DNA of 64,000 nucleotides. Origin: Micromonospora sp. WMMD812 (GTDB taxonomy: Bacteria; Actinomycetota; Actinomycetes; Mycobacteriales; Micromonosporaceae). A program made the translations under genes and the position numbers. Positions 1-64,000 of this stretch are shown in pieces. Numbering within the stretch: position 1 is the first letter of the stretch; every line of letters starts with the position of its first letter. The stretch covers positions 186,001-250,000 of the forward strand of contig NZ_CP114904.1 in the NCBI RefSeq assembly GCF_027497215.1, read 5' to 3'. The notes beneath the pieces were generated by a model, which worked only from the letters and a program-made list of their open reading frames with translations, made no database searches and was not told the DNA's origin.

Positions 1-1
1 C

Positions 2-115
2 CGGGAGATCGTCGGCCAGCCGATCGTTGACGCGATCACCGGCAAGGACGCGGCCGCCGCGGCGGACACCGCCAACGCGGCGTTCCAGAAGTTCCTGGAC
101 GACGAGGCCAAGTAA
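2..115 (+). CDS. C-terminal end of a sugar ABC transporter solute-binding protein (partial)
   Basis: Only the last 37 codons are inside the window, ending in TAA. The visible tail is Ala-, Asp- and Lys-rich and amphipathic, with a run of Ala residues followed by a Phe-Gln-Lys-Phe stretch. That is typical of the final helix of CUT1-type carbohydrate-binding lipoproteins. It lies 70 bp upstream of two binding-protein-dependent permeases in the same direction, the usual binding protein-permease-permease order. The assignment rests mainly on this context, because the catalytic-independent tail carries no diagnostic motif. Confidence 0.6.
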   Translation, partial: REIVGQPIVDAITGKDAAAAADTANAAFQKFLDDEAK

Positions 116-185
116 GCCGTGCCTGAGTGGCGGGGGCCGACCGGCCCCCGCCACCCCGCGCCGGTCCGCCCACCCCGGAGACCTG

Positions 186-1133
186 ATGGCTACCGTCACC
201 ACCCCCACCGCGGCGCCCCGCGGCGCCACCCCCACGCCCGACACGCCCGCCTGGGCCCGCTGGGCCAACGACCACCGCAAGTGGCTCTTCGCCGCCCCCG
301 CCATGGCCTTCGTCGCCGCGCTGATCATCGTGCCGCTGGCCTGGACGGTGTACCTCAGCCTCACCGACGCCGAGGGCTCGGTCCGCGCCGAGTCCGAGTT
401 CGTGGGCGTCCGGAACTACCTCGACGTGCTCTCGGACACCGACCGCTTCTGGCCGGCCGTCGGACGGACGGTCGCGTTCACCGGGGTCGCCCTGCTCTTC
501 GAGGTCGTCCTGGGGATGGCGATCGCGCTGCTGCTGTGGCGGCCGTTCCGGGGCCAGAAATGGGTCCGGGTCGCCATCCTCATGCCCCTGGTCGCCACCC
601 CGGTCGCCGTCGGCATGATGTGGCGGCTCATCTTCGACCCGAACATCGGGCTGGCCAACCAGGTCCTCGGCTGGATCGGCATCGGCCCCCAGCCGTGGCT
701 CGCCGGGCAGCACTCGGCACTGCCCACCACGATCTTCATCGACATCTGGCAGTGGACCCCGATGGTCGTGCTGATCCTGCTCGCCGGGCTGACGTCGCTC
801 TCCGACGAGCCGCAGGAGGCGGCGCGGATCGACGGCGCCAGCAGTTGGCAGCGGTTCCGGCACGTCACCCTGCCGCTGCTGATGCCCACCGTGATCGTCG
901 CGATCCTGCTGCGCGGCATCGACGCGCTGAAGACCTTCGACATCCTGTACGCCACCAAGGGCCGCGGCGGCGGGTCGTTCCACGAGGTGGAGACGCTGAA
1001 CGTGTACGCCTACGGCCTGAGCTTCGACTACAACGAGTACGGCGTCTCCTCGACGGTCCTCATCCTCTTCTTCCTGATCATCATCGGGTCCATGTGGGCC
1101 CTCACGTACCGCCGGAAGGAGGCGCGGCGATGA
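186..1133 (+). CDS. Carbohydrate ABC transporter permease (MalF/UgpA type)
   Basis: A 315-residue inner-membrane permease of the CUT1 family, one half of the channel importing the substrate delivered by the upstream binding protein. An N-terminal cytoplasmic tail of about 32 residues precedes the first membrane helix (about 34-58), with further hydrophobic segments to about residue 310. The cytoplasmic EAA loop that docks the ATPase is visible at about 211-230 (EAARIDGASSWQRFRHVTLP). The frame is open further upstream, but the ATG at 186 has a GGAG Shine-Dalgarno-like sequence just before it and gives a family-typical length. Its stop overlaps the next start as ATGA. Confidence 0.92.
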   Translation: MATVTTPTAAPRGATPTPDTPAWARWANDHRKWLFAAPAMAFVAALIIVPLAWTVYLSLTDAEGSVRAESEFVGVRNYLDVLSDTDRFWPAVGRTVAFTGVALLFEVVLGMAIALLLWRPFRGQKWVRVAILMPLVATPVAVGMMWRLIFDPNIGLANQVLGWIGIGPQPWLAGQHSALPTTIFIDIWQWTPMVVLILLAGLTSLSDEPQEAARIDGASSWQRFRHVTLPLLMPTVIVAILLRGIDALKTFDILYATKGRGGGSFHEVETLNVYAYGLSFDYNEYGVSSTVLILFFLIIIGSMWALTYRRKEARR

Positions 1134-1945
1134 CCTCCCGTGGCCCGTACCGGGTGTTCCGGGCGGTGGCGCTCGCCCTCGTGGTGCTCGCGCTGCTCGC
1201 CCCGCTGCTGTGGATGATCGCGGCGTCGTTCAAGACCAACGTGGACATCTACGACACCAGCAAGGCACTCCTCTTCTCGCCCACGCTGGACAACTACGTC
1301 ACCGTCCTCCAACAGGCCAACTACGTCCAGTTCATCGGCAACAGCCTCTGGGTGGCGTTCGCGGCCACCGTGCTGTCGCTGATCCTCGGGGTGCCCGCCG
1401 CGTACTCGATGAGCCGGTTCAACATGAAGAAGTCGGCGCTCGTCGTGCTCATGGCCCGGGTGATCCCCGGCGTCTCGCTGCTGGTGCCCTGGTACTACGT
1501 CTTCTCCAACGTGCGGATGGTCGGCGGGTTCACCGTGCTGATCCTGAGCCACATGTTCGTGTCGCTGCCGCTGGTCGTCTACATCATGATGGGCTTCTTC
1601 GACGGCATGCCCCTCGAACTGGAGGAGGCCGCGCTGGTCGACGGCCTCACCCACATCGGCGCGTTCCGCCGGATCACCCTGCCGCTGGCCGTGCCGGGCA
1701 TCGCCACCGCCGGCATCCTGTCGTTCATCTTCTCCTGGAACAACTTCATGTTCGCCCTCGTGCTCTCCGGCGCCGACACCAAGACCCTGCCGGTGGCGAT
1801 CTTCGACTTCGTCGGCTACGCGAGCATCGACTGGGGCGGGCTGATGGCGGCGGCCACCGTCGTCACCCTGCCGATCATGCTGATCGCCCTCTTCGTGCAG
1901 AAGTACGTCGTCTCCGGGCTCACCGCCGGCGCGACCAAGGGCTGA
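1130..1945 (+). CDS. Carbohydrate ABC transporter permease (MalG/UgpE type)
   Basis: A 271-residue second CUT1 permease, partner of the preceding protein. It has a membrane helix at about 11-31, then the periplasmic segment usual for the MalG type. The EAA loop is at about 165-185 (ELEEAALVDGLTHIGAFRR), followed by the last helices. Start ATG overlaps the preceding stop by 4 bp, indicating translational coupling. No ATPase gene follows, so the importer probably uses a shared MsiK-like ATPase encoded elsewhere, as is common in actinomycetes. The genes downstream suggest a hexonate or uronate-derived substrate, but substrate specificity cannot be read from the permease. Confidence 0.92.
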   Translation: MTSRGPYRVFRAVALALVVLALLAPLLWMIAASFKTNVDIYDTSKALLFSPTLDNYVTVLQQANYVQFIGNSLWVAFAATVLSLILGVPAAYSMSRFNMKKSALVVLMARVIPGVSLLVPWYYVFSNVRMVGGFTVLILSHMFVSLPLVVYIMMGFFDGMPLELEEAALVDGLTHIGAFRRITLPLAVPGIATAGILSFIFSWNNFMFALVLSGADTKTLPVAIFDFVGYASIDWGGLMAAATVVTLPIMLIALFVQKYVVSGLTAGATKG

Positions 1946-1950
1946 GGCGC

Positions 1951-3099
1951 ATGACCACGATCGGCCGCATCGAGACCTTCCTCGTCGCCCCCCGCTGGCT
2001 CTTCGTCCGCGTCGAGACCGACTCCGGGATCGTCGGCTGGGGCGAGGCCACCTGCGAGGGCCGCTCCGAAACCGTCCGCACCGCCGTCGAGCAGCTCGGC
2101 GAGCTGCTCGACGGCCGGGACGCGCTGCGGATCGAGGACCACTGGCAGGTGATGACCAAGGGCGCGTTCTACCGCGGCGGCCCGATCCTGGCCAGCGCGG
2201 TGTCCGGACTGGACCAGGCGCTGTGGGACATCGCCGGCAAGCACTACGGCGCGCCGGTCCACCAACTGCTGGGGGGCCCGGTCCGCGACCGGATCCGGGT
2301 CTACGGCTGGGTCGGCGGCGACGAGCCGAACGAGGTCCGCGACCACATCGCCGCGCAGGTGGCCGCCGGTCTGACCGCGGTCAAGATGAACGCGTCCGGG
2401 CGGATGAGTCCGGTCGCCTCGGTCGCCGAGCTGGACGGGGTGGTGCAGCGGGTCGCCGCCGCCCGCGAGGTGCTCGGCGAGCACCGGGACGTCGCGGTCG
2501 ACTTCCACGGCCGGTTCACCCTCGCCAACGCCCGCCGGGTCGCGCCGCTGCTCGAACCGTACCGGCCGCTGTTCCTCGAGGAGCCGGTCGTGCCGGAGAA
2601 CTCCCACCTCATCGGCGACTTCGTCCGGTCCACCACCACACCGGTCTCGACGGGGGAGCGGCTCTACAGCCGCCAGGAGTTCCTGCCCGTCCTCCAGGCC
2701 GGCATCGCGGTCGCGCAACCGGACCTCTCGCACGCGGGTGGCATCACCGAGGTGCGCAAGATCGCCACGCTCGCCGAGGTCTATGACGCGCAGCTCGCCC
2801 CGCACTGTCCACTCGGCCCGCTGGCCCTCGCCGCCTGCCTCCAGATCGGCTTCGCCACGCCGAACTACCTGATCCAGGAGCAGAGCATCGGCATCCACTA
2901 CAACCTCGGCGCGGAGGTCCTGGACTACTGCCTGGACCGCACACCGCTGACCTTCGTCGACGGGCACGTCGAGCGCCTCACCGCGCCGGGCCTCGGCATC
3001 GACATCGACGAGCGGGCGGTCCGCGCGGCCGACCAGCGCGGCCACGCCTGGCGCAGCCCGACGTGGCGACACCCCGACGGCTCCTACGCCGAGTGGTGA
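1951..3099 (+). CDS. dgoD: D-galactonate dehydratase (enolase superfamily)
   Basis: A 382-residue mandelate racemase/muconate lactonizing enzyme-type protein that closely follows E. coli DgoD as I recall it. D-galactonate is dehydrated to 2-dehydro-3-deoxy-D-galactonate. Metal ligands are Asp184, Glu210 and Glu236, with the DFHGR motif (His186) and [13 protein letters not shown] near 283-295 carrying the general acid/base His285. The C-terminus ends [11 protein letters not shown], the DgoD-type ending. It starts 6 bp after the permease stop, so it is in the same operon. Other aldonate dehydratases of the superfamily are possible, but the match runs over the full length. Confidence 0.88.
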
Positions 3100-3142
3100 C
3101 CGCGACCACCGACCACCCTCGCACCAACGAGAGAGGCACCCC

Positions 3143-4372
3143 GTGAAGATCGTCGCAGCGGACGTCATCGTGACCAGCCCCGACCGCAACTTCGTGACCC
3201 TGAAGATCACGACGGACGACGGCGTCACCGGCCTGGGCGACGGCACCCTCAACGGACGGGAACTGTCCGTGGCGTCGTACCTGCGCGACCACGTCGTGCC
3301 GCTGCTGATCGGCCGCGACCCGCACCGCATCGAGGACACCTGGCAGTTCCTCTACCGATCGGCGTACTGGCGGCGCGGCCCGGTGACCATGGCCGCCATC
3401 GCCGCCGTCGACGTCGCGCTCTGGGACATCAAGGCCAAGGCGGCCGGCATGCCGCTGTACCAACTGCTGGGCGGGGCGTCCCGCACCGGCGTCATGGCGT
3501 ACGGCCACGCCTCCGGCCGGGACCTGCCGGAGCTGTTCGACTCGATCCGCCGGCACCTCGAACTCGGCTACCGGTCGATCCGGGTGCAGACCTCCGTGCC
3601 CGGCATCAACGCCGTCTACGGCGTCGCCGCCCAGCCCAGCGCCGACGGCCGGCGCTACGACTACGAGCCGGCGCAGCGCATCCCGCTGCCCGCCGAGGAG
3701 GACTGGGACACCCGCGCCTACCTGCGCCACCTGCCCGGCGTGTTCGAGGCGGTCCGCAACGAGTTCGGCCGGGAGCTGCCGCTGCTGCACGACGGGCACC
3801 ACCGGATGACCCCAATCCAGGCCGCGCGGCTCGGCAAGGACCTGGAGCCGTACGACCTGTTCTGGCTGGAGGACTGCACGCCCGCCGAGAACCAGGAGGC
3901 GCTGCGGCTGGTCCGCCAGCACACCGTCACGCCGCTGGCCATCGGCGAGGTCTTCAACACGGTGTGGGACTACCAGACGCTGATCCGGGAGCAGCTGATC
4001 GACTACGTCCGGTCCGCCGTCACCCACACCGGCGGGATCACCGCGATGCGCAAGCTGCTCGACTTCGCCGCCCAGTACCAGATCAAGTCCGGCATCCACG
4101 GCCCGACCGACATCTCACCGGTCGGCATGGCCGCCGCGCTCCACCTCGACCTGGCCATCCACAACTTCGGCATCCAGGAGTACATGCCGCACGGCGCGCT
4201 CACCGACGAGGTGTTCCGGCAGTCGTTCACCTTCGCCGATGGCTACCTCCACCCGGGCGACCGACCGGGCATCGGGGTCGACCTCGACGAGGAGGCCGCG
4301 GCCCGGTTCCCGTACGTGCCGGCCTACCTGCCGTTCAACCGCCTCAAGGACGGGACGGTCCATGACTGGTGA
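3143..4372 (+). CDS. manD: D-mannonate dehydratase, ManD/RspA type (enolase superfamily)
   Basis: A 409-residue enolase-superfamily dehydratase. The ManD catalytic pair known from characterised members, Arg147 and Tyr159, falls at exactly those positions here ([13 protein letters not shown]). Metal ligands are Asp217, Glu243 and Glu269 with the expected 26-residue spacing. The C-terminus [10 protein letters not shown] is the family ending. It would convert D-mannonate, or more slowly D-gluconate in low-activity members, to 2-keto-3-deoxy-D-gluconate. An RBS (GAGAGG) precedes the ATG. It lies in the sugar-acid operon and overlaps the gluconokinase gene by 11 bp. Confidence 0.9.
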
Positions 4373-4922
4373 GCGGTTCCCCGACGGCGGGAGCCGCACC
4401 CGGCACGTCGTGGTGATGGGCGTCTCCGGCGCCGGCAAGACCACCGTGGCCCGGGGGATCAGCGAGCTGACCGGGCTGCTGTTCGCCGAGGCCGACGAGT
4501 TCCACTCCGCCGCGAACGTGGCGCGGATGCGCTCGGGCGTGCCGCTGGACGACGACGCCCGGTGGCCCTGGCTGCGCGATCTCGCCGCCTGGATGGCCGA
4601 CCGCGGCACGGAGGGCCGGTCGACCGTGCTGGCCTGCTCGGCTTTGAAGCGGTCGTACCGGGACGTGCTGCGCCAGGGCCCGCCGGCGGTGGACTTCGTG
4701 CACCTGGACGGGTCGGCGGAGATCATCCGGGACCGGCTCGCCCGCCGCACCGGGCACTACATGCCGGCGAGCCTGCTCGAATCACAGCTCGCCATCCTGG
4801 AACCGGGCGAGCCGGACGAGTCGGTGCTGGTGCTCGACGTCTCGCTCACGGCGGACGACCTCGTGGCGGCGGCGGTCGACGGCCTCGACCTGGCGGCCGC
4901 CAGCCCGGTGGGGGAGCGCTAG
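4362..4922 (+). CDS. gntK: Gluconokinase (GntK family)
   Basis: A 186-residue P-loop kinase phosphorylating D-gluconate to 6-phosphogluconate. The Walker A motif GVSGAGKTT is at about 20-28, followed by the GntK features [22 protein letters not shown] (in two parts around 43-65), [12 protein letters not shown] and a C-terminal [16 protein letters not shown] segment. The ATG at 4362 lies inside the end of manD and gives the family length; an upstream in-frame extension would lie wholly within manD. Last gene of the sugar-acid operon. Its presence suggests gluconate is an alternative or accompanying substrate. No 2-keto-3-deoxygluconate kinase or aldolase is seen in this window. Confidence 0.9.
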
Positions 4923-5001
4923 TCGGCGCGAGCGACGGTGGCGTCGTCGTCGGGCACGGCGGGTGTGGGCGTCGGGGCGCCGGACTGTCGGCGCCGGCCG
5001 C

Positions 5002-5007
5002 TACGGT
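5002..5007 (+). promoter_or_regulatory. Leaderless promoter -10 element (TACGGT) of the YjbR-like gene
   Basis: TACGGT matches the actinomycete -10 pattern TAnnnT and lies exactly 6 nt before the ATG at 5014, so transcription would start at or next to the start codon. No Shine-Dalgarno sequence is present. This spacing supports the chosen start over an upstream ATG at 4963. Confidence 0.55.
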
Positions 5008-5013
5008 CCGGGC

Positions 5014-5355
5014 ATGGTGACCGTCGCCGACGTCCGCGCCCTGGCCCGGACGCTGCCCCGCAGCACCGAGCACCTGATCCGCGACCGGGTGAAGTTCCGG
5101 GTCGGGTCGATCGTCTACGTCGCGTTCAGCCGCGACGAGGCGACGATGGGCTTCGGCTATCCCAAGGAGGAGCGGGACGGGCTGATCGCCGCCGAGCCGG
5201 AACTCTTCTTCCTGCCCCGCCCGTCCGACCTGCGCTTCCACTGGGTGTGCTGCCACACCGCCCGCCTCGACCACGACCACATGACCGAGCTGGTCACTGA
5301 GGCGTGGCGGATGGTCGTGCCGAAGTTCCTCGCCCGGCAGCGCCTCGGCGACTGA
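5014..5355 (+). CDS. MmcQ/YjbR family DNA-binding-like protein
   Basis: A 113-residue small protein of the YjbR (CyaY-like fold) family. It contains the VKFRVGSIVYVAF segment, a central EPELFFLPRPSDLRFHWV-type stretch and a conserved C-terminal helix with EAWRMVVPKFL. The family has a DNA-binding-like double-wing fold and no established biochemical role. The start at 5014 is supported by a leaderless -10 element 6 nt upstream. It is a single-gene unit converging on the hydrolase gene at 5417-6304. Confidence 0.8.
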   Translation: MVTVADVRALARTLPRSTEHLIRDRVKFRVGSIVYVAFSRDEATMGFGYPKEERDGLIAAEPELFFLPRPSDLRFHWVCCHTARLDHDHMTELVTEAWRMVVPKFLARQRLGD

Positions 5356-5416
5356 CCGCGCGGTCGCGGGGTCCCGCGCCGGGCGCCGGGCGGGCGACCG
5401 ACGCGGGCCCGGCGCG

Positions 5417-6304
5417 TCAGGCGAGCGCCTCGGTCTGCCCGATGAACGCGATGGTCCGCTCGGTCACGAGGTCGGGGGAGTGCAGGGGCAGGTCGTGGCC
5501 GGCGCCGGGCACGACCTCGACGCGGCCGTCGGGCAGCAGACGGCGAAGCCGGTCCGCGACCTGGCCCGCGTCGTACATCTGGCTCCGTTCGCCAAGCAGC
5601 ACCAGGGTCGGCACGGTGACCGCGCGCAGCTCGGCGTCGGTGAGGGTGGGCGGCGTGGGCAGCCGGCGGCGGAACCGCATCGTCGCGGCCGCGAGGCGCA
5701 TGAGGTCGTCGTCGCGCAGGGTGGCGTTGCGCAGCCACCGCGCCAGGCGTCGGCGGAGGGGCGCCGGGGTGAGCCCCGCGAGCCCGCCGGCGATCACCCA
5801 GAACAGGAACCGGCCGGTGATCCGGCCGAATCCGGCCGGGTCGAGCAGCGTGATCGTGGCGGCCCGGTTGGGGGCGTGGAGGGCGTGCCGCACCGCGATC
5901 CAGCCGCCGTAGGAGCAGCCGACGAGGTGGGCGCGCTCGATGCCCAGCGCGGTGAGCACCTCGTCCAGCCAGCGGGCCAGGTCGCGGCCGTCGCCGACCG
6001 GCGCCCGCTGGTCGGAGCCGCCCGGCTCGCCGACCGGGTCGACGGCGACCACCGGGACCGCCTCGCCCAGCCGGGCGACATGGCGGTGCCACGACAGGGA
6101 ATTGCCGCCGGCGCCCGGCAACAGGACGACCGGGACGCCGTCGCCCCGGCCGGTCCGGTGGACGCGGGTGGGGCCGAGCGACGTGGCCACGTCGAGCGAC
6201 TGCCGGTCCACCGGCCACAGTCGATCGAGCCCGCGCGTGTAGACGGCCAGGTAGGCCGCCCGCGCTCGGTCACTGGTGAATGCGCTGATCCGTTGCTCCG
6301 TCAC
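5417..6304 (-). CDS. Alpha/beta-fold hydrolase
   Basis: A 295-residue serine hydrolase. The oxyanion-hole region is around PVVLLPGAGGNSLSW, the nucleophile elbow is GCSYGG, the acid is likely the Asp in the LLGERSQMYDAG region, and the catalytic His is in PGAGHDLPLHSPD. No signal peptide is seen, so it is cytoplasmic. It begins with GTG and is divergent from a TetR gene, with a perfect 18-bp palindrome in the 86-bp gap. It is therefore likely a TetR-controlled esterase, lipase or C-C hydrolase whose substrate cannot be told from sequence. Confidence 0.85.
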   Translation of the reverse strand: MTEQRISAFTSDRARAAYLAVYTRGLDRLWPVDRQSLDVATSLGPTRVHRTGRGDGVPVVLLPGAGGNSLSWHRHVARLGEAVPVVAVDPVGEPGGSDQRAPVGDGRDLARWLDEVLTALGIERAHLVGCSYGGWIAVRHALHAPNRAATITLLDPAGFGRITGRFLFWVIAGGLAGLTPAPLRRRLARWLRNATLRDDDLMRLAAATMRFRRRLPTPPTLTDAELRAVTVPTLVLLGERSQMYDAGQVADRLRRLLPDGRVEVVPGAGHDLPLHSPDLVTERTIAFIGQTEALA

Positions 6305-6333
6305 GGTGACCTCCGATCCGGCGGTCCGCTTTT

Positions 6334-6363
6334 ATGGTACGAGCGTACCATCAAAGATGGTAT
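6334..6363. promoter_or_regulatory. Palindromic operator of the hydrolase/TetR pair
   Basis: ATGGTACG-AG-CGTACCAT at 6334-6351 is a perfect 8-2-8 inverted repeat. A further half-site, ATGGTAT, follows at 6357-6363. It sits between the divergent starts of the hydrolase (6304) and the TetR regulator (6391), the usual autoregulatory position. Confidence 0.7.
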
Positions 6364-6390
6364 GATCCGTTCGGCCGGAGACGGAGCACA

Positions 6391-6999
6391 GTGCCCAGAC
6401 GAGTCGACCACGACCTGCGGCGCCGACAGATCGGCGAGGCGCTGCTGCGCATCGCCGACACGCGCGGCCTCCACGCCACGAGCCTGCGCGACGTGGCGGC
6501 CGAGGCGGGCGTGTCCCTCCGGCTGGTGCAGTACTACTTCCACACCCGCAACGAGCTGCTGCTCGCCGCGCTCGGCTACCTCGGCGAACAGCTGTCCGCG
6601 CGGGTCCAGCGGCGGGTTCGCGCCCTCGGCGCACCGCCGACCCCGCGCGACGTCCTCTACGGCACCCTCACCGCGATCCTGCCCACCGACGCCGAGAGCC
6701 GCCGGCTGACCAGGACCTACGCGGCGTACTACGCCCTGGCCCTCGCCGAGCCGGCCCTGGCCGCCGAGCACGGCGCGACCTATCCGGACGCGCTGGAGCG
6801 CTTCCTCGCCGGCTACCTACGCGCGGCCCAGGAAGCCGGTGACGTCGACCCGGCTCTCGACGCGGCGACCGTCGTCGCCGGGCTGCTCGCCCTCACCAAC
6901 GGTCTGGGGTCCAGCGTGCTCGGTGGTCAGCGCGACGGAGAGGCCGCGCTGGCCATCCTCACGTACCACCTCAACCGCCTGTTCCACCGTGGCCGGTGA
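6391..6999 (+). CDS. TetR family transcriptional regulator
   Basis: A 202-residue TetR-type repressor. The N-terminal helix-turn-helix spans about 12-58, with the signature [22 protein letters not shown]. The C-terminal half is the all-helical ligand/dimerisation domain. GTG at 6391 is preceded by ACGGAG at good spacing. Starting at an upstream ATG (6334) would put the operator palindrome inside the gene, so it is rejected. It is divergent from the alpha/beta hydrolase gene and probably controls it through the palindrome at 6334-6351. Confidence 0.9.
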
Positions 7000-7002
7000 C
7001 GC

Positions 7003-8232
7003 TCACCGGCCGGGGACCGTCGCCGGAGGAAGCGCCGCGTCGTCGTCCAGCCGGCCCCCGAGGTCACGCCAGGGCAGGCCGACGTAGTTCTCGGCCAGGC
7101 TCGTGGCGTACGCGCGGGAGCTGGCCACGTACCGCAGCGTCGAGGACTGCAGCCGGGCCTCGTACGGGTCGTCGGTGGCCAGCCGGTGCAGCATCGAGGT
7201 CATCCACCAGGAGAAGTGCTGCGCCCGCCACACCCGGCGTAGGGCGGTCTCCGAGTAGCCGTCCAGCAGGTCCGTGCGTCCCTCGCCGTACCAGGCGGCG
7301 AACGCCTCACCGAGCAGCGCCACGTCGGCCAGCGCGAGGTTCATGCCCTTCGCGCCGGTGGGCGGGACGATGTGCACGGCGTCGCCGGCCAGGAACAGTC
7401 GCTGCCACCGCATCGGCTCGACCACGAAGCTGCGCATCGGGGTGACGCCCTTCTCCAGGATCGGCCCCTCGTTGAGCGACCAGCCCGGCACCGTCTCCAG
7501 CCGGGCGCGCAGCTCCGCCCAGATCCGCTCGTCCGGCCAGTCGGCGATGTCCTCGTCCGGCGCGACCTGGAGGTAGAGCCGGGAGATCTCCGGCGAGCGC
7601 AGGCTGTAGAGGGCGAAGCCCCGATCGTGGTTGGCGTAGATCAGCTCGTCCACCGCCGGGGGTGCGGCGGCCAGGATGCCGAGCCAGGCGAACGGGTATG
7701 TCCGCTCGAACGTCCGCAGCACCCCCTCGGGTACGGCGCCCCGGCTCACCCCGTGGTAGCCGTCGCAGCCGACCACGAAGTCGCAGTGCAGCTCCTCGTC
7801 GCGGCCGTCCCGGCGGAGGTGGATCACCGGGGCGGAGTCGAGGTCCGCCAGGCGCACCGCCTCGGTCTCGAAGAGGATCGAGCCGCCGGCCGCGAGGCGG
7901 GTGGCGATGAGGTCCTTGACCACCTCCTGCTGCCCGTAGACGGTGATCGCCCGGCCGGTCAGCTCCGTCATCGGCACCCGGTGCGACTCCCCGTCGAAGC
8001 GCAGCTCGATGCCCTCGTGCCGCATCCCCTCCCGCTGGAGCCGCTCGCCGACCCCGGTGCGGCACAGCAGGTCCACCGACCCCTGTTCCAGCACCCCGGC
8101 CCGGACCCGCTGCTCGACGTACGCCCGGCTGCGGCTCTCGACCACCACCGACTCGATGCCGTGCAGGTGCAGCAGGTGCGACAGCATGAGCCCGGCCGGT
8201 CCCGCTCCGACGATGCCGACCTGGGTACGCAT
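7003..8232 (-). CDS. pobA: 4-hydroxybenzoate 3-monooxygenase (PHBH)
   Basis: A 409-residue class A FAD monooxygenase converting 4-hydroxybenzoate to protocatechuate with NAD(P)H and O2. Visible motifs are the Rossmann GIVGAGPAGL at the N-terminus, the QEVVKDLIATRLAAGGSILFE region, the DG motif FVVGCDGYHGVSR, and the FAD-binding GD motif FLAGDAVHIVPPTGAKGMNLA (written here split around 275-300). An RBS (GGAGG) lies 6 nt before the ATG. It is the last gene of the long minus-strand operon. Its product, protocatechuate, is the entry substrate of the divergent pca operon at 17215-24552. Confidence 0.93.
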   Translation of the reverse strand: MRTQVGIVGAGPAGLMLSHLLHLHGIESVVVESRSRAYVEQRVRAGVLEQGSVDLLCRTGVGERLQREGMRHEGIELRFDGESHRVPMTELTGRAITVYGQQEVVKDLIATRLAAGGSILFETEAVRLADLDSAPVIHLRRDGRDEELHCDFVVGCDGYHGVSRGAVPEGVLRTFERTYPFAWLGILAAAPPAVDELIYANHDRGFALYSLRSPEISRLYLQVAPDEDIADWPDERIWAELRARLETVPGWSLNEGPILEKGVTPMRSFVVEPMRWQRLFLAGDAVHIVPPTGAKGMNLALADVALLGEAFAAWYGEGRTDLLDGYSETALRRVWRAQHFSWWMTSMLHRLATDDPYEARLQSSTLRYVASSRAYATSLAENYVGLPWRDLGGRLDDDAALPPATVPGR

Positions 8233-8333
8233 CCGTGCCTCCTCGTTCTCCGCCACGCCGTTCCCGGCGGCCACCAGCCTGCCCCCACCGGCGGCCGATC
8301 GCCCCACCGGGTTTCCGTCCAGTGGAAGGTTCG

Positions 8334-9530
8334 TCAGACCGGCCGGTCGCGTCCCGCCCACAGCGCCGCCGTCGCCATCACCACCGCCGCGACGCAGAGC
8401 GCGCCGAGCGGCAGGCCCCACCCGCCGGTCCGGTCGCGGAGCACGCCGACGAGCAGCGGACCGGTGGACCCGACCAGGTAACCGACCGACTGCACCGTGC
8501 CGGACAGGTCGCGGGCGCCCTGCGGAGTCCCCGCGCGCAGCACCAACAGGGCCAGCGCGAGCCCGATGCCCGCACCTTGCGCCAGGCCGGTGACGGTCGC
8601 CCAGAGCAGGTACAGCGACGGCGCCACCAGCAGCCCGAGCAGACCCGCGCCCCAGGTGGCGGCCACCAGCACACCGAACCCGCGCTGGCTGCGCAGTCGT
8701 GAGGCCAGGGCGGGCGCGGCCACCGCGGTGGCGATACCGAGCAGGTTGAACAGCCCGAGCGCCCAGCCGGCGCCGGCCGCCGACACGCCCGCGTCCCGGA
8801 CGATGGTCGGCAACCAGGCGAGCAGGGCGTAGTAGGTCAACGACTGCATGCCCATGAAGGCGGCCAGCGCCCAGGTGACCGGGGAGCGGAGCACCGAGGT
8901 GCGGCCCACGGCCAGCACCGGGGCCACGTGCCGGCGCCGCAGCTGAGGTAGCCAGGCGAGGGCGGCGACCGCGGCCAGCCCGCCCCCCAGCAGCAGGGCG
9001 CCCCGCCAGCCCAGCCCGGTGTGCGCCAGCGGGGCGGCGACCGCGGCCGCGACGGCCGCCCCGCCGGTCAACGCCGCCGTCGTCAACGCGGTCACCGGGC
9101 CCTGCCGGTCGGGGAAGTCCTGCTTGACCACGCTGGGCACCAGCACGTTGCCGACCGTGATCCCGGCGCCGATGACCACCGTGCCGGCGACCACCCACCA
9201 GAGTCCTGGCGTCGCGCGCAGCACACTGCCGGCGAGGATGCCGAGCATCGCGGCCAGCAGGGCCGTCTCGACGCCGATCCGCCGGCCGAGCAGCGCGGCG
9301 AACGGCGACAGCAGCCCGAAGCAGAGCACCGGCAGCGTGGTCAGCAGCCCGGCGGCTCCGCTGCCCAGGTGCAGGTCGGCCCGGACGTCCGGCAGCAGCG
9401 GCGCGAGCGCGGCGATGGCGGCGCGCAGGTTGAGCGCCAGCAGGAGCACGCCGAGCAGCGTGACCGGCCCGGCCGCGCGCGCCGGGACGGTGCGCCCACC
9501 GGTCCGCGACGGATCGTCCGTCACCCTCAT
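8334..9530 (-). CDS. MFS transporter (CynX/NimT-like)
   Basis: A 398-residue major facilitator superfamily protein with about 12 hydrophobic helices. It resembles the CynX/NimT subgroup, with LLGVLLLALNLRAAIAALAPLL as helix 1 and a conserved NVLVPSVVKQDFPDR motif after helix 4 (each under 22 residues of a long protein). It overlaps the upstream IclR gene by 4 bp (ATGA) and precedes pobA. Context suggests uptake or efflux of an aromatic acid such as 4-hydroxybenzoate, but it is not of the AAHS/PcaK type usually used for that, so the substrate is inferred only. Confidence 0.82.
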   Translation of the reverse strand: MRVTDDPSRTGGRTVPARAAGPVTLLGVLLLALNLRAAIAALAPLLPDVRADLHLGSGAAGLLTTLPVLCFGLLSPFAALLGRRIGVETALLAAMLGILAGSVLRATPGLWWVVAGTVVIGAGITVGNVLVPSVVKQDFPDRQGPVTALTTAALTGGAAVAAAVAAPLAHTGLGWRGALLLGGGLAAVAALAWLPQLRRRHVAPVLAVGRTSVLRSPVTWALAAFMGMQSLTYYALLAWLPTIVRDAGVSAAGAGWALGLFNLLGIATAVAAPALASRLRSQRGFGVLVAATWGAGLLGLLVAPSLYLLWATVTGLAQGAGIGLALALLVLRAGTPQGARDLSGTVQSVGYLVGSTGPLLVGVLRDRTGGWGLPLGALCVAAVVMATAALWAGRDRPV

Positions 9531-10360
9531 GCGCTGGCCGCCGGGCGGTCCGTCCGGCGCCGCGGCGCGATGGCGTGCTGCAACGTCGGGTACGGGTCGT
9601 CCGCGGTGGCGGCCAGCCGGGCGGCCACCTGCTCGGCCGCCGCCCGCAGGGCGGGCGCCAACCGCTCCGGCGCCGCGCCGAGGCTGTGCCCGACGACACC
9701 GATCGACGCCACCGCCGTGGCGTCCGCGCCGAGCACCGGCACGGCCACCGAGCAGGAGCCGAGGGTCATCTCCTCGCTGGTCCGGGCCCAGCCCCGCGCG
9801 CGGACGGCGGCCAGCTCCCGGGCCAGGCGGCCGGGCTCGGTGACCGTGTACGGCGTGCACCGGGCCAGCGGCCGGCGCAGGTGGGCCGCCACGACCTCGG
9901 GCGGGGCGAAGGCGAGCAGCGCCTTGCCGACACCGGTGGCGTGCAGCGGCAGGCGGCCTCCGACCCGGGAGATGATCGGCACCGCCCGGTGCCCGGTCAC
10001 CTTCTCCACGTAGAGCGCCTCGTCGCCGTCGCGGACCGCCAGGTGCACGTTCTCCCGTACGGCCGTGTGCAGGTCCTGGAGGAACGGCAGCGCCACCTCA
10101 CGCAGCCGGGTGTGCAGTGGCGACAGCAGTCCGGCCTCCCACAGCCGTACGCCGATGCGGTAGGCGCCGTCGGGCTCGCGGGTCAGGGCGCGCCACGCGA
10201 CCAGCTCGCCGACCAGGCGATGGGCGGTGGCCAGCGGCAGCCCGGCGCGCCGGGCGAGGTCGCTGAGGGTGAGGGCCGGATGGGCCACGTCGAACGCGCC
10301 GAGGATGGCGAGCACCCGGGCAGTCACCGACGTGCCCGGGGCCCGGATTCCGCCCGCCAC
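9527..10360 (-). CDS. IclR family transcriptional regulator (PobR-like by context)
   Basis: A 277-residue IclR-type regulator. The N-terminal winged helix-turn-helix is at about 12-75 (TLSDLARRAGLPLATAHRLVGEL). The C-terminal effector domain is at about 85-260 with the LPLHATGVGKALLAF motif. GTG start with GGGAGA upstream. It sits between the aldehyde dehydrogenase and MFS genes inside the operon, so it is likely the pathway-specific regulator of benzoylformate/hydroxybenzoate catabolism. The GTTC(G/T)-N5-(C/A)GAAC inverted repeats upstream of the operon (16991-17024) are candidate binding sites for it or for the second IclR protein at 23767. Confidence 0.88.
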   Translation of the reverse strand: MAGGIRAPGTSVTARVLAILGAFDVAHPALTLSDLARRAGLPLATAHRLVGELVAWRALTREPDGAYRIGVRLWEAGLLSPLHTRLREVALPFLQDLHTAVRENVHLAVRDGDEALYVEKVTGHRAVPIISRVGGRLPLHATGVGKALLAFAPPEVVAAHLRRPLARCTPYTVTEPGRLARELAAVRARGWARTSEEMTLGSCSVAVPVLGADATAVASIGVVGHSLGAAPERLAPALRAAAEQVAARLAATADDPYPTLQHAIAPRRRTDRPAASA

Positions 10361-10375
10361 GGTGGTCTCCCTCGA

Positions 10376-11836
10376 TCAGAACGGGTACCGGGTGACGTCG
10401 CCCTGCACGGTGATCCACCGCGTCTCGGTGAACGCCTCCACGTTCGCCGCCGCGCCGCCGAAGCGCGACCCGGTGCCCGAGGCGGCCACCCCGCCGAACG
10501 GCGCCACCGCCTCGTCGCCGACGGTCTGGTCGTTGATGTGCACGATGCCGCTCGGGATCCGGTCGGCCAGGGCCATCGCCTTCATCACGTCGCGGCTGAG
10601 GATGCCCAGGGACAGCCCGTACTCGGTGTCCCGGGCCAGTGCCACGGCCTCGTCCGGATCGGCGAAGGTGATCACCGGGGCGACCGGGCCGAACACCTCC
10701 TGCGCGTACGCCGGGGTGGTGGGGGTGACGTCGGCGAGCACGGTCGGGCGGTAGAACAGGCCGTCGTAACGGCCACCGGCGGCCAGCCGCGCGCCGGCGT
10801 CCACACTGGCCGTGACCAGCGTGTGGATCTTGTCACGCTGTCCCTCGTCGATGATCGGCCCGAGCGCCACCTGCTCCTTGGCCGGGTCGCCGACGGGCAG
10901 GTGGTCGGCCTTCTCGGCCAGCGCGGCGACGTACCGGTCGGCCAGGCGCTCGTGGACCAGGTGCCGGCCGGTGGTCATGCAGATCTGCCCCTGGTGCAGG
11001 AACGAACCCCAGGCGCCGGCGGAGACCGCGAGGTCCAGGTCGGCGTCGTCGAGTACGACGAGCGCCGAGTTGCCGCCGAGTTCCAGGTGCGCCCGCTTGA
11101 GGTGGCGGGCGGCGGCCTCGCCGACCCGGCGCCCGGCCGCGGTCGAGCCGGTGAAGCTGACCACCCGGACGTGCGGGTCGGCGACCAGCGCCTCCCCGGT
11201 CTCCACCCCGCCGGGCAGCACGTGCAGCAGCCCCTCGGGCAGCCCCGCCTCCTCGAAGATCCGGGCGATGGTCAGGCCGCCGGAGACGGCGGTGCGCACG
11301 TCCGGCTTCAGCACCACCGCGTTGCCCAGGGCCAGCGCGGGCGCGACCGAGCGGATCGCCAGGATGAGCGGGAAGTTGAACGGGGCGATGACGCCGACCA
11401 CGCCGACCGGCACCCGGCGCACGAGGCTCAACCGGGGCTGCGCGCTCGGGATGATCTCGCCGAGCGGGCGGGAGGCGAGCGCCGCGGCCTCGTAGCACTC
11501 CTGCGCGGCGGTGTCGGTCTCCACCCCGGCCTTGGGCGGGATCGATCCGGCCTCGCGCACGAGCCAGTCACCCACCTCGGCGGCGTGCCGCTCCCAGAGT
11601 TGCCCGGCCCGGCGCAGCACCGCGGCGCGTTCCAGGTAGCTGGCCGCTGCCCACGCCTGCTGCGCCTCGGCGGCCCGGGCGCAGGCGCGCGCCACGTCGT
11701 CGGCGTTCGCCACGCCGACCACGCCGATCTCGTCGCGGGTGGCGGGGGAGCGCACCGCTGCCGTCCCGCCGGTCGCCTCCACCCAGCCGTCGCTGTAGAG
11801 GGTGCCGTGCCAGGTGCCGGCGTCGAGCAGAGTCAT
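10376..11836 (-). CDS. Aromatic aldehyde dehydrogenase (benzaldehyde/vanillin dehydrogenase type)
   Basis: A 486-residue NAD(P)-dependent aldehyde dehydrogenase. Motifs visible are APFNFPL (150-157), the cofactor-binding FTGSTAAGR (228-236), the general base Glu252 in LELGG, and the nucleophile Cys286 in QGQICMTTGR. The C-terminal ENDING around PFGG is also typical. It starts with ATG preceded by AAGGAG. It lies directly downstream of benzoylformate decarboxylase, so the likely reaction is oxidation of (hydroxy)benzaldehyde to (hydroxy)benzoate, which PobA then hydroxylates. Confidence 0.9.
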   Translation of the reverse strand: MTLLDAGTWHGTLYSDGWVEATGGTAAVRSPATRDEIGVVGVANADDVARACARAAEAQQAWAAASYLERAAVLRRAGQLWERHAAEVGDWLVREAGSIPPKAGVETDTAAQECYEAAALASRPLGEIIPSAQPRLSLVRRVPVGVVGVIAPFNFPLILAIRSVAPALALGNAVVLKPDVRTAVSGGLTIARIFEEAGLPEGLLHVLPGGVETGEALVADPHVRVVSFTGSTAAGRRVGEAAARHLKRAHLELGGNSALVVLDDADLDLAVSAGAWGSFLHQGQICMTTGRHLVHERLADRYVAALAEKADHLPVGDPAKEQVALGPIIDEGQRDKIHTLVTASVDAGARLAAGGRYDGLFYRPTVLADVTPTTPAYAQEVFGPVAPVITFADPDEAVALARDTEYGLSLGILSRDVMKAMALADRIPSGIVHINDQTVGDEAVAPFGGVAASGTGSRFGGAAANVEAFTETRWITVQGDVTRYPF

Positions 11837-11880
11837 GGCGGTCTCCTTGCGGGATGGCCGACGCGGAGCGCCGGTAGGGG

Positions 11881-13479
11881 TCAGGGTTCGAAGTGGGTGT
11901 CGACGCGCACCGGCACGTCGAGCAGGAGCGGTTCGGTACGGCGGGCGAGCGTCGGCACCACCTCGTCGAGGACGGCCAGGAGTTCGGCGTGGCCGCCCAC
12001 CCGGCGGGCGGGGCAGCCGAGGGCGTGCGCCAGGCCGTGCACCGAGACGTCCTCGAAGGCCGGCCAGGGCGCCTTTCCGCCCGCTTTGTCGGCGAGCCGG
12101 TCCATGACGGCGTACCGGCCGTTGGAGAGGACGACGAACAGCGCGCCGCAGCCGTACCGCGCGGCGCTCCAGAGCCCCTGGATGCCGTAGAGCGACGAGC
12201 CGTCGCCGAGCACCGCGACGACCGGCCGGGTCGGGTCGCCCATCCGCAGGCCGGCCGCCGCGGGCAGGGCGAACCCGAGCCCGCCCATGGCCGCGCTGAT
12301 GAAGCCGCGGGGTTCCCGGGCGGGGAGCAGCCGGTGCAGCTCCGGCCGGGACGACGGGGTCTCCTCGACCAGCACGACGTCGCGGGGCAGCCGCTCGGCG
12401 AGCGCGGCGAAGACGTGCGCGGCCCGCATCGGTTCGCCGGCTGCCGGCGGCTCGACGGTCTCGGCGCGCGGTGCCGGCGCCGGCACCCGCCGGGGCGTCA
12501 CCTGACCGGCCACCGCGGCGCAGAACGCCGCCGGGTCGGCGAGCACGGCGAGGTCCGCCCGGCTGTGGTGCAGCTCGTCCGGGTCGCCGGAGACCACCGC
12601 GACGGCCAGGCCGTCCGGCACCAGCGGACCCGGCTCGTACGGGTACTGCCGGAACGCGCCGGTGCCGACGACGAGGGCCAGGTCGTGCGCCGCGAGCGCC
12701 GCACGCAGCCGGGACCGGCCGGCCGGCAGGTGCCCGGCGAAGCGCGGGTGGTCCTGCGGGAAGCCGGCGCGGGCCCCGAACGCCTCCTGCCAGACCGGTG
12801 CCCCGAGCCGGTCCACCAGCGACACCAGCGCGTCCCAGGCACGTCGGTCGTCGGCGCCGGCGCCGACGACCACCACCGGGTTCGCCGAGCGGTCCAGCAG
12901 CCGGGCCACCTCCCCGGCGGCCGGGCCGACGGCCGGCTCCGCGCGCAGCACGGTCGCCGGCGCGGCCAGCCCGAGCGCCGGGTCCACCGGCGCGGACCAG
13001 TCGTCCATCGGCACGACGACGAGGGCCGGGCCGCGGTGCTGCACCGACTCGTGCCACGCCCGCCGGATCGCCGGCGGCACGTCCTGGGCGAGGGCCGGCT
13101 GGTTGACCCAGACCGGGTACGGCCCGGCCAGCCCGTCCAGCTGCCCGGCGAGGAACGGCTCCAGCGCCAGGTGCCGGCGGTCCTGCTGGCCGACCACCAC
13201 CACCAGTGGCGCCCGGTTGACCCGGGCGGTGGCCAGTGCCCCGACGGCGTTGCCGAGCCCGGCCGTGGTGTGCAGGTTCACGAACGCCGGTCGGCCGGTC
13301 GCGATGGCGTGCCCGGTGGCCATCCCGACCACCGAGCCCTCGTGCAGGGCGAGGACGAACTCCAGGTCGTCGGGCAGGTCCGCGAGGAACGCGACCTCCG
13401 TCGAGCCGGGATTGGCGAAGATGCGCTGCATCCCGTACCGGCGCAGGACGTCGAGGGTGGCCTCGCGCACCGTCGTCAT
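11881..13479 (-). CDS. mdlC: Benzoylformate decarboxylase-like ThDP enzyme
   Basis: A 532-residue thiamine-diphosphate enzyme that follows Pseudomonas putida benzoylformate decarboxylase (MdlC) along its length. Ser26 (NPGSTE), the ThDP-activating Glu47 and catalytic His70 (NLHTTAG) are at identical residue numbers. The ThDP/Mg motif begins GDGSS at 425 and ends with Asn453. It would decarboxylate a 2-oxo-arylacetate to the aldehyde used by the next gene. The catalytic His281 of the Pseudomonas enzyme aligns with Tyr279 here (FRQYPYEPG against FRYHQYDPG), so substrate or kinetics may differ. Its start overlaps the ABC ATPase stop (ATGA), coupling catabolism to uptake. Confidence 0.85.
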   Translation of the reverse strand: MTTVREATLDVLRRYGMQRIFANPGSTEVAFLADLPDDLEFVLALHEGSVVGMATGHAIATGRPAFVNLHTTAGLGNAVGALATARVNRAPLVVVVGQQDRRHLALEPFLAGQLDGLAGPYPVWVNQPALAQDVPPAIRRAWHESVQHRGPALVVVPMDDWSAPVDPALGLAAPATVLRAEPAVGPAAGEVARLLDRSANPVVVVGAGADDRRAWDALVSLVDRLGAPVWQEAFGARAGFPQDHPRFAGHLPAGRSRLRAALAAHDLALVVGTGAFRQYPYEPGPLVPDGLAVAVVSGDPDELHHSRADLAVLADPAAFCAAVAGQVTPRRVPAPAPRAETVEPPAAGEPMRAAHVFAALAERLPRDVVLVEETPSSRPELHRLLPAREPRGFISAAMGGLGFALPAAAGLRMGDPTRPVVAVLGDGSSLYGIQGLWSAARYGCGALFVVLSNGRYAVMDRLADKAGGKAPWPAFEDVSVHGLAHALGCPARRVGGHAELLAVLDEVVPTLARRTEPLLLDVPVRVDTHFEP

Positions 13480-14315
13480 GCGGGCTCCACCGCGCCGTGC
13501 TGCTTCTTGGCCCGCTGGATCTGCGCGAAGACCTGCCCACGGAGTTCACCGAAACGGGCCGAGGACCTGGTGGTGAGCTGGTCCCGCTCGTCCGGCAGGT
13601 CGACGGCGATGTCGTCGAGCACCACCGTCGGCGCGGAGGAGAGCACCAGCACCCGCTGGCCCAGGTAGACGGCCTCGTCGATGTCGTGGGTGACGAACAG
13701 GGTGGTCACCCCGAGGCGCTGCCACAGCGACCGGACCAGATCCTCCAGGTCCGCGCGGGTCTGCGCGTCGACGGCGGCGAACGGCTCGTCCATCAGCAGG
13801 ATGTGCGGCTCGTACGCGATCGCGCGCGCGATGGCGACCCGCTGCTGCATGCCGCCGGAGAGCTGCCACGGGTACGCGCCGTGCACGTCGCCGAGGCCGA
13901 CGGCGTCCAACGCCTGGTGGACCAGCTCGGTCCGGCGCGCCTTCGGCAGCTTCTTCTGCTTCAGCGGCAGCTCGACGTTCTTCCGGACCGTCATCCAGGG
14001 GAAGAGGCTGCGACCGTACTCCTGGAAGACCACCGCCATGCCCGGCGGCGGGCCGTCGACCGGCGTGCCCTCCAGCACCACCTCGCCGTCGGTCGGCGCG
14101 AGCAGGCCGGCGATGCACTTGAGCAGGGTGGTCTTGCCGGCGCCGGACGGGCCGACCACACAGACGAGGTCGCCGCGCGCGACCGCGAACGTCAGGTCGC
14201 GGACGGCCTCCACCGAGCGGCCGTGGCCCTCGTACACCTTTCGTACGCCGCGCACGTCGAGCAGCACCTCGGTGCGCGTGGCGGACTGGGTCTGCGTCTC
14301 ACTCATGACGCTCAT
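13476..14315 (-). CDS. ABC transporter ATP-binding protein (nitrate/taurine family, SsuB/TauB-like)
   Basis: A 279-residue ATPase. Walker A is GPSGAGKTT, the Q-loop lies in VVFQEYGRSLFPW, the signature is LSGGMQQR, Walker B is ILLMDEP, and the H-loop is VTHDIDEA. It energises the two permeases encoded just upstream. Start ATG at 14315 overlaps the permease stop as ATGA; a second in-frame ATG at 14306 is possible. It is followed with a 4-bp overlap by benzoylformate decarboxylase, which argues that the imported substrate is an aromatic 2-oxoacid or close relative rather than a sulfonate or nitrate. Confidence 0.92.
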   Translation of the reverse strand: MSVMSETQTQSATRTEVLLDVRGVRKVYEGHGRSVEAVRDLTFAVARGDLVCVVGPSGAGKTTLLKCIAGLLAPTDGEVVLEGTPVDGPPPGMAVVFQEYGRSLFPWMTVRKNVELPLKQKKLPKARRTELVHQALDAVGLGDVHGAYPWQLSGGMQQRVAIARAIAYEPHILLMDEPFAAVDAQTRADLEDLVRSLWQRLGVTTLFVTHDIDEAVYLGQRVLVLSSAPTVVLDDIAVDLPDERDQLTTRSSARFGELRGQVFAQIQRAKKQHGAVEPA

Positions 14316-15106
14316 CGACTCCCCCCTCGCTGCGCCTGGCGCAGACCGAAGTACCAGTTGAGGGCTCGCCGTTCGAACAGCCGCATGAGCGTGGCGAGCA
14401 GGAACCCGAGCAGACCGAGCAGCAGGATGCCGGTCCACATCTCTGTGACGGCGAACGTCCGCTGGAACTGGATGATGCTGAACCCGAGTCCGTTGCTGGC
14501 GGCGAACATCTCGCTGATGACCATGAGGATGATCCCGATCGACAGGCCCTGCCGCAGGCCGGTGACGATCTGCGGGCTGGCCGAGCGGACGACCAGGTGC
14601 CAGAGCCGGGCCGGGCCGTGCAGGCCGTAGCAGCGGGCCGTCTCGACCAGCACCTCGTCGACGGCGCGGACCCCCTCGACGGTGTTGAGCAGGATCGGCC
14701 AGACGCAGCCGGAGACGATCACCAGCACCTTCATCGTGTCGCCGATGCCGGCGAAGAGCATCAGCACCGGCACCAGCACCGGCGGCGGGATGGCCCGGAG
14801 GAACTCGAGCACCGGCTCGCAGAACGCCCGCAGCCGGCGGGACGATCCGATCGCCACGCCGAGCGTCACGCCGAGCGCGACGGCCAGCAGGAAGCCGCCG
14901 AACAGCCGCAGAAGGCTGGGCAGGACGTCCACGCGCAGGCGGTCGGAGTGCAGCCACACGTCGTCGACGTTGGCGAGGATGTCCGACAGCGGCGGCAGGT
15001 AGTAGCTCTCGCTGTCGGCGGTCAGGAACCACCAGAGGGCGAGCAGCGCGACCGGTAGCGCGAGCGCGGCCAGCGTCGCCCGGGTGACGCGACGGGCGAG
15101 TCTCAC
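14312..15106 (-). CDS. ABC transporter permease (SsuC/TauC-like)
   Basis: A 264-residue inner-membrane permease with about six hydrophobic helices and the EAA-type loop ETARCYGLHGPARLWHLVV in the second half. The frame is open to a GTG at 15148, but the GTG at 15106 is chosen. It has GGGAGGTG before it and overlaps the previous stop as GTGA, matching every other junction in this operon. It forms a heterodimer with the permease encoded at 15103-15927, a two-permease arrangement less usual than the homodimer of most Ssu-type systems. Confidence 0.88.
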   Translation of the reverse strand: MRLARRVTRATLAALALPVALLALWWFLTADSESYYLPPLSDILANVDDVWLHSDRLRVDVLPSLLRLFGGFLLAVALGVTLGVAIGSSRRLRAFCEPVLEFLRAIPPPVLVPVLMLFAGIGDTMKVLVIVSGCVWPILLNTVEGVRAVDEVLVETARCYGLHGPARLWHLVVRSASPQIVTGLRQGLSIGIILMVISEMFAASNGLGFSIIQFQRTFAVTEMWTGILLLGLLGFLLATLMRLFERRALNWYFGLRQAQRGGSR

Positions 15107-15927
15107 GGCACCTCCCGGCGCAGGGACGGGTGCCAGGACAGCAGCCACCGTTCGAGCCGGCGGGCCAGCACGTTGACCGCCACGCCGAGCAGCCCGGTGA
15201 CGACGACCAGCGCGTACATCCGGGCGACCGCGCCGCCGGACTGCGCCACCCCGATCTCGTTCCCGAGACCAGGCGCGCCGATGATGAGTTCGGCGGTGAT
15301 GGCGAGGATCAGCGCGACGGCCGCGGCGAGGCGGACGCCGGTGAGGACGTACGGCAGGGCGGTCGGCCAGGTGACGTGCCGGATGCGCGCCCAGCGGCGC
15401 AGCCCGAAGGTGCGGGCGGTCTCGCTCGCGACCGGGTCGACGTCCTGCACGCCGTAGAGCACCTGGACCAGCACCTGCCAGAACGAGGCGTAGACGACCA
15501 GCAGGAGCACCGAGCGCAGTTCGGTGCCGAAGACCAGCACGGCGAGCGGGATGAGCGCCACCGAGGGGATGGGTCGGAGGAACTCGACGGTCGAGCCCGT
15601 GAACTCCCGCAGCACCGGGACCGTGCCGACGACGAAGCCGACGGTGACACCGAGGGCGACGGCGATGACGAGGCCGAGGAACCAGCCCCGCACGGTGTCG
15701 CCGAGCGCGGTCCAGAAGGCGGCCTCGCCGACGAGGTCGGCCAACGCGACCGCGACCCGGCTCAGCGGCGGCAAGAAGTCCGGCGAGACGAGGCCGGCGC
15801 GCGGCACCGCCTCGAGCAGGGCCAGGAAGGTGCCGAAACCGAGCACGCCCAGCAGGGAGTTGCCGCCGCCCAGCCGGCCGGCCCGGGGCTTCCGGACCGG
15901 CGCGGCGAGCGTGGACGACGACGTCAC
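15103..15927 (-). CDS. ABC transporter permease (SsuC/TauC-like)
   Basis: A 274-residue permease of the same family as its downstream neighbour, with several hydrophobic segments from about residue 25 to 265. The ATPase-docking loop SETARTFGLRRWARIRHVTW lies near the middle. GTG start overlaps the binding-protein stop by 4 bp (GTGA). The two adjacent permeases are related but clearly diverged, so they are probably both structural parts of one importer rather than a recent duplication. Confidence 0.9.
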   Translation of the reverse strand: MTSSSTLAAPVRKPRAGRLGGGNSLLGVLGFGTFLALLEAVPRAGLVSPDFLPPLSRVAVALADLVGEAAFWTALGDTVRGWFLGLVIAVALGVTVGFVVGTVPVLREFTGSTVEFLRPIPSVALIPLAVLVFGTELRSVLLLVVYASFWQVLVQVLYGVQDVDPVASETARTFGLRRWARIRHVTWPTALPYVLTGVRLAAAVALILAITAELIIGAPGLGNEIGVAQSGGAVARMYALVVVTGLLGVAVNVLARRLERWLLSWHPSLRREVP

Positions 15928-16889
15928 GGGAGCAGCTCCGCGACGTCGACCTTCTCCTTGACCAGCCCGTCGGTGAGCATCAGGTCGGCCAGCGTCTGGA
16001 CCGAGTCCCGGTTGATCTTGCCGGACCAGGCCGGCAGCGTCATCTTCTCGGCGACCGCCGGGTCGATCTTGGCGTACGACGGCAGCACCGCCCGCGCCTC
16101 GTCCGGGTGCTCCTGCGCGTACGCCAGGGACTTCTCGATGGCCGCCGTGAAGCGCTTGGTGAGGTCGGCCTTCTGCTGGATCGTCTTCTCGGTCGTGAAG
16201 TAGGCCGCGATGGTCAGGTTCGGCGCGGTGTCGACGAAGTTCGAGGCGATCACCTTGGCGCCCTGGTTCTGGGCGACGGTGAAGAACGGCTCGACGATCC
16301 AGGCGGCGTCGACCCGCTTGCCGGCGACGGCGGCGGGCATGTCCGGGAAGGGCAGCTCGACGAACTTGACCGACGACGGGTCGCCGCCGGCCTTGCGGAT
16401 GGAGGCGCGCACGGTGGTGTCGCCGATGTTCTTGAGGTTGTTCACGGCCACGGTCTTGCCGGCCAACTGGGCGGCGCTGGTGATCGGGCTGTCCTTCGGC
16501 ACCACGATCCCGCCGAAGTCCTTGCCCTGCTGGCCGGTCGAGGAGTTGCCCTCCGCGATCGCCTTCAGCGGCAGCTTCTGCGACCGGGCGACGATGAGCG
16601 AGACCAGGTTGCCGAAGGCGAAGTCGAACTCGCCGCTGACCACACCCGGCACGGCGGCCGCGCCGCCGGTCGTGTTGACCACCTCCACCTCGATGCCCAC
16701 CTCGGTGAAGAAGCCCTTCTGGATGCCGAGGTGCAGCGGCGCGACGTCCACGATGGGGATGGCGCCGACCTTGACCTTCGTGGTGCCGCCGCCCTGTCCA
16801 CCCGGCTCGTCGGCATCGGAGGAACCACAGGCGGTGGTGGCTGTGAGCAGTGCTGCGACGGTTATGGCGCTGATGACGAGACGGCGCAT
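15924..16889 (-). CDS. ABC transporter substrate-binding lipoprotein (SsuA/NMT1-like)
   Basis: A 321-residue secreted lipoprotein. The signal peptide ends in the lipobox LTATTAC with Cys21 as the lipidated residue, then a Gly/Asp-rich linker to about 36 and a periplasmic-binding fold. PIVDVAPLHLGIQKGFFTEVG near 45-65 is the typical NMT1/SsuA opening and PDMPAAVAGKRVDAAW is a typical later motif. It is the first gene of the nine-gene minus-strand operon, so it responds to the divergent promoter region 16890-17214. The ligand is probably an aromatic oxoacid by operon context; sequence alone does not prove this. Confidence 0.9.
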   Translation of the reverse strand: MRRLVISAITVAALLTATTACGSSDADEPGGQGGGTTKVKVGAIPIVDVAPLHLGIQKGFFTEVGIEVEVVNTTGGAAAVPGVVSGEFDFAFGNLVSLIVARSQKLPLKAIAEGNSSTGQQGKDFGGIVVPKDSPITSAAQLAGKTVAVNNLKNIGDTTVRASIRKAGGDPSSVKFVELPFPDMPAAVAGKRVDAAWIVEPFFTVAQNQGAKVIASNFVDTAPNLTIAAYFTTEKTIQQKADLTKRFTAAIEKSLAYAQEHPDEARAVLPSYAKIDPAVAEKMTLPAWSGKINRDSVQTLADLMLTDGLVKEKVDVAELLP

Positions 16890-16990
16890 GCAGGTACTCC
16901 CGCGTCCGGTGGTCCCGGGAGGGACCGGAAGTGGTGGGCCTCCGAACCGGAGGAGCCCCCGGGGGTGTTCGTCGTATTGCTCGTCGGCTT

Positions 16991-17024
16991 GTTCGCTAGC
17001 CGAACGGCTGTTCTCATATAGAAC
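16991..17024. promoter_or_regulatory. Tandem IclR-type operators upstream of the binding-protein gene
   Basis: GTTCG-CTAGC-CGAAC (16991-17005) and GTTCT-CATAT-AGAAC (17010-17024) are both perfect 5-5-5 inverted repeats of the same pattern, with centres 19 bp apart (about two helical turns). The second contains TATATG when read on the minus strand, a possible -10 for the minus operon, so a bound regulator would compete with RNA polymerase. Two IclR regulators are encoded in the flanking operons. Confidence 0.65.
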
Positions 17025-17112
17025 GTTGGCACGTGGCCTGGCTCACGTCAACGGGTCGCCGCAACATTTCTGCAACGTGCCGGATGCCCTCCCGCCGACC
17101 GCTCGTCGTGCG

Positions 17113-17142
17113 TTGACGGATGCCGTTGCGGGGGATTACGTT
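17113..17142 (+). promoter_or_regulatory. Promoter of the pca operon
   Basis: TTGACG at 17113-17118 and TACGTT at 17137-17142, separated by 18 bp, resemble a housekeeping actinomycete promoter. The predicted start point near 17149 falls inside the half-conserved repeat GTTCG-AGATA-AGTAC (17140-17154). Confidence 0.5.
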
Positions 17143-17173
17143 CGAGATAAGTACGGCAGTCCGCATAGCGAAC
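17140..17173. promoter_or_regulatory. Imperfect IclR-type operators upstream of pcaI
   Basis: GTCCG-CATAG-CGAAC (17159-17173) differs by one base from a perfect 5-5-5 repeat of the type seen at 16991. GTTCG-AGATA-AGTAC (17140-17154) keeps only the left arm fully. The two centres are again 19 bp apart, the same spacing as on the left side. They overlap or follow the pcaI promoter. Confidence 0.5.
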
Positions 17174-17214
17174 AGTGCGCGGTCCGCAGGGATTCGCGGG
17201 AGGCGGGGAGGCTC

Positions 17215-18033
17215 ATGGCGAAGCTCGTCTCGCTGGCCGAAGGCGTGGCGGACCTGGTCCGCGACGGCGATGTGGTGGCCCTGGAAGGGTTTACCCACCT
17301 CATCCCGTTCGCCGCCGGACACGAGATCATCCGTCAGGGACGGCGGGACCTGACCCTCGTCCGGATGACACCCGACGTCATCTACGACCAGCTCATCGGC
17401 GCCGGCTGCGCCCGCCGCCTGGTCTTCTCCTGGGGCGGCAATCCCGGTGTCGGCTCACTGCACCGCTTCCGTGACGCGGTGCAGAACGCCTGGCCGGGAC
17501 CACTGGAGCTGGAGGAGCACAGTCACGCGGGCATGGCCAACCGCTACGTCGCGGGCGCGTCCGGCCTCCCGTTCGCCGTGCTGCGCGGCTACACCGGCAC
17601 CGACCTGCCGCGCCACACGACCAACATCCGGACCATCACCTGCCCGTTCACCGGCGAGGAGCTCACCGCGGTCCCCGCGCTGCGTCCCGACGTCACGGTC
17701 GTGCACGCGCAGCGCGCCGATCGGGCCGGCAACGTGCAAATGTGGGGCATCACGGGCGTGCAGAAGGAGGCCGTGCTGGCCGCGCACCGCTCCCTGGTCA
17801 CCGTCGAAGAGGTCGTCGACGAGCTGGAACCCGTTCCCGGCCAGGTCATCCTGCCGGGCTGGGCGGTCACCGCGGTGGCCGAGGCGCCCGGCGGAGCGCA
17901 CCCCTCCTACGCCCAGGGCTACTCGGTGCGGGACAACGACTTCTACGTCGGCTGGGACGCGATCAGCCGTGACCGTGACAGCTTCCAGGACTGGTTGCAG
18001 CGGCAGGTGCTGAAGGCGGAGGCGATGGCGTGA
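17215..18033 (+). CDS. pcaI: 3-oxoadipate CoA-transferase subunit A (CatI/PcaI type)
   Basis: A 272-residue alpha subunit of a family I CoA-transferase. With the next gene it moves CoA from succinyl-CoA to 3-oxoadipate. The N-terminal region has GDVVALEGFTHLIPFAAGHE, in place of the GGFG-type loop, and later GYTGTDL and PGWAVTAVAEAPGGAHPS. The length and sequence style resemble the longer glutaconate-transferase-like CatI branch rather than the short enterobacterial/PcaI branch. ATG at 17215 has GGCGGGGAGG upstream. A related possibility is an IpdA-like ring-cleaving hydrolase, but the pca context makes the transferase far more likely. Confidence 0.85.
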   Translation: MAKLVSLAEGVADLVRDGDVVALEGFTHLIPFAAGHEIIRQGRRDLTLVRMTPDVIYDQLIGAGCARRLVFSWGGNPGVGSLHRFRDAVQNAWPGPLELEEHSHAGMANRYVAGASGLPFAVLRGYTGTDLPRHTTNIRTITCPFTGEELTAVPALRPDVTVVHAQRADRAGNVQMWGITGVQKEAVLAAHRSLVTVEEVVDELEPVPGQVILPGWAVTAVAEAPGGAHPSYAQGYSVRDNDFYVGWDAISRDRDSFQDWLQRQVLKAEAMA

Positions 18034-18794
18034 GCGGGGAGTACACCGCCGACGAGATGATGACGGTGGCCGCCGCGCGGCAGTTGCGCGACGGCACCGC
18101 CTGCTTCGTCGGGATCGGGCTGCCCAGCACGGCGGCGAACCTGGCCCGGGCTACCCACGCCCCGCACCTCGTGCTCATCTACGAGTCGGGCTGCCTCGGC
18201 GCGAAACCCGACCGGCTCCCGCTGTCCATCGGCGACGGCGTGCTCGCCGACACGGCGGACGCGGTCGTCTCCGTGCCCGAGGTGTTCAACTACTGGCTGC
18301 AACCCGGCCGCATCGATGTCGGGTTCCTCGGCGCCGCCCAGCTCGACCGGTACGGCAACATCAACACCACGGTCATCGGCGGTGACTACGACGACCCGTC
18401 GGTGCGCCTGCCCGGCGCCGGAGGCGCCCCGGAGATCGCCGCCTCGTGCGGGGAGGTCGTGGTCATCGTCCGGCAGAACCTGCGCACCTTCATCGAGCGG
18501 GTCGACTTCGTCACCTCGGTCGGGTACGGCACCGGACCGGGCGACCGGCGACGGCTGGGCCTGCGCGGCGGCGGTCCCCGGATGGTCATCACCGATCTCG
18601 GTGTCCTCGAGCCGGCACCGGACACCTGCGAACTGACCCTCACCCGCCTGCACCCCGGCGTCACCGTCGAGCAGGCCCGGGCCGCCACCGGCTGGGCCCT
18701 CGCCGTCGCCGACCACCCGGTCACGAACGAGGCGCCGACGGCGGACGAACTCGCCGTGCTCCGTGCCCTGGAAGCGACGAAGGGAACCCGATGA
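18030..18794 (+). CDS. pcaJ: 3-oxoadipate CoA-transferase subunit B (CatJ/PcaJ type)
   Basis: A 254-residue beta subunit carrying the conserved acidic residue expected to form the glutamyl-CoA intermediate, in the LIYESGCLGAKP region near 50-60. It also has the DVGFLGAAQLDRYGNINTT motif of the family. GTG start overlaps the stop of subunit A (GTGA). Together with subunit A it catalyses the penultimate step of the beta-ketoadipate pathway, giving 3-oxoadipyl-CoA for the thiolase encoded next. Confidence 0.85.
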   Translation: MSGEYTADEMMTVAAARQLRDGTACFVGIGLPSTAANLARATHAPHLVLIYESGCLGAKPDRLPLSIGDGVLADTADAVVSVPEVFNYWLQPGRIDVGFLGAAQLDRYGNINTTVIGGDYDDPSVRLPGAGGAPEIAASCGEVVVIVRQNLRTFIERVDFVTSVGYGTGPGDRRRLGLRGGGPRMVITDLGVLEPAPDTCELTLTRLHPGVTVEQARAATGWALAVADHPVTNEAPTADELAVLRALEATKGTR

Positions 18795-19972
18795 GCCGCG
18801 AGGTCTACATCCTCGACGCCGTGCGCACCCCGATCGGCCGGTACGGCGGCGGCCTCGCCGGCGTACGCCCCGACGACCTCGCCGCCCACGTCGTGCGGGA
18901 GGTCGTCCGGCGCAGCCCCGGCCTCGACCCCGCCCGCATCGACGACGTGCTGTTCGGGAACGCGAACGGCGCGGGAGAGGACAACCGGAACGTCGCCCGG
19001 ATGGCTGTCCTGCTGGCCGGCCTGCCCCCGTCGGTGCCCGGCGCCACGGTCAACCGGCTCTGCGGCTCCGGCCTGGAGGCGGTGATCGGCGCGTCCCGGG
19101 CGATCGCCCTCGGCGACGCGTCGGTCTGCGTCGCCGGCGGCGTCGAGTCGATGAGCCGGGCGCCCTGGGTGCTTCCCAAGCCCGAGCAGGGCTATCCGCG
19201 GGGGCACGAGACCCTGCACTCGACCACGCTCGGCTGGCGACTGGTCAACCCCCGGATGCCGACACAGTGGACCATCCCGCTCGGCGAGAGCGCCGAGATC
19301 CTCGCCGACCAATACAAGATCACCCGGGAGGAGCAGGACGCCTTCGCGCTGCGCAGCCACCGGTTGGCCGCCCGGGCCTGGGACGACGGCGCGTACGCCG
19401 CCGAGGTGAGCCCGGTGCCCGACACCGTGCTGGAGCGGGACGAGAGCATCCGGCCGGACACCACAGTCGAGGCGCTGGCCCGCCTCAAGCCCGTCTTCCG
19501 CGCCGACGGCACGGTGACCGCCGGCAACGCCTCCCCGCTCAACGACGGCGCGAGCGCCCTGCTGCTCGCCGACCGCGCGGGCGCCGACGCGGTCGGGCGG
19601 GAGCCGCTGGCCCGGATCGTCTCCCGGGCGGCCACCGCGGTCGAACCCCACCTGTTCGGTATCGGCCCGGTGGCCGCCGCGCGGGAGGCCCTGCGCCGGG
19701 CCGGCCTCGACTGGGGAGACCTCGACGTGGTCGAGCTCAACGAGGCGTACGCGGCGCAGTCCCTCGCCTGCCTGGCCGAGTGGCCCGAACTCGACCCGGA
19801 CCTCGTCAACCCGCGGGGCGGCGCCATCGCCCTCGGGCACCCCCTCGGGTCGTCCGGGTCCCGCATCCTCGGTTCGCTCGCCTGGCAGCTGCACCGCCGC
19901 GGCGGCGGGCGCGGCCTCGCCGCCATCTGCATCGGCGTCGGCCAGGCGCTGGCCGTCGTGCTGGAAGCCTGA
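18791..19972 (+). CDS. pcaF: 3-oxoadipyl-CoA thiolase
   Basis: A 393-residue thiolase cleaving 3-oxoadipyl-CoA to succinyl-CoA and acetyl-CoA. The acyl-accepting nucleophile is Cys91 in NRLCGSGLEAV. The C-terminal catalytic His is in GHPLGSSG and the second catalytic Cys is in CIGVGQA. NEAYAAQ is also conserved. Start overlaps the pcaJ stop (ATGA). It could act as a general acetyl-CoA acyltransferase, but its position between the CoA-transferase and protocatechuate dioxygenase genes fixes the role. Confidence 0.92.
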   Translation: MSREVYILDAVRTPIGRYGGGLAGVRPDDLAAHVVREVVRRSPGLDPARIDDVLFGNANGAGEDNRNVARMAVLLAGLPPSVPGATVNRLCGSGLEAVIGASRAIALGDASVCVAGGVESMSRAPWVLPKPEQGYPRGHETLHSTTLGWRLVNPRMPTQWTIPLGESAEILADQYKITREEQDAFALRSHRLAARAWDDGAYAAEVSPVPDTVLERDESIRPDTTVEALARLKPVFRADGTVTAGNASPLNDGASALLLADRAGADAVGREPLARIVSRAATAVEPHLFGIGPVAAAREALRRAGLDWGDLDVVELNEAYAAQSLACLAEWPELDPDLVNPRGGAIALGHPLGSSGSRILGSLAWQLHRRGGGRGLAAICIGVGQALAVVLEA

Positions 19973-19984
19973 CAGGAGAGGACC

Positions 19985-20737
19985 ATGACGCAGGAGACCG
20001 CCCACCCGACCGGCAGCCGGCTGGTGCTGCCGCGGTACCGGCGTGACGACGTCGACGCGCATCCACCGCTGCTCAGCCCGGGTTACGGTTCGACGGTGCT
20101 GCGCGCGCCGCGGCAACCGCTCACCTACCTGCCGCAGCGGCTGACCGAGGTCACCGGCCCGCTGCTGGGCGAGGGACGGCTCGGCGAGTTCGACCACGAC
20201 CTCACCCGCCAGCACGACGGTGAGCCGCAGGGGCAGCGGATCATCGTGCACGGCCGCGTCCTCGACGGCGACGGCCGGCCGGTCCCGCGCACGCTGGTGG
20301 AGATCTGGCAGGCCAACGCCGCCGGGCGCTACCGCCACGCGATCGACACCTGGCCGGCCCCGCTCGACCCCCACTTCGAAGGGGTGGGCCGCGCGCTCAC
20401 CGACGACCACGGCCACTACCGGTTCGTCACCGTCCAACCCGGCGCCTATCCCTGGAAGAACCACGACAACGCGTGGCGGCCGGCGCACATCCACTTCTCC
20501 CTGTTCGGCCGCGCCTTCACCCAGCGGCTGGTCACCCAGATGTACTTTCCTGGCGACCCGCTCTTCTTCCAGGACCCGATCTTCAACTCGGTCCGCGACC
20601 CGAAAGCCCGGGAGCGCATGATCGCCCGGTACGACCACGCCACCACCGCGCCGGAGTGGGCGCTGGCGTACGAGTTCGACATCGTGCTGCGGGGCCGCGA
20701 GGGCATCCCCTTCGAGGACGGGGACGACGATGAGTGA
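19985..20737 (+). CDS. pcaH: Protocatechuate 3,4-dioxygenase beta subunit
   Basis: A 250-residue intradiol dioxygenase subunit that carries the non-haem Fe(III) site. The ligand-bearing segments are visible: a Tyr in NAAGRYRH, a Tyr in PGAYPWKN, and the two His in RPAHIHFSLFG. It opens the protocatechuate ring between the hydroxyls to 3-carboxy-cis,cis-muconate. The N-terminal beta-subunit extension (about 60 residues before the ring-cleavage domain) includes TYLPQRLTEVTGP. RBS AGGAGAGG precedes the ATG. It overlaps pcaG by 8 bp. Confidence 0.95.
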   Translation: MTQETAHPTGSRLVLPRYRRDDVDAHPPLLSPGYGSTVLRAPRQPLTYLPQRLTEVTGPLLGEGRLGEFDHDLTRQHDGEPQGQRIIVHGRVLDGDGRPVPRTLVEIWQANAAGRYRHAIDTWPAPLDPHFEGVGRALTDDHGHYRFVTVQPGAYPWKNHDNAWRPAHIHFSLFGRAFTQRLVTQMYFPGDPLFFQDPIFNSVRDPKARERMIARYDHATTAPEWALAYEFDIVLRGREGIPFEDGDDDE

Positions 20738-21302
20738 ACGGCTCGGCGTGACGCCCGCCCAGACCGTCGGGCCGTACCTGCACATCGGCCTGCGCTGGCC
20801 CGACGGCCCGTACGTGGTGCCCGAGGGCACTCCGAGCGCGTTCTGGATCCGCGGCCGGATCGTCGACGGCACCGGTGAGCCGGTGGTCGACGCGCTGGTG
20901 GAGAGCTGGCAGGCCGACCCGGACGGGCGGTTCGACCACCCGGACGACCCGCGCGGCGCCCGACCCGCCGCCATCCCCGGCTTCCGTGGCTTCGGCCGCA
21001 GCGAGACCGACGCGGCGGGGGAGTACCGCCTGTTCACCGTCAAGCCCGGCCCGCTGCCCACACCGGACGGCGACACCGAGGCGCCCCACCTCACCCTGTC
21101 CGTCTTCGCCCGGGGCCTGCTGCACCGCGTCGTGACCCGGATCTACTTCCCCGACGAGCCCGCCGCGAACGCCGCCGACCCGGTACTGACCGGCATCGTT
21201 GCCGACCGCCGCGACACGCTGCTGGCGACTCCGGCGCCGGACGGGCTCCGCTTCGACATCCGCCTGCAGGGAGACCATGAGACCGTCTTCTTCGCCGTCT
21301 GA
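20730..21302 (+). CDS. pcaG: Protocatechuate 3,4-dioxygenase alpha subunit
   Basis: A 190-residue subunit of the same fold as PcaH. It begins with the alpha-subunit signature LGVTPAQTVGPYLHIGL and lacks the complete iron ligand set, as expected for the structural partner that shapes the active-site pocket. TRIYFPDE and a C-terminal RFDIRLQGDHETVFFAV end are typical. It lies in an overlapping chain: 8 bp overlap with pcaH and 26 bp with pcaB. Confidence 0.94.
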   Translation: MSERLGVTPAQTVGPYLHIGLRWPDGPYVVPEGTPSAFWIRGRIVDGTGEPVVDALVESWQADPDGRFDHPDDPRGARPAAIPGFRGFGRSETDAAGEYRLFTVKPGPLPTPDGDTEAPHLTLSVFARGLLHRVVTRIYFPDEPAANAADPVLTGIVADRRDTLLATPAPDGLRFDIRLQGDHETVFFAV

Positions 21303-22617
21303 CCGCTTGCTCGGCGGGCTGTCCGGTGCCCCGGACGTCGACGCGCAGCTCGGCGACGCGGCGCTGCTGCAGGCGATGCTCGACGTGGAGGCCGCGCTCG
21401 CCCGCGCCGGCGCGGACAACGGCGTGCTGCCCGCCGCCGCCGCGGAGGCGATCGCCGCGCAGTGCCACGCCGAGAGGTACGACCCGGCGGCGCTGGGCCG
21501 GGCCGCCGACGCCGCCGGCAACCCGGTGGTGCCGCTGGTCCGTGAGCTGACCGCCCGGGTCGCCGAGTCCGCCCGGCCGTGGGTGCACCACGGCGCCACC
21601 AGCCAGGACGTGCTCGACACCGCGCTGGTCCTGGTGGCGGTGCGGGCCGCCGCGCCGCTGCTGCGCCACGTCGCCGTCGCCGCCGACGCCGCGGCCGGCC
21701 TCGCCGACACCCACCGCGCGACCCCGCAGGTCGCCCGCACCCTCGGGCAACAGGCGGCTCCCACCACGTTCGGGCTCACCGCCGCGCAGTGGCTGCTCGG
21801 CCTGGCGCAGGCGCGGGCCGGGCTGGCGCAGGCGTGCAGCGCGCTGCCCGCACAGCTCGGCGGCGCGGTCGGCACCCTCGCCGCGCTCGGCCCGGCCGGG
21901 CCGGCGGTGGCCGAGAGGTTCGCCGCGCACCTGGGCCGGGTCGCCCCGCCGCTGCCGTGGCACACCCGTCGCCAGCCCCTGCTCGACCTCTCGGCCGCGC
22001 TCGGCGGGCTCCTCGCGGCCACCGGCACCGTCGCCGTCGACGTCGGCCTGCTCGCCCAGACGGAGGTCGGCGAGGTGGCCGAGGGTGGCGCCGGGCGCGG
22101 CGGTTCCTCGGCCATGCCGCACAAGCGGAACCCGGTCGACTCGATCCTGATCACCGCCGCCGCACGGCGTGGCCCCGGTCTGGTCGCCACCCTGTTCGGC
22201 GCCGCCGTGCAGGAACAGCAGCGCGCCACCGGCGGCTGGCACGCCGAGTGGGAGCCGCTGCTCGACCTGCTGCACCTCGCCGGCGGGGCGTCCGCCCGGA
22301 CCGCCCGGATGCTGGCGGGGCTGCGGGTGTTCCCCGACCGGATGCGGGCCAACCTGGACACCGCCGGCGGGCTGGTCCTCGCCGAGGCGGTCGCCGCCCG
22401 GCTGGCACCGGTCCTCGGTCGCGGCGCCGCGCACGACCTGGTCACCCGCGCCGCCGCCCGGCCCGACTTCCGCGCGGCGCTGCTCGCCGACCCCGACGTG
22501 CGGGCGCACCTCTCCGAGACGGATGTCGACGAGGCGCTCGACCCGCGCGGCTGGCTCGGGTCGGCCGACCGATTCGTCGACCGGGCGCTGGCGATCCACC
22601 GCGGGGCGGCGGCATGA
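21277..22617 (+). CDS. pcaB: 3-carboxy-cis,cis-muconate cycloisomerase
   Basis: A 446-residue fumarase/aspartase-superfamily enzyme converting 3-carboxy-cis,cis-muconate to 4-carboxymuconolactone. The superfamily signature GSSAMPHKRNP is present, as are WVHHGATSQDVLDTAL near 90-105 and QQAAPTTFGL. The chosen ATG at 21277 follows GGGAG and lies inside the pcaG end. An earlier start is possible in the open frame but would lie deep inside pcaG. Followed with ATGA overlap by pcaD. Confidence 0.93.
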   Translation: MRPSSSPSDRLLGGLSGAPDVDAQLGDAALLQAMLDVEAALARAGADNGVLPAAAAEAIAAQCHAERYDPAALGRAADAAGNPVVPLVRELTARVAESARPWVHHGATSQDVLDTALVLVAVRAAAPLLRHVAVAADAAAGLADTHRATPQVARTLGQQAAPTTFGLTAAQWLLGLAQARAGLAQACSALPAQLGGAVGTLAALGPAGPAVAERFAAHLGRVAPPLPWHTRRQPLLDLSAALGGLLAATGTVAVDVGLLAQTEVGEVAEGGAGRGGSSAMPHKRNPVDSILITAAARRGPGLVATLFGAAVQEQQRATGGWHAEWEPLLDLLHLAGGASARTARMLAGLRVFPDRMRANLDTAGGLVLAEAVAARLAPVLGRGAAHDLVTRAAARPDFRAALLADPDVRAHLSETDVDEALDPRGWLGSADRFVDRALAIHRGAAA

Positions 22618-23393
22618 CCTCCCGGCTGCACGCCACCGTGGACGGACCGTCGGACGCGCCGGTGCTCGTGCTCGGCAGCTCGCTGGGAACCACCGGCGCC
22701 ATGTGGCAGCCGCAGGTCCCGGCCCTCGCCGAACGGTTCCGCGTCGTCCGGTACGACCACCTCGGGCACGGTCGCTCGGCGGTGCCGTCCGGGCCGTACA
22801 CGATCGACCAGCTCGGCCGGGAACTGCTGGCACTCCTCGACGACCTCGACGTCCCGCGCGCGCACCACGCGGGCCTCTCCCTCGGCGGCATGGTCGCGAT
22901 GTGGCTGGCCGCCCACGCCCCCGACCGGGTGGACCGCTTGGCGGTGCTCTGCACCTCCGCGTCGCTCGGGCCGCCCGAGGCGTGGCGGGCCCGGGCGGCG
23001 ACGGTACGGGTCGCCGGCCCGGAGGCGATCGCCGACGCGGTCGTCAGTCGCTGGTTCACCCCGGCCCTCGCCACCGTCCGGCCGGACGTGGTCGCCGCGC
23101 ACCGGGCCCTGCTGACCGCCGTCCCCGCGACGGGCTACGCGGCCTGCTGCGAGGCGATCGCCGGTATGGACCTGCGCGACGACCTTCCGGCGGTCCGGGC
23201 TCCGACGCTCGTCGTCGCCGGCGCGGACGACCCGGCGACGCCGGTCGGGCACGCCCGCGAGATCGTCGAGCGGATCCCCGGGGCACGCCTGGCCGTCCTG
23301 GACCGGGCCGCGCACCTGGCCAGCGTCGAGCAGCCCGAGCAGGTGACCCGCCTGCTGATCGACCACTTCGCGCACGGGGCGGTGAACGGATGA
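22614..23393 (+). CDS. pcaD: 3-oxoadipate enol-lactonase
   Basis: A 259-residue alpha/beta hydrolase that hydrolyses 3-oxoadipate enol-lactone to 3-oxoadipate. The oxyanion region is LVLGSSLGTTGAMW, the nucleophile elbow is GLSLGG, the acid is likely Asp in VAGADDPATPV, and the His is in DRAAHLASVEQP. Here pcaD and pcaC are separate, translationally coupled genes, whereas several actinomycetes carry a fused PcaL. The overlap with pcaC is the ATGA type. Confidence 0.93.
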   Translation: MTSRLHATVDGPSDAPVLVLGSSLGTTGAMWQPQVPALAERFRVVRYDHLGHGRSAVPSGPYTIDQLGRELLALLDDLDVPRAHHAGLSLGGMVAMWLAAHAPDRVDRLAVLCTSASLGPPEAWRARAATVRVAGPEAIADAVVSRWFTPALATVRPDVVAAHRALLTAVPATGYAACCEAIAGMDLRDDLPAVRAPTLVVAGADDPATPVGHAREIVERIPGARLAVLDRAAHLASVEQPEQVTRLLIDHFAHGAVNG

Positions 23394-23770
23394 ACGACCA
23401 CGAACGCCGGGACGCCGGCATGGCGGTCCGCCGGGAGGTCCTCGGCGACGCGTACGTCGACCGGGCGGTCGCCGACACCGACGGGTTCACCGCCGACTTC
23501 CAGGACCTCATCACCCGGTACGCCTGGGGCGAGATCTGGAACCGGCCCGGCCTGGACCGGCGGACCCGCAGCTGCATCACCCTCGCGATCCTCGCCACCC
23601 TGCACCACGACGAGGAGCTCGCGATGCACGTCCGGGCCGCGCTGCGTAACGGGCTGACCCCGGAGGAGGTCGGTGAGGTCCTGCTGCAGGTCGGCATCTA
23701 CGCTGGCGTACCGGCGGCGAACCGGGCGTTCAAGGTGGCCCGACAGACCCTGCGGCAGGAGGCCCAGTGA
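23390..23770 (+). CDS. pcaC: 4-carboxymuconolactone decarboxylase
   Basis: A 126-residue AhpD-like fold enzyme that decarboxylates 4-carboxymuconolactone to 3-oxoadipate enol-lactone. It has the PcaC features RREVLGDAYVDRA near the N-terminus, ITRYAWGEIWNRPGLDRRTRS in the centre, and LRNGLTPEEVGEVLLQVGIYAGVP (over several residues) near the C-terminus. Length is typical. The stop overlaps the GTG of the following IclR gene. Confidence 0.94.
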   Translation: MNDHERRDAGMAVRREVLGDAYVDRAVADTDGFTADFQDLITRYAWGEIWNRPGLDRRTRSCITLAILATLHHDEELAMHVRAALRNGLTPEEVGEVLLQVGIYAGVPAANRAFKVARQTLRQEAQ

Positions 23771-24552
23771 CGGAGGAGGCGACGCGGACCCCCGAGTTCG
23801 TCCAGTCGCTGGAACGCGGGCTCGCCGTCATCCGCGCCTTCGACGCCGAGCATCCGCAGCTCACCCTCAGCGAGGTGGCCCGGCTGACCGGTCTGACCCG
23901 GGCCGCCGCGCGCCGGTTCCTGCTCACCCTGGTCGAGTTGGGCTACGTGCACACCGACGGCCGACTCTTCTCGCTGCGGCCGCGGATCCTCGACCTCGGC
24001 TACGCCTACCTGTCGAGCCTGAGCCTGCCGGAGGTCGCGCAGCCGCACATGGAGGCGCTGGTCGCGCAGGTCCACGAGTCCTGCTCGGTCTCCGTGCTCG
24101 ACGGCGACGAGGTGGTCTACGTCGCCCGCGTCCCGACCAAACGGATCATGACGGTGGGGATCAGCGTCGGCACGCGGTTCCCGGCGTACGCCACCTCGAT
24201 GGGACGGGTACTGCTCGCGGCGCAGCCGGCGGAGTGGCTGGACGACTACCTGGCCACGGCGGAGCTGCGCCCGTTGACGCGGCGCACCGTCACCGACCCG
24301 GCCAAGCTGCGCGCCCTGCTCACGAGGATCGCGATCCAGGGGTACGCGATCGTCGACCAGGAGCTGGAGGAGGGGCTGCGCTCCCTGGCCGCGCCCGTCC
24401 ACGGTGAGAACGGGTCGGTGATCGCGGCGGTGAACGTCTCCGCCCATGCCAGCCGCGGGTCGTTCGAGGTGATCCGTCGGGAGCTGCTGCCGCCGCTGCT
24501 GGCCACCGCGAAGCGCATCGAGGAGGACCTGCGGGCCGGACCCGGCCGCTGA
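23767..24552 (+). CDS. pcaR: IclR family regulator of the pca genes (PcaR-like)
   Basis: A 261-residue IclR regulator strongly of the PcaR/PobR type: SLERGLAVIRAFDAEHPQLT at the N-terminus, then the helix-turn-helix TLSEVARLTGLTRAAARRFL. The effector domain runs from about 80 with PAYATSMGRVLLA. GTG start in a GTGA overlap with pcaC makes it the last gene of the operon. Family members respond to beta-ketoadipate or protocatechuate; which ligand applies here is not visible. Candidate binding sites are the 15-bp repeats in 16991-17173. Confidence 0.88.
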   Translation: MTEEATRTPEFVQSLERGLAVIRAFDAEHPQLTLSEVARLTGLTRAAARRFLLTLVELGYVHTDGRLFSLRPRILDLGYAYLSSLSLPEVAQPHMEALVAQVHESCSVSVLDGDEVVYVARVPTKRIMTVGISVGTRFPAYATSMGRVLLAAQPAEWLDDYLATAELRPLTRRTVTDPAKLRALLTRIAIQGYAIVDQELEEGLRSLAAPVHGENGSVIAAVNVSAHASRGSFEVIRRELLPPLLATAKRIEEDLRAGPGR

Positions 24553-24562
24553 AGCCAGGGCC

Positions 24563-25135
24563 TCAGGTCGTCCGGACGGCGATCGCGCCGTCCACGGTCC
24601 GTAGGACCAGCCGCAGCACCTCGTGCCGTGACGCGCCATTGTCCCGGAGGTAGGCCCAGCCCGCGTAGAGCTGGGACCAGATCAGGCTCTGCACCCAGTC
24701 GGCGGGCAGCTCCGGGTCGATGCTCGCGTCCCGGTGCCCGCGCTCGACCATGGCGGCGAAGTCGGGATCGCACCCCGCCGGGCCGGCCCAGCTCGGATCG
24801 GCGGCGAGCAGGGACTCGTTGAAGATGATCGAGAGCAGGCTGCCCAGGTCGAAGTACTCCTGGCAGAGCCGGTGGACGGCGGAGGCGCCGGTGCCCTCGG
24901 CCATCCGCGCCTGGACCGTCGCGCGATCCAGCCGGGCGCCGGCCTCCGCGCCGACGGCCCGCAGCAGGTCGGCGCGGTCGGCGAAGTAGCGGTGCAGGGT
25001 CGTACGGCCGACGTCGGCGGCGGTCGCGATGTCGCCCAGGGACGCGGCCGGGTTTCGGCCAAGAACGTCGATCGCCGCCTCGACGATGGCCCCTCGGGTC
25101 CGCGCCCGGCTGCCGGACACCTGCGCCTCGGTCAC
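24563..25135 (-). CDS. TetR family transcriptional regulator
   Basis: A 190-residue TetR regulator. The helix-turn-helix has SLGDIATAADVGRTTLHRYF at about 31-50, and the helical ligand domain follows. GTG start at 25135. It is divergent from the ABC exporter gene at 25210, and a perfect 6-4-6 palindrome in the 74-bp gap is its likely operator. The exporter and its inducer are probably a drug or metabolite efflux unit. It converges on the pca operon with only 10 bp between stops. Confidence 0.9.
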   Translation of the reverse strand: MTEAQVSGSRARTRGAIVEAAIDVLGRNPAASLGDIATAADVGRTTLHRYFADRADLLRAVGAEAGARLDRATVQARMAEGTGASAVHRLCQEYFDLGSLLSIIFNESLLAADPSWAGPAGCDPDFAAMVERGHRDASIDPELPADWVQSLIWSQLYAGWAYLRDNGASRHEVLRLVLRTVDGAIAVRTT

Positions 25136-25183
25136 CGCCCGAGGATAGCAACGGTGCCACTCCGGTAAACCCCTTGCCTGAAA

Positions 25184-25199
25184 CGGAACACCGATGTTC
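25184..25199. promoter_or_regulatory. Palindromic operator upstream of the ABC exporter
   Basis: GGAACA-CCGA-TGTTCC is a perfect 6-4-6 inverted repeat between the TetR start (25135) and the exporter ATG (25210). Because it ends 10 bp before the start codon, binding would block transcription of the exporter directly. Confidence 0.65.
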
Positions 25200-25209
25200 C
25201 AATCGGGGA

Positions 25210-26988
25210 ATGCCGCCGCCCTTCTCCGCCGCGCTGCCCCGGCTGCGACTGCTCGTGTCGTTCATCGCCCCGCACCGGATGACGATGCTCCTCGGCCTGG
25301 TGCTGGGCCTCGTCGCCAACGCGGCCGGGCTGGCGACGCCGATGGTGACCAAGTGGGTGCTCGACACCCTCGGCGCCGGGGAGTCGATGGCCCGTCCGAT
25401 CGGGGCGCTGCTGGTCCTCGTCCTCGTCGGCGCGGCCATCACCCTGTGGCAGTGGCGGCTGCTCGGCGCGCTGGCCGAGCACATCGTGCTGGACGCCCGC
25501 ACCGCGATCATCGGTCGCTACTTCCGGGCCCGCATCGGTGAGCTGCAACGCCGTCCCAGCGGTGAACTCGTCACCCGGGTCACCTCGGACACCGCCCTGC
25601 TGCACGAGGCGTCCGGCAGCATCGTCGGCCTGGTGAACAGCGCGATCGCGCTGCTCGGCACCCTCGTGCTCATGGGCGTGCTGGACCTGTTCCTGCTCGG
25701 CTGCACGATCGCCGCGGTCGTCGTCGTCGCGGCGATCATGGGTGCGCTCCTGCCCGCGATCGGCAAGGCGACCACGGCGGCGCAGGAGTCGGTGGGGCGC
25801 CTCGGCGGGACCCTCGAAGGGGCGCTGCGGGCCATCCGGACCGTCAAGGCCAGCCGCGCCGAGGCCCGGCTGAGCGAACGGGTCGTCGCCGACGCGCGGG
25901 ACGCCGCGACGCACAGCGTACGGGCGGCGCGGATCAGCGCGTCCGTCTGGACGATCGCGTGGACCGGCATCCAGTTGGCCGTCATCGCGATCCTCGGCAT
26001 CGGCGCCTGGCGAGCCCAACGCGACCTGCTGGAGATCTCCAGCCTCATCGCCTTCCTGCTCTACACCTTCCAACTCATGGGGCCGATCTCCGAGCTGACC
26101 CAGAACGTCACGGCACTGCAGGCGGGCGTGGCCGCGGCCGGGCGCATCCGGGAGGTGGAGGCGATCGGCGTCGAGCCGCCCACGGCGGCGACGGCACCGG
26201 GCGCGGGCCACCCCCGGGTCGCCGAGGACCAGCCGGTCCTCGCCTTCCGGGACGTCACCGCCCGGTACGGCCCGGACGTCCCACCCGCCGTGCTCGGGAT
26301 CGAACTGGAGATCCCCCGCCGCGGGCACACCGCGATCGTCGGGCCCTCCGGCGCCGGCAAGACCACCCTCTTCTCGCTCATCCTGCGGTTCCTCGAACCC
26401 GAACACGGCCAGCTGCTGCTCGACGGCCACCCCTACGCCACCTGGACCCACGACCAGGTCCGCGCCCGGCTGGCGTACGTCGAGCAGGAGACCCCGGTCG
26501 TGCCCGGCACGATCCGCGACAACCTGCGGTTCGCCCAACCCGACGCCACCGAGGCCGAGATCCGGGAGGTGCTGCGGGCCGTCCAGCTCGACGAGAAGGT
26601 CGACTCGCTGCCGGAGGGGCTGGACACCTCGCTCTCGTCGACCGAGGTGTCCGGCGGCCAGCGGCAGCGGATCGCGCTCGCGCGGGCGATGCTGCGGACG
26701 CCCGAGGTCCTGCTGCTGGACGAGGCGACCGCCCAGCTCGACGGCCTCACCGAGGCGGCCCTGCACGAGTGCATCCGGCAGCGCGCCGCAGTGGGCGCCG
26801 TCATCACCATCGCCCACCGGCTCTCCACCGTGCTCGACGCCGACCGGATCGTCGTCCTGGACGGCGGTCGGATCAGGGCCCAGGGCACCCACCGGGAGCT
26901 GCTCGCCGGCGACGACCTCTACCGCAGGCTGGTCGCGGCGCTGCGCGTCGCCGCGGACCAGGACGTCGCGGCGGTCGCCGCGCCGTAG
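25210..26988 (+). CDS. ABC exporter, fused permease-ATPase
   Basis: A 592-residue half-transporter. Six membrane helices occupy about 15-300 with the cytoplasmic coupling regions between them. The ATPase domain at about 345-580 has Walker A GPSGAGKTT, Q-loop YVEQETPVVPGTIRDN, signature VSGGQRQR, Walker B LLLDEAT and H-loop AHRLST. It is of the multidrug/lipid exporter type and probably a homodimer. ATG at 25210 has only a very close GGGGA, so translation may be near-leaderless. A TTG at 25174 would put the operator inside the gene and is not preferred. Likely controlled by the divergent TetR. Confidence 0.9.
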   Translation: MPPPFSAALPRLRLLVSFIAPHRMTMLLGLVLGLVANAAGLATPMVTKWVLDTLGAGESMARPIGALLVLVLVGAAITLWQWRLLGALAEHIVLDARTAIIGRYFRARIGELQRRPSGELVTRVTSDTALLHEASGSIVGLVNSAIALLGTLVLMGVLDLFLLGCTIAAVVVVAAIMGALLPAIGKATTAAQESVGRLGGTLEGALRAIRTVKASRAEARLSERVVADARDAATHSVRAARISASVWTIAWTGIQLAVIAILGIGAWRAQRDLLEISSLIAFLLYTFQLMGPISELTQNVTALQAGVAAAGRIREVEAIGVEPPTAATAPGAGHPRVAEDQPVLAFRDVTARYGPDVPPAVLGIELEIPRRGHTAIVGPSGAGKTTLFSLILRFLEPEHGQLLLDGHPYATWTHDQVRARLAYVEQETPVVPGTIRDNLRFAQPDATEAEIREVLRAVQLDEKVDSLPEGLDTSLSSTEVSGGQRQRIALARAMLRTPEVLLLDEATAQLDGLTEAALHECIRQRAAVGAVITIAHRLSTVLDADRIVVLDGGRIRAQGTHRELLAGDDLYRRLVAALRVAADQDVAAVAAP

Positions 26989-27107
26989 CCGCGGCGGGTC
27001 CCGCCACCACCCGATCTGCCCCTTCCACCTGCCGGAAGGACTTCATTGCCCGGTTCCCGGGCCGGGGCGACGGTGATCCCATCCCACCCCACCGGAAGGG
27101 ATGGACC

Positions 27108-28655
27108 ATGAGACCCAGACGCACTGTTCTCACCGGCCTGGCGATGCTGGCTAGCGCCGCGCTGATCCTGTCGGCCGGGCCTGGTGCCAGCGCCGTCGGC
27201 GCGAAGCGGCCGAAGGCCACCTGCGCGAGCCTGGCATCCGTGAACCTCCCGCACACCACCGTCGTCAGCGCGACGGCGGTCGCGGCCACCGCGTCGGTGC
27301 CGGCGCACTGCGCGGTGCAGCTGACGGTCACCAACCCGCCGGCCCACGACCAGGTCAGGATCGGGGTGTGGCTGCCGACCGACAACTGGAACGGCCGGTT
27401 CCAGGGCACCGGCGGCGGCGGCTTCTCCGGCGGGTCGCCGACCGCCACGCCGGCCGCCGTGCTGCGGGCCGGGTACGCCGCCGCGGCGACCGACACCGGG
27501 CACACCGGCGGCAGCGGCAGCTTCGCGCTCAACCCCGACGGCACGCTGAACTGGCAGCTCATCGCCGACTTCGGGTACCTCGGCATCCACGAGATGACCG
27601 TGACCGGCAAGGCGCTGGTCAAGGCCTTCTACGGCGACTCCTCCTTCCACAGCTACTTCAACGGCTGCTCCACCGGCGGCCGCCAGGCACTCATGGAGGC
27701 GCAGCGCTACCCGAGCGACTACGACGGGATCGCCGCCGCGTCCCCGGCGGTCAACTGGACCAAGTTCCACCCCGCGCAGTTCTGGGGACAGCTGCAGATG
27801 CTGCTCTCCGGCACCATCGTCGCGCCGTGCAAGCTCGCCCTGGCCACCCAGGCCGCGATCACCGCGTGCGATCCGCGGGACGGGGCCACCGACGGGATCA
27901 TCGGGGACTGGCAGGGCTGCCGGTTCGACGCCCGCACACTGATCGGCGCCGCGACCGAGTGCGGCACCTTCACCGCCGCCGACGCCGACGTGGTCAACAA
28001 GATCTGGGCAGGTCCGCGCGACGCGGACGGCCAGTTCCTGTGGTACGGGCTGGAGCGTGGTGCCAACCTGCAGAGCCTCAACAACAGCTCCGGCGGCAAC
28101 CAGCTGCCGTTCGGCGTCGGGCTGGAGTGGTTCCGCTACTTCCTCCTGCAGAACCCGGGCTGGGACTGGCGGACCATGACGTACGACCAGTACCTGCTGC
28201 TCTTCCAACAGTCGGCGCTCCAGTACCAGGCGGTGATCGCGACCGACGACCCGGACCTGTCCGCGTTCCGCGACGCCGGCGGCAAGGTCGCCTTCTGGCA
28301 CGGCACCGCCGACCCGCTGATCTTCTTCCGCGGGACGGTGGACTACTACCAGCGCCTGGAGGCGGCGATGGGCGGTGCCAAGCAGACGCAGAAGTTCGCC
28401 CGCTTCTTCGTGGCACCCGGCGTCGCGCACTGCGGCGGCGGTCAGGGTGCCGCGCCGACCAACCTGCTCGACGCGGTCGTGACGTGGGTCGAGCGCGGCA
28501 AGGCGCCCAGCCAGCTGACCGGGCAGCGGACCGACGCGGCGGGCAACCCGGTGCTCACCCGCCCGGTCTGCCAGTACCCGTTGGTCGCCCGGTACAAGGG
28601 CCACGGCGCCACCACCGAGGCGAAGAACTTCACCTGCTCCAGCAGTCACCGCTGA
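27108..28655 (+). CDS. Secreted tannase/feruloyl esterase family protein
   Basis: A 515-residue exported protein of the tannase/feruloyl esterase family. A Sec-type signal peptide (RRTVLTG then a hydrophobic core to about Ala29) is followed by the catalytic domain. The serine elbow is GCSTGG with a preceding NGC Cys, and the C-terminal region has the Asp of WHGTADPLI and VAHCGGG with the catalytic His next to the paired Cys (the Cys-Ser-His-Cys arrangement of the family). It would hydrolyse esters of plant hydroxybenzoates or hydroxycinnamates outside the cell. An in-frame upstream extension exists, but this ATG gives a clean signal peptide. It lies 2.5 kb after the pca operon, whose substrates such esters would release. 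Confidence 0.88.
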   Translation: MRPRRTVLTGLAMLASAALILSAGPGASAVGAKRPKATCASLASVNLPHTTVVSATAVAATASVPAHCAVQLTVTNPPAHDQVRIGVWLPTDNWNGRFQGTGGGGFSGGSPTATPAAVLRAGYAAAATDTGHTGGSGSFALNPDGTLNWQLIADFGYLGIHEMTVTGKALVKAFYGDSSFHSYFNGCSTGGRQALMEAQRYPSDYDGIAAASPAVNWTKFHPAQFWGQLQMLLSGTIVAPCKLALATQAAITACDPRDGATDGIIGDWQGCRFDARTLIGAATECGTFTAADADVVNKIWAGPRDADGQFLWYGLERGANLQSLNNSSGGNQLPFGVGLEWFRYFLLQNPGWDWRTMTYDQYLLLFQQSALQYQAVIATDDPDLSAFRDAGGKVAFWHGTADPLIFFRGTVDYYQRLEAAMGGAKQTQKFARFFVAPGVAHCGGGQGAAPTNLLDAVVTWVERGKAPSQLTGQRTDAAGNPVLTRPVCQYPLVARYKGHGATTEAKNFTCSSSHR

Positions 28656-28660
28656 CGTCG

Positions 28661-28697
28661 GGTGCGGTGGCGCGGGCGACGTCCGCGCCACCGCACC
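28661..28697 (+). terminator. Hairpin terminator after the tannase-like gene
   Basis: Arms at 28661-28675 and 28683-28697 form a perfect 15-bp GC-rich stem (GGTGCGGTGGCGCGG on the left) with a 7-nt loop, 6 bp after the stop codon. No T-run follows, as is common in actinomycetes. Confidence 0.75.
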
Positions 28698-28745
28698 ACC
28701 GCGGGGCCGGCCGTACTGTCGTCCGCGGGCCGGGCCGGAACTCGG

Positions 28746-28751
28746 TACGGT
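28746..28751 (+). promoter_or_regulatory. Leaderless promoter -10 element (TACGGT) of the LLM oxidoreductase gene
   Basis: TACGGT lies exactly 6 nt before the GTG at 28758, the same arrangement as at 5002-5014. No Shine-Dalgarno sequence is present. It decides the start codon. Confidence 0.55.
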
Positions 28752-28757
28752 GCGAGG

Positions 28758-29669
28758 GTGGACCTGGGATTCGCCGTACCCGTCTCCGGTTCGTGGGCCA
28801 CGCCGGAGCACATGGTGCACATCGCCCGCCGCGCCGAGCAGCTCGGCTACCACTCGCTCTGGACGTTCCAGCGCCTGCTGGCCCCCGCCGACCTCGGCTG
28901 GAGCGAGACCTACCACAGCGTGCAGGACCCGCTGACCACCCTGGCGTTCCTCGCCGCCCACACCACCCGGGTCCGGCTCGGCGTCGCGGTGCTCAACATG
29001 CCGTTCCTCTCGCCCGTGGTGCTGGCGAAGCAGACCGCGACCCTCGACATCCTCAGCGCCGGACGGCTCGACGTCGGGCTCGGCCTCGGCTGGTCGGACG
29101 AGGAGTACCAGGCGACGGGTGCCAGCAAGCACCGGCGCGGCCGGCGGGCGGAGGAGTTCGTCACCGTCCTGCGCGGACTCTGGCAGGACGAGGTCACCGA
29201 GCACCACGGCGAGTTCTACCAGGTCCCACCGACCCGCATGGACCCGAAACCGGTGCAGCGGCCGCACCCCCCGATCCTGCTGGGTGGCCTCGCACCGCAG
29301 GCGCTGCGCCGAGCGGGTCGGCTCGCCGACGGCTGGGTCAGCGGCAGCCAGGCTGACCTCGCCGCCATCGGTGCGGCGATCGCGACGGTCAAGGCGACCG
29401 CGGCGGACGCGGGCCGCGACCCCGGCGCGCTGCGGTTCGTCTGCCGGGGCGCGGTCCGGGTGCGCCCAGGCGGCCCCACCGACCGCGAGCCGCTCACCGG
29501 GTCGCTCGACCAGATCCGGTCCGACCTCGGCCGGCTCGCCGAGGCCGGCGTCACCGAACTCTTCGTCGACCTCAACTTCGATCCGGAGATCGGCTCCCCC
29601 CGAGCGGACGCGGAGGCCTCGCGTCGACGGGCCGACGAGGTGCTCGACGCCCTCGCACCGCGCCGGTGA
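28758..29669 (+). CDS. LLM class (F420-dependent type) oxidoreductase
   Basis: A 303-residue luciferase-like TIM-barrel oxidoreductase. N-terminal MDLGFAVPVSGSWATPEHMV, then LGVAVLNMPFLSPVVLAKQTATLD with LSAGRLDVGLGLGWSDEEY and HPPILLGGLAPQALRRAGRLADGW, are the family hallmarks (each quoted in pieces). Actinomycete members usually use coenzyme F420, some FMN; the cofactor cannot be settled here. GTG at 28758 is supported by the leaderless -10. It stands alone between two secreted-protein genes, so its substrate is unknown. Confidence 0.85.
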   Translation: MDLGFAVPVSGSWATPEHMVHIARRAEQLGYHSLWTFQRLLAPADLGWSETYHSVQDPLTTLAFLAAHTTRVRLGVAVLNMPFLSPVVLAKQTATLDILSAGRLDVGLGLGWSDEEYQATGASKHRRGRRAEEFVTVLRGLWQDEVTEHHGEFYQVPPTRMDPKPVQRPHPPILLGGLAPQALRRAGRLADGWVSGSQADLAAIGAAIATVKATAADAGRDPGALRFVCRGAVRVRPGGPTDREPLTGSLDQIRSDLGRLAEAGVTELFVDLNFDPEIGSPRADAEASRRRADEVLDALAPRR

Positions 29670-29717
29670 GCCGCCGGCTCGACCGCCGCCGTCGCCACGG
29701 TGGCGCCGCCGCCCGTT

Positions 29718-29779
29718 GCCCGGGTCGTGGCAGCCCTCCGCCGGGGTTCGGGCAGCCCGCCGCCCGGGTCGTGGCCGCC
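29718..29779. repeat. Pair of 18-bp direct repeats in an intergenic region
   Basis: GCCCGGGTCGTGGCAGCC (29718-29735) and GCCCGGGTCGTGGCCGCC (29762-29779) differ at one base and start 44 bp apart, in the 297-bp gap between the LLM gene and the lipoprotein gene. Position upstream of a promoter-like TAGCGT suggests a regulator-binding role, but this is only inference. Confidence 0.4.
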
Positions 29780-29822
29780 AATACGTAGGGAAACCCCCGA
29801 TTACCCGGCCGCGGTCCCGCCG

Positions 29823-29828
29823 TAGCGT
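29823..29828 (+). promoter_or_regulatory. Promoter -10 element (TAGCGT) upstream of the lipoprotein gene
   Basis: TAGCGT matches TAnnnT and lies exactly 6 nt before an ATG at 29835, so the transcript would be leaderless for a small upstream frame and would carry the lipoprotein gene 132 nt further on. Confidence 0.45.
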
Positions 29829-29834
29829 CGTCGC

Positions 29835-29954
29835 ATGACCTGTCGCCGGTCCACCCGCGGCGGTGCGGGGCCCCGGCTCGTCCGGCTCGACGGCCCGGCG
29901 GCGGGGCGAGGGCCGCTCGCACGTCCGGCCCGACCGGTGACCACCCGGACCTGA
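29835..29954 (+). CDS. Possible leaderless 39-residue upstream open reading frame
   Basis: ATG to TGA, 39 codons, rich in Arg, Gly, Pro and Thr with one Cys near the N-terminus. Support: the ATG sits 6 nt after a TAGCGT -10 element, and the stop codon lies 12 bp before the GTG of the lipoprotein gene with the GAGGAG ribosome-binding site directly between. That arrangement would couple or attenuate translation of the lipoprotein. Against: in GC-rich DNA short open frames are frequent, and the composition is not distinctive. Confidence 0.3.
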   Translation: MTCRRSTRGGAGPRLVRLDGPAAGRGPLARPARPVTTRT

Positions 29955-29966
29955 CGAGGAGCCCCG

Positions 29967-31454
29967 GTGCGGAAGCTTGTGTCGATCGTCCTCACCGTGG
30001 CGATGCTGCTCGCGACGGCCGCCTGCACGGGCGGACCGTCCACGGACCCGGGCGACGAGGATCCGTACAGCGAGGCCGCCTTGCGGTACGGCCAGGCGCC
30101 CGTGCCCCATCCGGACGTGACGTTCCAGCCCGACGTGGTGCTCGTGGGCGGCGGCGGCCGCTCGATCCGGTCGGTCACCGCCGACGGGCTCACCTGGCGT
30201 CTCGACGGGAAGGCGAAGCACGCCGACGACCTGGCCGTCGGCAAGGTCATGTTCGTCACCGGCCGCGGCGTCGGCCGGGTGCTGCACCTCGAGCGGGAAG
30301 GCGGCGACCTGCTCGTCACGGTCGGGCCGGTAACCCTGACCGAGGTGATCCGGGACGGCACGTTCGAGAAGAAGGGCGTCCCACTCGACAACCCGGTCGT
30401 CTACCAGGCCGGTGAACCCTCCTGGGCCAACCCCGAGGAAGCCGACGCCGCCGTCACGCCCTCGCCGACGGGGAGGTTCGGCAAGAGCGCGCCGGTACGC
30501 GTCGCGCCGGCGGTGCCACCGCCGGCCCGGCCGCTGCAACCTCCGCCCACCCGTAACCGGGAGGTCCAGACCGTCGCGGCGAACTTCTCCACCGGCGTGA
30601 GCTTCAGCGACGGAGCGGAGATCAGCTACCACTACGACCGCGACGGGCTGCGGTTGATCGGACGGGTCGCGCTCACCTTCACGTCGCCGAGCGCGGACTT
30701 CCACCTCGACGTCCGTGGTGGCTCGCTCAAACGGGCGGAGCTGGAGATCACCGGCGGGTTCGGCATCCGGATGTCCTTCCAGGCCGCGATCCAGAACGGA
30801 CAGAACATCCGGGCCGTCCTGCCGATCCCGGTCGAGGCGGCCTTCCCGATCGGCGTCGTCCTCGGCGTGCCGCTCACCCTCACGATCGGCCAGACACTGA
30901 AGGTCACGACCGCGTTCGGCGCCAAGGCCGGCTCCATCAACGGCTCCGGCGAGTTCTCCCTCGCCGGGAAGCTCGGCTACGGGTACGCCAACGGCACGTT
31001 CGGCCCGAAGGTGACCACGAACGTGCAGCGGAAGTCGAGCATCACCAAGTCGCTGCACGGCGTTCCCGTCGGTGTCATGGGCCTGCTCGTCGAGCACCGC
31101 GTCAAGTTCGACGTCGGGTTCAACGCGTTCGTGTTCAAGGCCGGTGTCTACTTCGAGCTGTCGACGGCCTGCGGCACGACGATGGGCTCGGCCCTCGGCG
31201 CGGTCGCCACCCTGGGATCGCACTTCGTGGAGTGCCGGGGAGTCGGGCTCGGGGTGTGGGCCCGCTACGGCGTGGGCTACAGCATCCTCCAGCCCGTGGT
31301 CAACGTGATCAACAAGTTCCTCAACCTGATCAACGTCAAACCCATCAACGCCGAGAACCGGCTCGGGCCGCCACCGTACCGGGTGTGGAGCAAGGAGGAG
31401 ATCGACCCGCCCAACACCAAGATCTGCGGCACCCCGCAACCCTCGGCCGATTGA
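29967..31454 (+). CDS. Lipoprotein of unknown function
   Basis: A 495-residue exported lipoprotein. The signal peptide MRKLVSIVLTVAMLLATAAC ends in a lipobox with Cys20. Residues about 55-155 form a compact beta-rich segment, then a Pro-rich linker around 165-195. From about 200 to 440 a glycine-rich, amphipathic beta region includes repeated hydrophobic strands and ends with a short hydrophobic helix (YSILQPVVNVINKFLNLINV) and a Cys-containing tail. I do not recognise the family. RBS GAGGAG precedes the GTG. It is followed by a strong hairpin and appears to be expressed alone or with the tiny frame at 29835. Confidence 0.7.
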   Translation: MRKLVSIVLTVAMLLATAACTGGPSTDPGDEDPYSEAALRYGQAPVPHPDVTFQPDVVLVGGGGRSIRSVTADGLTWRLDGKAKHADDLAVGKVMFVTGRGVGRVLHLEREGGDLLVTVGPVTLTEVIRDGTFEKKGVPLDNPVVYQAGEPSWANPEEADAAVTPSPTGRFGKSAPVRVAPAVPPPARPLQPPPTRNREVQTVAANFSTGVSFSDGAEISYHYDRDGLRLIGRVALTFTSPSADFHLDVRGGSLKRAELEITGGFGIRMSFQAAIQNGQNIRAVLPIPVEAAFPIGVVLGVPLTLTIGQTLKVTTAFGAKAGSINGSGEFSLAGKLGYGYANGTFGPKVTTNVQRKSSITKSLHGVPVGVMGLLVEHRVKFDVGFNAFVFKAGVYFELSTACGTTMGSALGAVATLGSHFVECRGVGLGVWARYGVGYSILQPVVNVINKFLNLINVKPINAENRLGPPPYRVWSKEEIDPPNTKICGTPQPSAD

Positions 31455-31470
31455 GCACGGAGCGGTTCGA

Positions 31471-31501
31471 GGGCGGGCGCCCCGGCTGAGGGGCGCCGCC
31501 C
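31471..31501. terminator. Bidirectional hairpin between the lipoprotein and SagB-like genes
   Basis: A stem of 8 bp (GGCGCCCC/GGGGCGCC) with a 6-nt loop is extended by 4 more pairs past a single bulged G. It lies 16 bp after the + strand stop and 6 bp from the end of the minus-strand gene, so it can serve both convergent genes. Confidence 0.7.
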
Positions 31502-31507
31502 CGCCGG

Positions 31508-32947
31508 TCACGGCTCGCGGAGGCGCGGGCGGACCGGGCGGACGGTGACCGGGCTGCCGGGGCCGCCGCCGGCGCGGGACGCGTACTCGGGGACGCCGAC
31601 GCAGGTGAACAGCAAGGTCGCGAGGTCCTCCGGCGCGCCCAGCAGGGCCGGGACCTCCGAGTCCACGAAGGTCATCCCGGACGCGCTGGCACCCAGCGCG
31701 TACGCCGCGAGGTGCAGCCGGCCCTCGACGAGCCCGGCGGCGAGCTGGGCCTCCCGGTAGGTGTGGTCGTCGAGGTCGGCCAGCGGGGTGGCCGCGACGA
31801 CGACGTACGCCGCGTCGGCGGCGAGCGACTGGTGCAGGCAGATCCGGAGCAGCTCGCCGCGGAGGTCGCCGGCTCGCAGCGGCCGGGACAGGTCCGGCCA
31901 GCGGTACACGCCGGGCGCCAGGTGATCGACGCCGTGCACGGCGACCCAGTGCGGCACGGCCACCCCGCGCAGGGCCGCCGCCAGGGGCCAGTCCAGCTGA
32001 GCGCGGGTCAGCGTCCGGGACCGGTCCATCCGTCGTTGCGAGCCGCGCCGCCGGATCACCTCGTCCAGCGACGGGGACGGCGGGATCTCGGAGAGCGGGT
32101 CGCCGTCCGGCCACGGTGCGCCGAGCGCGTCCCGCTCGCCCGCGCGCTGTGCCTCGGTGCAGAGCGGCAACTCGACCGGCGGCAGGTCGCCCCGGGCCGC
32201 CGACCCGCCCGGGTCGATCGCCGGCTCGCCGTCGCCGAGGGAGAGCAGGACCAGGGGATACTCGTGTACGCCGTCCGCGCCCACGAGCCTGCGCAGAGTG
32301 GCGTCCGGGAAGAGCGAGCGCAGCCGGGGCGGGACGCCGGCGCTCGCGGCGGCCGCGGAGAGCTGGGACAGCAGCGTCCCCGCGTCCCAGTAGAGGTGCC
32401 GCCACCCCCGCTCGGCGTACCGCCACCCGGTGCGCCACGGCACGCCGGTCACCACCAGCGTGGTGGCGGCGCCGCCGGCGGCGGGACCGATCCGGACCAG
32501 AGCGTGGCGCAGCGGGTCGTACCAGTGCACTCCGTCCGGGATACCGGCTACGCCCCGGGTGCTCGCGTAGACCTCCAGCGGGAAGCGGGCTCCCGCCGAG
32601 CCGGAGGCGCGGTAGACGTGCGCACGCCCGTCGCGCTGCGCGGTGCGGACCACGCCGGCGCCGAGGAAGAGCACCCGGCCGAGCTGCGCCGCGTCGAGCG
32701 GTCGAGCGGGCGACGCGACGCCGGCGAGGACGGCCGTGGCGGGCACACCGGGGTCGGGCAGGTCACGCGGCAGGGCGACCACCGGCAGCCCGGCCGGATA
32801 GCCCTTCACCTGCGGCGGCTGGGTCGCGGGGTCGTTCGGGACGAGGTCCCGGCGGACCCGCGGATCGTCGTGGGGGACGTTCCATTCGCGGTCCGGCACG
32901 TACGACGTGAGGCGGTGCAACAGCCCGGCACCGGATTCGAGGTCCAC
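31508..32947 (-). CDS. SagB-type dehydrogenase with duplicated nitroreductase domains
   Basis: A 479-residue protein with two nitroreductase-fold halves. The N-terminal half has the SagB hallmark YRASGSAGARFPLEVYAS near 115-135. The C-terminal half, from about 300, begins SLDEVIRRRGSQRRM with the Arg/Ser/Arg pattern that contacts FMN phosphate. SagB/McbC enzymes oxidise azolines to azoles in peptide natural products. Here no YcaO cyclodehydratase, precursor peptide or transporter is adjacent, so it is an orphan and its substrate is unknown. GTG start at 32947; divergent from the phospholipase-like gene. Confidence 0.8.
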   Translation of the reverse strand: MDLESGAGLLHRLTSYVPDREWNVPHDDPRVRRDLVPNDPATQPPQVKGYPAGLPVVALPRDLPDPGVPATAVLAGVASPARPLDAAQLGRVLFLGAGVVRTAQRDGRAHVYRASGSAGARFPLEVYASTRGVAGIPDGVHWYDPLRHALVRIGPAAGGAATTLVVTGVPWRTGWRYAERGWRHLYWDAGTLLSQLSAAAASAGVPPRLRSLFPDATLRRLVGADGVHEYPLVLLSLGDGEPAIDPGGSAARGDLPPVELPLCTEAQRAGERDALGAPWPDGDPLSEIPPSPSLDEVIRRRGSQRRMDRSRTLTRAQLDWPLAAALRGVAVPHWVAVHGVDHLAPGVYRWPDLSRPLRAGDLRGELLRICLHQSLAADAAYVVVAATPLADLDDHTYREAQLAAGLVEGRLHLAAYALGASASGMTFVDSEVPALLGAPEDLATLLFTCVGVPEYASRAGGGPGSPVTVRPVRPRLREP

Positions 32948-33111
32948 CCGGCCATCCTGCCAGCGCTCCGCGGCGCGCAGGCAGCACGGCGGCTACCGGT
33001 GGCGGGACGGGTGACGGCGGCGTGGGCTCTCGCCACCCCGGAAAGGTGCAATGGAAACCTTCGGCTACTCCGATTCCGCTGCAGGTTTTCGCCGCGGACA
33101 CCCGGGCGTCC

Positions 33112-33117
33112 TAGCGT
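33112..33117 (+). promoter_or_regulatory. Promoter -10 element (TAGCGT) of the phospholipase-like gene
   Basis: TAGCGT lies 27 nt before the chosen ATG at 33145 and would give a short leader containing AAGGGGA as ribosome-binding site. Confidence 0.4.
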
Positions 33118-33144
33118 GACCGCGATCCGATGAAGGGGATTGCG

Positions 33145-34326
33145 ATGAGAACCAGGACCAGGAACTTCGCCGCGATGGCCGCGGTCGTCCTCGCCACCGT
33201 GGGCGTCACCGCGCTGTCGCCGGTGCTGCGCGGCGCGGTCGGTGACGCGCAGGCCGCCGGCGCGTCGAGCGGCGACGCCGTCCGGATGAACCAGATCCAG
33301 TTCATGGGCGCGCACAACGCCTACCACCGCGAGCTGCAGGACGCCGAGCTGCAGGAGTCGCTGAAGATCGACCCCGGCTACCCGACTTGGGGGTGGTACT
33401 CGCACGCCTCCATTCCGGACCTGCTCGGCCGCCAGAACGTCCGGGGCCTGGAGCTGGACCTCTTGCCCGACCCCGACGGCGGGCTCTACCAGCACCCGCT
33501 GCCGCGCAAGCGGGCCGGCCTCGGCCCGATCGACGACCCGGCGATGGCGAAGCCGGGCATGAAGGTCCTGCACGTCGCCGACCAGGACTACGGCACCAGC
33601 TGCCGCACCTTCGTCAGCTGCCTGGAGCAGGTGCGGACCTGGTCCGACGCGAACCCGCACCACGCGCCGGTGATCATGCAGCTGGAGCTCAAGCAGACCG
33701 ACAAGCGCTGGGAGGCGCTCGGCGGCGCGGTGAGCCCGGCATGGAGCCCGGCCCTGCTCGACGCGGTCGACGAGGAGATCCGCTCCGTCTTCTCCGAGAA
33801 GCAGCTGATCACCGCCGACGACCTGCGCCGACCGGGCCGCACGCTGGAGGAGTCGATCCTGCGGTACGGCTGGCCGACGCTCGACTGGGCGCGCGGCAAG
33901 GTCATGTTCTTCTTCGACAACGGTGGCCCCGGCGGCATCCGCAACATGTACCTCGAAGGCCGGCCCAACCTCGAAGGCCGGGCCGTCTTCACCCAGGGCC
34001 CGCCCGGATCGCCGGACGCCGCGATCACGATGGTGAACGATCCGCGGGGCGCCAACGAGGCGGTCATCCGGGATCTCGTCCAGCGGGGCTACCTGGTGCG
34101 GACCCGCTCGGACGAGCCCCTGCGGACGGTCAAGGCGGAGGAGTTCAGCCGGGTCGACACCGCCCTCGCCAGTGGGGCCCAGCTCGTGACCACCGACTAC
34201 CCGACCGTGGGTATGGCCGCCCGCTACGACAGCGACTTCGTGGCCGAACTCCCCGGCGGGGTCGCCGTGCGATGCAACCCGGTCTCGGCGCCCCGGAACT
34301 GTCGGGACGCCAAGCTGGAGCGCTGA
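33145..34326 (+). CDS. Secreted calcium-dependent phosphatidylinositol phospholipase C-like protein
   Basis: A 393-residue exported protein with a signal peptide (RTRTRNFAAMAAVVLATVGV then small residues to about Ala38). It resembles the calcium-dependent PI-PLC family known from Streptomyces: first catalytic His in FMGAHNAYH, acidic metal site in GLELDLLPD, second His/Asp in VLHVADQDYG, and later FFFDNGGPGG and LVTTDYP. It would cleave phosphoinositide-type or other phosphodiester lipids outside the cell. ATG at 33145 has AAGGGGA upstream; an earlier ATG at 33130 overlaps that RBS and is less likely. A 15-bp hairpin follows the stop. Confidence 0.83.
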   Translation: MRTRTRNFAAMAAVVLATVGVTALSPVLRGAVGDAQAAGASSGDAVRMNQIQFMGAHNAYHRELQDAELQESLKIDPGYPTWGWYSHASIPDLLGRQNVRGLELDLLPDPDGGLYQHPLPRKRAGLGPIDDPAMAKPGMKVLHVADQDYGTSCRTFVSCLEQVRTWSDANPHHAPVIMQLELKQTDKRWEALGGAVSPAWSPALLDAVDEEIRSVFSEKQLITADDLRRPGRTLEESILRYGWPTLDWARGKVMFFFDNGGPGGIRNMYLEGRPNLEGRAVFTQGPPGSPDAAITMVNDPRGANEAVIRDLVQRGYLVRTRSDEPLRTVKAEEFSRVDTALASGAQLVTTDYPTVGMAARYDSDFVAELPGGVAVRCNPVSAPRNCRDAKLER

Positions 34327-34342
34327 CGCCAGCAGGACACGA

Positions 34343-34377
34343 ACGGTGGCCGCTCCGGAAATCGGAGCGGTCACCGT
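34343..34377 (+). terminator. Hairpin terminator after the phospholipase-like gene
   Basis: Arms 34343-34357 and 34363-34377 pair over 15 bp with a single G-T wobble and a 5-nt GAAAT loop, starting 17 bp after the stop codon. No T-run. Confidence 0.72.
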
Positions 34378-34441
34378 CCAGGTAAGGTAACCTTCCGCCC
34401 ACCGTTGAGCCGATGTCATCGTCTGCCGACAGGCTCCGGAC

Positions 34442-34831
34442 ATGCGAATGAATCGATCGATTGTCCCGCTGGTCGCGCTCGTCGTCGCGACGGTGGTCCT
34501 GGCCGCACCGGCCGCGGCCGCCGGATCGACCCGGCGGCAGGCACCGGACCGGTCGCTGCGGGTGATGACAACGCGACCCCCGAGACGCCGGAGATCCGGA
34601 CCCTCGTCGCCCCTCCTCACCGACACGTGAAAGGCCGTGGGCGTGGGGGAGGGGTACACCTACCCCACTGAGCAGCCCACCCACCGAATCGACTACATCC
34701 TGCGGTCGGACGACGTCGTCGCACGCGCCATCGCGGTCGTCACCTCGCCGTTGGCCGCCGCCGCCTCCGACCACCTACCGGTGATCGCACAGCTCTCCCT
34801 GCCCGGGCGCAGGGTCGGCACCGGGCACTGA
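34442..34831 (+). pseudogene. Remnant of a secreted endonuclease/exonuclease/phosphatase family gene
   Basis: The first frame encodes a signal peptide (MRMNRSIVPLVALVVATVVL and on) and SLRVMT, the opening of an EEP domain, then runs into nonsense and a stop at 34628. A second frame reads GDDNATPETPEIRTLVAP, and a third reads LLTDT-stop-KAVGVGEGYTYPTEQPTHRIDYIL to SDHLPVIAQLSL, the end of an EEP domain. The missing middle (roughly 150 residues by family comparison), a frameshift near 34610-34616 and a TGA where the family has Trp show a decayed gene. The junction at 34561-34569 reads as both the LRVMT and the GDD parts, suggesting deletion between short direct repeats. Confidence 0.8.
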
Positions 34832-34930
34832 GCGGGTTCATCGGGGCTCGGACGGGCGAATCACCCACCGGCGCGCCGCCGGGCGAGGAGACTCGGTCTC
34901 GACGGCCGGCAGCTGCTCGGGAGCGACACG

Positions 34931-35785
34931 ATGGCGATCACCCCGTCGGACGGGGCCACGACGAGGTGGGTACCCCGTGCCGGGCAGCGGATCCACGCCG
35001 AGGTGACGCCCGGTTCGGGCGCGCCGATCGTCCTCCTGCACGGCTTCCCCGACAACCTGCACCTCTACGACGACCTCCTGCCCCACCTGCACGGCCGTCC
35101 CGTGGTGCGGTTCGACTTCCTCGGCTGGGGCCGCTCCGACAAGCCGCGCGGATACCCGTACACGGCGGACAACCAGACCGGCGACATCGCCGCCGTGATC
35201 GACCATCTCGACCTGCGGCAGGTGGTCCTGGTCGCCCACGACGCCTCCGGCCCGCCCGCGATCGACTGGGCGCTCAGCCACCCGCACCGGGTGGCGGCGC
35301 TGGTCCTGCTCAACACCTACTACCACCCCGTGGCCGGCCTGCGGCGCCCACCGGCGATCGCGCTGTACTCCACGCCGCTGGTGCGTCGCGTGGCCCGCCG
35401 GGCGGCCGGCCGGTGGCGGAACCTCGACCGGCGTCTCTACACCTGGCAGGTGAGTCGGTTCATGGCCGACCCCGGCCGGCGCAGGACGGTGGTGCCCGCC
35501 CTGTACGAGCAGTTCGTCGCGGCCGAGCCCGCCTTCTGGCGACTCAACGACGACCTGCTCGGCACGATCTGGGCGCGCCGTCGCCGGGTCACGGACGTCC
35601 ACCGGTTCGACCGGCCCGTGCGGGTCGTCTTCGGCGCCGAGGACCGCTACCTCAACCCCCGGGTCGCCCGAGCGCTCGCCCGGTTGTTTCCCCGCGCGGA
35701 CCTCGAACTGGTCCCGGACGCCCGCCACTACGTACAGATCGACGCGCCGGAGGCGGTGGCGCGGGCGATCCTCAGCGCCGGCTAG
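34931..35785 (+). CDS. Alpha/beta hydrolase with Asp nucleophile (haloalkane dehalogenase/epoxide hydrolase type)
   Basis: A 284-residue alpha/beta hydrolase. The oxyanion motif is LLHGFPDN, and the nucleophile elbow is VAHDASGPPA, with Asp where serine hydrolases have Ser. That is typical of haloalkane dehalogenases, epoxide hydrolases and fluoroacetate dehalogenases. FGAEDRYL carries the likely acid and DARHYVQIDAPE the likely catalytic His. The cap domain lies at about 135-215 and is Arg-rich. No signal peptide. The upstream pseudogene is unrelated. Substrate cannot be assigned from sequence. Confidence 0.85.
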   Translation: MAITPSDGATTRWVPRAGQRIHAEVTPGSGAPIVLLHGFPDNLHLYDDLLPHLHGRPVVRFDFLGWGRSDKPRGYPYTADNQTGDIAAVIDHLDLRQVVLVAHDASGPPAIDWALSHPHRVAALVLLNTYYHPVAGLRRPPAIALYSTPLVRRVARRAAGRWRNLDRRLYTWQVSRFMADPGRRRTVVPALYEQFVAAEPAFWRLNDDLLGTIWARRRRVTDVHRFDRPVRVVFGAEDRYLNPRVARALARLFPRADLELVPDARHYVQIDAPEAVARAILSAG

Positions 35786-35841
35786 CCGCGACGGCCCGCG
35801 ACCGCCCGCCGCGCTCCGATGGAGGAGGACGGGCGTCAGAC

Positions 35842-35858
35842 GGGCGGTGGGGCCGCCC
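35842..35858 (+). terminator. Short GC-rich hairpin after the hydrolase gene
   Basis: GGGCGG-TGGGG-CCGCCC forms a 6-bp stem with a 5-nt loop, 57 bp past the stop codon. A weak candidate terminator. Confidence 0.4.
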
Positions 35859-35982
35859 AAACGGGCGGACCATTTGTCCGCTACCGACGGATCTGGCCGG
35901 ACCTGTGCTGCCGACCGGTTGCGTGAACCGGGCAGGAACGCTCTGGGATCGGCACGATGTGCTGGTCGTCACACCCCGGTAA

Positions 35983-36006
35983 CGGTGTTAGAAACAATAG
36001 ACACCG
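35983..36006. promoter_or_regulatory. Inverted repeat upstream of the DeoR gene
   Basis: CGGTGT (35983-35988) and ACACCG (36001-36006) flank the AT-rich 12-mer TAGAAACAATAG, 18 bp before the DeoR start codon. AT-rich AAACA-like elements are common in DeoR-family operators, so autoregulation is likely. Confidence 0.5.
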
Positions 36007-36024
36007 ATGAGCGGGAGGTGAGCG

Positions 36025-36786
36025 ATGAACTCCGCGGAGCGCCGGCAGCGCATCCTCGCACTCGCCCGCGACCAGGGCTCCGTCGACGTGCAGAAACTGG
36101 CCGTCGACCTCGCCGTGGCGCCGGAGACCGTCCGGCGCGACCTGCACCGGCTCGAGCAGCAGGGGCTGGTGCGGCGCACCCACGGCGGCGCCTACCCGGT
36201 GGAGACCGCGCGGTTCGAGACGACCCTCGACACGCGGACGACCCGGCTGGTGACCGAGAAGCGTCGCATCGCCGCCGCCGCGGCGCAGCTGCTCGGCGAC
36301 GCCGAGTCGGTCTTCATCGACGAGGGCTACACCCCGCAACTGATCGCGGAGGCGCTGCCGGCCGAGCGGGCGCTGACCGTGGTCACCGCATCGCTGGACA
36401 CCGCGGCGATGCTCGCGTCGTCATCCGCCACCACGGTCCTGTTGCTGGGTGGCCGGGTCCGCAGCCGGACCCGGGCCACCGTCGACCACTGGGCGACCGA
36501 GATGCTCGCCGGCTTCGTCATCGACCTGGCGTTCGTCGGCGCGAACGGCATCTCCCGCGAGCACGGCCTGACCACCCCCGACCCCGCCGTCGCCGCCGTG
36601 AAGGCGCAGGTGGTCGCGGTGTCGCGGCGGGTCGTCTTCGCGGGCGTGCACACCAAGTTCGGCGCCAGCAGCTTCTGCCGCTTCGCCGACGTCAGCGACG
36701 TCGACGCCATCGTCACGGACGCCGCGTTGCCGGCGTCCGAGGCGCACCGCTACTCACTGCTCGGTCCCGTGGTCCAACGCGTCTGA
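36025..36786 (+). CDS. DeoR family transcriptional regulator of the polyol operon
   Basis: A 253-residue DeoR-type regulator. The N-terminal helix-turn-helix has VDVQKLAVDLAVAPETVRRDL followed by RRTHGGAYPV, the family signature. The sugar-phosphate-isomerase-like effector domain runs from about 80 with FIDEGYTPQLIAEAL and GANGISREHGLTTPD. ATG at 36025 is preceded by GGAGGTGA. It is the first gene of a unit with a binding protein, two permeases and a dehydrogenase and probably represses it until a sugar or polyol phosphate accumulates. Confidence 0.9.
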   Translation: MNSAERRQRILALARDQGSVDVQKLAVDLAVAPETVRRDLHRLEQQGLVRRTHGGAYPVETARFETTLDTRTTRLVTEKRRIAAAAAQLLGDAESVFIDEGYTPQLIAEALPAERALTVVTASLDTAAMLASSSATTVLLLGGRVRSRTRATVDHWATEMLAGFVIDLAFVGANGISREHGLTTPDPAVAAVKAQVVAVSRRVVFAGVHTKFGASSFCRFADVSDVDAIVTDAALPASEAHRYSLLGPVVQRV

Positions 36787-36842
36787 CCGCCCGACCGAGC
36801 GCACCCCCACACCACCGAAACGACCCATCCTGGAGGTTTGCT

Positions 36843-38213
36843 GTGCCCGGAACCCGGACTGCGCACCGCTGGCGACCCCCACTCGCCCTCGCCGTCGCGG
36901 CCGTCCTCGCCGCCACCACCGCCTGCTCCGGCGCCGGCGGCGGCTCCTCCGACGGCGGCGACGGGAAGGCCATCACCGTGCTGATGGTGGGCAACCCGCA
37001 GATGGAGGATCTCGCCAAGGTCACCGCCGACAACTTCACCAAGCAGACCGGCATCACGGTGCGGTTCACGATCCTGCCGGAGAACGAACTGCGCGACAAG
37101 GTCACCCAGGACGTGGCCACCCAGGGCGGCCAGTACGACGTCGCGACGATCGGCGCGTACGAGGCCCCGATCTGGTCGAAGAACGGCTGGCTGCACGAGC
37201 TGAGTTCGTACGCCGACGCCGACTCCGGCTACGACCGGGCCGACCTGCTCCAGCCGATGGTCACGTCGCTGTCCGGTGAGGACGGCAAGCTCTACGCCGC
37301 CCCGTTCTACGGGGAGTCGTCGTTCCTCATGTACAACAAGGACCTCTTCGCCGCGAAGGGCTTGACCATGCCGGAGCGGCCCACCTGGCAGCAGGTGGCC
37401 CAGTTCGCGGCCCAGCTCGACGACGACAGGTCCGGCGTCTCCGGCATCTGCCTGCGCGGCCTGCCCGGCTGGGGGGAGCTGTTCGCCCCGCTCACCACCG
37501 TGGTGAACACGTTCGGCGGCACCTGGTTCGACCAGAGCTGGACGCCGCGGGTGAACGCGCCGGAGTTCGCCGAGGCCACCCGGTTCTACGTCGACCTGGT
37601 CCGGAAGCACGGCGAGCCCGGCGCGCCGCAGGCCGGCTTCACCGAGTGCCTGAACACGTTCGGGCAGGGCAAGGCGGCGATGTGGTATGACGCGACCTCC
37701 GCGGCCGGCACCCTGGAGGACCCGGCCGCCAGCACCGTGGCCGGCAAGGTCGGCTACGCGTACGCGCCGGTCAACAAGACCGCCTCGTCGGGCTGGCTCT
37801 GGGCCTGGGCGCTGGCGATGCCGAAGACCACCAAGAACGCCGACGCCGCCTGGAAGTTCATCTCCTGGGCCACCGGCAAGGACTACGAGCGGCTCGTCGG
37901 CTCCTCGCTCGGCTGGTCCCGCGTGCCGGCCGGGAAGCGGCAGTCCACCTACGCCATCCCGGAGTACCGGCAGTCCGCGGCGGCGTTCGCGGACCTGACC
38001 CTCAAGTCGATCCAGGAGGCCGACCCGAAGAACCCCGGCGCGCAGCCCCGCCCCGCCCTCGGGGTGCAGTTCGTCGGCATCCCGGAGTTCGCGGACCTCG
38101 GCACCAAGGTGTCCCAGGAGGTGTCCGCCGCGATCGCCGGGAGCACCACTGTCGACAAGGCACTGACCGACGGCCAGAAGCTGGCCGAGGAAGTCGCCAA
38201 GGAGTACCGGTAG
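36843..38213 (+). CDS. Sugar/polyol ABC transporter substrate-binding lipoprotein
   Basis: A 456-residue exported lipoprotein. Signal peptide to the lipobox AATTAC (Cys at about 31), then a Gly/Ser/Asp linker and a type I CUT1-binding fold. YDVATIGAYEAPIWSKNGWL, PFYGESSFLMYNKDLFAAKGL and GKAAMWYDATSAAGTLED are typical of the sorbitol/mannitol-binding (SmoE-like) branch. GTG at 36843 is preceded by TGGAGG. It is followed by a 16-bp hairpin and then the permease genes, an arrangement that usually raises binding protein level above the permeases. Confidence 0.88.
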   Translation: MPGTRTAHRWRPPLALAVAAVLAATTACSGAGGGSSDGGDGKAITVLMVGNPQMEDLAKVTADNFTKQTGITVRFTILPENELRDKVTQDVATQGGQYDVATIGAYEAPIWSKNGWLHELSSYADADSGYDRADLLQPMVTSLSGEDGKLYAAPFYGESSFLMYNKDLFAAKGLTMPERPTWQQVAQFAAQLDDDRSGVSGICLRGLPGWGELFAPLTTVVNTFGGTWFDQSWTPRVNAPEFAEATRFYVDLVRKHGEPGAPQAGFTECLNTFGQGKAAMWYDATSAAGTLEDPAASTVAGKVGYAYAPVNKTASSGWLWAWALAMPKTTKNADAAWKFISWATGKDYERLVGSSLGWSRVPAGKRQSTYAIPEYRQSAAAFADLTLKSIQEADPKNPGAQPRPALGVQFVGIPEFADLGTKVSQEVSAAIAGSTTVDKALTDGQKLAEEVAKEYR

Positions 38214-38218
38214 CCGTC

Positions 38219-38253
38219 GCCGGGAGCGGCCACCGCCGGTGGCCGCTCCCGGC
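38219..38253 (+). terminator. Strong hairpin between the binding protein and permease genes
   Basis: Arms 38219-38234 and 38238-38253 form a perfect 16-bp stem with a 3-nt loop (GCC), starting 6 bp after the binding-protein stop and ending 19 bp before the permease ATG. It is probably a partial terminator or 3-prime mRNA-stabilising structure inside the operon rather than its end. Confidence 0.75.
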
Positions 38254-38272
38254 CCAGCAACGAGGTGAACCG

Positions 38273-39208
38273 ATGACCCAGACGCTGCACGCCGGCGCCG
38301 GCCCGACACCCCGTACCCCGGTCGCGGCTCCGGCCGTGGGCCGGGCCGCCGAGCGGTGGATCCGCCGCGCGCCGCTGCTGCCCGCCCTGATCTTCGCGAT
38401 CGTCGTGACCCAGATTCCGTTCCTGGTCACGCTCTACCTGTCCACCCTCGACTGGAACGCCCTGCGCCCCGGTGAACGGGGCTTCGTCGGGCTCGCCAAC
38501 TACGCCGACGTGCTCACCGACGCCCGGCTGCGCGCGGCCCTGCTCAACACGGTCGTGCTCACGGCCGGCTCGGTCGTCGCGTCGGTGCTGCTCGGCCTCG
38601 GCCTCGCGATCCTGCTCGACCGGAAGTTCCCCGGCCGAGGGGTCGTGCGGACGCTGCTGATCACCCCGTTCCTGGTGATGCCCATGGCGGCGGCGCTGTT
38701 GTGGAAGCACGCCATCTACAACCCCGCGTACGGCCTCGTCAACGGCATCCTCGGCGGCAGCACGGACTGGGTCTCGCAGTACCCGATGCTCTCCGTCGTC
38801 GCCACCCTGGTCTGGCAGTGGACGCCGTTCATGATGCTGATCATCCTGGCCGGCCTGCAGGGCCAGTCGACCGAGACCCTGGAGGCGGCCCGCGTCGACG
38901 GTGCCGGCCCGTGGCAGATCTTCGTCCGGATCACGCTGCCCTACCTGCGCCCCTACCTGGAGCTCGGCGCCCTGCTCGGCTCGATCTACCTGGTGCAGAC
39001 GTTCGACGCGGTCTTCACCATCACCCAGGGCGGTCCGGGCACCGCCACCACCAACCTTCCGTACGAGATCTACCTGACCACCTTCCGCAAGTTCGAGTAC
39101 GGCGAGGCGGCGGCCGCCGGCGTCGTCGTGGTGATCGGCACGATCGTCGTCGCCACCTTCGCGCTGCGGGTGATCTCCAGCCTGTTCCGGATGGAGGACG
39201 CGCGATGA
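38273..39208 (+). CDS. Polyol/sugar ABC transporter permease (SmoF-like)
   Basis: A 311-residue CUT1 permease with a first membrane helix at about 38-60 and about five more. The EAA loop is ETLEAARVDGAGPWQIFVRI near 200-222, and the IYLVQTFDAVFTITQGGPGTAT segment is typical of the family. RBS GAGGTGA precedes ATG 38273. It overlaps the next permease by 4 bp. No ATPase gene is in the operon. Confidence 0.92.
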   Translation: MTQTLHAGAGPTPRTPVAAPAVGRAAERWIRRAPLLPALIFAIVVTQIPFLVTLYLSTLDWNALRPGERGFVGLANYADVLTDARLRAALLNTVVLTAGSVVASVLLGLGLAILLDRKFPGRGVVRTLLITPFLVMPMAAALLWKHAIYNPAYGLVNGILGGSTDWVSQYPMLSVVATLVWQWTPFMMLIILAGLQGQSTETLEAARVDGAGPWQIFVRITLPYLRPYLELGALLGSIYLVQTFDAVFTITQGGPGTATTNLPYEIYLTTFRKFEYGEAAAAGVVVVIGTIVVATFALRVISSLFRMEDAR

Positions 39209-40083
39209 CCGCCGTACGGCACGATCCGACCACCGCCGCACCCGCCCGGCCGACCGGTCGCCGGACCCGGCGGACCGACCGGGCCGGGATGGCCTGGACC
39301 GCCGTCGCCTGGCTGGCGGGGCTGCTGTTCTTCCTGCCGGTGCTCTGGATGGTGCTCACCGGGTTCAAGCGGGAGGTGGACGCCGCCAGCAACCCGCCGT
39401 CCTGGGTGTTCCCTCCCGTCCTCGACGGCTACCGGCAGGTCTTCGACCGGGACATCACCCCGTACCTGCTCAACTCGCTCATGGCCAGCCTGCTCTCCAC
39501 GCTGCTCGTGCTGCTGCTGGCCACCCCGGCGGCGTACGCGCTGTCGATCCGCCCGGTGACCAAGTGGCGCGACGTGCTGTTCTTCTTCATCAGCACCAAG
39601 ATGCTGCCGGCGGTGGCGGCGCTGCTGCCGATCTACCTGCTGGTCAAGGAGCTCGGCCTGCTCGACAACATCTGGACGATGATCGTCCTGTACACGGCGA
39701 TGAACCTGCCGCTCGCGGTGTGGATGATGCGGTCGTTCCTGCTGGAGGTGCCGCCGGCGTTGATCGAGGCGGCGGCCGTGGACGGGGCGAGCCTGCTGGT
39801 CACCATCCGCCGGATCCTGCTGCCCATCGTGGCGCCGGGGCTGGCCGCGACCGCGCTGATCTGCTTCATCTTCAGCTGGAACGAGTTCTTCTTCGCGGTG
39901 AACCTGACCGCGACCCGGGCCGGCACCTCACCGATCTTCCTGGTCGGTTTCATCACGTCCGAAGGGCTGTTCCTCGCCCGGCTCTGCGCGGCGGCGACGC
40001 TGGTGTCGCTACCGGTCGTGCTGGCCGGCTGGATCGCCCAGAAACAACTCGTCCGAGGACTCTCGATGGGGGCGGTCAAGTGA
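39205..40083 (+). CDS. Polyol/sugar ABC transporter permease (SmoG-like)
   Basis: A 292-residue CUT1 permease. After a basic N-terminal tail (about 30 residues) come six hydrophobic helices. The EAA loop is ALIEAAAVDGASLLVTIRRI near 187-206, and the NEFFFAVNLT segment near 222-232 is typical of the polyol branch. ATGA overlap with the preceding permease and GTGA overlap with the dehydrogenase show a tightly coupled unit. Confidence 0.92.
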   Translation: MTAVRHDPTTAAPARPTGRRTRRTDRAGMAWTAVAWLAGLLFFLPVLWMVLTGFKREVDAASNPPSWVFPPVLDGYRQVFDRDITPYLLNSLMASLLSTLLVLLLATPAAYALSIRPVTKWRDVLFFFISTKMLPAVAALLPIYLLVKELGLLDNIWTMIVLYTAMNLPLAVWMMRSFLLEVPPALIEAAAVDGASLLVTIRRILLPIVAPGLAATALICFIFSWNEFFFAVNLTATRAGTSPIFLVGFITSEGLFLARLCAAATLVSLPVVLAGWIAQKQLVRGLSMGAVK

Positions 40084-41117
40084 AAGCAGCGGTCATCGTC
40101 ACGCCGGGTCAGATCTCGATCGAATCGGTGCCCGACCCGGCGCCCGGGCCCCGCGACGTCGTGGTGCAGGTCGCCGGGTGCGGCATCTGCGGCACCGACC
40201 TGCACATCCTGGACGGCGAGTTCGCCCCCGCGTACCCGATCGTGCCGGGGCACGAGTTCGCCGGCACGGTGGTGGCGACGGGCCGGGACGTCACGGAGGT
40301 GCGGGTCGGCGACGCCGTCGCGGTCGATCCGTCGCTGCACTGCGGGGAGTGCTACCAGTGCCGGCGCGGCCGGGGGAACCTCTGCGAGCGGTGGGCGGCC
40401 ATCGGCGTCACCGTGGCCGGCGGGGCCGCCGAGTTCGCGGTGGCTCCGGTGAAGAACTGCTTCCCGCTGCCCGACGGCGTCGCGCCGGCGGACGCGGCGC
40501 TGATCGAGCCGCTCTCCTGCGCGGTACGCGGCTTCGACGTCCTGCCCCGGCGGCTCGGCGACCACTACCTGATCTACGGCGCCGGGACGATGGGCCTGAT
40601 GATGCTGGAACTCGCCAAACGCTGTGGCGCGGCGAGCGTCAGCGTGCTGGACCCCAACCCGGCCCGGCTCGCCACCGCCGTCCGGCTCGGCTGCTCGGCG
40701 TCGGCGGCCGGTGCCGACGAGCTGACCCGGCCGCGCGGCTGGGACGTGGTCATCGACTGCACGGGCGTGCAGGCCGCGATCGACGACGGGCTACGCCGGG
40801 TCGCGCCCGCCGGCACGTTCCTGCAGTTCGGGGTCTCGGAGTACCGGACGCGGGCGAGCATCGAGCCGTACCGCGTCTACAACCAGGAGATCACCGTGAC
40901 CGGGTCGATGGCGGTGCTGCACAGCTTCGAGCGGGCCGGCGAACTGTTCGCCGGCGGAATCCTCGACCCGGAGGTGTTCATCAGCCACCGGTTCCCGCTG
41001 GACAGCTACGCCGAGGCGATCGCCCAGTTCCGGGCCGGCGTCGGCCGGAAGATCGAGATCGTCGGGTCCGGCGAGCCGGCCCGCGCGTCGTTCCCGGCGC
41101 AGGTCGGCCGCGCGTGA
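40080..41117 (+). CDS. Zinc-dependent alcohol dehydrogenase (polyol dehydrogenase type)
   Basis: A 345-residue medium-chain dehydrogenase. Catalytic zinc ligands are in CGICGTDLH (Cys about 37) and GHEF (His about 60). The structural-zinc Cys cluster CGECYQCRRGRGNLC is at about 90-104, and the NAD(P)-binding GAGTMGLMMLE is near 166-176. GTG start overlaps the permease stop. It probably oxidises the imported polyol (sorbitol-, mannitol- or arabitol-like) to a ketose. A kinase for the product is not in the operon. Confidence 0.9.
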   Translation: MKAAVIVTPGQISIESVPDPAPGPRDVVVQVAGCGICGTDLHILDGEFAPAYPIVPGHEFAGTVVATGRDVTEVRVGDAVAVDPSLHCGECYQCRRGRGNLCERWAAIGVTVAGGAAEFAVAPVKNCFPLPDGVAPADAALIEPLSCAVRGFDVLPRRLGDHYLIYGAGTMGLMMLELAKRCGAASVSVLDPNPARLATAVRLGCSASAAGADELTRPRGWDVVIDCTGVQAAIDDGLRRVAPAGTFLQFGVSEYRTRASIEPYRVYNQEITVTGSMAVLHSFERAGELFAGGILDPEVFISHRFPLDSYAEAIAQFRAGVGRKIEIVGSGEPARASFPAQVGRA

Positions 41118-41170
41118 CCAGCCGCCTCTGACCGTCCGCCCCTCGGTCGCCCGGATCGCGGCGTGTCCTC

Positions 41171-41176
41171 TAGGCT
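41171..41176 (+). promoter_or_regulatory. Promoter -10 element (TAGGCT) of the DUF574 methyltransferase gene
   Basis: TAGGCT fits TAnnnT. It would start transcription near 41183 and leave a 30-nt leader with AGGGGAGA as ribosome-binding site before GTG 41214. That supports this start over a GTG at 41163, which lies upstream of the -10. Confidence 0.45.
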
Positions 41177-41213
41177 GCGCTCGTCGATACCGGTCGATCG
41201 AGGGGAGACGATC

Positions 41214-42044
41214 GTGGGGGACAGTGAGGCCAGCGTCGGAATCGAAGAGGTTCCGCCGTCCGGGGTGGACGCCAGCGTTCCGCACTCGGCACGGGTGTAC
41301 GACTGGTGGCTCGGTGGCAAGGACAACTTCGCGGTCGACCGGGCGATGGGAGCCGCGCTCATCGAGGCCATCCCCACCCTGCGCACCATGGCGAAGGAGA
41401 ACCGGGCGTTCGTCCACCGGGTCGCCCGCTACCTGGTGGGCGAGGCGGGCATCCGCCAGTTCGTCGACATCGGAACCGGCATCCCCACCCGGCCCAACCT
41501 GCACGAGGTCGCCCAGGCGGTGGCGCCGGAGACCCGGGTGGTCTACGTCGACAACGACCCGATCGTGCTGGCGCACGCCCGGGCGCTGATGATCAGCACC
41601 GAACAGGGGCGCAGCGAGTACATCCACGCCGACCTGCGTCAGCCGGAGAAGATCCTCGCGGACGCCCGCCTCACCGAGACGCTCGACCTGAGCCGCCCCG
41701 TCGCGCTCACGCTCATCGCGGTGCTCATGCTGCTGCGGGACGCCGACGACCCGGCGGGCAAGCTGCGTACGCTGATGGACGCCCTGCCCTCCGGCAGCTA
41801 CCTGGCGATCACCCACCCGACCGGCGACTTCAACCCGGCCGAGATGGACGCCGCCGTCGCCGCGGCCACCCAGGGCCGCATGACGCTGGTCCCGCGGACC
41901 CGCGCCGAGGTGGAGCGGTTCTTCGACGGCTGGGAGATGGTCGAGCCGGGCGTCGTCCCGGTGATGGCCTGGCGGCCCGAGGACGGCGCCCCGGAGGATC
42001 CGCACGCCGCCTACTATTGGGCCGGTCTGGCCCGCAAACCCTGA
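41214..42044 (+). CDS. SAM-dependent methyltransferase, DUF574 (SAV2177) family
   Basis: A 276-residue protein of the actinomycete-specific DUF574/S-adenosyl methyltransferase family. The hallmark ARVYDWWLGGKDNFAVDRAMG is near 23-43, the SAM-binding loop is FVDIGTGIPTRPN near 83-95, then VYVDNDPIVLAHARAL. Such proteins occur in many copies in actinomycetes and their substrates are not known. GTG at 41214 follows GGGGAGACG. It is a separate transcription unit downstream of the polyol operon. Confidence 0.88.
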   Translation: MGDSEASVGIEEVPPSGVDASVPHSARVYDWWLGGKDNFAVDRAMGAALIEAIPTLRTMAKENRAFVHRVARYLVGEAGIRQFVDIGTGIPTRPNLHEVAQAVAPETRVVYVDNDPIVLAHARALMISTEQGRSEYIHADLRQPEKILADARLTETLDLSRPVALTLIAVLMLLRDADDPAGKLRTLMDALPSGSYLAITHPTGDFNPAEMDAAVAAATQGRMTLVPRTRAEVERFFDGWEMVEPGVVPVMAWRPEDGAPEDPHAAYYWAGLARKP

Positions 42045-42101
42045 GGTGTACGGGCTGCGGGAATGGGTACGCGCGGCCCGGACGACACCCGGGAGGCACG
42101 G

Positions 42102-42548
42102 ATGGCGAGCGAGGCGCCGGACTACTTCCGGCCCGAGCACGGGATGGTGCTCACCCACCTGTTGATCGTGCGGGACGTGGACCGCTCCCGGGAGTTCTAC
42201 CGCCGGGTGCTGGGCGCCACGGTGGTCCGGGAGCGGCATCCCGCGATCCTGCGGTTCCACAACAGCTACATCGTGATCAACGACGAGGGTGGCCCGACCG
42301 ACGACAAGCCGAACGTGCGGGCGCAGGCGCCGGCGGACCCGGACACGCTCAGCGGGGCGATGAACATCCGGGTCACCGACGTGCGGGCGGTCTACGAGCA
42401 GTGGCGCGCCCGGGGCGGGGAGTTCCTCACCGAGCCGAAGGACCACGGCGCCGAGATCCGGTGCTACCTGCGGGACCCGGACGGCTACCTGATCGAGGTC
42501 GGTCAGGGCACCGGGATCATGGCCGACCCTTCCGGCACCGCCGGTTGA
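42102..42548 (+). CDS. VOC family (glyoxalase/bleomycin resistance-like) protein
   Basis: A 148-residue two-module vicinal-oxygen-chelate protein. THLLIVRDVDRSREFYRRVLG opens the first module, and CYLRDPDGYLIEVGQ closes the second, with the usual Glu metal ligand. NIRVTDVRAVYEQWRARG is the central helix. ATG at 42102 has GGGAGG upstream; an in-frame ATG at 42063 has no RBS. The family includes lyases, dioxygenases and drug-binding proteins; function here is open. Confidence 0.82.
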   Translation: MASEAPDYFRPEHGMVLTHLLIVRDVDRSREFYRRVLGATVVRERHPAILRFHNSYIVINDEGGPTDDKPNVRAQAPADPDTLSGAMNIRVTDVRAVYEQWRARGGEFLTEPKDHGAEIRCYLRDPDGYLIEVGQGTGIMADPSGTAG

Positions 42549-42552
42549 GGCC

Positions 42553-43275
42553 ATGGCGACGGGACGACGATCGCCTCGACACCTGCGCGACCGCCGGCTC
42601 CGACCGCTCGGCGTGCCCGTCCTCAGGCCGGTGCCGGGCGGTTGGTGGTTCGACGGGTTGCTGCTCGCCGCGCTCGTCGCGCTGACCGCGGCGCTGGTCT
42701 GGTGGCCGCCGCTGCTGCGGCTGGACATCCTCGTCCGGGACTGGTGCGACGCGCGCCGCCCCCGGCCGGTCTACCTCCTGATGTGGATCTTCGACCACGT
42801 CGGGCAGGGTGGCATCCTCACCACCGTGACCGTCGGGTTGTCGTTCTGGTTGGCCTGGCGCCACCGCACGATCCGCCCGATCATCCCGGCCGGGCTGGCG
42901 CCGGTCATCAGCACCCTGCTGATCGTGGGGTTGAAGCGGTGGACCTCGCGGGGCGCCCCGCACCACGGCTCGGTCGAGATGTTCAGCGACGGGTGGGAGG
43001 AGTTCTACCCCTCCGGGCACGTGAGCAACGGCATCGTGTACTACGGCGTGCTGGCGATGCTGCTCGCGCCGTACCTCGGGGTGACCGTCCGCCGCGTCCT
43101 GCTGTGGCTGCCCGGCGTGCTGGTCTTCATCGGCACCACCTACCTCGGCTGGCACTGGCTCACCGACAGCGTCGGGGGATACCTGCTGGGTCTGCTGATC
43201 GTGCGGCTGCTCCTGCGGCTGCCGTGGCGCACGCTCCCGCTGCCCCGTGTGTTGGACCGGGCGCCCCGAACCTGA
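42553..43275 (+). CDS. PAP2 superfamily membrane phosphatase
   Basis: A 240-residue integral membrane protein with about six helices. The three PAP2 catalytic motifs are visible: KRWTSRGAP (motif 1), PSGH (motif 2) and GWHWLTD with the terminal TD (motif 3, SRxxxxxHxxxD-like). It would act on lipid phosphates or polyprenyl diphosphates at the membrane face. It starts 5 bp after the VOC gene and is probably co-transcribed. Confidence 0.86.
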   Translation: MATGRRSPRHLRDRRLRPLGVPVLRPVPGGWWFDGLLLAALVALTAALVWWPPLLRLDILVRDWCDARRPRPVYLLMWIFDHVGQGGILTTVTVGLSFWLAWRHRTIRPIIPAGLAPVISTLLIVGLKRWTSRGAPHHGSVEMFSDGWEEFYPSGHVSNGIVYYGVLAMLLAPYLGVTVRRVLLWLPGVLVFIGTTYLGWHWLTDSVGGYLLGLLIVRLLLRLPWRTLPLPRVLDRAPRT

Positions 43276-43732
43276 CCGACCGATACCCGACGCAACGGCC
43301 GCTCGGCATTACCGACACCGTCACCGGTGGCCGCAGGAGTCGTTTTCCGGGTCGTGGTAAATCTGCGTCCGATCGCCATTCCGGCGACTGCTCGTAACCG
43401 ACGCCGTCGCATCCGTCCGCCGTCCGCGAGGCGCTCCGTGCCGACGCTTCCGGTCCGGTACGGTGGGTCGCCGGAACTGGTCGGGATGGTATCTGAACTG
43501 CTCAACGATCTGTGCGTCGGGCAATGGTCGGCCCGCAACTTGCACTCTCCGGTGTCGATGCGATCTGCGTAAGTCGCAATTCCCGAGCCTATTTCCATTG
43601 ACGCCGACAAATCTTGACTTGCGCGCTAAATTGGCGCACCGTGAAGGCGTCCGCGGCCATCGGGGCACATTCACGGACCTGCCGTCCGGTCCCCGGATGC
43701 GGCCCGCCGACGCGACGCACCAGGAGGCGGTC
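43276..43732. other. 457-bp gap upstream of the P450 gene, partly AT-rich
   Basis: No convincing gene is seen. The last 130 bp are clearly more AT-rich than the surroundings, with a TTGACT element at 43614-43619 and an inverted repeat TGCGC-N9-GCGCA at 43620-43638. A GTG at 43641 opens a 33-codon frame ending in the P450 start region. It is Arg-rich and lacks a ribosome-binding site, so it is not called. The region probably holds the P450 promoter and an operator. Confidence 0.5.
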
Positions 43733-45025
43733 ATGCGGTTGAACCCATTCGACGAGCAATATCTCACCGACCCGGCCGGCGTGTGGCGACGCGTTCTCGA
43801 CGAGCCCGGCGGGGTTCACCACGACCCGGACCTGGGGCTGTGGCTGATCAGCAGCCACGCGCACGTACGGCGGGCGCTCGCCGACCCGGCGACGTTCGGC
43901 AACGCCCTCACCCTCGTGCCCCTCTACGACGTGCGCCCCGAGGCGTTGCAGGTGATCATGCAGATCGACGCGCCGCCCACCACGGCGGCCGCGGACCCGC
44001 CGGTGCACCCGCGCACGCGCCGGGCCCTGCGCGCGACCTTCGCGAACACGCCGGACCGGGTCGACCAGCGGTACGGGCCGATCGTCCGTCGCCGGGTCGA
44101 CGAGCTGGTGTCCCGCCTGGCCGCCCGTCCCGGCGAGCGCGTCGACCTCGTCGCGGAGTTCACCACCGAGCTGCCGCTGCTCGTCCTGCTGGACCTGCTC
44201 GGCGTGCCGGAGGAGGACATCGGGCGGGTCCGGGACTGGGCCGACGGGCAGATCGCGCTGATCTGGGGTCGGCCCGAGCCGGCCGAGCAGGTGCGGCTGG
44301 CCCGGAGCCTGCTGGAGTTCTGGCACTACTGCCAGCGGCTCGTCCGGGCCCGCCTGGACGACGGCCGTCACGGCGAGGACTACGTCAGCCTGGCGTTGGC
44401 GTACCGCGACGGCGACGACTCGAGGCTGACGGTCACCGAGGTGGCGAGCATCGTCTTCAACCTGCTGGTCGCCGGGCACGAGACCACCGCCGGCCTGCTC
44501 GCCCACGCCCTCGACCAGGCGCTGTCGGTGCCCGGGCGGTGGCGGGCCATGGTCGAGGACCCGGGCCGCATCCCGGCGTTCCTCACCGAGACGCTGCGGT
44601 ACGCACCCGCCATCGACGGGTGGCTGCGGGTGACCCGCCGGGAGGTGACCCTGGGCGCGGTCACCATTCCGGCCGGGTCGCGGTGCCTGCTGCTGATCGG
44701 CGCCGCGAACCGGGATCCCGCGGTCTTCGCCCATCCCGACCGGTTCGACCCGGACCGGCCGGACGCGTCGGATCACCTGTCGTTCGGGCACGGGCCGCAT
44801 TTCTGCATTGGCGCGGCATTGGCGCGACTGGAGGCCGGGATCGCCCTGGCCCGGCTCGCCGCGGCCATTCCCGGTCTGCGGTTAACACCCGACCACCGTC
44901 GTTCATACAAGCCGAATGTTGCATTCCGCGCGCACCGCGAGCTTCCGGCGATCGTCGATATCGGACGGCCGCCCGGCCCCGCCGGGGCTCCCGACGCGGA
45001 CCCCGCCGAGGTCCCCGCTCGCTGA
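43733..45025 (+). CDS. Cytochrome P450
   Basis: A 430-residue soluble bacterial P450. The I-helix oxygen-activation motif is VAGHETT, the K-helix ExxR is ETLR, and the haem-binding loop is FGHGPHFCIGAALARLE with the Cys thiolate ligand. It is of the CYP105/107-like type by length. ATG at 43733 has AGGAGG 5 nt upstream; a longer in-frame start at 43463 has none. No ferredoxin gene is adjacent and no biosynthetic cluster is evident, so the substrate is unknown. The upstream region and some C-terminal codons are less GC-rich than the neighbours. Confidence 0.93.
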   Translation: MRLNPFDEQYLTDPAGVWRRVLDEPGGVHHDPDLGLWLISSHAHVRRALADPATFGNALTLVPLYDVRPEALQVIMQIDAPPTTAAADPPVHPRTRRALRATFANTPDRVDQRYGPIVRRRVDELVSRLAARPGERVDLVAEFTTELPLLVLLDLLGVPEEDIGRVRDWADGQIALIWGRPEPAEQVRLARSLLEFWHYCQRLVRARLDDGRHGEDYVSLALAYRDGDDSRLTVTEVASIVFNLLVAGHETTAGLLAHALDQALSVPGRWRAMVEDPGRIPAFLTETLRYAPAIDGWLRVTRREVTLGAVTIPAGSRCLLLIGAANRDPAVFAHPDRFDPDRPDASDHLSFGHGPHFCIGAALARLEAGIALARLAAAIPGLRLTPDHRRSYKPNVAFRAHRELPAIVDIGRPPGPAGAPDADPAEVPAR

Positions 45026-45296
45026 GGTGGCTTCGGATCCGCGCGGTTGACCTGCGGTAACGGTCGTTTCATGGGAGGGGCGGCGGGTGGCAGTCACCGC
45101 GAGTGGGCCCGCGTCCGCCGGTGCGGGCCGCGCCGGGTGGCGACGGCGGCAATCGCAGGGACGCAATGGACCATCTCGGGTGCACGTCTTCACACCCGTC
45201 CACTGGTGGGTTAAGAATTGTGCCCTGCGAATGCATACTCATTGCCTGACCTCGATCTGATGCCGTGCTCGTCGCCGGTGTCATGAAGGTGAGCAC

Positions 45297-45743
45297 ATGG
45301 ATCGCGCATCTCGGCCCAACGCCGACCATTCCGGTGCCAGCCACCGGTTCCGGGTCGAGCTGCGGTCCTGGCGTACCCGGGCGGGGTTGACCCAGCGCGC
45401 GTTGGCGGAGCGGGTGCGGTTCAGTCGCGAGACGGTCGCCGCGGTCGAGTCCGGCCGCCGGTTCGGCAGTCACGAGTTCGCCGTGCGCTGCGACGAGGTG
45501 CTCGACACCGGTGGGTGTCTGGCGGGGCTGTGGCCGCAGGTCGCGGCGGAGCAGTTGGCGGCGGACGGGCGCCGGGGCCCTCGCCTGATCGCGGTGGACA
45601 CGCCGCCGGCCCGGCGGGACGCCCGTGACCCGGGTGCGGTCGTGGCGGCGATCGACGAGTTGCGCGAGCTGATCGGTCAGGTGCTCAGCGCCCCGCCGGG
45701 CCCGGAGGACGGGTCGGCCGGCGAGGTCGCCCGCCGGTCCTGA
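45297..45743 (+). CDS. XRE family helix-turn-helix regulator
   Basis: A 148-residue protein with an N-terminal XRE/Cro-type helix-turn-helix at about 19-72: ELRSWRTRAGLTQRALAERV then FSRETVAAVESGRRFGS. The C-terminal 70 residues are polar, low-complexity and Asp/Ala/Pro-rich with no recognised sensor domain. A 271-bp gap separates it from the P450 and 182 bp from the sensor gene. It may control either neighbour; the sequence does not settle which. Confidence 0.82.
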   Translation: MDRASRPNADHSGASHRFRVELRSWRTRAGLTQRALAERVRFSRETVAAVESGRRFGSHEFAVRCDEVLDTGGCLAGLWPQVAAEQLAADGRRGPRLIAVDTPPARRDARDPGAVVAAIDELRELIGQVLSAPPGPEDGSAGEVARRS

Positions 45744-45806
45744 GGCCCGCCGGCGTCGATGCGCGGGGGCCGGCCCGCCGGCGCTGCTGACTCTGGGTAC
45801 AGATGT

Positions 45807-45827
45807 TGGTACGGGCTGTTTGTACCA
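45807..45827. promoter_or_regulatory. Inverted repeat upstream of the sensor-transporter operon
   Basis: TGGTAC (45807-45812) and GTACCA (45822-45827) flank 9 bp; a third GGTAC copy lies 12 bp to the left. It lies 100 bp before the TTG start of the sensor gene, in the only gap that could hold the operon promoter. Confidence 0.45.
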
Positions 45828-45925
45828 CGGGCGGGTCTGGTCTCAGCGCACGGGTTCCGGCGCAATGAAACGTGCATACGGCAACGTGCACATAGGTCAC
45901 CGTCGATGAGCCGTGGGAGTCAGTC

Positions 45926-48394
45926 TTGGCGTCGAGCACGAGGTCCCACGCGGCCCGACCCTACCCGAATCGGCGTCGAGGGTGGAGGATCGCCTCCCGG
46001 ATGCGGCTCATCGTGGCCGCCCCGCTGGTCGCGGTGATCGGGTTCGCCGGCCTGGCGCTGACCGAGAGCGCCCGCCAGACCACCCGCGCCAGCGACCTCG
46101 GCAACCTGGCCCGGCTCGGCGCCGAGGCGGGCGACCTGGCCCACCGGTTGCAGCGGGAACGGGTCGCCGCCGCCGACCTCCTGGGCCGCGGGGGACCGCA
46201 GCAGCAAGACGCCTTCGCCGACGCCACCACCGCCACCGACGCGGTCATCGCCGGCTATCGCGCGCAGCGGGCCCGGATCCCGGCCGGGCCCGCAGCGAGC
46301 CGCGCGGTCCTCGACCGCATCGACGCGACGCTGGACGCCCTCCCGCCGCTGCGCGCCCAGGTCCGCACGGCGGCGCACGCCTCGGTCTCCGCGATGACCT
46401 TCGGCTACCGGATCGCCATCGCCGACCTGCTCACCCTCCGGGAGAGCGTCACCGTCGGCGTGGTCAACGCCCGCATCGCCGACGGCGTCCGGGCCTCGGC
46501 GGCGCTGTCCAAGACGGCCGAGGCGGTCGGCCAGCAGCAGGTGGCGGTCCTGCGGGCGGTGTCGGCCGGCGAGCTGACACCGGCCCTGCAGCAGGACATC
46601 ACCGCCGCCCGCACCAGCTTCACCGAGTCCAGCCTGTCGTTCCTGGCCCTCGCCCGGCCCGAGTGGAGCGTCTGGTGGGAGCAGGCCGGCAGCGGCGAGC
46701 AGGCGCTCCTGCTGCAACGGCTGCAGGACGAGGTGTCCCGCACGCAGGCGGGCGGCCCCCTGCGACTCGACGTCGACGCCTGGATCACCGCCACGCAGCA
46801 GTGGTCCGGACGCCTCTCCGACCTTCGGCAACGGGTCGACGCTGCGGTGCTCGACGACGTCCGGGCCGCGCACGCCGACCAGCGGCGCCGAGCCGCGGTC
46901 GAGGCCGTCGCCGTGGCGGTCGCGCTGGTGCTCACCGCCCTGGTCACCTGGGTGGTCGCCCGCCAGATCACCCGCCGGCTGCGCCGGCTGCGGGACGCGG
47001 CGAACGCGGTGGCCTTCCAACGACTGCCGGAGGTGGTGGCCCGGCTGCAACAGCCGGACAGCGGCTCGGTCGACCCGGACGAGCTGGCCCGGCGGCAGAG
47101 CACCGAGGCGCTGGAACCGTCCAGCGACGACGAGATCGGCGAGCTGGGGCAGGCGTTCAGCGCGGTGCACCGGGCGGCCGTGCGCACCGCGGCCGAGCAG
47201 GCGGTCATGCGGGCCAACACCGCGGACATCTTCATCCACCTCAGCCGGCGCGAGCAACGCCTGGTGGACGCGGTGCTGGCCCAGGTCGACCGGGTCGAGC
47301 GGGACGAGACCGACCCCGAACGCCTGGAACAGCTGTACGCGCTGGACAACCTGGCCACCCGGATGGGCCGGATCAACGCCAGCCTGCTGGTGCTCGGCGG
47401 GGTCGGCGTCGGCCGGGTACGGCAGGAGGACGCCCCGCTGCAGAAGGTCCTGCAGGCGGCGCAGTCCCAGATCGAGCACTACGCCCGGATCCGGCTCGGC
47501 ATGGTCGACGGCGACGTGGCCGTCGCGGCCGAGGCGGTCGACGAGGTGGTGCACCTGCTCGCCGAGCTGATGGACAACGCGACCGTCTACTCGCCGCCCG
47601 GCACCGAGGCCTGGGTGACCGGCCGGAGCCTGGGCGACCGGGTGATCATCCAGGTCAGCGACGAGGGCGTGGGCCTCTCCCCGCAGCGGCTGCACCAGCT
47701 CAACGAGCTGCTGGCCCGCCCGCCGGCCATCGACGTGGCCGCCGTGCGGGCGATGGGGCTGGTCGTGGTGGGGCAGCTCGGGGTGCGGCTGGGAGTCGCC
47801 GTGCAGCTGCGACCCGGCCCCCGGCTCGGCACCATCGCCGAGGCGGCGCTGCCGGCGACGATGATCCGGCCGCTGCCCCCGGAGGAGTACCTGCTCAGCG
47901 CCGCCCGGCCGTCCCGGCGCACGGCGCGTACCGCCGCCCCACCGCCGCCGTACGCGCCGCCGACGGTGCCGCGGCCGCGGGCCGGGCGACCGGCCCCCGA
48001 CCGGGCGTTGCCGGCGGCGCCGGTGTTCCGGCCGGCCGCCGCGCCCGGCCGGGGCGACGCGCCGACCGAGGAGCTGCTCATCTTCCAGGAGGTCAACCAC
48101 TGGTTCCGGACTGACCAGCCGAACGGTCACCACGGCGCGCCGTGGGCCAGCCCGGCCGACGACGCCTGGCGGGCGGCCGCCCAGGTGGCCGCCCCGGACG
48201 TCGTCACCACCACCAACTCCGGCCTGCCCAAGCGGCAGCCGCAGCGGCACCTCGTCCCCGGCACGGTCACCACGCCGACGCAGCCCCAGCGGTCCGAGTA
48301 CCGCGACCCGGCGCAGGTGGCCACCGCGATGGCCGCGTACGCCCGCGGCGTGGCCGCCCGCCGCCCCACCCTGACCAACCAGGGCAACCAATGA
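45926..48394 (+). CDS. Nitrate/nitrite-sensing-domain histidine kinase-like protein (CvnA-like)
   Basis: An 822-residue membrane sensor. Membrane helix at about 26-46, an extracytoplasmic helical NIT-type domain to about 310, a second membrane helix at about 312-335, a HAMP-like linker, a DHp-like helix pair around 425-490 and an ATPase domain to about 640. The N-box is [12 protein letters not shown] and the G-box is SDEGVG. The last 180 residues are a Pro/Arg-rich disordered tail. The family DHp motif usually reads LDHLATR; here it is LDNLATR, so the presumed phosphoacceptor is Asn. TTG start with GGGAG upstream. It resembles CvnA of Streptomyces conservons and is coupled by ATGA overlap to a Roadblock gene. 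Confidence 0.82.
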
Positions 48395-48816
48395 CGCGAC
48401 AGGGAGAGCACGTGACCGACCACCAGGACCTCGGTTGGCTGCTGGACAGCTTCGCCGAACGCGCGACCGAGGTCAGCCACGCGATCGCCATCTCCAGCGA
48501 CGGCCTGATGGTGGCCGCCACCCGGGACCTGCCGCCGGACCGCGCCGACCAGCTCGCCGCCACCGGCAGCGGCCTGGTGAGCCTGCTCCGCGGCGCGGCC
48601 GCGTTCTTCGACGCCGGCGCCGTGATCTCCAACGTCACCCAGCTCGAGGGCGGATTCATGTTCTCGATGGCCTTCAACGACGGCGCGTCCCTGCTGGTGC
48701 TCGCCTCGCCGCACTGTGACGTCGGCAAGGTCTCGTACGAGATGACCGAGCTGGCCAACCGCATCGGCGACGCCCTCACCCCGGCCGCCCGGGCGGCGCT
48801 CAGCCGCAGCCGCTGA
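48391..48816 (+). CDS. Roadblock/LC7 domain protein (CvnB-like)
   Basis: A 141-residue Roadblock/LC7 protein: [31 protein letters not shown] opens the fold (quoted across two strands), then [21 protein letters not shown]. In conservons CvnB partners CvnA and the GTPase CvnD. ATG 48391 overlaps the sensor stop; a GTG at 48412, with AGGGAGAG before it, is an equally good start and would shorten the protein by 7 residues. No CvnC (DUF742) or CvnD GTPase gene follows; instead an ABC importer begins 54 bp downstream. Confidence 0.85.
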
Positions 48817-48870
48817 CCCCCTCCCGGCACCCCCTCACGCCGGGCCGTTCATCCCCTCTGGAAGGAAGAC

Positions 48871-50061
48871 ATGTCTGTCACCCCTCGGCGCGGCCGCGCC
48901 CGCACCGCCAGCCTGCTCGCCCTCGTCCTGCTCACCGCGGCCGCCTGCAACCAGGACGGGCCGGGCGCGAGCGAAGCTGGCTCGATCAAGATCGGCCTGC
49001 TGGCGTCGCTCTCGGGCACCTACCAGGCGGTGGGCACGGAGATCCGCGACGGTTTCGAGCTCTACCTGTCCACGCACGACGGCAAGCTCGGCGGACGCAC
49101 CGTCGACCTCGTGGTCGCCGACGAGGGCAACGGCGCGCCGACCGCGGTGCCGGCCGCGACCAAGCTGCTCAAGCAGGACCGCGTCGCCGCGCTCACCGGC
49201 ATCGTCGGGGGCGGCTCGGTCGCCGCCGTCTACCCGCTGCTCAACGAGACCAAGGTGCCGCTCGTCGGCTCGAACGGCCGGCCGGAGCTCAAGGACGTGT
49301 CCCGGATCTGGCACACCTCCTACCTGTCCGACGAGCCCGGTGAGGCGATCGCCCAGCACGTGCGCGACAACGTGAAGGGCTCGGTCTACGCGATCGGTCC
49401 GGACTACCAGGGCGGCTGGGACGAGCTGCGCGGCTTCACCGAGGCCTTCGCCAAGGCCGGCGGCACGCTGGCCAACCCGGACGGCAAGACCACGTTCACC
49501 CCGTTCCCGACCACCACCAACTTCACCCCGTACTTCGCCCGGATCAAGGCGTCCGGGGCGAACGCCGTCTTCACCTTCTACGCGGGCAGCGCCGCGGTGG
49601 ACTTCGTCAAGCAGTACGCCCAGTCGGAGATCCGGGATCTTCCGCTCTACGCCGCCGGCTTCCTCACCGAGGGCGGGGTGCTCGACGCGCAGGGCGAGGC
49701 CGCCCGTGACATCTACTCCGTGCTGAACTACTCGCCGGACCTCGACAACGCCGAGAACCGAGCCTTCGTCGCGGCCTGGAAGGCCGAGCACGACGGCTCC
49801 CCGACGACGTACGCCATGGCCTCGTACGACGCGGCGGCGGTGCTCGACCGGGCGATCGGCGCCGCCGGGGACAATCCCACGCCGGAGAGCATCAACGAGG
49901 CCATCGGCAAGCTCGGGCAGATCGCCAGCCCTCGCGGCACCTGGCAGTTCTCCACCACCACCCACTCACCGGTGCAGAAGTGGTACCTGCGCCAGGTCCG
50001 CCAGGACGGTCGGGCGCTCTCCAACACCGTCGTCGGTGATCTCGCGACTGTCGGCCGATGA
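48871..50061 (+). CDS. Branched-chain amino acid-type ABC transporter substrate-binding lipoprotein
   Basis: A 396-residue lipoprotein of the Leu/Ile/Val-binding (type I periplasmic) family. Signal peptide to LLTAAAC (Cys about 27), then IKIGLLASLSGTYQAVGTEIRDG, the usual opening, with TAVPAATKLLKQD and GIVGGGSVAAVYPLLNE. FTPFPTTTNFTPYFARIKAS is a recognisable hinge-region motif. RBS GGAAGGAAG precedes the ATG. It lies 54 bp after the Roadblock gene in the same direction. Ligand could be an amino acid, amide or urea-like compound; no residue pattern decides it. Confidence 0.88.
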   Translation: MSVTPRRGRARTASLLALVLLTAAACNQDGPGASEAGSIKIGLLASLSGTYQAVGTEIRDGFELYLSTHDGKLGGRTVDLVVADEGNGAPTAVPAATKLLKQDRVAALTGIVGGGSVAAVYPLLNETKVPLVGSNGRPELKDVSRIWHTSYLSDEPGEAIAQHVRDNVKGSVYAIGPDYQGGWDELRGFTEAFAKAGGTLANPDGKTTFTPFPTTTNFTPYFARIKASGANAVFTFYAGSAAVDFVKQYAQSEIRDLPLYAAGFLTEGGVLDAQGEAARDIYSVLNYSPDLDNAENRAFVAAWKAEHDGSPTTYAMASYDAAAVLDRAIGAAGDNPTPESINEAIGKLGQIASPRGTWQFSTTTHSPVQKWYLRQVRQDGRALSNTVVGDLATVGR

Positions 50062-50954
50062 GCACGGTGGCGGCCGGCACGGCCCGGATCGACCCGTACG
50101 TCATCCCCGCGCTGGACGGCGTGGCCTACGGCCTGCTCGTCTTCGTCGCCGCGGCCGGGTTGGTCTTCTGCTTCGGGGTCGCCGGCATCCTCAACCTCGC
50201 CCACGGCACGCTCTACGCCATCGGCGGCTACACGGCGGCGGCCCTGCTGGACGGCGGCTGGCCCAGCCTGGCGCTGGCACTGGGGGTCGGCGTCGCCGCC
50301 GCCACCGCCGGCGGGGTGGTGCTGGCCGGGTTGCTCACCCGGGCCGCTTCGCGCAACCACCTCACCCAGGCGCTGCTGACCTTCGGGGTGGCGCTGGCCG
50401 GCGGCAGCCTGCTCGTCTCCGCGTTCGGGCCCGACGACCGCCCGGTCCACGTCCCCGCCGCGCTCGACGGGTCCGTGTCGGTGGCCGGCCACCGGTACGC
50501 CGCGTACCGGCTGGTCTTCATCGTCGTCGCCGCGCTGCTGGCCGGCCTGCTCTATCTCACCGTGCGCCGCACCCGGGCCGGAATGCTGGTCCGCGCCGCC
50601 GTCGACGACGCCGAGATGGTCGCGTGCCTCGGTGCCAGCCCGACCCGGATCCGGGTCGGTGTGCTCGCCGCCGCCGGAGCGCTCGCCGGCGCCGCCGGTG
50701 TGCTCGGCGCGCCGATCATCGGCCCCGGGCCGGACACCGCCGACACCGTGCTCCTGCTCTCCCTGGTGGTCGTGGTGCTCGGCGGTCTCGGGTCGCTGAC
50801 CGGCACGCTGCTCGCCGCGCTCCTGGTGGGGGAGATCCAGACCCTCGGTGTGGCCCTCGCCCCGTCGGCGGCGCCCTTCCTGCTCTTCGCGGCCATGGCC
50901 GCCGTGCTCGCGGTCCGCGCGCGGGGCCTCGCCACCGCGAGGAGGGCGACGTGA
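50058..50954 (+). CDS. Branched-chain amino acid-type ABC permease (LivH-like)
   Basis: A 298-residue membrane permease with about eight hydrophobic segments and the LivH features VFCFGVAGILNLAHGTLYAIGGYTAA near 36-60 (in parts) and LVVVVLGGLGSLTGTLLAALLVGEIQTLG near the C-terminus. Start overlaps the binding-protein stop (ATGA) and its stop overlaps the LivM start (GTGA). Confidence 0.92.
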   Translation: MSTVAAGTARIDPYVIPALDGVAYGLLVFVAAAGLVFCFGVAGILNLAHGTLYAIGGYTAAALLDGGWPSLALALGVGVAAATAGGVVLAGLLTRAASRNHLTQALLTFGVALAGGSLLVSAFGPDDRPVHVPAALDGSVSVAGHRYAAYRLVFIVVAALLAGLLYLTVRRTRAGMLVRAAVDDAEMVACLGASPTRIRVGVLAAAGALAGAAGVLGAPIIGPGPDTADTVLLLSLVVVVLGGLGSLTGTLLAALLVGEIQTLGVALAPSAAPFLLFAAMAAVLAVRARGLATARRAT

Positions 50955-51973
50955 GGGACGAGCTGATCCGCCCGCTGCGCCGCACGGTGGCGGCCGTCGT
51001 GCTGGCCGGACTCGTCCTGGCGCCCTGGATGGTCGACGACTACACCGCGGCGATCCTCGCGCGCACGCTCGCCCTCGGCCTGGTCGGGGTGAGCGTCGCC
51101 CTGCTGACCGGGGTGGCGGGCCTGCCCACCCTCGGCCAGACCGCACCGTACGCGGCCGGCGCGTACGCCTGCGTGGTGGTCGGCGGGAGCGTCTCCGACG
51201 TCGGGGTCGTGCGGTTCGCCGTCGCGGCGGCGGCGGGCGCGGCGCTGGCCGCGCTGACCGTCCCGCTCGTGGTGTCGGCCCGCGGGGTGGTCGTCCTCAT
51301 GATCACCCTGGCGGTCGGCGAGCTGGTCGTCACCGTCGTCGGCCGCTGGCGGTCGGTCACCGGCGGCACGGACGGGCTCGCCGGCATCTCCCCGATCCGC
51401 CCGTTCTGGGGGCTGCCGGTCCTCGCCACCGACCGGGCCCGCTACCTGTACACCCTGGTGGTCGTCGCGGTGGCGGTCGGCGCCCTGCTGCTGGTCCTGC
51501 GGACCAGGGTGGGCCTGGTGCTGCGCGCCGGCCGCGACGACGAGGCCCGGCTGCGGGCCAGCGGGCACCGGATCGCCGCCCACGTCGCCGGCGTGCACAT
51601 CGCCGCCGGGGCGATCGCCGGGGGCGCGGGCTCACTGCTCGTGGTCGCCCAGCAGTACGTCTCACCGGCCGACTTCAGTTTCGACACGTCCGCCCTGCTG
51701 CTGCTCGGCGTGGTGATCGGCGGCACCGCGTCGGTCGGCGGCGCCCTGCTCGGCGCGGCGCTCGTCATCGCCGCCCGGGACTGGCTGTTCGGCCTGCTCC
51801 CCGGCCAGGCGCCGTTGGTGCTGGGCGCGGTCTTCATCGCGACCGTCTATCTGCTGCCCGGCCCCGGGCACGGGCGGTCACGCCGGTGGGGCCGGCCGCA
51901 CCCCGGTATCCGTCCGCGCCCGTCGGGGCCTCGCCCGGCCCGCGAGCCCGTCCGGACGGAGGTACGGGCATGA
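50951..51973 (+). CDS. Branched-chain amino acid-type ABC permease (LivM-like)
   Basis: A 340-residue permease with multiple hydrophobic helices from about 13 to 305. It shows LPTLGQTAPYAAGAYA near 57-72 and VVIGGTASVGGALLGAALV near the end, the LivM equivalents of the LivH motifs. The final 35 residues are a basic, Pro/Arg-rich cytoplasmic tail, longer than usual. GTG start in a GTGA overlap; ATGA overlap with the ATPase gene. Confidence 0.9.
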   Translation: MRDELIRPLRRTVAAVVLAGLVLAPWMVDDYTAAILARTLALGLVGVSVALLTGVAGLPTLGQTAPYAAGAYACVVVGGSVSDVGVVRFAVAAAAGAALAALTVPLVVSARGVVVLMITLAVGELVVTVVGRWRSVTGGTDGLAGISPIRPFWGLPVLATDRARYLYTLVVVAVAVGALLLVLRTRVGLVLRAGRDDEARLRASGHRIAAHVAGVHIAAGAIAGGAGSLLVVAQQYVSPADFSFDTSALLLLGVVIGGTASVGGALLGAALVIAARDWLFGLLPGQAPLVLGAVFIATVYLLPGPGHGRSRRWGRPHPGIRPRPSGPRPAREPVRTEVRA

Positions 51974-52713
51974 CCCCGCTGCTGGCCGCGCGCGGCATCA
52001 CCGTCCGGTACGGATCACTGGCCGCGCTGGACGCGGTGGACCTCCGCGTCGACCACGGTCAACGGCACGCGCTCATCGGGCCCAACGGCGCCGGGAAAAC
52101 CACCCTGCTCGACGTCATCGCCGGGGCCACCCGGCCGGCCGGCGGGCGGGTCCGACTCGCGGGCCGAGACGTCACCCGGCGCGGGCCGGCGGCCCGGGCG
52201 CGGCGCGGCGTCGGCCGGATCCACCAGCGGCCCGCCGTCTGGTCCACCCTCACGGTGACCGAGAACGTGCAGGTCGCCGCGTTGCCGCACGCCGCCCGGC
52301 CGGGCCGGTGGCAGCCCGGCGCGGCCCGGCGCGCGGCCCGCCGCACCGCCGGCACTCTGCTCGACCGGGTCGGCCTGGCCGACCTCGCCGCGCTGCCCGC
52401 CGGCCAGCTCGCCCACGGTCAGCGGAGACAACTGGAGATCGCCATGGCGCTGGCCGGGCGGCCCCGGCTGCTGCTGCTCGACGAGCCCGCCGCCGGGCTC
52501 TCCGCCACCGAGGTCGGCCGGCTGGTCGACTTCCTCCGGGAACTGCCCCGGGCGGTGGCCGTCCTGCTGGTCGAGCACCGGCTGGACCTGGTCTACGAAC
52601 TCTGCGACACGGTCACCGTGCTGCGCGACGGCCGCACCCTCGCCGCCGGCACGCCCGACGAGATCCGCGCCTCCGACCTGGTGCGGCGGGCCTACGCCGA
52701 GGGGGTGGCCTGA
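51970..52713 (+). CDS. Branched-chain amino acid-type ABC ATPase (LivG-like)
   Basis: A 247-residue ATPase. Walker A is GPNGAGKTT, and the Q-loop region GRIHQRPAVWSTLTV is a LivG-type motif. The signature region reads LAHGQRRQLEIAMAL in place of the canonical LSGG, common in this subfamily. Walker B is LLLLDEPAAG and the H-loop VEHRLD. ATG start overlaps the LivM stop. Confidence 0.92.
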   Translation: MTPLLAARGITVRYGSLAALDAVDLRVDHGQRHALIGPNGAGKTTLLDVIAGATRPAGGRVRLAGRDVTRRGPAARARRGVGRIHQRPAVWSTLTVTENVQVAALPHAARPGRWQPGAARRAARRTAGTLLDRVGLADLAALPAGQLAHGQRRQLEIAMALAGRPRLLLLDEPAAGLSATEVGRLVDFLRELPRAVAVLLVEHRLDLVYELCDTVTVLRDGRTLAAGTPDEIRASDLVRRAYAEGVA

Positions 52714-53510
52714 TGCTGCGGCTGGACCGGGTCTCCGCCGGCTACTACGGCGGGACCGTGCTGCACGACGTGACGCTCCACGTGCCGCCCGGGAGCATCC
52801 AGGCGGTGGTCGGCCGCAACGGCGCGGGCAAGTCCACCCTGGTGCACACGATCGCCGGCCTGGTCCGGCCGCAACAGGGCCGGATCGAGATCGGCGGGGT
52901 GCAGGTGGCCGGACGCCAGCCGCACCGCATCGCCCGGTCCGGGGTCGGGCTGGTCCCGCAGGGGCGGCGGGTCTTCTCCCGGCTGACGGTGGCCGAGCAT
53001 CTCGTCCTGGCCGCCGCGCCCTGGCGTGCCGCGACGCCCGGCGGCGAGGGCTGGACGGTGACCCGCGTCCTGGAGCTGCTGCCCCGGCTGGCGGTGCGGC
53101 TGCGCCACCGCGGCGACCAGCTGTCCGGTGGTGAGCAGCAGATGCTGGCGATCGCCCGGGCACTGCTCGGCCAGCCCCGGGTGCTGCTGCTCGACGAGCC
53201 GTGCGAGGGGCTCGCCCCCGACCTCGCGGCCCGGGTCCGGGACCTCGTCGGCGGCCTGGCCGGCACCGGGCTCACCGTGCTCCTGGTCGAGCAGCAGCTC
53301 CAGCACGCCATCGACATCGCCGACCGGGTCGCGGTGCTGGAGTACGGGCGGCTGGTCTACGACCGGCCGTCCACCGAGGCACGGGCCGACCCGGCGACGC
53401 TGGCCGCGATGTTGAGCATCGCCACCGTCGCCACGTCGCCGGCCCCCGGACCGGCGCCCGGGCTCTGGGCCGACGCCCCGCAGTCGTCACGACCACCTAG
53501 GGAAGGGTGA
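52713..53510 (+). CDS. Branched-chain amino acid-type ABC ATPase (LivF-like)
   Basis: A 265-residue ATPase with Walker A GRNGAGKST, Q-loop LVPQGRRVFSRLTVAEHL, signature LSGGEQQM, Walker B LLLDEPCEGL and VEQQLQHA as the H-loop with Gln where His is usual, a LivF-typical variant. The C-terminal 25 residues are an Ala/Pro-rich tail. TGATG junction with LivG; its stop overlaps the methyltransferase GTG. Confidence 0.92.
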   Translation: MLRLDRVSAGYYGGTVLHDVTLHVPPGSIQAVVGRNGAGKSTLVHTIAGLVRPQQGRIEIGGVQVAGRQPHRIARSGVGLVPQGRRVFSRLTVAEHLVLAAAPWRAATPGGEGWTVTRVLELLPRLAVRLRHRGDQLSGGEQQMLAIARALLGQPRVLLLDEPCEGLAPDLAARVRDLVGGLAGTGLTVLLVEQQLQHAIDIADRVAVLEYGRLVYDRPSTEARADPATLAAMLSIATVATSPAPGPAPGLWADAPQSSRPPREG

Positions 53511-54322
53511 ACACGATGCGCACGGAGACCATCGACAGCGAGTACGCCTTCGACAACGCCGCCGCCGAGGCGGTGCCCCAGCTGCGCGCGCTGGAGGCGT
53601 TCCTCGACCCGATCACCATGCGCCGACTCGCGCCGCCGGTCCTCTGCCAGGCCGCCCGATGCTGGGAGGTGGGCGCCGGAGGCGGGTCGGTGGCGCACGG
53701 CATGGCCTGGGCGGTCGGCGCGGACGGCCACGTGCTGGCCACCGACATCGACACCTCGCGACTGGCCCCGACGGCCAACCTCGACGTCCGCCGGCACGAC
53801 GTGCGCACCGAGCTGCCGCCGGGGGCGGCGTTCGACCTGGTCCACGCCCGGCTGGTGCTGCTGCACCTACCGGAGCGCCGGCACATCCTCCGGTCGCTCA
53901 CCGGCGCGCTCGCTCCCGGGGGGTGGTTGGTGGTCGAGGAGTTCGACTGCACCGCGCCACTGCGGGTGCTGACCGCACCCAACGACGACGCGGCGAAGCT
54001 CTTCGGCCAGGTCGCCGACGCGATGCTCGGCATCCTCCAGGGTCACGGCGCCGACCTGGCCTGGGCGCAGGACGTGCACGCCGAGATGACGTACGCCGGC
54101 CTCGTCGACGTCGACACCGTCACGCACGCGGAGAGCTGGGCCGGCGAGTCCAGTGGAGCGTCGCTGTACGAGACGAACTCGCGGCAGCTGGAACCGGAGC
54201 TGCTGGAGGCCGGGTTCACCCCCGGCCAGTTGGAGGCGTTCCGCAAGCTCCTGCGCGATCCGGCGTTCGCGGTGATGTCCTACGAGTTCGTGTCCACGCG
54301 CGGCCGGCGGCTGCCCGGGTAG
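53507..54322 (+). CDS. SAM-dependent methyltransferase
   Basis: A 271-residue class I methyltransferase. SAM-binding motif I is WEVGAGGGSVAHGMA near 53-67, motif II is VLATDIDTSRL, motif III region is FDLVHARLVLLHLPER near 105-120, then LAPGGWLVVEEFD. GTG start overlaps the LivF stop (GTGA), so it is the last gene of the sensor-transporter operon. It may modify the imported substrate or a protein of the system; nothing in the sequence decides this. Confidence 0.87.
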   Translation: MNTMRTETIDSEYAFDNAAAEAVPQLRALEAFLDPITMRRLAPPVLCQAARCWEVGAGGGSVAHGMAWAVGADGHVLATDIDTSRLAPTANLDVRRHDVRTELPPGAAFDLVHARLVLLHLPERRHILRSLTGALAPGGWLVVEEFDCTAPLRVLTAPNDDAAKLFGQVADAMLGILQGHGADLAWAQDVHAEMTYAGLVDVDTVTHAESWAGESSGASLYETNSRQLEPELLEAGFTPGQLEAFRKLLRDPAFAVMSYEFVSTRGRRLPG

Positions 54323-54475
54323 CCGCCCGCGGGTCTCCGGCCGGGCGGGGGCGACGATTACGGCGTCCCCGGCCGATCCGCTGTGCCAGACTCGGGGAAG
54401 CGCAGGCCGTCCCCGTGTCGCCCGCCCCTCCCTCCGGTCCGGTTGCCCGTTCAACGGTCAGGAAGGGACAGCATC

Positions 54476-54856
54476 GTGAAACACCACGAGTTCGTCGCCG
54501 CCGTACGCCAGCGCGGTGAGTACGGCAGCGCGGCGGAGGCCGAGGCGGTCATCCGCGCCGTCCTCAGCGTGCTCGCCGCGCGCCTGACCCCGGCCGAGGC
54601 CCACGACCTCGCCTCCCAGCTGCCGCAGGGCATCGCCGAGATCCTCGAGGACCAGCACGAGCCGACCCTGCAACTGTCGGCGCAGGAGTTCCTCAACCGC
54701 ATCGCCGCCGGCACCGGGGCGACGACGCGGACGGCCCAGTGGGATGCCGGCGCGGTGCTGACGACGCTGGCGGACGCGGTGAGCTGGGGCGAACTCAACC
54801 AGGTGATCACCCAGCTGCCGTCCGGCTACGCCGTACTCTTCGGCACCAAGGCATGA
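54476..54856 (+). CDS. DUF2267 family protein
   Basis: A 126-residue all-helical protein of the DUF2267 family. It carries the repeated pattern EAVIRAVLSVLAARLTPAEAHDLASQLP and later AVLTTLADAVSWGELNQVITQLP (both quoted in under-20 pieces of the motif), with the QLP(S/Q)G turn twice. No function is established. GTG at 54476 has AGGAAGGGAC upstream; a longer ATG start at 54383 has none. A bidirectional hairpin follows. Confidence 0.8.
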   Translation: MKHHEFVAAVRQRGEYGSAAEAEAVIRAVLSVLAARLTPAEAHDLASQLPQGIAEILEDQHEPTLQLSAQEFLNRIAAGTGATTRTAQWDAGAVLTTLADAVSWGELNQVITQLPSGYAVLFGTKA

Positions 54857-54857
54857 G

Positions 54858-54911
54858 GTGACGAGCGGCGCCGCGCCGCCGATCGGGTCGGCGGCGCGGA
54901 CGCCTCGTCAC
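54858..54911. terminator. Bidirectional two-tier hairpin between DUF2267 and coiled-coil genes
   Basis: An inner 12-bp stem (54871-54882 with 54888-54899, loop TCGGG) is enclosed by an outer 8-bp stem (54858-54865 with 54904-54911, GTGACGAG/CTCGTCAC), with a short bulge between. It spans the gap of two convergent genes and overlaps the end of the minus-strand one. Confidence 0.78.
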
Positions 54912-56683
54912 GCCTGCTCCATGACCTCCGCGTCGGCCCGCCGTTCGCCGGGTTCGAACATGTCGGTCCGCCGTTCGCCGGGCTCGAACATGTCGACCGG
55001 CCGCCCGCTGGGCTCGAACATGTCGGCCCGCCGTTCGCCGGGTTCGAACATGTCGACCCGCCGCCCGCTGGGCTCGAACATGCCGACCCGCCGCTCGCCG
55101 GCCCCGACCACGTCGGCCCGCCGCTCGCCGGTCGGCGCCTCGTCCGCCGGCTGATCGCCGGCCGCCGCCTCGTCGGTACGCGGTGTGCCGCCCTCCGCGC
55201 CGCCGGTGGGCCGCTCGCCGGTCGCCTCGTCGTCGCCCCGCCGTTCGCCGCCCATCGTGCTGTCGGGCCGCCGTTCGCCGGTCGCGGCGTCGTCCGTCCG
55301 CCGTTCGCCGCCCGCCAGGTTGTCGGCGCGCCGCTCGGCGGTCGCCTCGTCGTCGGCCGGCCGTCCGCCGGTCTCCGCCCCGGGGGACGGCCGCTCGGCT
55401 GCCGATCGCGCGGTCACCATCGGATACTCGGCGGTCGCCACGCCGCCCGCGGCGGCGGCCATCACCGCGGCCGCGGCGAGGTCCGCGACACGCTTCGCCT
55501 CCCGCTGCACCCGCGCACGGACGTCCTTGGCGTGCCGCTCGGCCGAGTCGGCCGCCCGCCGCGCCGCGTCGAGGCGTTCGACCTCGGCGCTGAGCTCCCG
55601 GCGGATCTCGTCGAGGCGTTGCCGCACCTGGGCCAGCTCGCGATCCGCCTCCGCCTGCTCGTGGCGCGACTCGGCGAGCTGCTGCCGGGCGCTCTCCAGC
55701 TCGGACTGCAACTGGGTCACCGCCTGCTGCCGGGCCGAGAGCTCCTGCTGCACCACGGTGAGCCGCTCCTGGTGGGCGGTGGCCTGCTCGTCCGCGCGCT
55801 GGCGTACCTCGGTCGCGTACTGCTGGGCCTCGGCGATGAGCGAGCCGATCGTCTGCTCGGCGGCGTTGCGCTGGCCGGCGATCTCCCGTTCGGCGGCGGC
55901 CCGCTGCTCGGCCAGGTCCTGCTCGGCGGCGGCCCGCCGTTCGGTGACGTCCCGTTCGATGTTGGCCTGCCACTGGGCCAGCTCCTGCTGGCTCTTGCTG
56001 CGGGCCGCCTGGAGCTCCTGCTGGATCTGGGTACGGGCCGCCCGGGTCAGCGCCTCGGACGCGGCCCTGGCCTGTTCGATCTGCTGGGCGCTCTGCTCGC
56101 CGATCCGCTTCGCCTCCTGACGGGCGCGCTCGTGGGCGGCCTCGCCGTCGGCCCGCAGCTTCTCCGCCGCGTCCCGGATCTCGGCCAGCTCGGACTCGGC
56201 CGCGGTGCGGCGCTCCTCGTAGACCTTCTCCTGCTCGGCGCGCTGCGCGGCCAGCTCCTCCTCCAGCTCCTGCAACGCCCGGGCCGTCCGCTCTCGGGCC
56301 TCGACGAGCGTCTTCTCCGCCTCGGCGTGCAGCTCGTCGGCCTGCTGGGTGGCCGCCTCCGTGATCAGCCCGGCCTGCTTCTCCGCCAGGGCGAGGATCT
56401 GGTCGACCACGGGACCGAGGTCGCGGAACGTCGCCCGATCCGGCTGGGCCGGCCGTTGGCGCAGCTCGGTCAGCTCCGTGTGCAGCTGCTGGAGCTGACC
56501 GGTCAACTCCCGGACCTGGCCGCCGTTGCGGTCCCGCTCGGCGGCCAGCGCCGCGAGCTGGTCACTCACCTGCTCGACGTACCAGTCGACCTGCCGCTTC
56601 TCGTAGCCACGCCGCGCCAGCTCAAAGGTGGGTCGTGAAACCCCGCCCTCGCGTACCGCGAACGGCTCGTCGCCGTTGGACAT
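54908..56683 (-). CDS. Long coiled-coil DivIVA-like protein with decapeptide-repeat tail
   Basis: A 591-residue cytoplasmic protein. Residues 1-50 contain SRPTFELARRGYEKRQVDWYV, a DivIVA/Wag31-type opening. Residues about 45-410 form a nearly continuous coiled coil rich in Glu, Gln, Arg and Ala. A short Ala-rich helix (about 412-425) follows. Residues 439-588 are fifteen exact 10-residue units of the type GERRxDxxxx. RBS GGAGG precedes the ATG at 56683; a longer in-frame start is open but has none. Probable role: polar scaffold or cell-envelope organiser, inferred from the N-terminus and coiled coil only. Confidence 0.8.
   Translation of the reverse strand: MSNGDEPFAVREGGVSRPTFELARRGYEKRQVDWYVEQVSDQLAALAAERDRNGGQVRELTGQLQQLHTELTELRQRPAQPDRATFRDLGPVVDQILALAEKQAGLITEAATQQADELHAEAEKTLVEARERTARALQELEEELAAQRAEQEKVYEERRTAAESELAEIRDAAEKLRADGEAAHERARQEAKRIGEQSAQQIEQARAASEALTRAARTQIQQELQAARSKSQQELAQWQANIERDVTERRAAAEQDLAEQRAAAEREIAGQRNAAEQTIGSLIAEAQQYATEVRQRADEQATAHQERLTVVQQELSARQQAVTQLQSELESARQQLAESRHEQAEADRELAQVRQRLDEIRRELSAEVERLDAARRAADSAERHAKDVRARVQREAKRVADLAAAAVMAAAAGGVATAEYPMVTARSAAERPSPGAETGGRPADDEATAERRADNLAGGERRTDDAATGERRPDSTMGGERRGDDEATGERPTGGAEGGTPRTDEAAAGDQPADEAPTGERRADVVGAGERRVGMFEPSGRRVDMFEPGERRADMFEPSGRPVDMFEPGERRTDMFEPGERRADAEVMEQA
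54920..55369 (-). repeat. Fifteen tandem 30-bp units encoding decapeptides
   Basis: The coding tail of the coiled-coil gene is fifteen contiguous 30-bp units with no length variation. Units nearest the stop are the most alike (GERRADMFEP, SGRRVDMFEP, SGRPVDMFEP, GERRTDMFEP) and those further in are more diverged (GERRTDDAAT, GERRPDSTMG). The gradient suggests recent duplication at the 3-prime end of the gene. The Glu/Arg/Asp core is kept in nearly all units. Confidence 0.9.
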
Positions 56684-57051
56684 CCGCCATCCTCCGTACC
56701 ATCCCGAGCGCCCTGTCACCCCGCGGGCCATGATGTCGCGCAACGCTACCGGGACGCCGGTGGCGCGTGTCGTCCCGGCCCGGTCATCGCTGCCACGCAT
56801 CCGACCGGTCGCGCTGGGTCACCGCCGCGGCCGGTCAGGTCGCGTCGCACGCCGGCCGTTTCCGAGCGGTAGCTGCGCGCGCGCCGGCCGGCGTCGCCCG
56901 CACCGGAGGCGTCGAGAGTAGAGCATCCCGTCGCCGCCGTAGCCCGTGTCGAGGCCCCTGGGCTGCGGCATGATGGGGTGCCGGCGTCGGCCACCGGCCA
57001 GCTCCGCGGGGTGTGCGGGGTACGGCGGCACCGATCAGTGACGGGAGAACG
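56684..57051. other. 368-bp divergent gap between the coiled-coil and isomerase-family genes
   Basis: No gene is supported. TAGCGT on the minus strand (complement of 56743-56748) lies 60 bp before the coiled-coil start and is a plausible -10 element. On the plus side only an RBS (GGGAGA) before 57052 stands out. Confidence 0.45.
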
Positions 57052-57843
57052 ATGACCACGACCGCGGACCAGACCATAGCCGCCCTGCGTAGCGGGCATG
57101 ACGCGCTCGCCGCCTTCGTCGGGAAGCTGGGCCCGGACGACCTGGTCCGGCCGTCCGGCGCGAGCGAGTGGCAGGTGTCGCAGGTGCTGAGCCACCTCGG
57201 CAGCGGCGCGGAGATCAACCTGGCCGTGCTCCGTGCCGCCCGGGCCGGTGAGCCGGCGCCGGGCGGCGACTTCAACACGACCGTGTGGGCGCGCTGGGAC
57301 GCGATGCCGCCCGCCGAGCACGCCGACGGCTTCCTCGAGGCCAACGAGCGGCTCGTCGAGGCGTACGAGGCGCTGGACCCGACCGCGCGGGCGGACCTGC
57401 GGATCGACCTCGGCTTCCTGCCCGAGCCGGTGGACGTGGCCACCGCGACCCGGATGCGGCTCAACGAGTTCGCCCTGCACCGGTGGGACGTCGAGGTCGG
57501 GTTCGATCCGGCCGCGACGGTGTCCGCCGACGCGGTGCCGTTGCTGCTCGACCAGGTCGGGGCGATGCTCGCCTGGACCGGCCGGACGGACGTGCTGGCC
57601 GGCCGCCGGGCCGTGCTCGCGGTGCGGCTGCACGACCCGGTGCGGACGTACGGGCTGCGGTTGGGCGAGCGGCTGGAGCTGACCGACGCTCCGGATCGGC
57701 CGGACGGTGAGCTGCTGGCGCCGGCCGAGGCGTGGCTGCGCCTCACGGTCGGTCGGCTGTCGCCGCGGTACACTCCGGAGGATGTGCGGGTGACCGGGCC
57801 GGTCAGCCTCGACGAGTTGCGGGGCGTCTTCCCCGGCTTCTGA
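57052..57843 (+). CDS. Maleylpyruvate isomerase family (mycothiol-dependent, DinB-like) protein
   Basis: A 263-residue protein of the mycothiol-dependent maleylpyruvate isomerase/DinB-like family. SEWQVSQVLSHLGSGAEIN near 38-56 carries the first conserved His, and RLNEFALHRWDVEVGFDP near 137-154 carries the second, together forming the expected metal site. The C-terminal half is a SCP2-like domain. ATG at 57052 follows GGGAGAAC. Many paralogues occur in actinomycetes and most have unknown substrates, so the enzyme name is only the family name. Confidence 0.83.
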   Translation: MTTTADQTIAALRSGHDALAAFVGKLGPDDLVRPSGASEWQVSQVLSHLGSGAEINLAVLRAARAGEPAPGGDFNTTVWARWDAMPPAEHADGFLEANERLVEAYEALDPTARADLRIDLGFLPEPVDVATATRMRLNEFALHRWDVEVGFDPAATVSADAVPLLLDQVGAMLAWTGRTDVLAGRRAVLAVRLHDPVRTYGLRLGERLELTDAPDRPDGELLAPAEAWLRLTVGRLSPRYTPEDVRVTGPVSLDELRGVFPGF

Positions 57844-57890
57844 GCGCGGACGCCGGCGGCGGGCCCCGTGCCGGCGCGGCGACGTCGGCG

Positions 57891-58922
57891 TCAGGCGGGT
57901 GCCGGGCCGGTGGAGTCGCGGACCACGAGGGTGTGCCCGGTCGATCGGCGGCGTGGCCGGGTCGACCGGGGTTTGAGCGCCAGGGCGAGAGCCATCCGCC
58001 CCATGTCGGTCATCGGCAGCCGGACGGTGGTGAGGCTGGGCGCCAGGTCGGCGGCGACGGAGACGTCGTCGAAGCCGACCACCGACATCCGGTCCGGCAC
58101 GGAGATGCGGTGCGCCCGCAGCACGGCCAGCACCCCCATCGCCATCGCGTCGTTGAGCGCGATGATCGCGGTCGTCGCCGGGTGGTCGCTGAGGATCTGC
58201 TCGGCGGCGACCCGGCCGCCCTCGCGGGTGAAGTCGGTGTGCACGACCGGCAGGTCGCCGAGGTCGAGGCCGTGGCGCTGCAACGCCGACGCGACCCCGG
58301 CCATCCGGTCGGCGACGGTGGTGAGCCCCTCGGTGCCGGCGGCGACGGCGATCCGCCGGTGCCCCAGCGCGAGCAGGTGCTCCGCGAGCGCCCGCCCGCC
58401 GGCCTCGTTGTCCGGCAGCACCGCGTCGGCGCCGAGCGAGTGGCGGCCGATGACCGCCACCCGCCCGCCGAGGTTCTGATATGCCGACAGCTCCGCCTTC
58501 GTCTCGGCCTCGACGCGGGGGTCGGTGTAGCCGGAGCCGGCGATGAGGATGATGCCGACCCGCTGCGCGATGAGGTGGCGGATCTGGCGCAGCTCGAAGC
58601 CCGGGTCCCGTCCGGAGTGGCAGATCTGCACGAGCAGCCCCTGGTCGGCGGCGACCTGGATGACACCCCCGGCGATCTCGGAGAAGTAAGGGTCGTCCAC
58701 CTGGTGCACGACCAGCCCGACCGTGGAGCTCGCCCCGCCGGCGAGGGTGCGGGCGTACGGGTTGGCGACGTAGCCCAGCTCCTGGGAGACCCGCCGCACC
58801 CGGTCGGCGACCTCCTCGCTGACGCCGTCCCGGCCGGCCAGAGCCCGCGAGGCGGTCGCCAGCGACACACCGGCCCGCTCGGCGACGTCGACGAGGCGCA
58901 ACCTCGAGCCAGGCTTGGGCAT
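57891..58922 (-). CDS. LacI family transcriptional regulator
   Basis: A 343-residue LacI-type repressor. The N-terminal helix-turn-helix RLVDVAERAGVSLATASRAL is at about 8-27, with the hinge helix NPYARTLAGG near 55-65. The periplasmic-binding-like effector domain follows, including FDDVSVAADLAPSLTTVRLP near the end. It is divergent from the second branched-chain-type importer, and an 18-bp perfect palindrome of LacI type lies in the gap. Confidence 0.93.
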   Translation of the reverse strand: MPKPGSRLRLVDVAERAGVSLATASRALAGRDGVSEEVADRVRRVSQELGYVANPYARTLAGGASSTVGLVVHQVDDPYFSEIAGGVIQVAADQGLLVQICHSGRDPGFELRQIRHLIAQRVGIILIAGSGYTDPRVEAETKAELSAYQNLGGRVAVIGRHSLGADAVLPDNEAGGRALAEHLLALGHRRIAVAAGTEGLTTVADRMAGVASALQRHGLDLGDLPVVHTDFTREGGRVAAEQILSDHPATTAIIALNDAMAMGVLAVLRAHRISVPDRMSVVGFDDVSVAADLAPSLTTVRLPMTDMGRMALALALKPRSTRPRRRSTGHTLVVRDSTGPAPA

Positions 58923-58996
58923 CAGTAACGCTCCCGAAACACATCGATGCTGACGCGTCCTCGGCTATTGCCAGTGACGTAGCACACAGCCTAGAG

Positions 58997-59023
58997 TACG
59001 AAAGCGCTTTCGTAAGCGCTTCC
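58997..59023. promoter_or_regulatory. LacI-type operators between the regulator and importer genes
   Basis: TACGAAAGCGCTTTCGTA (58997-59014) is a perfect palindrome with the GAAAGCGCTTTC core typical of LacI/CcpA-family sites. It runs directly into GTAAGCGCTTCC (59012-59023), a second overlapping site with core AAGCGCTT. The inverted complement of this second 12-mer recurs exactly at 63923-63934. Confidence 0.8.
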
Positions 59024-59049
59024 AGCCTGGTGCAAAGGAGCGTCCGAGG

Positions 59050-60276
59050 ATGTCCACCCGGTTGACAAAGATGAGATGGGCAACGGCGTTCGGCGCGACG
59101 GTGGCCCTCGCGCTCGGCGGCTGCAGCGGGGGTGATGGCGGGGGTTCGTCCTCCGGCGACGACCCGATCGTGGTCGGCATCTCCCTGCCGCTGACCGGAG
59201 ACTTCTCCGAGCCCGGCAAGGGCGTGCAGCGCGGCTACCAGGCCTGGGCGAAGATCGTCAACGACAAGGGCGGTCTCCTGGGCCGACAGGTCGAACTGAA
59301 GATCCTCGACGACCAGTCCAACGCCGACCGCGTCGTCTCCGACTACGAGCAGCTGATCGGCCAGGACCAGGTCGACGTGGTGGTCGGTCCCTTCTCGACC
59401 CGGCTCGTCGTCCCGGCCGCCCGGGTCGCCGAGGAGTACGGCATGTTGTTCGTCGAGCCCGCGGGCGCGGCGAAGGAGGTCTTCGAGCAGGGCTTCAAGA
59501 ACCTGTTCTACGCCGCTCCGGCGGTTGCCAACGACCACTACAACCACCTCGCGGAGCACATCCTCGCCCTGCCGGCGGGGCAGCGTCCCACGACCGCCGC
59601 GTACGCCGCGATGGACGACCCGTTCGCCCAGGGCACCGCGTACGGCCTCAAGGAGAAGCTCACCGCCGGTGGCATCCGCACCGTCGTCGACGAGGTCTAC
59701 CCGCCGAACACCACCGACTTCAGCGGCATCGCCGCGAAGATCGCCGCGTCCAAGGCGGACATCGTGGTGGGCGGCTCGCAGTACCAGGACGGCGTCAACC
59801 TGATCGTCGCCCTCCAGCAGCTCGGCTACCAGCCGAAGCTGGCCGCCTTCTCCACGGCGCCGACCAGCCCCGAGTTCGCGGCCGCCATCGGCAACAAGAC
59901 CGAGGGCATCCTGTCGCCGACCGGCTACACCCAGAAGGCGCCCTACCCGAGCAACGTCGAGTTCGTCGAGAAGTACACCGCCCAGTTCGGTTCGGCGCCG
60001 GAGGAGGACGAGGCGAACGCGTACACCACCGGCCAGGTCGTCGCGGCCGCGATCACCGCGGTCGGCTGCGCCGAGCAGGGGGACTGCCAGAAGAAGCTGG
60101 TCGAGTGGGTCCGTGGCAACACGGTGGAGACGGTCGTCGGCCCGCTCAGCTGGGACGCCACCGGCAAGCCGAAGGGCGCCCACATGATCCAGCAGTGGGT
60201 CAAGGGCGAGATCCAGATCGTGCTTCCAGAAGACGCCAAGGAGACCGACTTCGTCTTCCCGAAGCCGGCCTGGTAG
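59050..60276 (+). CDS. Branched-chain amino acid-type ABC transporter substrate-binding lipoprotein
   Basis: A 408-residue lipoprotein. Signal peptide to the lipobox LALGGC (Cys about 25), Gly/Ser linker, then PIVVGISLPLTGDFSEPGKGVQRGY, the family opening. Also GLLGRQVELKILDDQSNADR and GPFSTRLVVPAARVAEEYG. The binding fold has a Cys pair near the C-terminus (GCAEQGDC), unusual for the family and possibly a disulfide. It starts the LacI-controlled importer operon, with AAAGGAG upstream of the ATG. Confidence 0.9.
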   Translation: MSTRLTKMRWATAFGATVALALGGCSGGDGGGSSSGDDPIVVGISLPLTGDFSEPGKGVQRGYQAWAKIVNDKGGLLGRQVELKILDDQSNADRVVSDYEQLIGQDQVDVVVGPFSTRLVVPAARVAEEYGMLFVEPAGAAKEVFEQGFKNLFYAAPAVANDHYNHLAEHILALPAGQRPTTAAYAAMDDPFAQGTAYGLKEKLTAGGIRTVVDEVYPPNTTDFSGIAAKIAASKADIVVGGSQYQDGVNLIVALQQLGYQPKLAAFSTAPTSPEFAAAIGNKTEGILSPTGYTQKAPYPSNVEFVEKYTAQFGSAPEEDEANAYTTGQVVAAAITAVGCAEQGDCQKKLVEWVRGNTVETVVGPLSWDATGKPKGAHMIQQWVKGEIQIVLPEDAKETDFVFPKPAW

Positions 60277-60282
60277 GCACCG

Positions 60283-61170
60283 ATGTCCTCTGGCGCGCTG
60301 ATCTTCCAGAGCGTCGTGCTGGGATTGCTCCTGGGCGGGCTCTACGCCCTGCTGGCCTCGGGTCTGACGCTCTACTTCGGCATCATGCGGGTGGTGATGA
60401 TCGCCCACTCGGCGTTCCTCATCCTCGCCGCCTACCTGGCCTGGTGGTGGCACACCCGGCTCGGCGTCGACCCGCTGCTGTCGCTGGTCGTCACGGTCCC
60501 GCTCTTCTTCGCCGCGGGGGTGCTGCTGCAGCGGCTGCTGCTGTCAAGGCTGCGCCCGGCGACCCTGACCATGATGTCGGTGCTGCTCACCTTCGCCATC
60601 GCGGTCATCATCGAGGGCCTGCTGGGGTACGCGTTCACCGGCACGCAGCGGCGCATCCAGCTCGGCTACGGCTCGGCGAACCTCGAGCTGTTCGGCGCCC
60701 GGATCGCGGTGGTCAAGCTGATCGCGTTCGGTCTCGCCGCCGCCGCGCTGCTGACGCTCTACCTGCTGCTCAAGAGGACGACCTTCGGGTGGGCGTTGCG
60801 GGCGACGATCCAGCACCGCGACGCCGCCCGGCTGGTCGGGATCGACACCGACCGGATCGCCGGCTTCGGCTTCGGGATCGGGCTGGCCAGCGCGGCCGTC
60901 GGTGGCACCGCCCTGGCCCTGGACACCACCATCTACCCGTCGCTGCACTGGCACTGGATCGGCCCGCTGATGGCGATCATCGTGGTCGGCGGGCTGGGCA
61001 GCGTGCCGGGGGCCGCGGCCGCCGCCATGGTGCTCGGCCTGCTCCAGAGCCTGTTGCAGATCCCGCTGAACACGACCTGGGCGCAGACCATCTTCTACCT
61101 CGCGCTCTTCGCCACGCTGGCGTTCCGCCCGCAGGGATTCTTCGGAGGTCGGCTTGCCCAGCGCTTCTGA
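60283..61170 (+). CDS. Branched-chain amino acid-type ABC permease (LivH-like)
   Basis: A 295-residue permease with about eight helices. The N-terminal LLLGGLYALLASGLTLYFGIMRVVMIAHSAF and the C-terminal PLMAIIVVGGLGSVPGAAAAAMVLG are the LivH motifs (quoted in parts). It begins 6 bp after the binding-protein stop. Its own stop lies inside the next gene, a 17-bp overlap. Confidence 0.92.
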   Translation: MSSGALIFQSVVLGLLLGGLYALLASGLTLYFGIMRVVMIAHSAFLILAAYLAWWWHTRLGVDPLLSLVVTVPLFFAAGVLLQRLLLSRLRPATLTMMSVLLTFAIAVIIEGLLGYAFTGTQRRIQLGYGSANLELFGARIAVVKLIAFGLAAAALLTLYLLLKRTTFGWALRATIQHRDAARLVGIDTDRIAGFGFGIGLASAAVGGTALALDTTIYPSLHWHWIGPLMAIIVVGGLGSVPGAAAAAMVLGLLQSLLQIPLNTTWAQTIFYLALFATLAFRPQGFFGGRLAQRF

Positions 61171-62353
61171 TCCGACACCGACGGCCGCCACGACAGCCCC
61201 CGGCGGCCCGGCGGCCACGACAGCGTCCGGCGGGCCGGCCGGGGCGCGCCGGCCCGCGGTCACCACCGGCCGGATCGTCCAGGGCGTCGTGCTCGTGGCG
61301 CTCGTCGCGGTGGTGCTCTCCTTCCCGTCGCTGGCGCCCAACCCGTACATCCTCTCCGCCGGGATCCTGGTGCTGAACTACGCGGTCCTGTCGACCTCGT
61401 GGAACTTCGTCGGAGGGTTCACCGGCTACATCTCGCTCGGGCACGGCGCCCTCGCCGGGCTCGGCGCGTACGGCACCGGGCTGCTGGTCACGAAGGCCGG
61501 CCTGCCGAGCTTCCTGGCCCTGGTCGTCGCGGCCGTCGGGGTCGCGGCGCTGGCCGTGCCGATCGGGTACGCGGCGCTGCGGGTCCGCGGCGCCTCCTTC
61601 GTCATCGTGTCCATCGCGCTGGTGCTGGTGATGCTGCTGGTCTTCCAGAGCTGGGCGTCGTTCACCGGTGGGTCCCGGGGCCTGGTCGTGCCACGGCCGT
61701 TCCCGGATCTGCTGCGCCCCGAACACCACCGGGTCTTCTGGTTCCTCTTCGCCGCCCTGCTGGCGCTCGCGCTGCTGGTGTGGTGGGTGATCGACCGTTC
61801 GCGGTTCGGCCTCGGGCTGAAGGCGATCCGGGAGGACGAGGACAAGGCCGAGGCGCTGGGCACCCCGACGTTCACCTACAAGCTGGTGGTCTTCGTCGTC
61901 TCGGCCGGGTTCACCGCCTGCGCCGGCGGCCTCTACGCACTCTGGTTCGGCGACCTCGACCCGGTGTTCCAGTTCTCCATCCTGACCGGGTCGTACATGG
62001 TCCTCATGGCGCTGCTCGGCGGGGTGCGCAACCTGTTCGGTCCGCTGCTCGGCGCCGTGGTCGTGGGCACCGCGCTGGAGTACTTCAAGGTCGAGTACGG
62101 CAACACCCCGCTGCACCTGGTCGCGACCGGCCTGCTGCTCGCCCTCGTCGTGCTCTTCATGCCCGACGGCGTGCTGCCGGCGATCGCCGCGCTGCTCGAC
62201 CGGTTCCGGCCGGCCCAGCACTCGATCCGTGAGGTGACCGCCGCCGAGTTGCGCGACCAGCGCGAGCGCGGCGACACGGGCGAGGCACCACCCGAGCTGG
62301 CGGCGGCCGGCAACGGCGGACCGGGTGCGGAGCGAAGCGAGGGGCGGTCATGA
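61154..62353 (+). CDS. Branched-chain amino acid-type ABC permease (LivM-like)
   Basis: A 399-residue permease. The first 40 residues are a Thr/Ala/Pro-rich cytoplasmic tail, then hydrophobic helices. GGFTGYISLGHGALAGLGAYG near 95-115 and LMALLGGVRNLFGPLLGAVVVG near 278-300 are LivM motifs. The C-terminal 50 residues are polar and Glu/Arg-rich. TTG at 61154 is preceded by GGAGG at good spacing. ATGA overlap with the ATPase gene. Confidence 0.9.
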   Translation: MPSASDPTPTAATTAPGGPAATTASGGPAGARRPAVTTGRIVQGVVLVALVAVVLSFPSLAPNPYILSAGILVLNYAVLSTSWNFVGGFTGYISLGHGALAGLGAYGTGLLVTKAGLPSFLALVVAAVGVAALAVPIGYAALRVRGASFVIVSIALVLVMLLVFQSWASFTGGSRGLVVPRPFPDLLRPEHHRVFWFLFAALLALALLVWWVIDRSRFGLGLKAIREDEDKAEALGTPTFTYKLVVFVVSAGFTACAGGLYALWFGDLDPVFQFSILTGSYMVLMALLGGVRNLFGPLLGAVVVGTALEYFKVEYGNTPLHLVATGLLLALVVLFMPDGVLPAIAALLDRFRPAQHSIREVTAAELRDQRERGDTGEAPPELAAAGNGGPGAERSEGRS

Positions 62354-63090
62354 GCGACGGGCAGGCACTGCGGACGGACGCCCTGACCAAGGCGTTCGGG
62401 GGCGTGGTGGCCCTCGACGGCGCGAGCGTGGCCTTTCAGCACGGCAAGGTCAACGCGCTCATCGGGCCCAACGGCTCCGGCAAGACGACGTTCTTCAACT
62501 GCGTCACCGGCCTGATCCGGCCCGACTCCGGCCGGACGACGTACCGGGGGCGGGACATCACCCGCGCCGCGCCGCACGCGATCGCCCACGCCGGCGTCGG
62601 CCGTACCTTCCAGCTGTGCCGGGTGTTCCCGCGGATGTCGGCGCTGGACAACGTGCTCGCCGCCGTACGCCCGGCGGGCCTGCTCGGGCAGCTGCGCGGC
62701 GCGCACGGCCGGTCCGAGGTCGACCGGGCGCGCGGCTGGCTGACCCGGTTGGGCATCGAGCACCTCGTCGACGTCGAGGCCCGCAACATGTCCTGGGGGC
62801 AGCAGAAGCTGCTCGAGCTGGCCGGCGTGCTGATGAGCGACCCGGAGACGGTCCTGCTGGACGAGCCGGCCGGCGGGGTCAACCCGGCGCTGCTCGACCG
62901 CATCGGCAGCCTGGTCCGCGAGCTCAACGCCGAGGGCCGGACGTTCGTGATCGTCGAGCACAACATGGACCTGGTCATGAGCATCAGCGACCACATCGTG
63001 GTCTTCGACCGCGGCCGGCCGATCGCCGAGGGTCCGCCGTCAGTCATCCGCTCCGACGAACGCGTGCTGGGGGCCTACCTTGGCGTCTGA
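62350..63090 (+). CDS. Branched-chain amino acid-type ABC ATPase (LivG-like)
   Basis: A 246-residue ATPase: Walker A GPNGSGKTT, Q-loop GRTFQLCRVFPRMSALDNV, signature region MSWGQQKLLELAGVL in place of LSGG, Walker B VLLDEPAGG, H-loop VEHNMDLVM. ATG start overlaps LivM. Its last 11 bp overlap the next ATPase gene. Confidence 0.92.
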   Translation: MSDGQALRTDALTKAFGGVVALDGASVAFQHGKVNALIGPNGSGKTTFFNCVTGLIRPDSGRTTYRGRDITRAAPHAIAHAGVGRTFQLCRVFPRMSALDNVLAAVRPAGLLGQLRGAHGRSEVDRARGWLTRLGIEHLVDVEARNMSWGQQKLLELAGVLMSDPETVLLDEPAGGVNPALLDRIGSLVRELNAEGRTFVIVEHNMDLVMSISDHIVVFDRGRPIAEGPPSVIRSDERVLGAYLGV

Positions 63091-63829
63091 GATCGAACTC
63101 ATCGACATCCAGGCCGGCTACGGGCGCGCGGCCCCGGTGCTGCGCGGCCTCAGCGTCGCCGTGCCGGCCGGCACCATCGTCTGCCTGGTCGGGCCGAACG
63201 GCGCCGGGAAGTCGACCGTGCTGAAGGTCGCCAGCGGGCTGCTCTCCCCGCGGTCGGGTCGGATCCTGGTCGGCGGGCGGGACGTCACCGGCCAGGGTCC
63301 GAAGCGGATGCTCGCCGCCGGCGTGGCGCACGTCCTCCAAGGGCACAGCGTGTTCCGGGAGATGACCGTGGCCGAGAACGTGCTGCTCGGTGGCTACACG
63401 CTCAAGGACAAGGCGTTCATCGCCAGGCGGGTCGAGTTCGTCCGGGAACTCTTCCCGGTCGTGGCCGAGCGTTGGGACAGCCTCGCCGGACTGCTCTCCG
63501 GCGGCCAGCAGAAGCAGGTCGAGTTCGCCCGCTCGCTCATGGTGGACCCGAAGGTGGTCCTGCTGGACGAGCCGTCCATGGGTCTCGACCCGAAGGCGAC
63601 GGCCACCGTCTTCGAGCAGGTCGTCCGGATGCGGGACGCCGGCACCGCCGTGCTGCTGGTCGAGCAGAACGCGCGGCGGGCGCTGGAGACCGCGGATCTC
63701 GGCTGCGTGCTCGACCTCGGCCGCGTGCACATCTCCGGCCCGGCGTCCGAACTGCTGGCCGACCCGCAGCTCGGCGAGCTCTACCTCGGCGGACGGCCCG
63801 CCGAGCCACCGGTCACCCCGAAACGCTGA
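63080..63829 (+). CDS. Branched-chain amino acid-type ABC ATPase (LivF-like)
   Basis: A 249-residue ATPase: Walker A GPNGAGKST, Q-loop LQGHSVFREMTVAENV, signature LSGGQQKQ, Walker B VLLDEPSMGL, and VEQNARRA in the H-loop position as usual for LivF. TTG start at 63080 lies inside the end of the LivG gene. Last gene of the importer operon. The downstream gap of 152 bp holds a LacI-type site. Confidence 0.92.
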   Translation: MASEIELIDIQAGYGRAAPVLRGLSVAVPAGTIVCLVGPNGAGKSTVLKVASGLLSPRSGRILVGGRDVTGQGPKRMLAAGVAHVLQGHSVFREMTVAENVLLGGYTLKDKAFIARRVEFVRELFPVVAERWDSLAGLLSGGQQKQVEFARSLMVDPKVVLLDEPSMGLDPKATATVFEQVVRMRDAGTAVLLVEQNARRALETADLGCVLDLGRVHISGPASELLADPQLGELYLGGRPAEPPVTPKR

Positions 63830-63913
63830 GCCCCGCGTCGGCGTCGAGCGCGCCGAGCCCGCGGGCGCCAGCAGGCGAACGGCACCACCGCACCACCGAC
63901 ATAGTGAGACCCG

Positions 63914-63934
63914 GCGCTTCCGGGAAGCGCTTAC
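63914..63934. promoter_or_regulatory. Second LacI-type operator at the right edge
   Basis: GCGCTTCC-G-GGAAGCGC (63914-63930) is a perfect 8-1-8 inverted repeat. GGAAGCGCTTAC (63923-63934) is the exact reverse complement of GTAAGCGCTTCC at 59012-59023. It lies 48 bp before the next start codon, so the same LacI regulator probably controls the gene that begins at 63982. Confidence 0.7.
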
Positions 63935-63981
63935 CGCAGGCGTCGGGTCGGCGAAGTTCGTGGCACAGAGAGGTGTACGCG

Positions 63982-64000
63982 ATGTCGAGACCACGACGCG
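63982..64000 (+). CDS. Start of an unidentified gene (partial, cut by window end)
   Basis: ATG followed by Ser-Arg-Pro-Arg-Arg before the window ends. GAGAGG lies about 10 bp upstream and a LacI-type operator 48 bp upstream, so a real gene start is likely. The basic opening fits a signal peptide or cytoplasmic protein. Nothing more can be said. Confidence 0.45.

Follow-up and report, generated by a model that had tools for sequence, protein, structure and literature searches.

Large actinomycete genomes are described as carrying five to ten conservons, some up to 14 (PMC13343842), and what these CvnA-B-C-D systems receive as input is an open question. The window analysed here, a stretch of 64,000 nucleotides from Micromonospora sp. 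WMMD812, holds a CvnA-like sensor gene (NIT/HAMP/HATPase) and a CvnB-like Roadblock gene, followed on the same strand by LivK-H-M-G-F importer genes and a methyltransferase gene (Table 1). What does a conservon sensor do beside an importer, and by which route could its signal leave? Linkage to a solute-binding protein (SBP) suggests what such sensors listen to, and an SBP gene beside a sensor gives a testable ligand for each system.

Table 1. Features of the operon and its upstream region, in window coordinates.
Feature	Position	Strand	Evidence or remark
Cytochrome P450	43697..45025	+	p450 5.7e-28; haem-ligand motif FGHGPHFCIG
HTH_31/XRE-type regulator gene	45297..45743	+	Pfam HTH_31 7.1e-12
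Palindrome GGTACA-N19-TGTACC, candidate operator	45796..45826		Upstream of sensor gene
CvnA-like sensor	45926..48394	+	NIT 1.5e-31, HAMP 2.1e-5, HATPase_c 2.5e-9 (Pfam)
CvnB-like Roadblock/LC7 protein	48412..48816	+	Robl_LC7 8.9e-14
GC-rich hairpin, Roadblock/SBP gap	48823..48844	+	Inverted repeat CCCGGC/GCCGGG, no T run
LivK-type solute-binding lipoprotein	48871..50061	+	Peripla_BP_6 3.1e-70
LivH-type permease	50058..50954	+	BPD_transp_2 7.7e-30
LivM-type permease	50951..51973	+	BPD_transp_2 1.9e-22
LivG-type ATPase	51970..52713	+	ABC_tran 4.6e-32
LivF-type ATPase	52713..53510	+	ABC_tran 4.1e-33
Class I SAM methyltransferase	53516..54322	+	Methyltransf_12 3.1e-10

Gene content of the operon

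The gene order and open frames given by an earlier sequence-only reading were borne out by our frames and Pfam matches, as were the short overlaps it listed within the importer (4 nt for K/H, H/M and M/G, 1 nt for G/F). The importer is a complete HAAT/Liv type, with one SBP, two BPD_transp_2 permeases and two ABC ATPases. Two further overlaps that had been claimed look different. An ATGA overlap between the sensor and Roadblock genes does exist as an open frame (from ATG 48391), but GTG 48412, behind GGGAGAG, looks the better start and leaves 17 nt after the sensor; most relatives' Roadblock genes are likewise called, by our own script, with a short gap at this point. For the methyltransferase, which had been joined to LivF by overlap, ATG 53516 is a likelier start than GTG 53507 and leaves 5 nt after LivF; the gene is a frequent member of the operon in relatives, and some other lineages place it between K and H. 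The sensor starts at TTG 45926 or ATG 46001, and Pfam places its NIT domain at residues 70-308.

The absence of CvnC and CvnD from the operon was confirmed by a Pfam scan, in which none of the frames scanned at 45926-54322 matched DUF742 (CvnC) or the GTPase (CvnD) family, and no receiver (response-regulator) domain was found among the genes scanned at 45297-54856. The sequence-only reading had named a separate promoter and terminator in the 54-nt gap at 48817-48870 as a finding that would count against a joined unit; a simple scan found neither a T-run terminator nor a sigma-70-like site there, a search that leaves room for promoters of actinobacterial type. A repeat similar to the gap hairpin is present in most Micromonospora relatives, judged by eye on the alignment, and missing in L095/L196, L145 and L148.

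The solute-binding lipoprotein is the constant partner

Choosing loci by the Roadblock protein alone, we found it at 69% identity or more in 38 of 150 family genomes, with LivK directly downstream in 37 of them and the 38th locus at a contig end; the gene order is not chance, because LivK follows so consistently. Relatives have thus kept the arrangement, and the proposed stable link of a CvnA/CvnB pair to a Liv-type importer, with neither CvnC/CvnD nor a response-regulator domain in the operon, stands. The operon also occurs in Streptomyces and Kitasatospora. In a class-wide search that scored only six candidates per genome, 6 of 296 genomes, three of which are Micromonospora, matched the LivK profile at E 1e-90 or better, so these figures set a minimum for the spread beyond Micromonosporaceae and Streptomycetaceae.

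Among 31 of those Roadblock neighbourhoods that were read, 24 have a LivH permease and seven have sensor, Roadblock and SBP only. Judged by gene order, what stays with the sensor/Roadblock pair throughout is the solute-binding lipoprotein, and the importer is the variable part, since these seven relatives keep the sensor-Roadblock-LivK order with no adjacent importer genes. The most conserved protein of the operon is the Roadblock (mean identity 95.2% over 30 Micromonospora loci; SBP 88.9%, LivH 86.2%). Counts are of loci, and the named and G-handle sets partly overlap. Genes in relatives were called with our own codon-usage script and labelled by best blastp match, so wrong labels are possible where a gene is fused or frameshifted; examples are H-M fusions in Streptomyces and one relative, L149, whose sensor is called in two pieces.

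Loss of the GTPase and of the presumed phospho-histidine

The sequence-only reading had the transporter take the place of the output. This found no support, as a CvnD-type GTPase occupies that place in Dactylosporangium, the sister clade, and in further lineages, and seven relatives lack adjacent importer genes. Of 51 family loci, 19 have the GTPase gene between those for Roadblock and SBP (ATP_bind_1 3.4e-29 for L081). Because CvnD is still found there in lineages outside the WMMD812-locus clade, its sister among them, the gene is, on comparison of these loci, lost in the WMMD812-locus clade and not replaced by the importer. In the SBP tree this clade groups with the GTPase-bearing Dactylosporangium (SH-aLRT 94), and the GTPase state changes at least six times. 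No close ortholog of the inter-B/K GTPase was found in 13 genomes of the clade (best 63-64% full length; G147 has a 106-residue fragment at 71%), nor in the WMMD812 genome above 64% full-length identity, and positive controls gave 88-90% in two genomes. Other CvnD-type genes number four to eight per genome in the clade and five in WMMD812, and these five could act in trans; a cvnC/cvnD pair elsewhere that completes the sensor, the third finding that the sequence-only reading had named as counting against it, thus stays conceivable. CvnC was found by blastp in none of the 51 family loci and none of the 72 named loci whose upstream sequence was long enough. Complete conservons of WMMD812 were recognised by order and similarity, with DUF742 Pfam-confirmed for L069 and L074 only.

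The sensor carries Asn475 at the presumed phospho-histidine position (LDNLATRM in place of LDHLATRM), where all seven other CvnA proteins of the genome have His; of 53 clade loci scored, with some genomes counted twice, 52 have Asn or Ser there. In CvnA8 the autophosphorylation histidine is H183 (PMC13343842). Motif and domain position, with CvnA8 itself outside the alignment, suggest that Asn475 occupies the same column. The N-box, the G1 box and an LPxR motif (767-770) are retained; LPxR is present in 37 of 37 aligned sensors, this one included, and HAMP is significant in 26 of the 37.

A dedicated regulator gene and palindrome upstream

Orthologs of the HTH gene (at least 64% identity) occur in 20 of 150 family genomes, each time some 2.6-3.8 kb upstream from the Roadblock gene. 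Within the genus, an ortholog is present in 8/8 genomes with a close operon and 0/8 others; among the latter, G144 carries a diverged A-B-D-K version. By this co-occurrence the HTH gene is a dedicated neighbour of the operon. Among relatives' loci of the Micromonospora/Plantactinospora clade, 44 of 46 carry exact arms of the palindrome no more than 700 nt before the sensor gene; some genomes enter this count twice, the L140 locus starts inside the sensor gene and L149 has the split sensor. No other scanned locus has the arms, and these others include Phytohabitans. Three places in the WMMD812 genome fit a loose palindrome pattern, and the inner sequence occurs only at the one in Table 1. The P450 gene lies upstream of the operon in 16 of 16 loci (L089-L104) and is a conserved neighbour that probably forms a separate unit.

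The binding protein resembles aromatic-acid binders

Cys26 of the SBP is invariant (31/31 aligned proteins), and its AlphaFold model has a pLDDT of 90.1. Its nearest proteins by sequence are benzoate/4-hydroxybenzoate/vanillate-binding proteins, and the nearest structures with a named ligand are 4-hydroxybenzoate/vanillate binders. By sequence and by fold, the closest relatives with a known ligand are Rhodopseudomonas palustris RPA0668/hbaE and RPA0985, which bind benzoic/4-hydroxybenzoic acid (PMC3223731). Our best guess is that LivK perhaps binds benzoate-type aromatic acids. The suggested link to nitrogen sources finds no support in this kinship or in the scores against urea (Urt) and E. 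coli-type branched-chain families, where the SBP reached at best 73.8 against a curated NCBIfam cut-off of 492.75; the LivH-type permease scored 128 against 250.3 for urea/branched-chain subunits.

Solute-binding proteins beside other conservons

In eight genomes picked by handle number, 14 of 68 Roadblock places have a Peripla_BP_6 protein no more than 6 kb away, with 1.15 expected (87 of 92 SBP places used, five below the cut-off dropped). This sample was not blind, as all eight had earlier Roadblock matches and six (G070, G080, G100, G110, G120, G130) LivK-type matches. A first test, in genomes already known to hold such systems, gave 12 of 47 against 0.75 expected (50 of 58 SBP places, eight below the cut-off dropped). 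A second pairing was seen at L071, a complete conservon of WMMD812, whose neighbouring SBP has a divergent CvnA neighbour in 20 of 20 loci fetched, the best from 26 genomes with this SBP; no Liv-type permease lies beside it in the five regions read (L243, L245-L248). We advance only tentatively the wider proposal that LivK-type lipoproteins serve conservons generally as an input partner not yet described, at about a fifth of sampled Micromonosporaceae Roadblock loci, and that one Micromonospora system shed both GTPase and histidine phosphorylation, signalling by conformation alone via the Roadblock or the dedicated HTH regulator.

Comparison with known systems

Conservons share with this operon a CvnA with NIT, HAMP, HATPase and the C-terminal LPxR of conservon kinases, a CvnB Roadblock right after it and no response regulator (PMC4316618, PMC13343842). 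The window's operon differs in having neither CvnC nor CvnD, in the Asn at the presumed phospho-histidine, and in its LivK-type SBP, importer and methyltransferase. The accessory proteins CvnE (P450) and CvnF (GAF) occur with CvnA lacking a sensory domain (PMC4316618, PMC13343842), whereas in the window's CvnA the NIT domain is retained. That conservons can lose the GTPase gene is already in print, and the loss is shared with loci of orphan MglB/CvnB that have conservon genes as neighbours (PMC4316618). The available portion of that paper makes no mention of SBPs or importers beside conservons; two of the three uses of 'ABC transporter' in that portion concern excluded P-loop proteins. The word 'transporter' is absent from the main text of PMC13343842. 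Lacking both the GTPase and the presumed phospho-histidine, such a conservon would be a naturally occurring separation-of-function case for CvnA-CvnB communication.

A precedent for an SBP that informs a sensor is CuaD of Ruminiclostridium cellulolyticum, whose gene adjoins the two-component genes; CuaD binds the sensor CuaS, sharpening sensing, and with CuaSR triggers importer genes (PMC10384115). Common to both is the SBP gene beside sensor genes (37/38 genomes here), while SBP-sensor binding is, in our case, a proposal; CuaDSR has a response regulator, where the operon here has a Roadblock protein and, ancestrally, a Ras-like GTPase. In R. palustris the aromatic-acid SBPs are likewise clustered with ABC transporter genes, with no sensor or Roadblock genes mentioned in the available text of PMC3223731, and the ligand of the window's SBP is putative.

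A model for the operon and its alternatives

The explanation we consider best, and hold at an even balance between belief and doubt, is an SBP-coupled conservon in which LivK serves both sensor and importer. It builds on the observed gene content, conservation, GTPase loss, residue change and SBP linkage. LivK would bind its solute, possibly a benzoate-type aromatic acid, outside the membrane and deliver it to LivHMGF; loaded LivK would also dock on the NIT domain of the CvnA-like sensor, which would pass its state to CvnB. In the ancestral layout the next step would be the CvnD GTPase encoded between CvnB and LivK. With the GTPase gene missing and Asn or Ser at the presumed phospho-histidine position in every scored locus except one, the signal would have to leave the WMMD812-locus clade system by another route, most likely the CvnD of another conservon, or the dedicated HTH regulator and upstream palindrome.

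Plain co-regulation, in which sensor and Roadblock control importer expression through another conservon's GTPase, the SBP serves transport only and the order reflects co-expression, is a less probable reading that still deserves weight: the clade genomes have other CvnD-type genes to offer, and the Roadblock has stayed at 95% identity in the genus after GTPase loss, as if it still met a partner. It sits poorly with the seven relatives that keep sensor, Roadblock and SBP with no adjacent importer genes, and with the L071-type SBPs, which pair with CvnA in regions where no neighbouring Liv-type permease was read. Direct gating as proposed by the sequence-only reading, a post-translational tuning of uptake in which the Roadblock would bind the ATPases LivG and LivF, seems improbable. 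A same-strand operon with short overlaps, neither GTPase nor response regulator inside it and a sensor lacking the presumed phospho-histidine would suit such gating, but same-family pairs occur with no importer or with a GTPase in between, and no sequence feature points to ATPase contact. Least likely, we think, is that the pair is a decaying relic riding with a useful importer. The lost CvnC/CvnD and the altered histidine are what decay would leave; against it, the Roadblock is better conserved than SBP and LivH, the sensor retains its N-box, G1 box and LPxR, and the dedicated HTH gene and palindrome are both kept.

Linkage of the sensor/Roadblock pair to the solute-binding protein

We searched 150 genomes of the family Micromonosporaceae, once with the window's Roadblock protein and once with LivK, the solute-binding protein (SBP), for the gene order that the sequence-only reading had suggested looking for in relatives, and found that the Roadblock-LivK adjacency is kept. 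At 69% identity or more, 38 of the 150 genomes give a Roadblock match. The next gene on that strand is LivK in 37 of these, the 38th match (G059) lying at a contig end. Of the 16 genomes from the genus, 8 hold the pair and a ninth (G144) carries a diverged version that includes a GTPase (L113). Scanning genome contigs with a LivK alignment turned up relatives at 168 places. The best 80 of them were kept; these include Micromonospora, Plantactinospora, Phytohabitans, Dactylosporangium, Allorhizocola, Kitasatospora and Streptomyces, and sensor and Roadblock genes stand upstream of LivK on the same strand in all 72 named loci with enough upstream sequence, a set picked by LivK and partly overlapping the family set.

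What follows the SBP gene was read in 31 neighbourhoods among the 37 genomes (the window and 30 relatives): LivH lies behind LivK in 24, and in seven (L086, L087, L088, L105-L108) sensor, Roadblock and SBP genes are followed by unrelated genes. Judged from gene order, the constant partner of the sensor/Roadblock pair is the SBP. Twenty further LivK loci have a same-strand upstream sensor and Roadblock in 15 cases; L122 is cut by a contig end and opens with Roadblock and GTPase, at L128 no Roadblock was called beside the sensor and GTPase genes, L112 has the pair divergent from LivK, and L119 and L127 have neither gene at the locus. Outside the family, L134 has sensor and Roadblock, and L135 and L136 have LivK, LivH and LivM genes without adjoining sensor genes. 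Some Micromonosporaceae (L120, L121, L124-L126) carry one ~500-codon frame where LivG and LivF would be expected, a likely fusion judged by frame length, and Streptomyces L200 has a likely LivH-LivM fusion (655 aa, two BPD_transp_2 stretches).

Loss of the CvnD GTPase

In Dactylosporangium (L077-L083, named through L177, L179, L180 and L185), a CvnD-type GTPase gene (ATP_bind_1, 3.4e-29 in L081) lies between Roadblock and LivK, as it does in other lineages (L084, L109-L111, L113, L116, L118, L120, L121, L124, L126, L128) and at the contig-end locus L122. Counting family loci whose upstream sequence is long enough, 19 of 51 have such a gene, as do 5 of the 72 named loci; neither set yielded a CvnC (0/51 and 0/72). 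A LivK tree of 70 proteins plus outgroup joins the window's clade to Dactylosporangium (SH-aLRT 94), in a group that also takes in the solitary, long-branched LivK L119; it requires six or more changes between GTPase presence and absence. When the Dactylosporangium GTPase was used as query against 16 genomes, both positive controls gave 88-90% matches and the 13 window-clade genomes gave full-length best matches of 63-64%, G147 having in addition a 106-residue fragment that matches at 71%; each of the 13 holds four to eight other CvnD-type genes. By this comparison the window form is a C-less conservon from which the GTPase has gone. The sequence-only reading, in which the transporter stood in place of the output, is not upheld, since the GTPase, kept between Roadblock and LivK in Dactylosporangium and other lineages, has been lost and not replaced.

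The GTPases between Roadblock and SBP in L109 and L111 keep the P-loop and lack residues ahead of the TTxAMDFG motif, a stretch that is probably switch I, which would fit a gene in the course of being lost.

The sensor

NIT and HATPase domains are present in all 37 sensors scanned, LivK-linked and ordinary, and HAMP in 26. All 37, the window's among them, carry a C-terminal LPxR motif, which PMC4316618 describes in conservon kinases. The window's sensor keeps the N-box and G1 box and has LDNLATRM in place of LDHLATRM, the motif that most likely contains the phospho-His; we infer that this His corresponds to H183 of CvnA8 (PMC13343842). At this position, the 54 loci with LivK above 76% identity (some genomes counted twice) have Asn in 44, Ser in 8 and His in one (L173), with one unscored; His is found in 14 of 18 GTPase-bearing family loci (Leu 2, Asn 1, Met 1), in all seven importer-free loci, and in 30 of 37 named loci without GTPase and with LivK below 76% (one gap, six without a scorable sensor frame). 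Since Streptomyces has the His without the GTPase, the two losses are not strictly coupled.

A candidate regulator and operator

Of the 150 genomes, 20 encode an ortholog of the HTH protein (64% identity or higher), and in each its gene precedes the Roadblock gene by ~2.6-3.8 kb; within the genus such orthologs are found in 8/8 genomes with a close operon and 0/8 others, and two clade genomes (G031, G077) have the operon without one. Ahead of the sensor gene lies a palindrome, GGTACA-N19-TGTACC. Among loci of relatives in the Micromonospora/Plantactinospora clade, 44 of 46 share it, and no locus scanned outside that clade has it. Three places in the window's own genome fit the loose pattern, the inner sequence occurring at the operon's one only. 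The HTH protein would bind this candidate operator.

Solute-binding proteins beside other conservons

The window's genome has eight Roadblock places, classed by gene order and similarity as five complete conservons (L069-L072, L075), one A-B-C (L074), one A-B (L073) and the window. L073, a second sensor-Roadblock pair without CvnC and CvnD, is flanked by an FGGY kinase gene and an other-strand frame. At the complete conservon L071, a Peripla_BP_6 gene is divergent from CvnA; of 61 genomes, 26 carry an ortholog of this SBP (E-value 1e-100 or lower), and in 20 of the 20 best loci from these 26 the neighbour is an L071-type CvnA. An L073-type half-conservon with a divergent SBP (L242) and a complete L072-type conservon with a convergent one (L241) were also found. 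Across eight genomes taken by handle number (68 Roadblock and 87 Peripla_BP_6 places), 14 Roadblock places, spread over six genomes, have a Peripla_BP_6 gene within 6 kb, where random placement predicts 1.15 (Poisson 3e-11); the corresponding figures for five genomes tested earlier, which were already known to have the system, are 12 of 47 and 0.75. By these gene positions, the SBP pairing extends to other conservons. The SBP of L071, outside the window, adjoins a permease nearest to SaoP/TauC/SsuC models; for L245 and L071 the pattern is that of a complete conservon with a divergent LivK-type SBP near thiD (1.4e-85), thiC (1.5e-275) and a TauC/SsuC-like permease, and a thiamine precursor may be the compound sensed.

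Proposed signal path

Most likely, the SBP would bind its solute and serve the importer, and the loaded SBP would act on the sensor, which would signal to Roadblock; the ancestral next step would be the GTPase, and in the window's clade either a GTPase acting in trans or the HTH regulator would take over the signal. That an SBP can act on the sensor controlling importer genes has been tested in another system, CuaD-CuaS-CuaR (PMC10384115). Direct gating of the importer ATPases is a possible but less likely alternative. GTPase loss from conservons is already published (PMC4316618); an SBP or importer as conservon partner was not found in titles and abstract openings among the best literature matches, most subscription journals lying outside the scope.

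Features of the window

The window (G000:C1:186001-250000) belongs to a genome of 7.13 Mb, the named loci closest to it being from Micromonospora, and its operon genes are as the sequence-only reading described them, two start codons alone likely differing. A DUF2267 gene lies downstream of the operon.

Coordinates of the operon and neighbouring features in the window
Feature	Position	Strand relative to operon	Remark
P450 gene	43697-45025		upstream of operon
HTH_31 gene	45297-45743	same	
CvnA-like sensor	45926 or 46001 to 48394	same	
Roadblock gene	48412-48816	same	
GC hairpin	48823-48844		
LivK-type lipoprotein	48871-50061	same	
LivH, LivM, LivG, LivF, then class I methyltransferase	methyltransferase ends at 54322	same	
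DivIVA-like protein	54908-56683		
Tandem repeats in DivIVA-like gene	~54932-55397		30 bp (10 residues)
LacI-type regulator	57891-58922	other	ahead of second importer
Second Liv-type importer	59050-63829	same	4.7 kb downstream
Second importer, SBP	59050-60276	same	
Second importer, permease	60283-61170	same	
Second importer, ATPase	62350-63090	same	further neighbours

The small hairpin between the Roadblock and SBP genes has no T run, is kept in most Micromonospora relatives and may set different expression levels of SBP and sensor. The tandem repeats lie in the C-terminal coding part of the DivIVA-like gene, and the SBP of the second importer has as its best match a branched-chain amino-acid model, under the cut-off.
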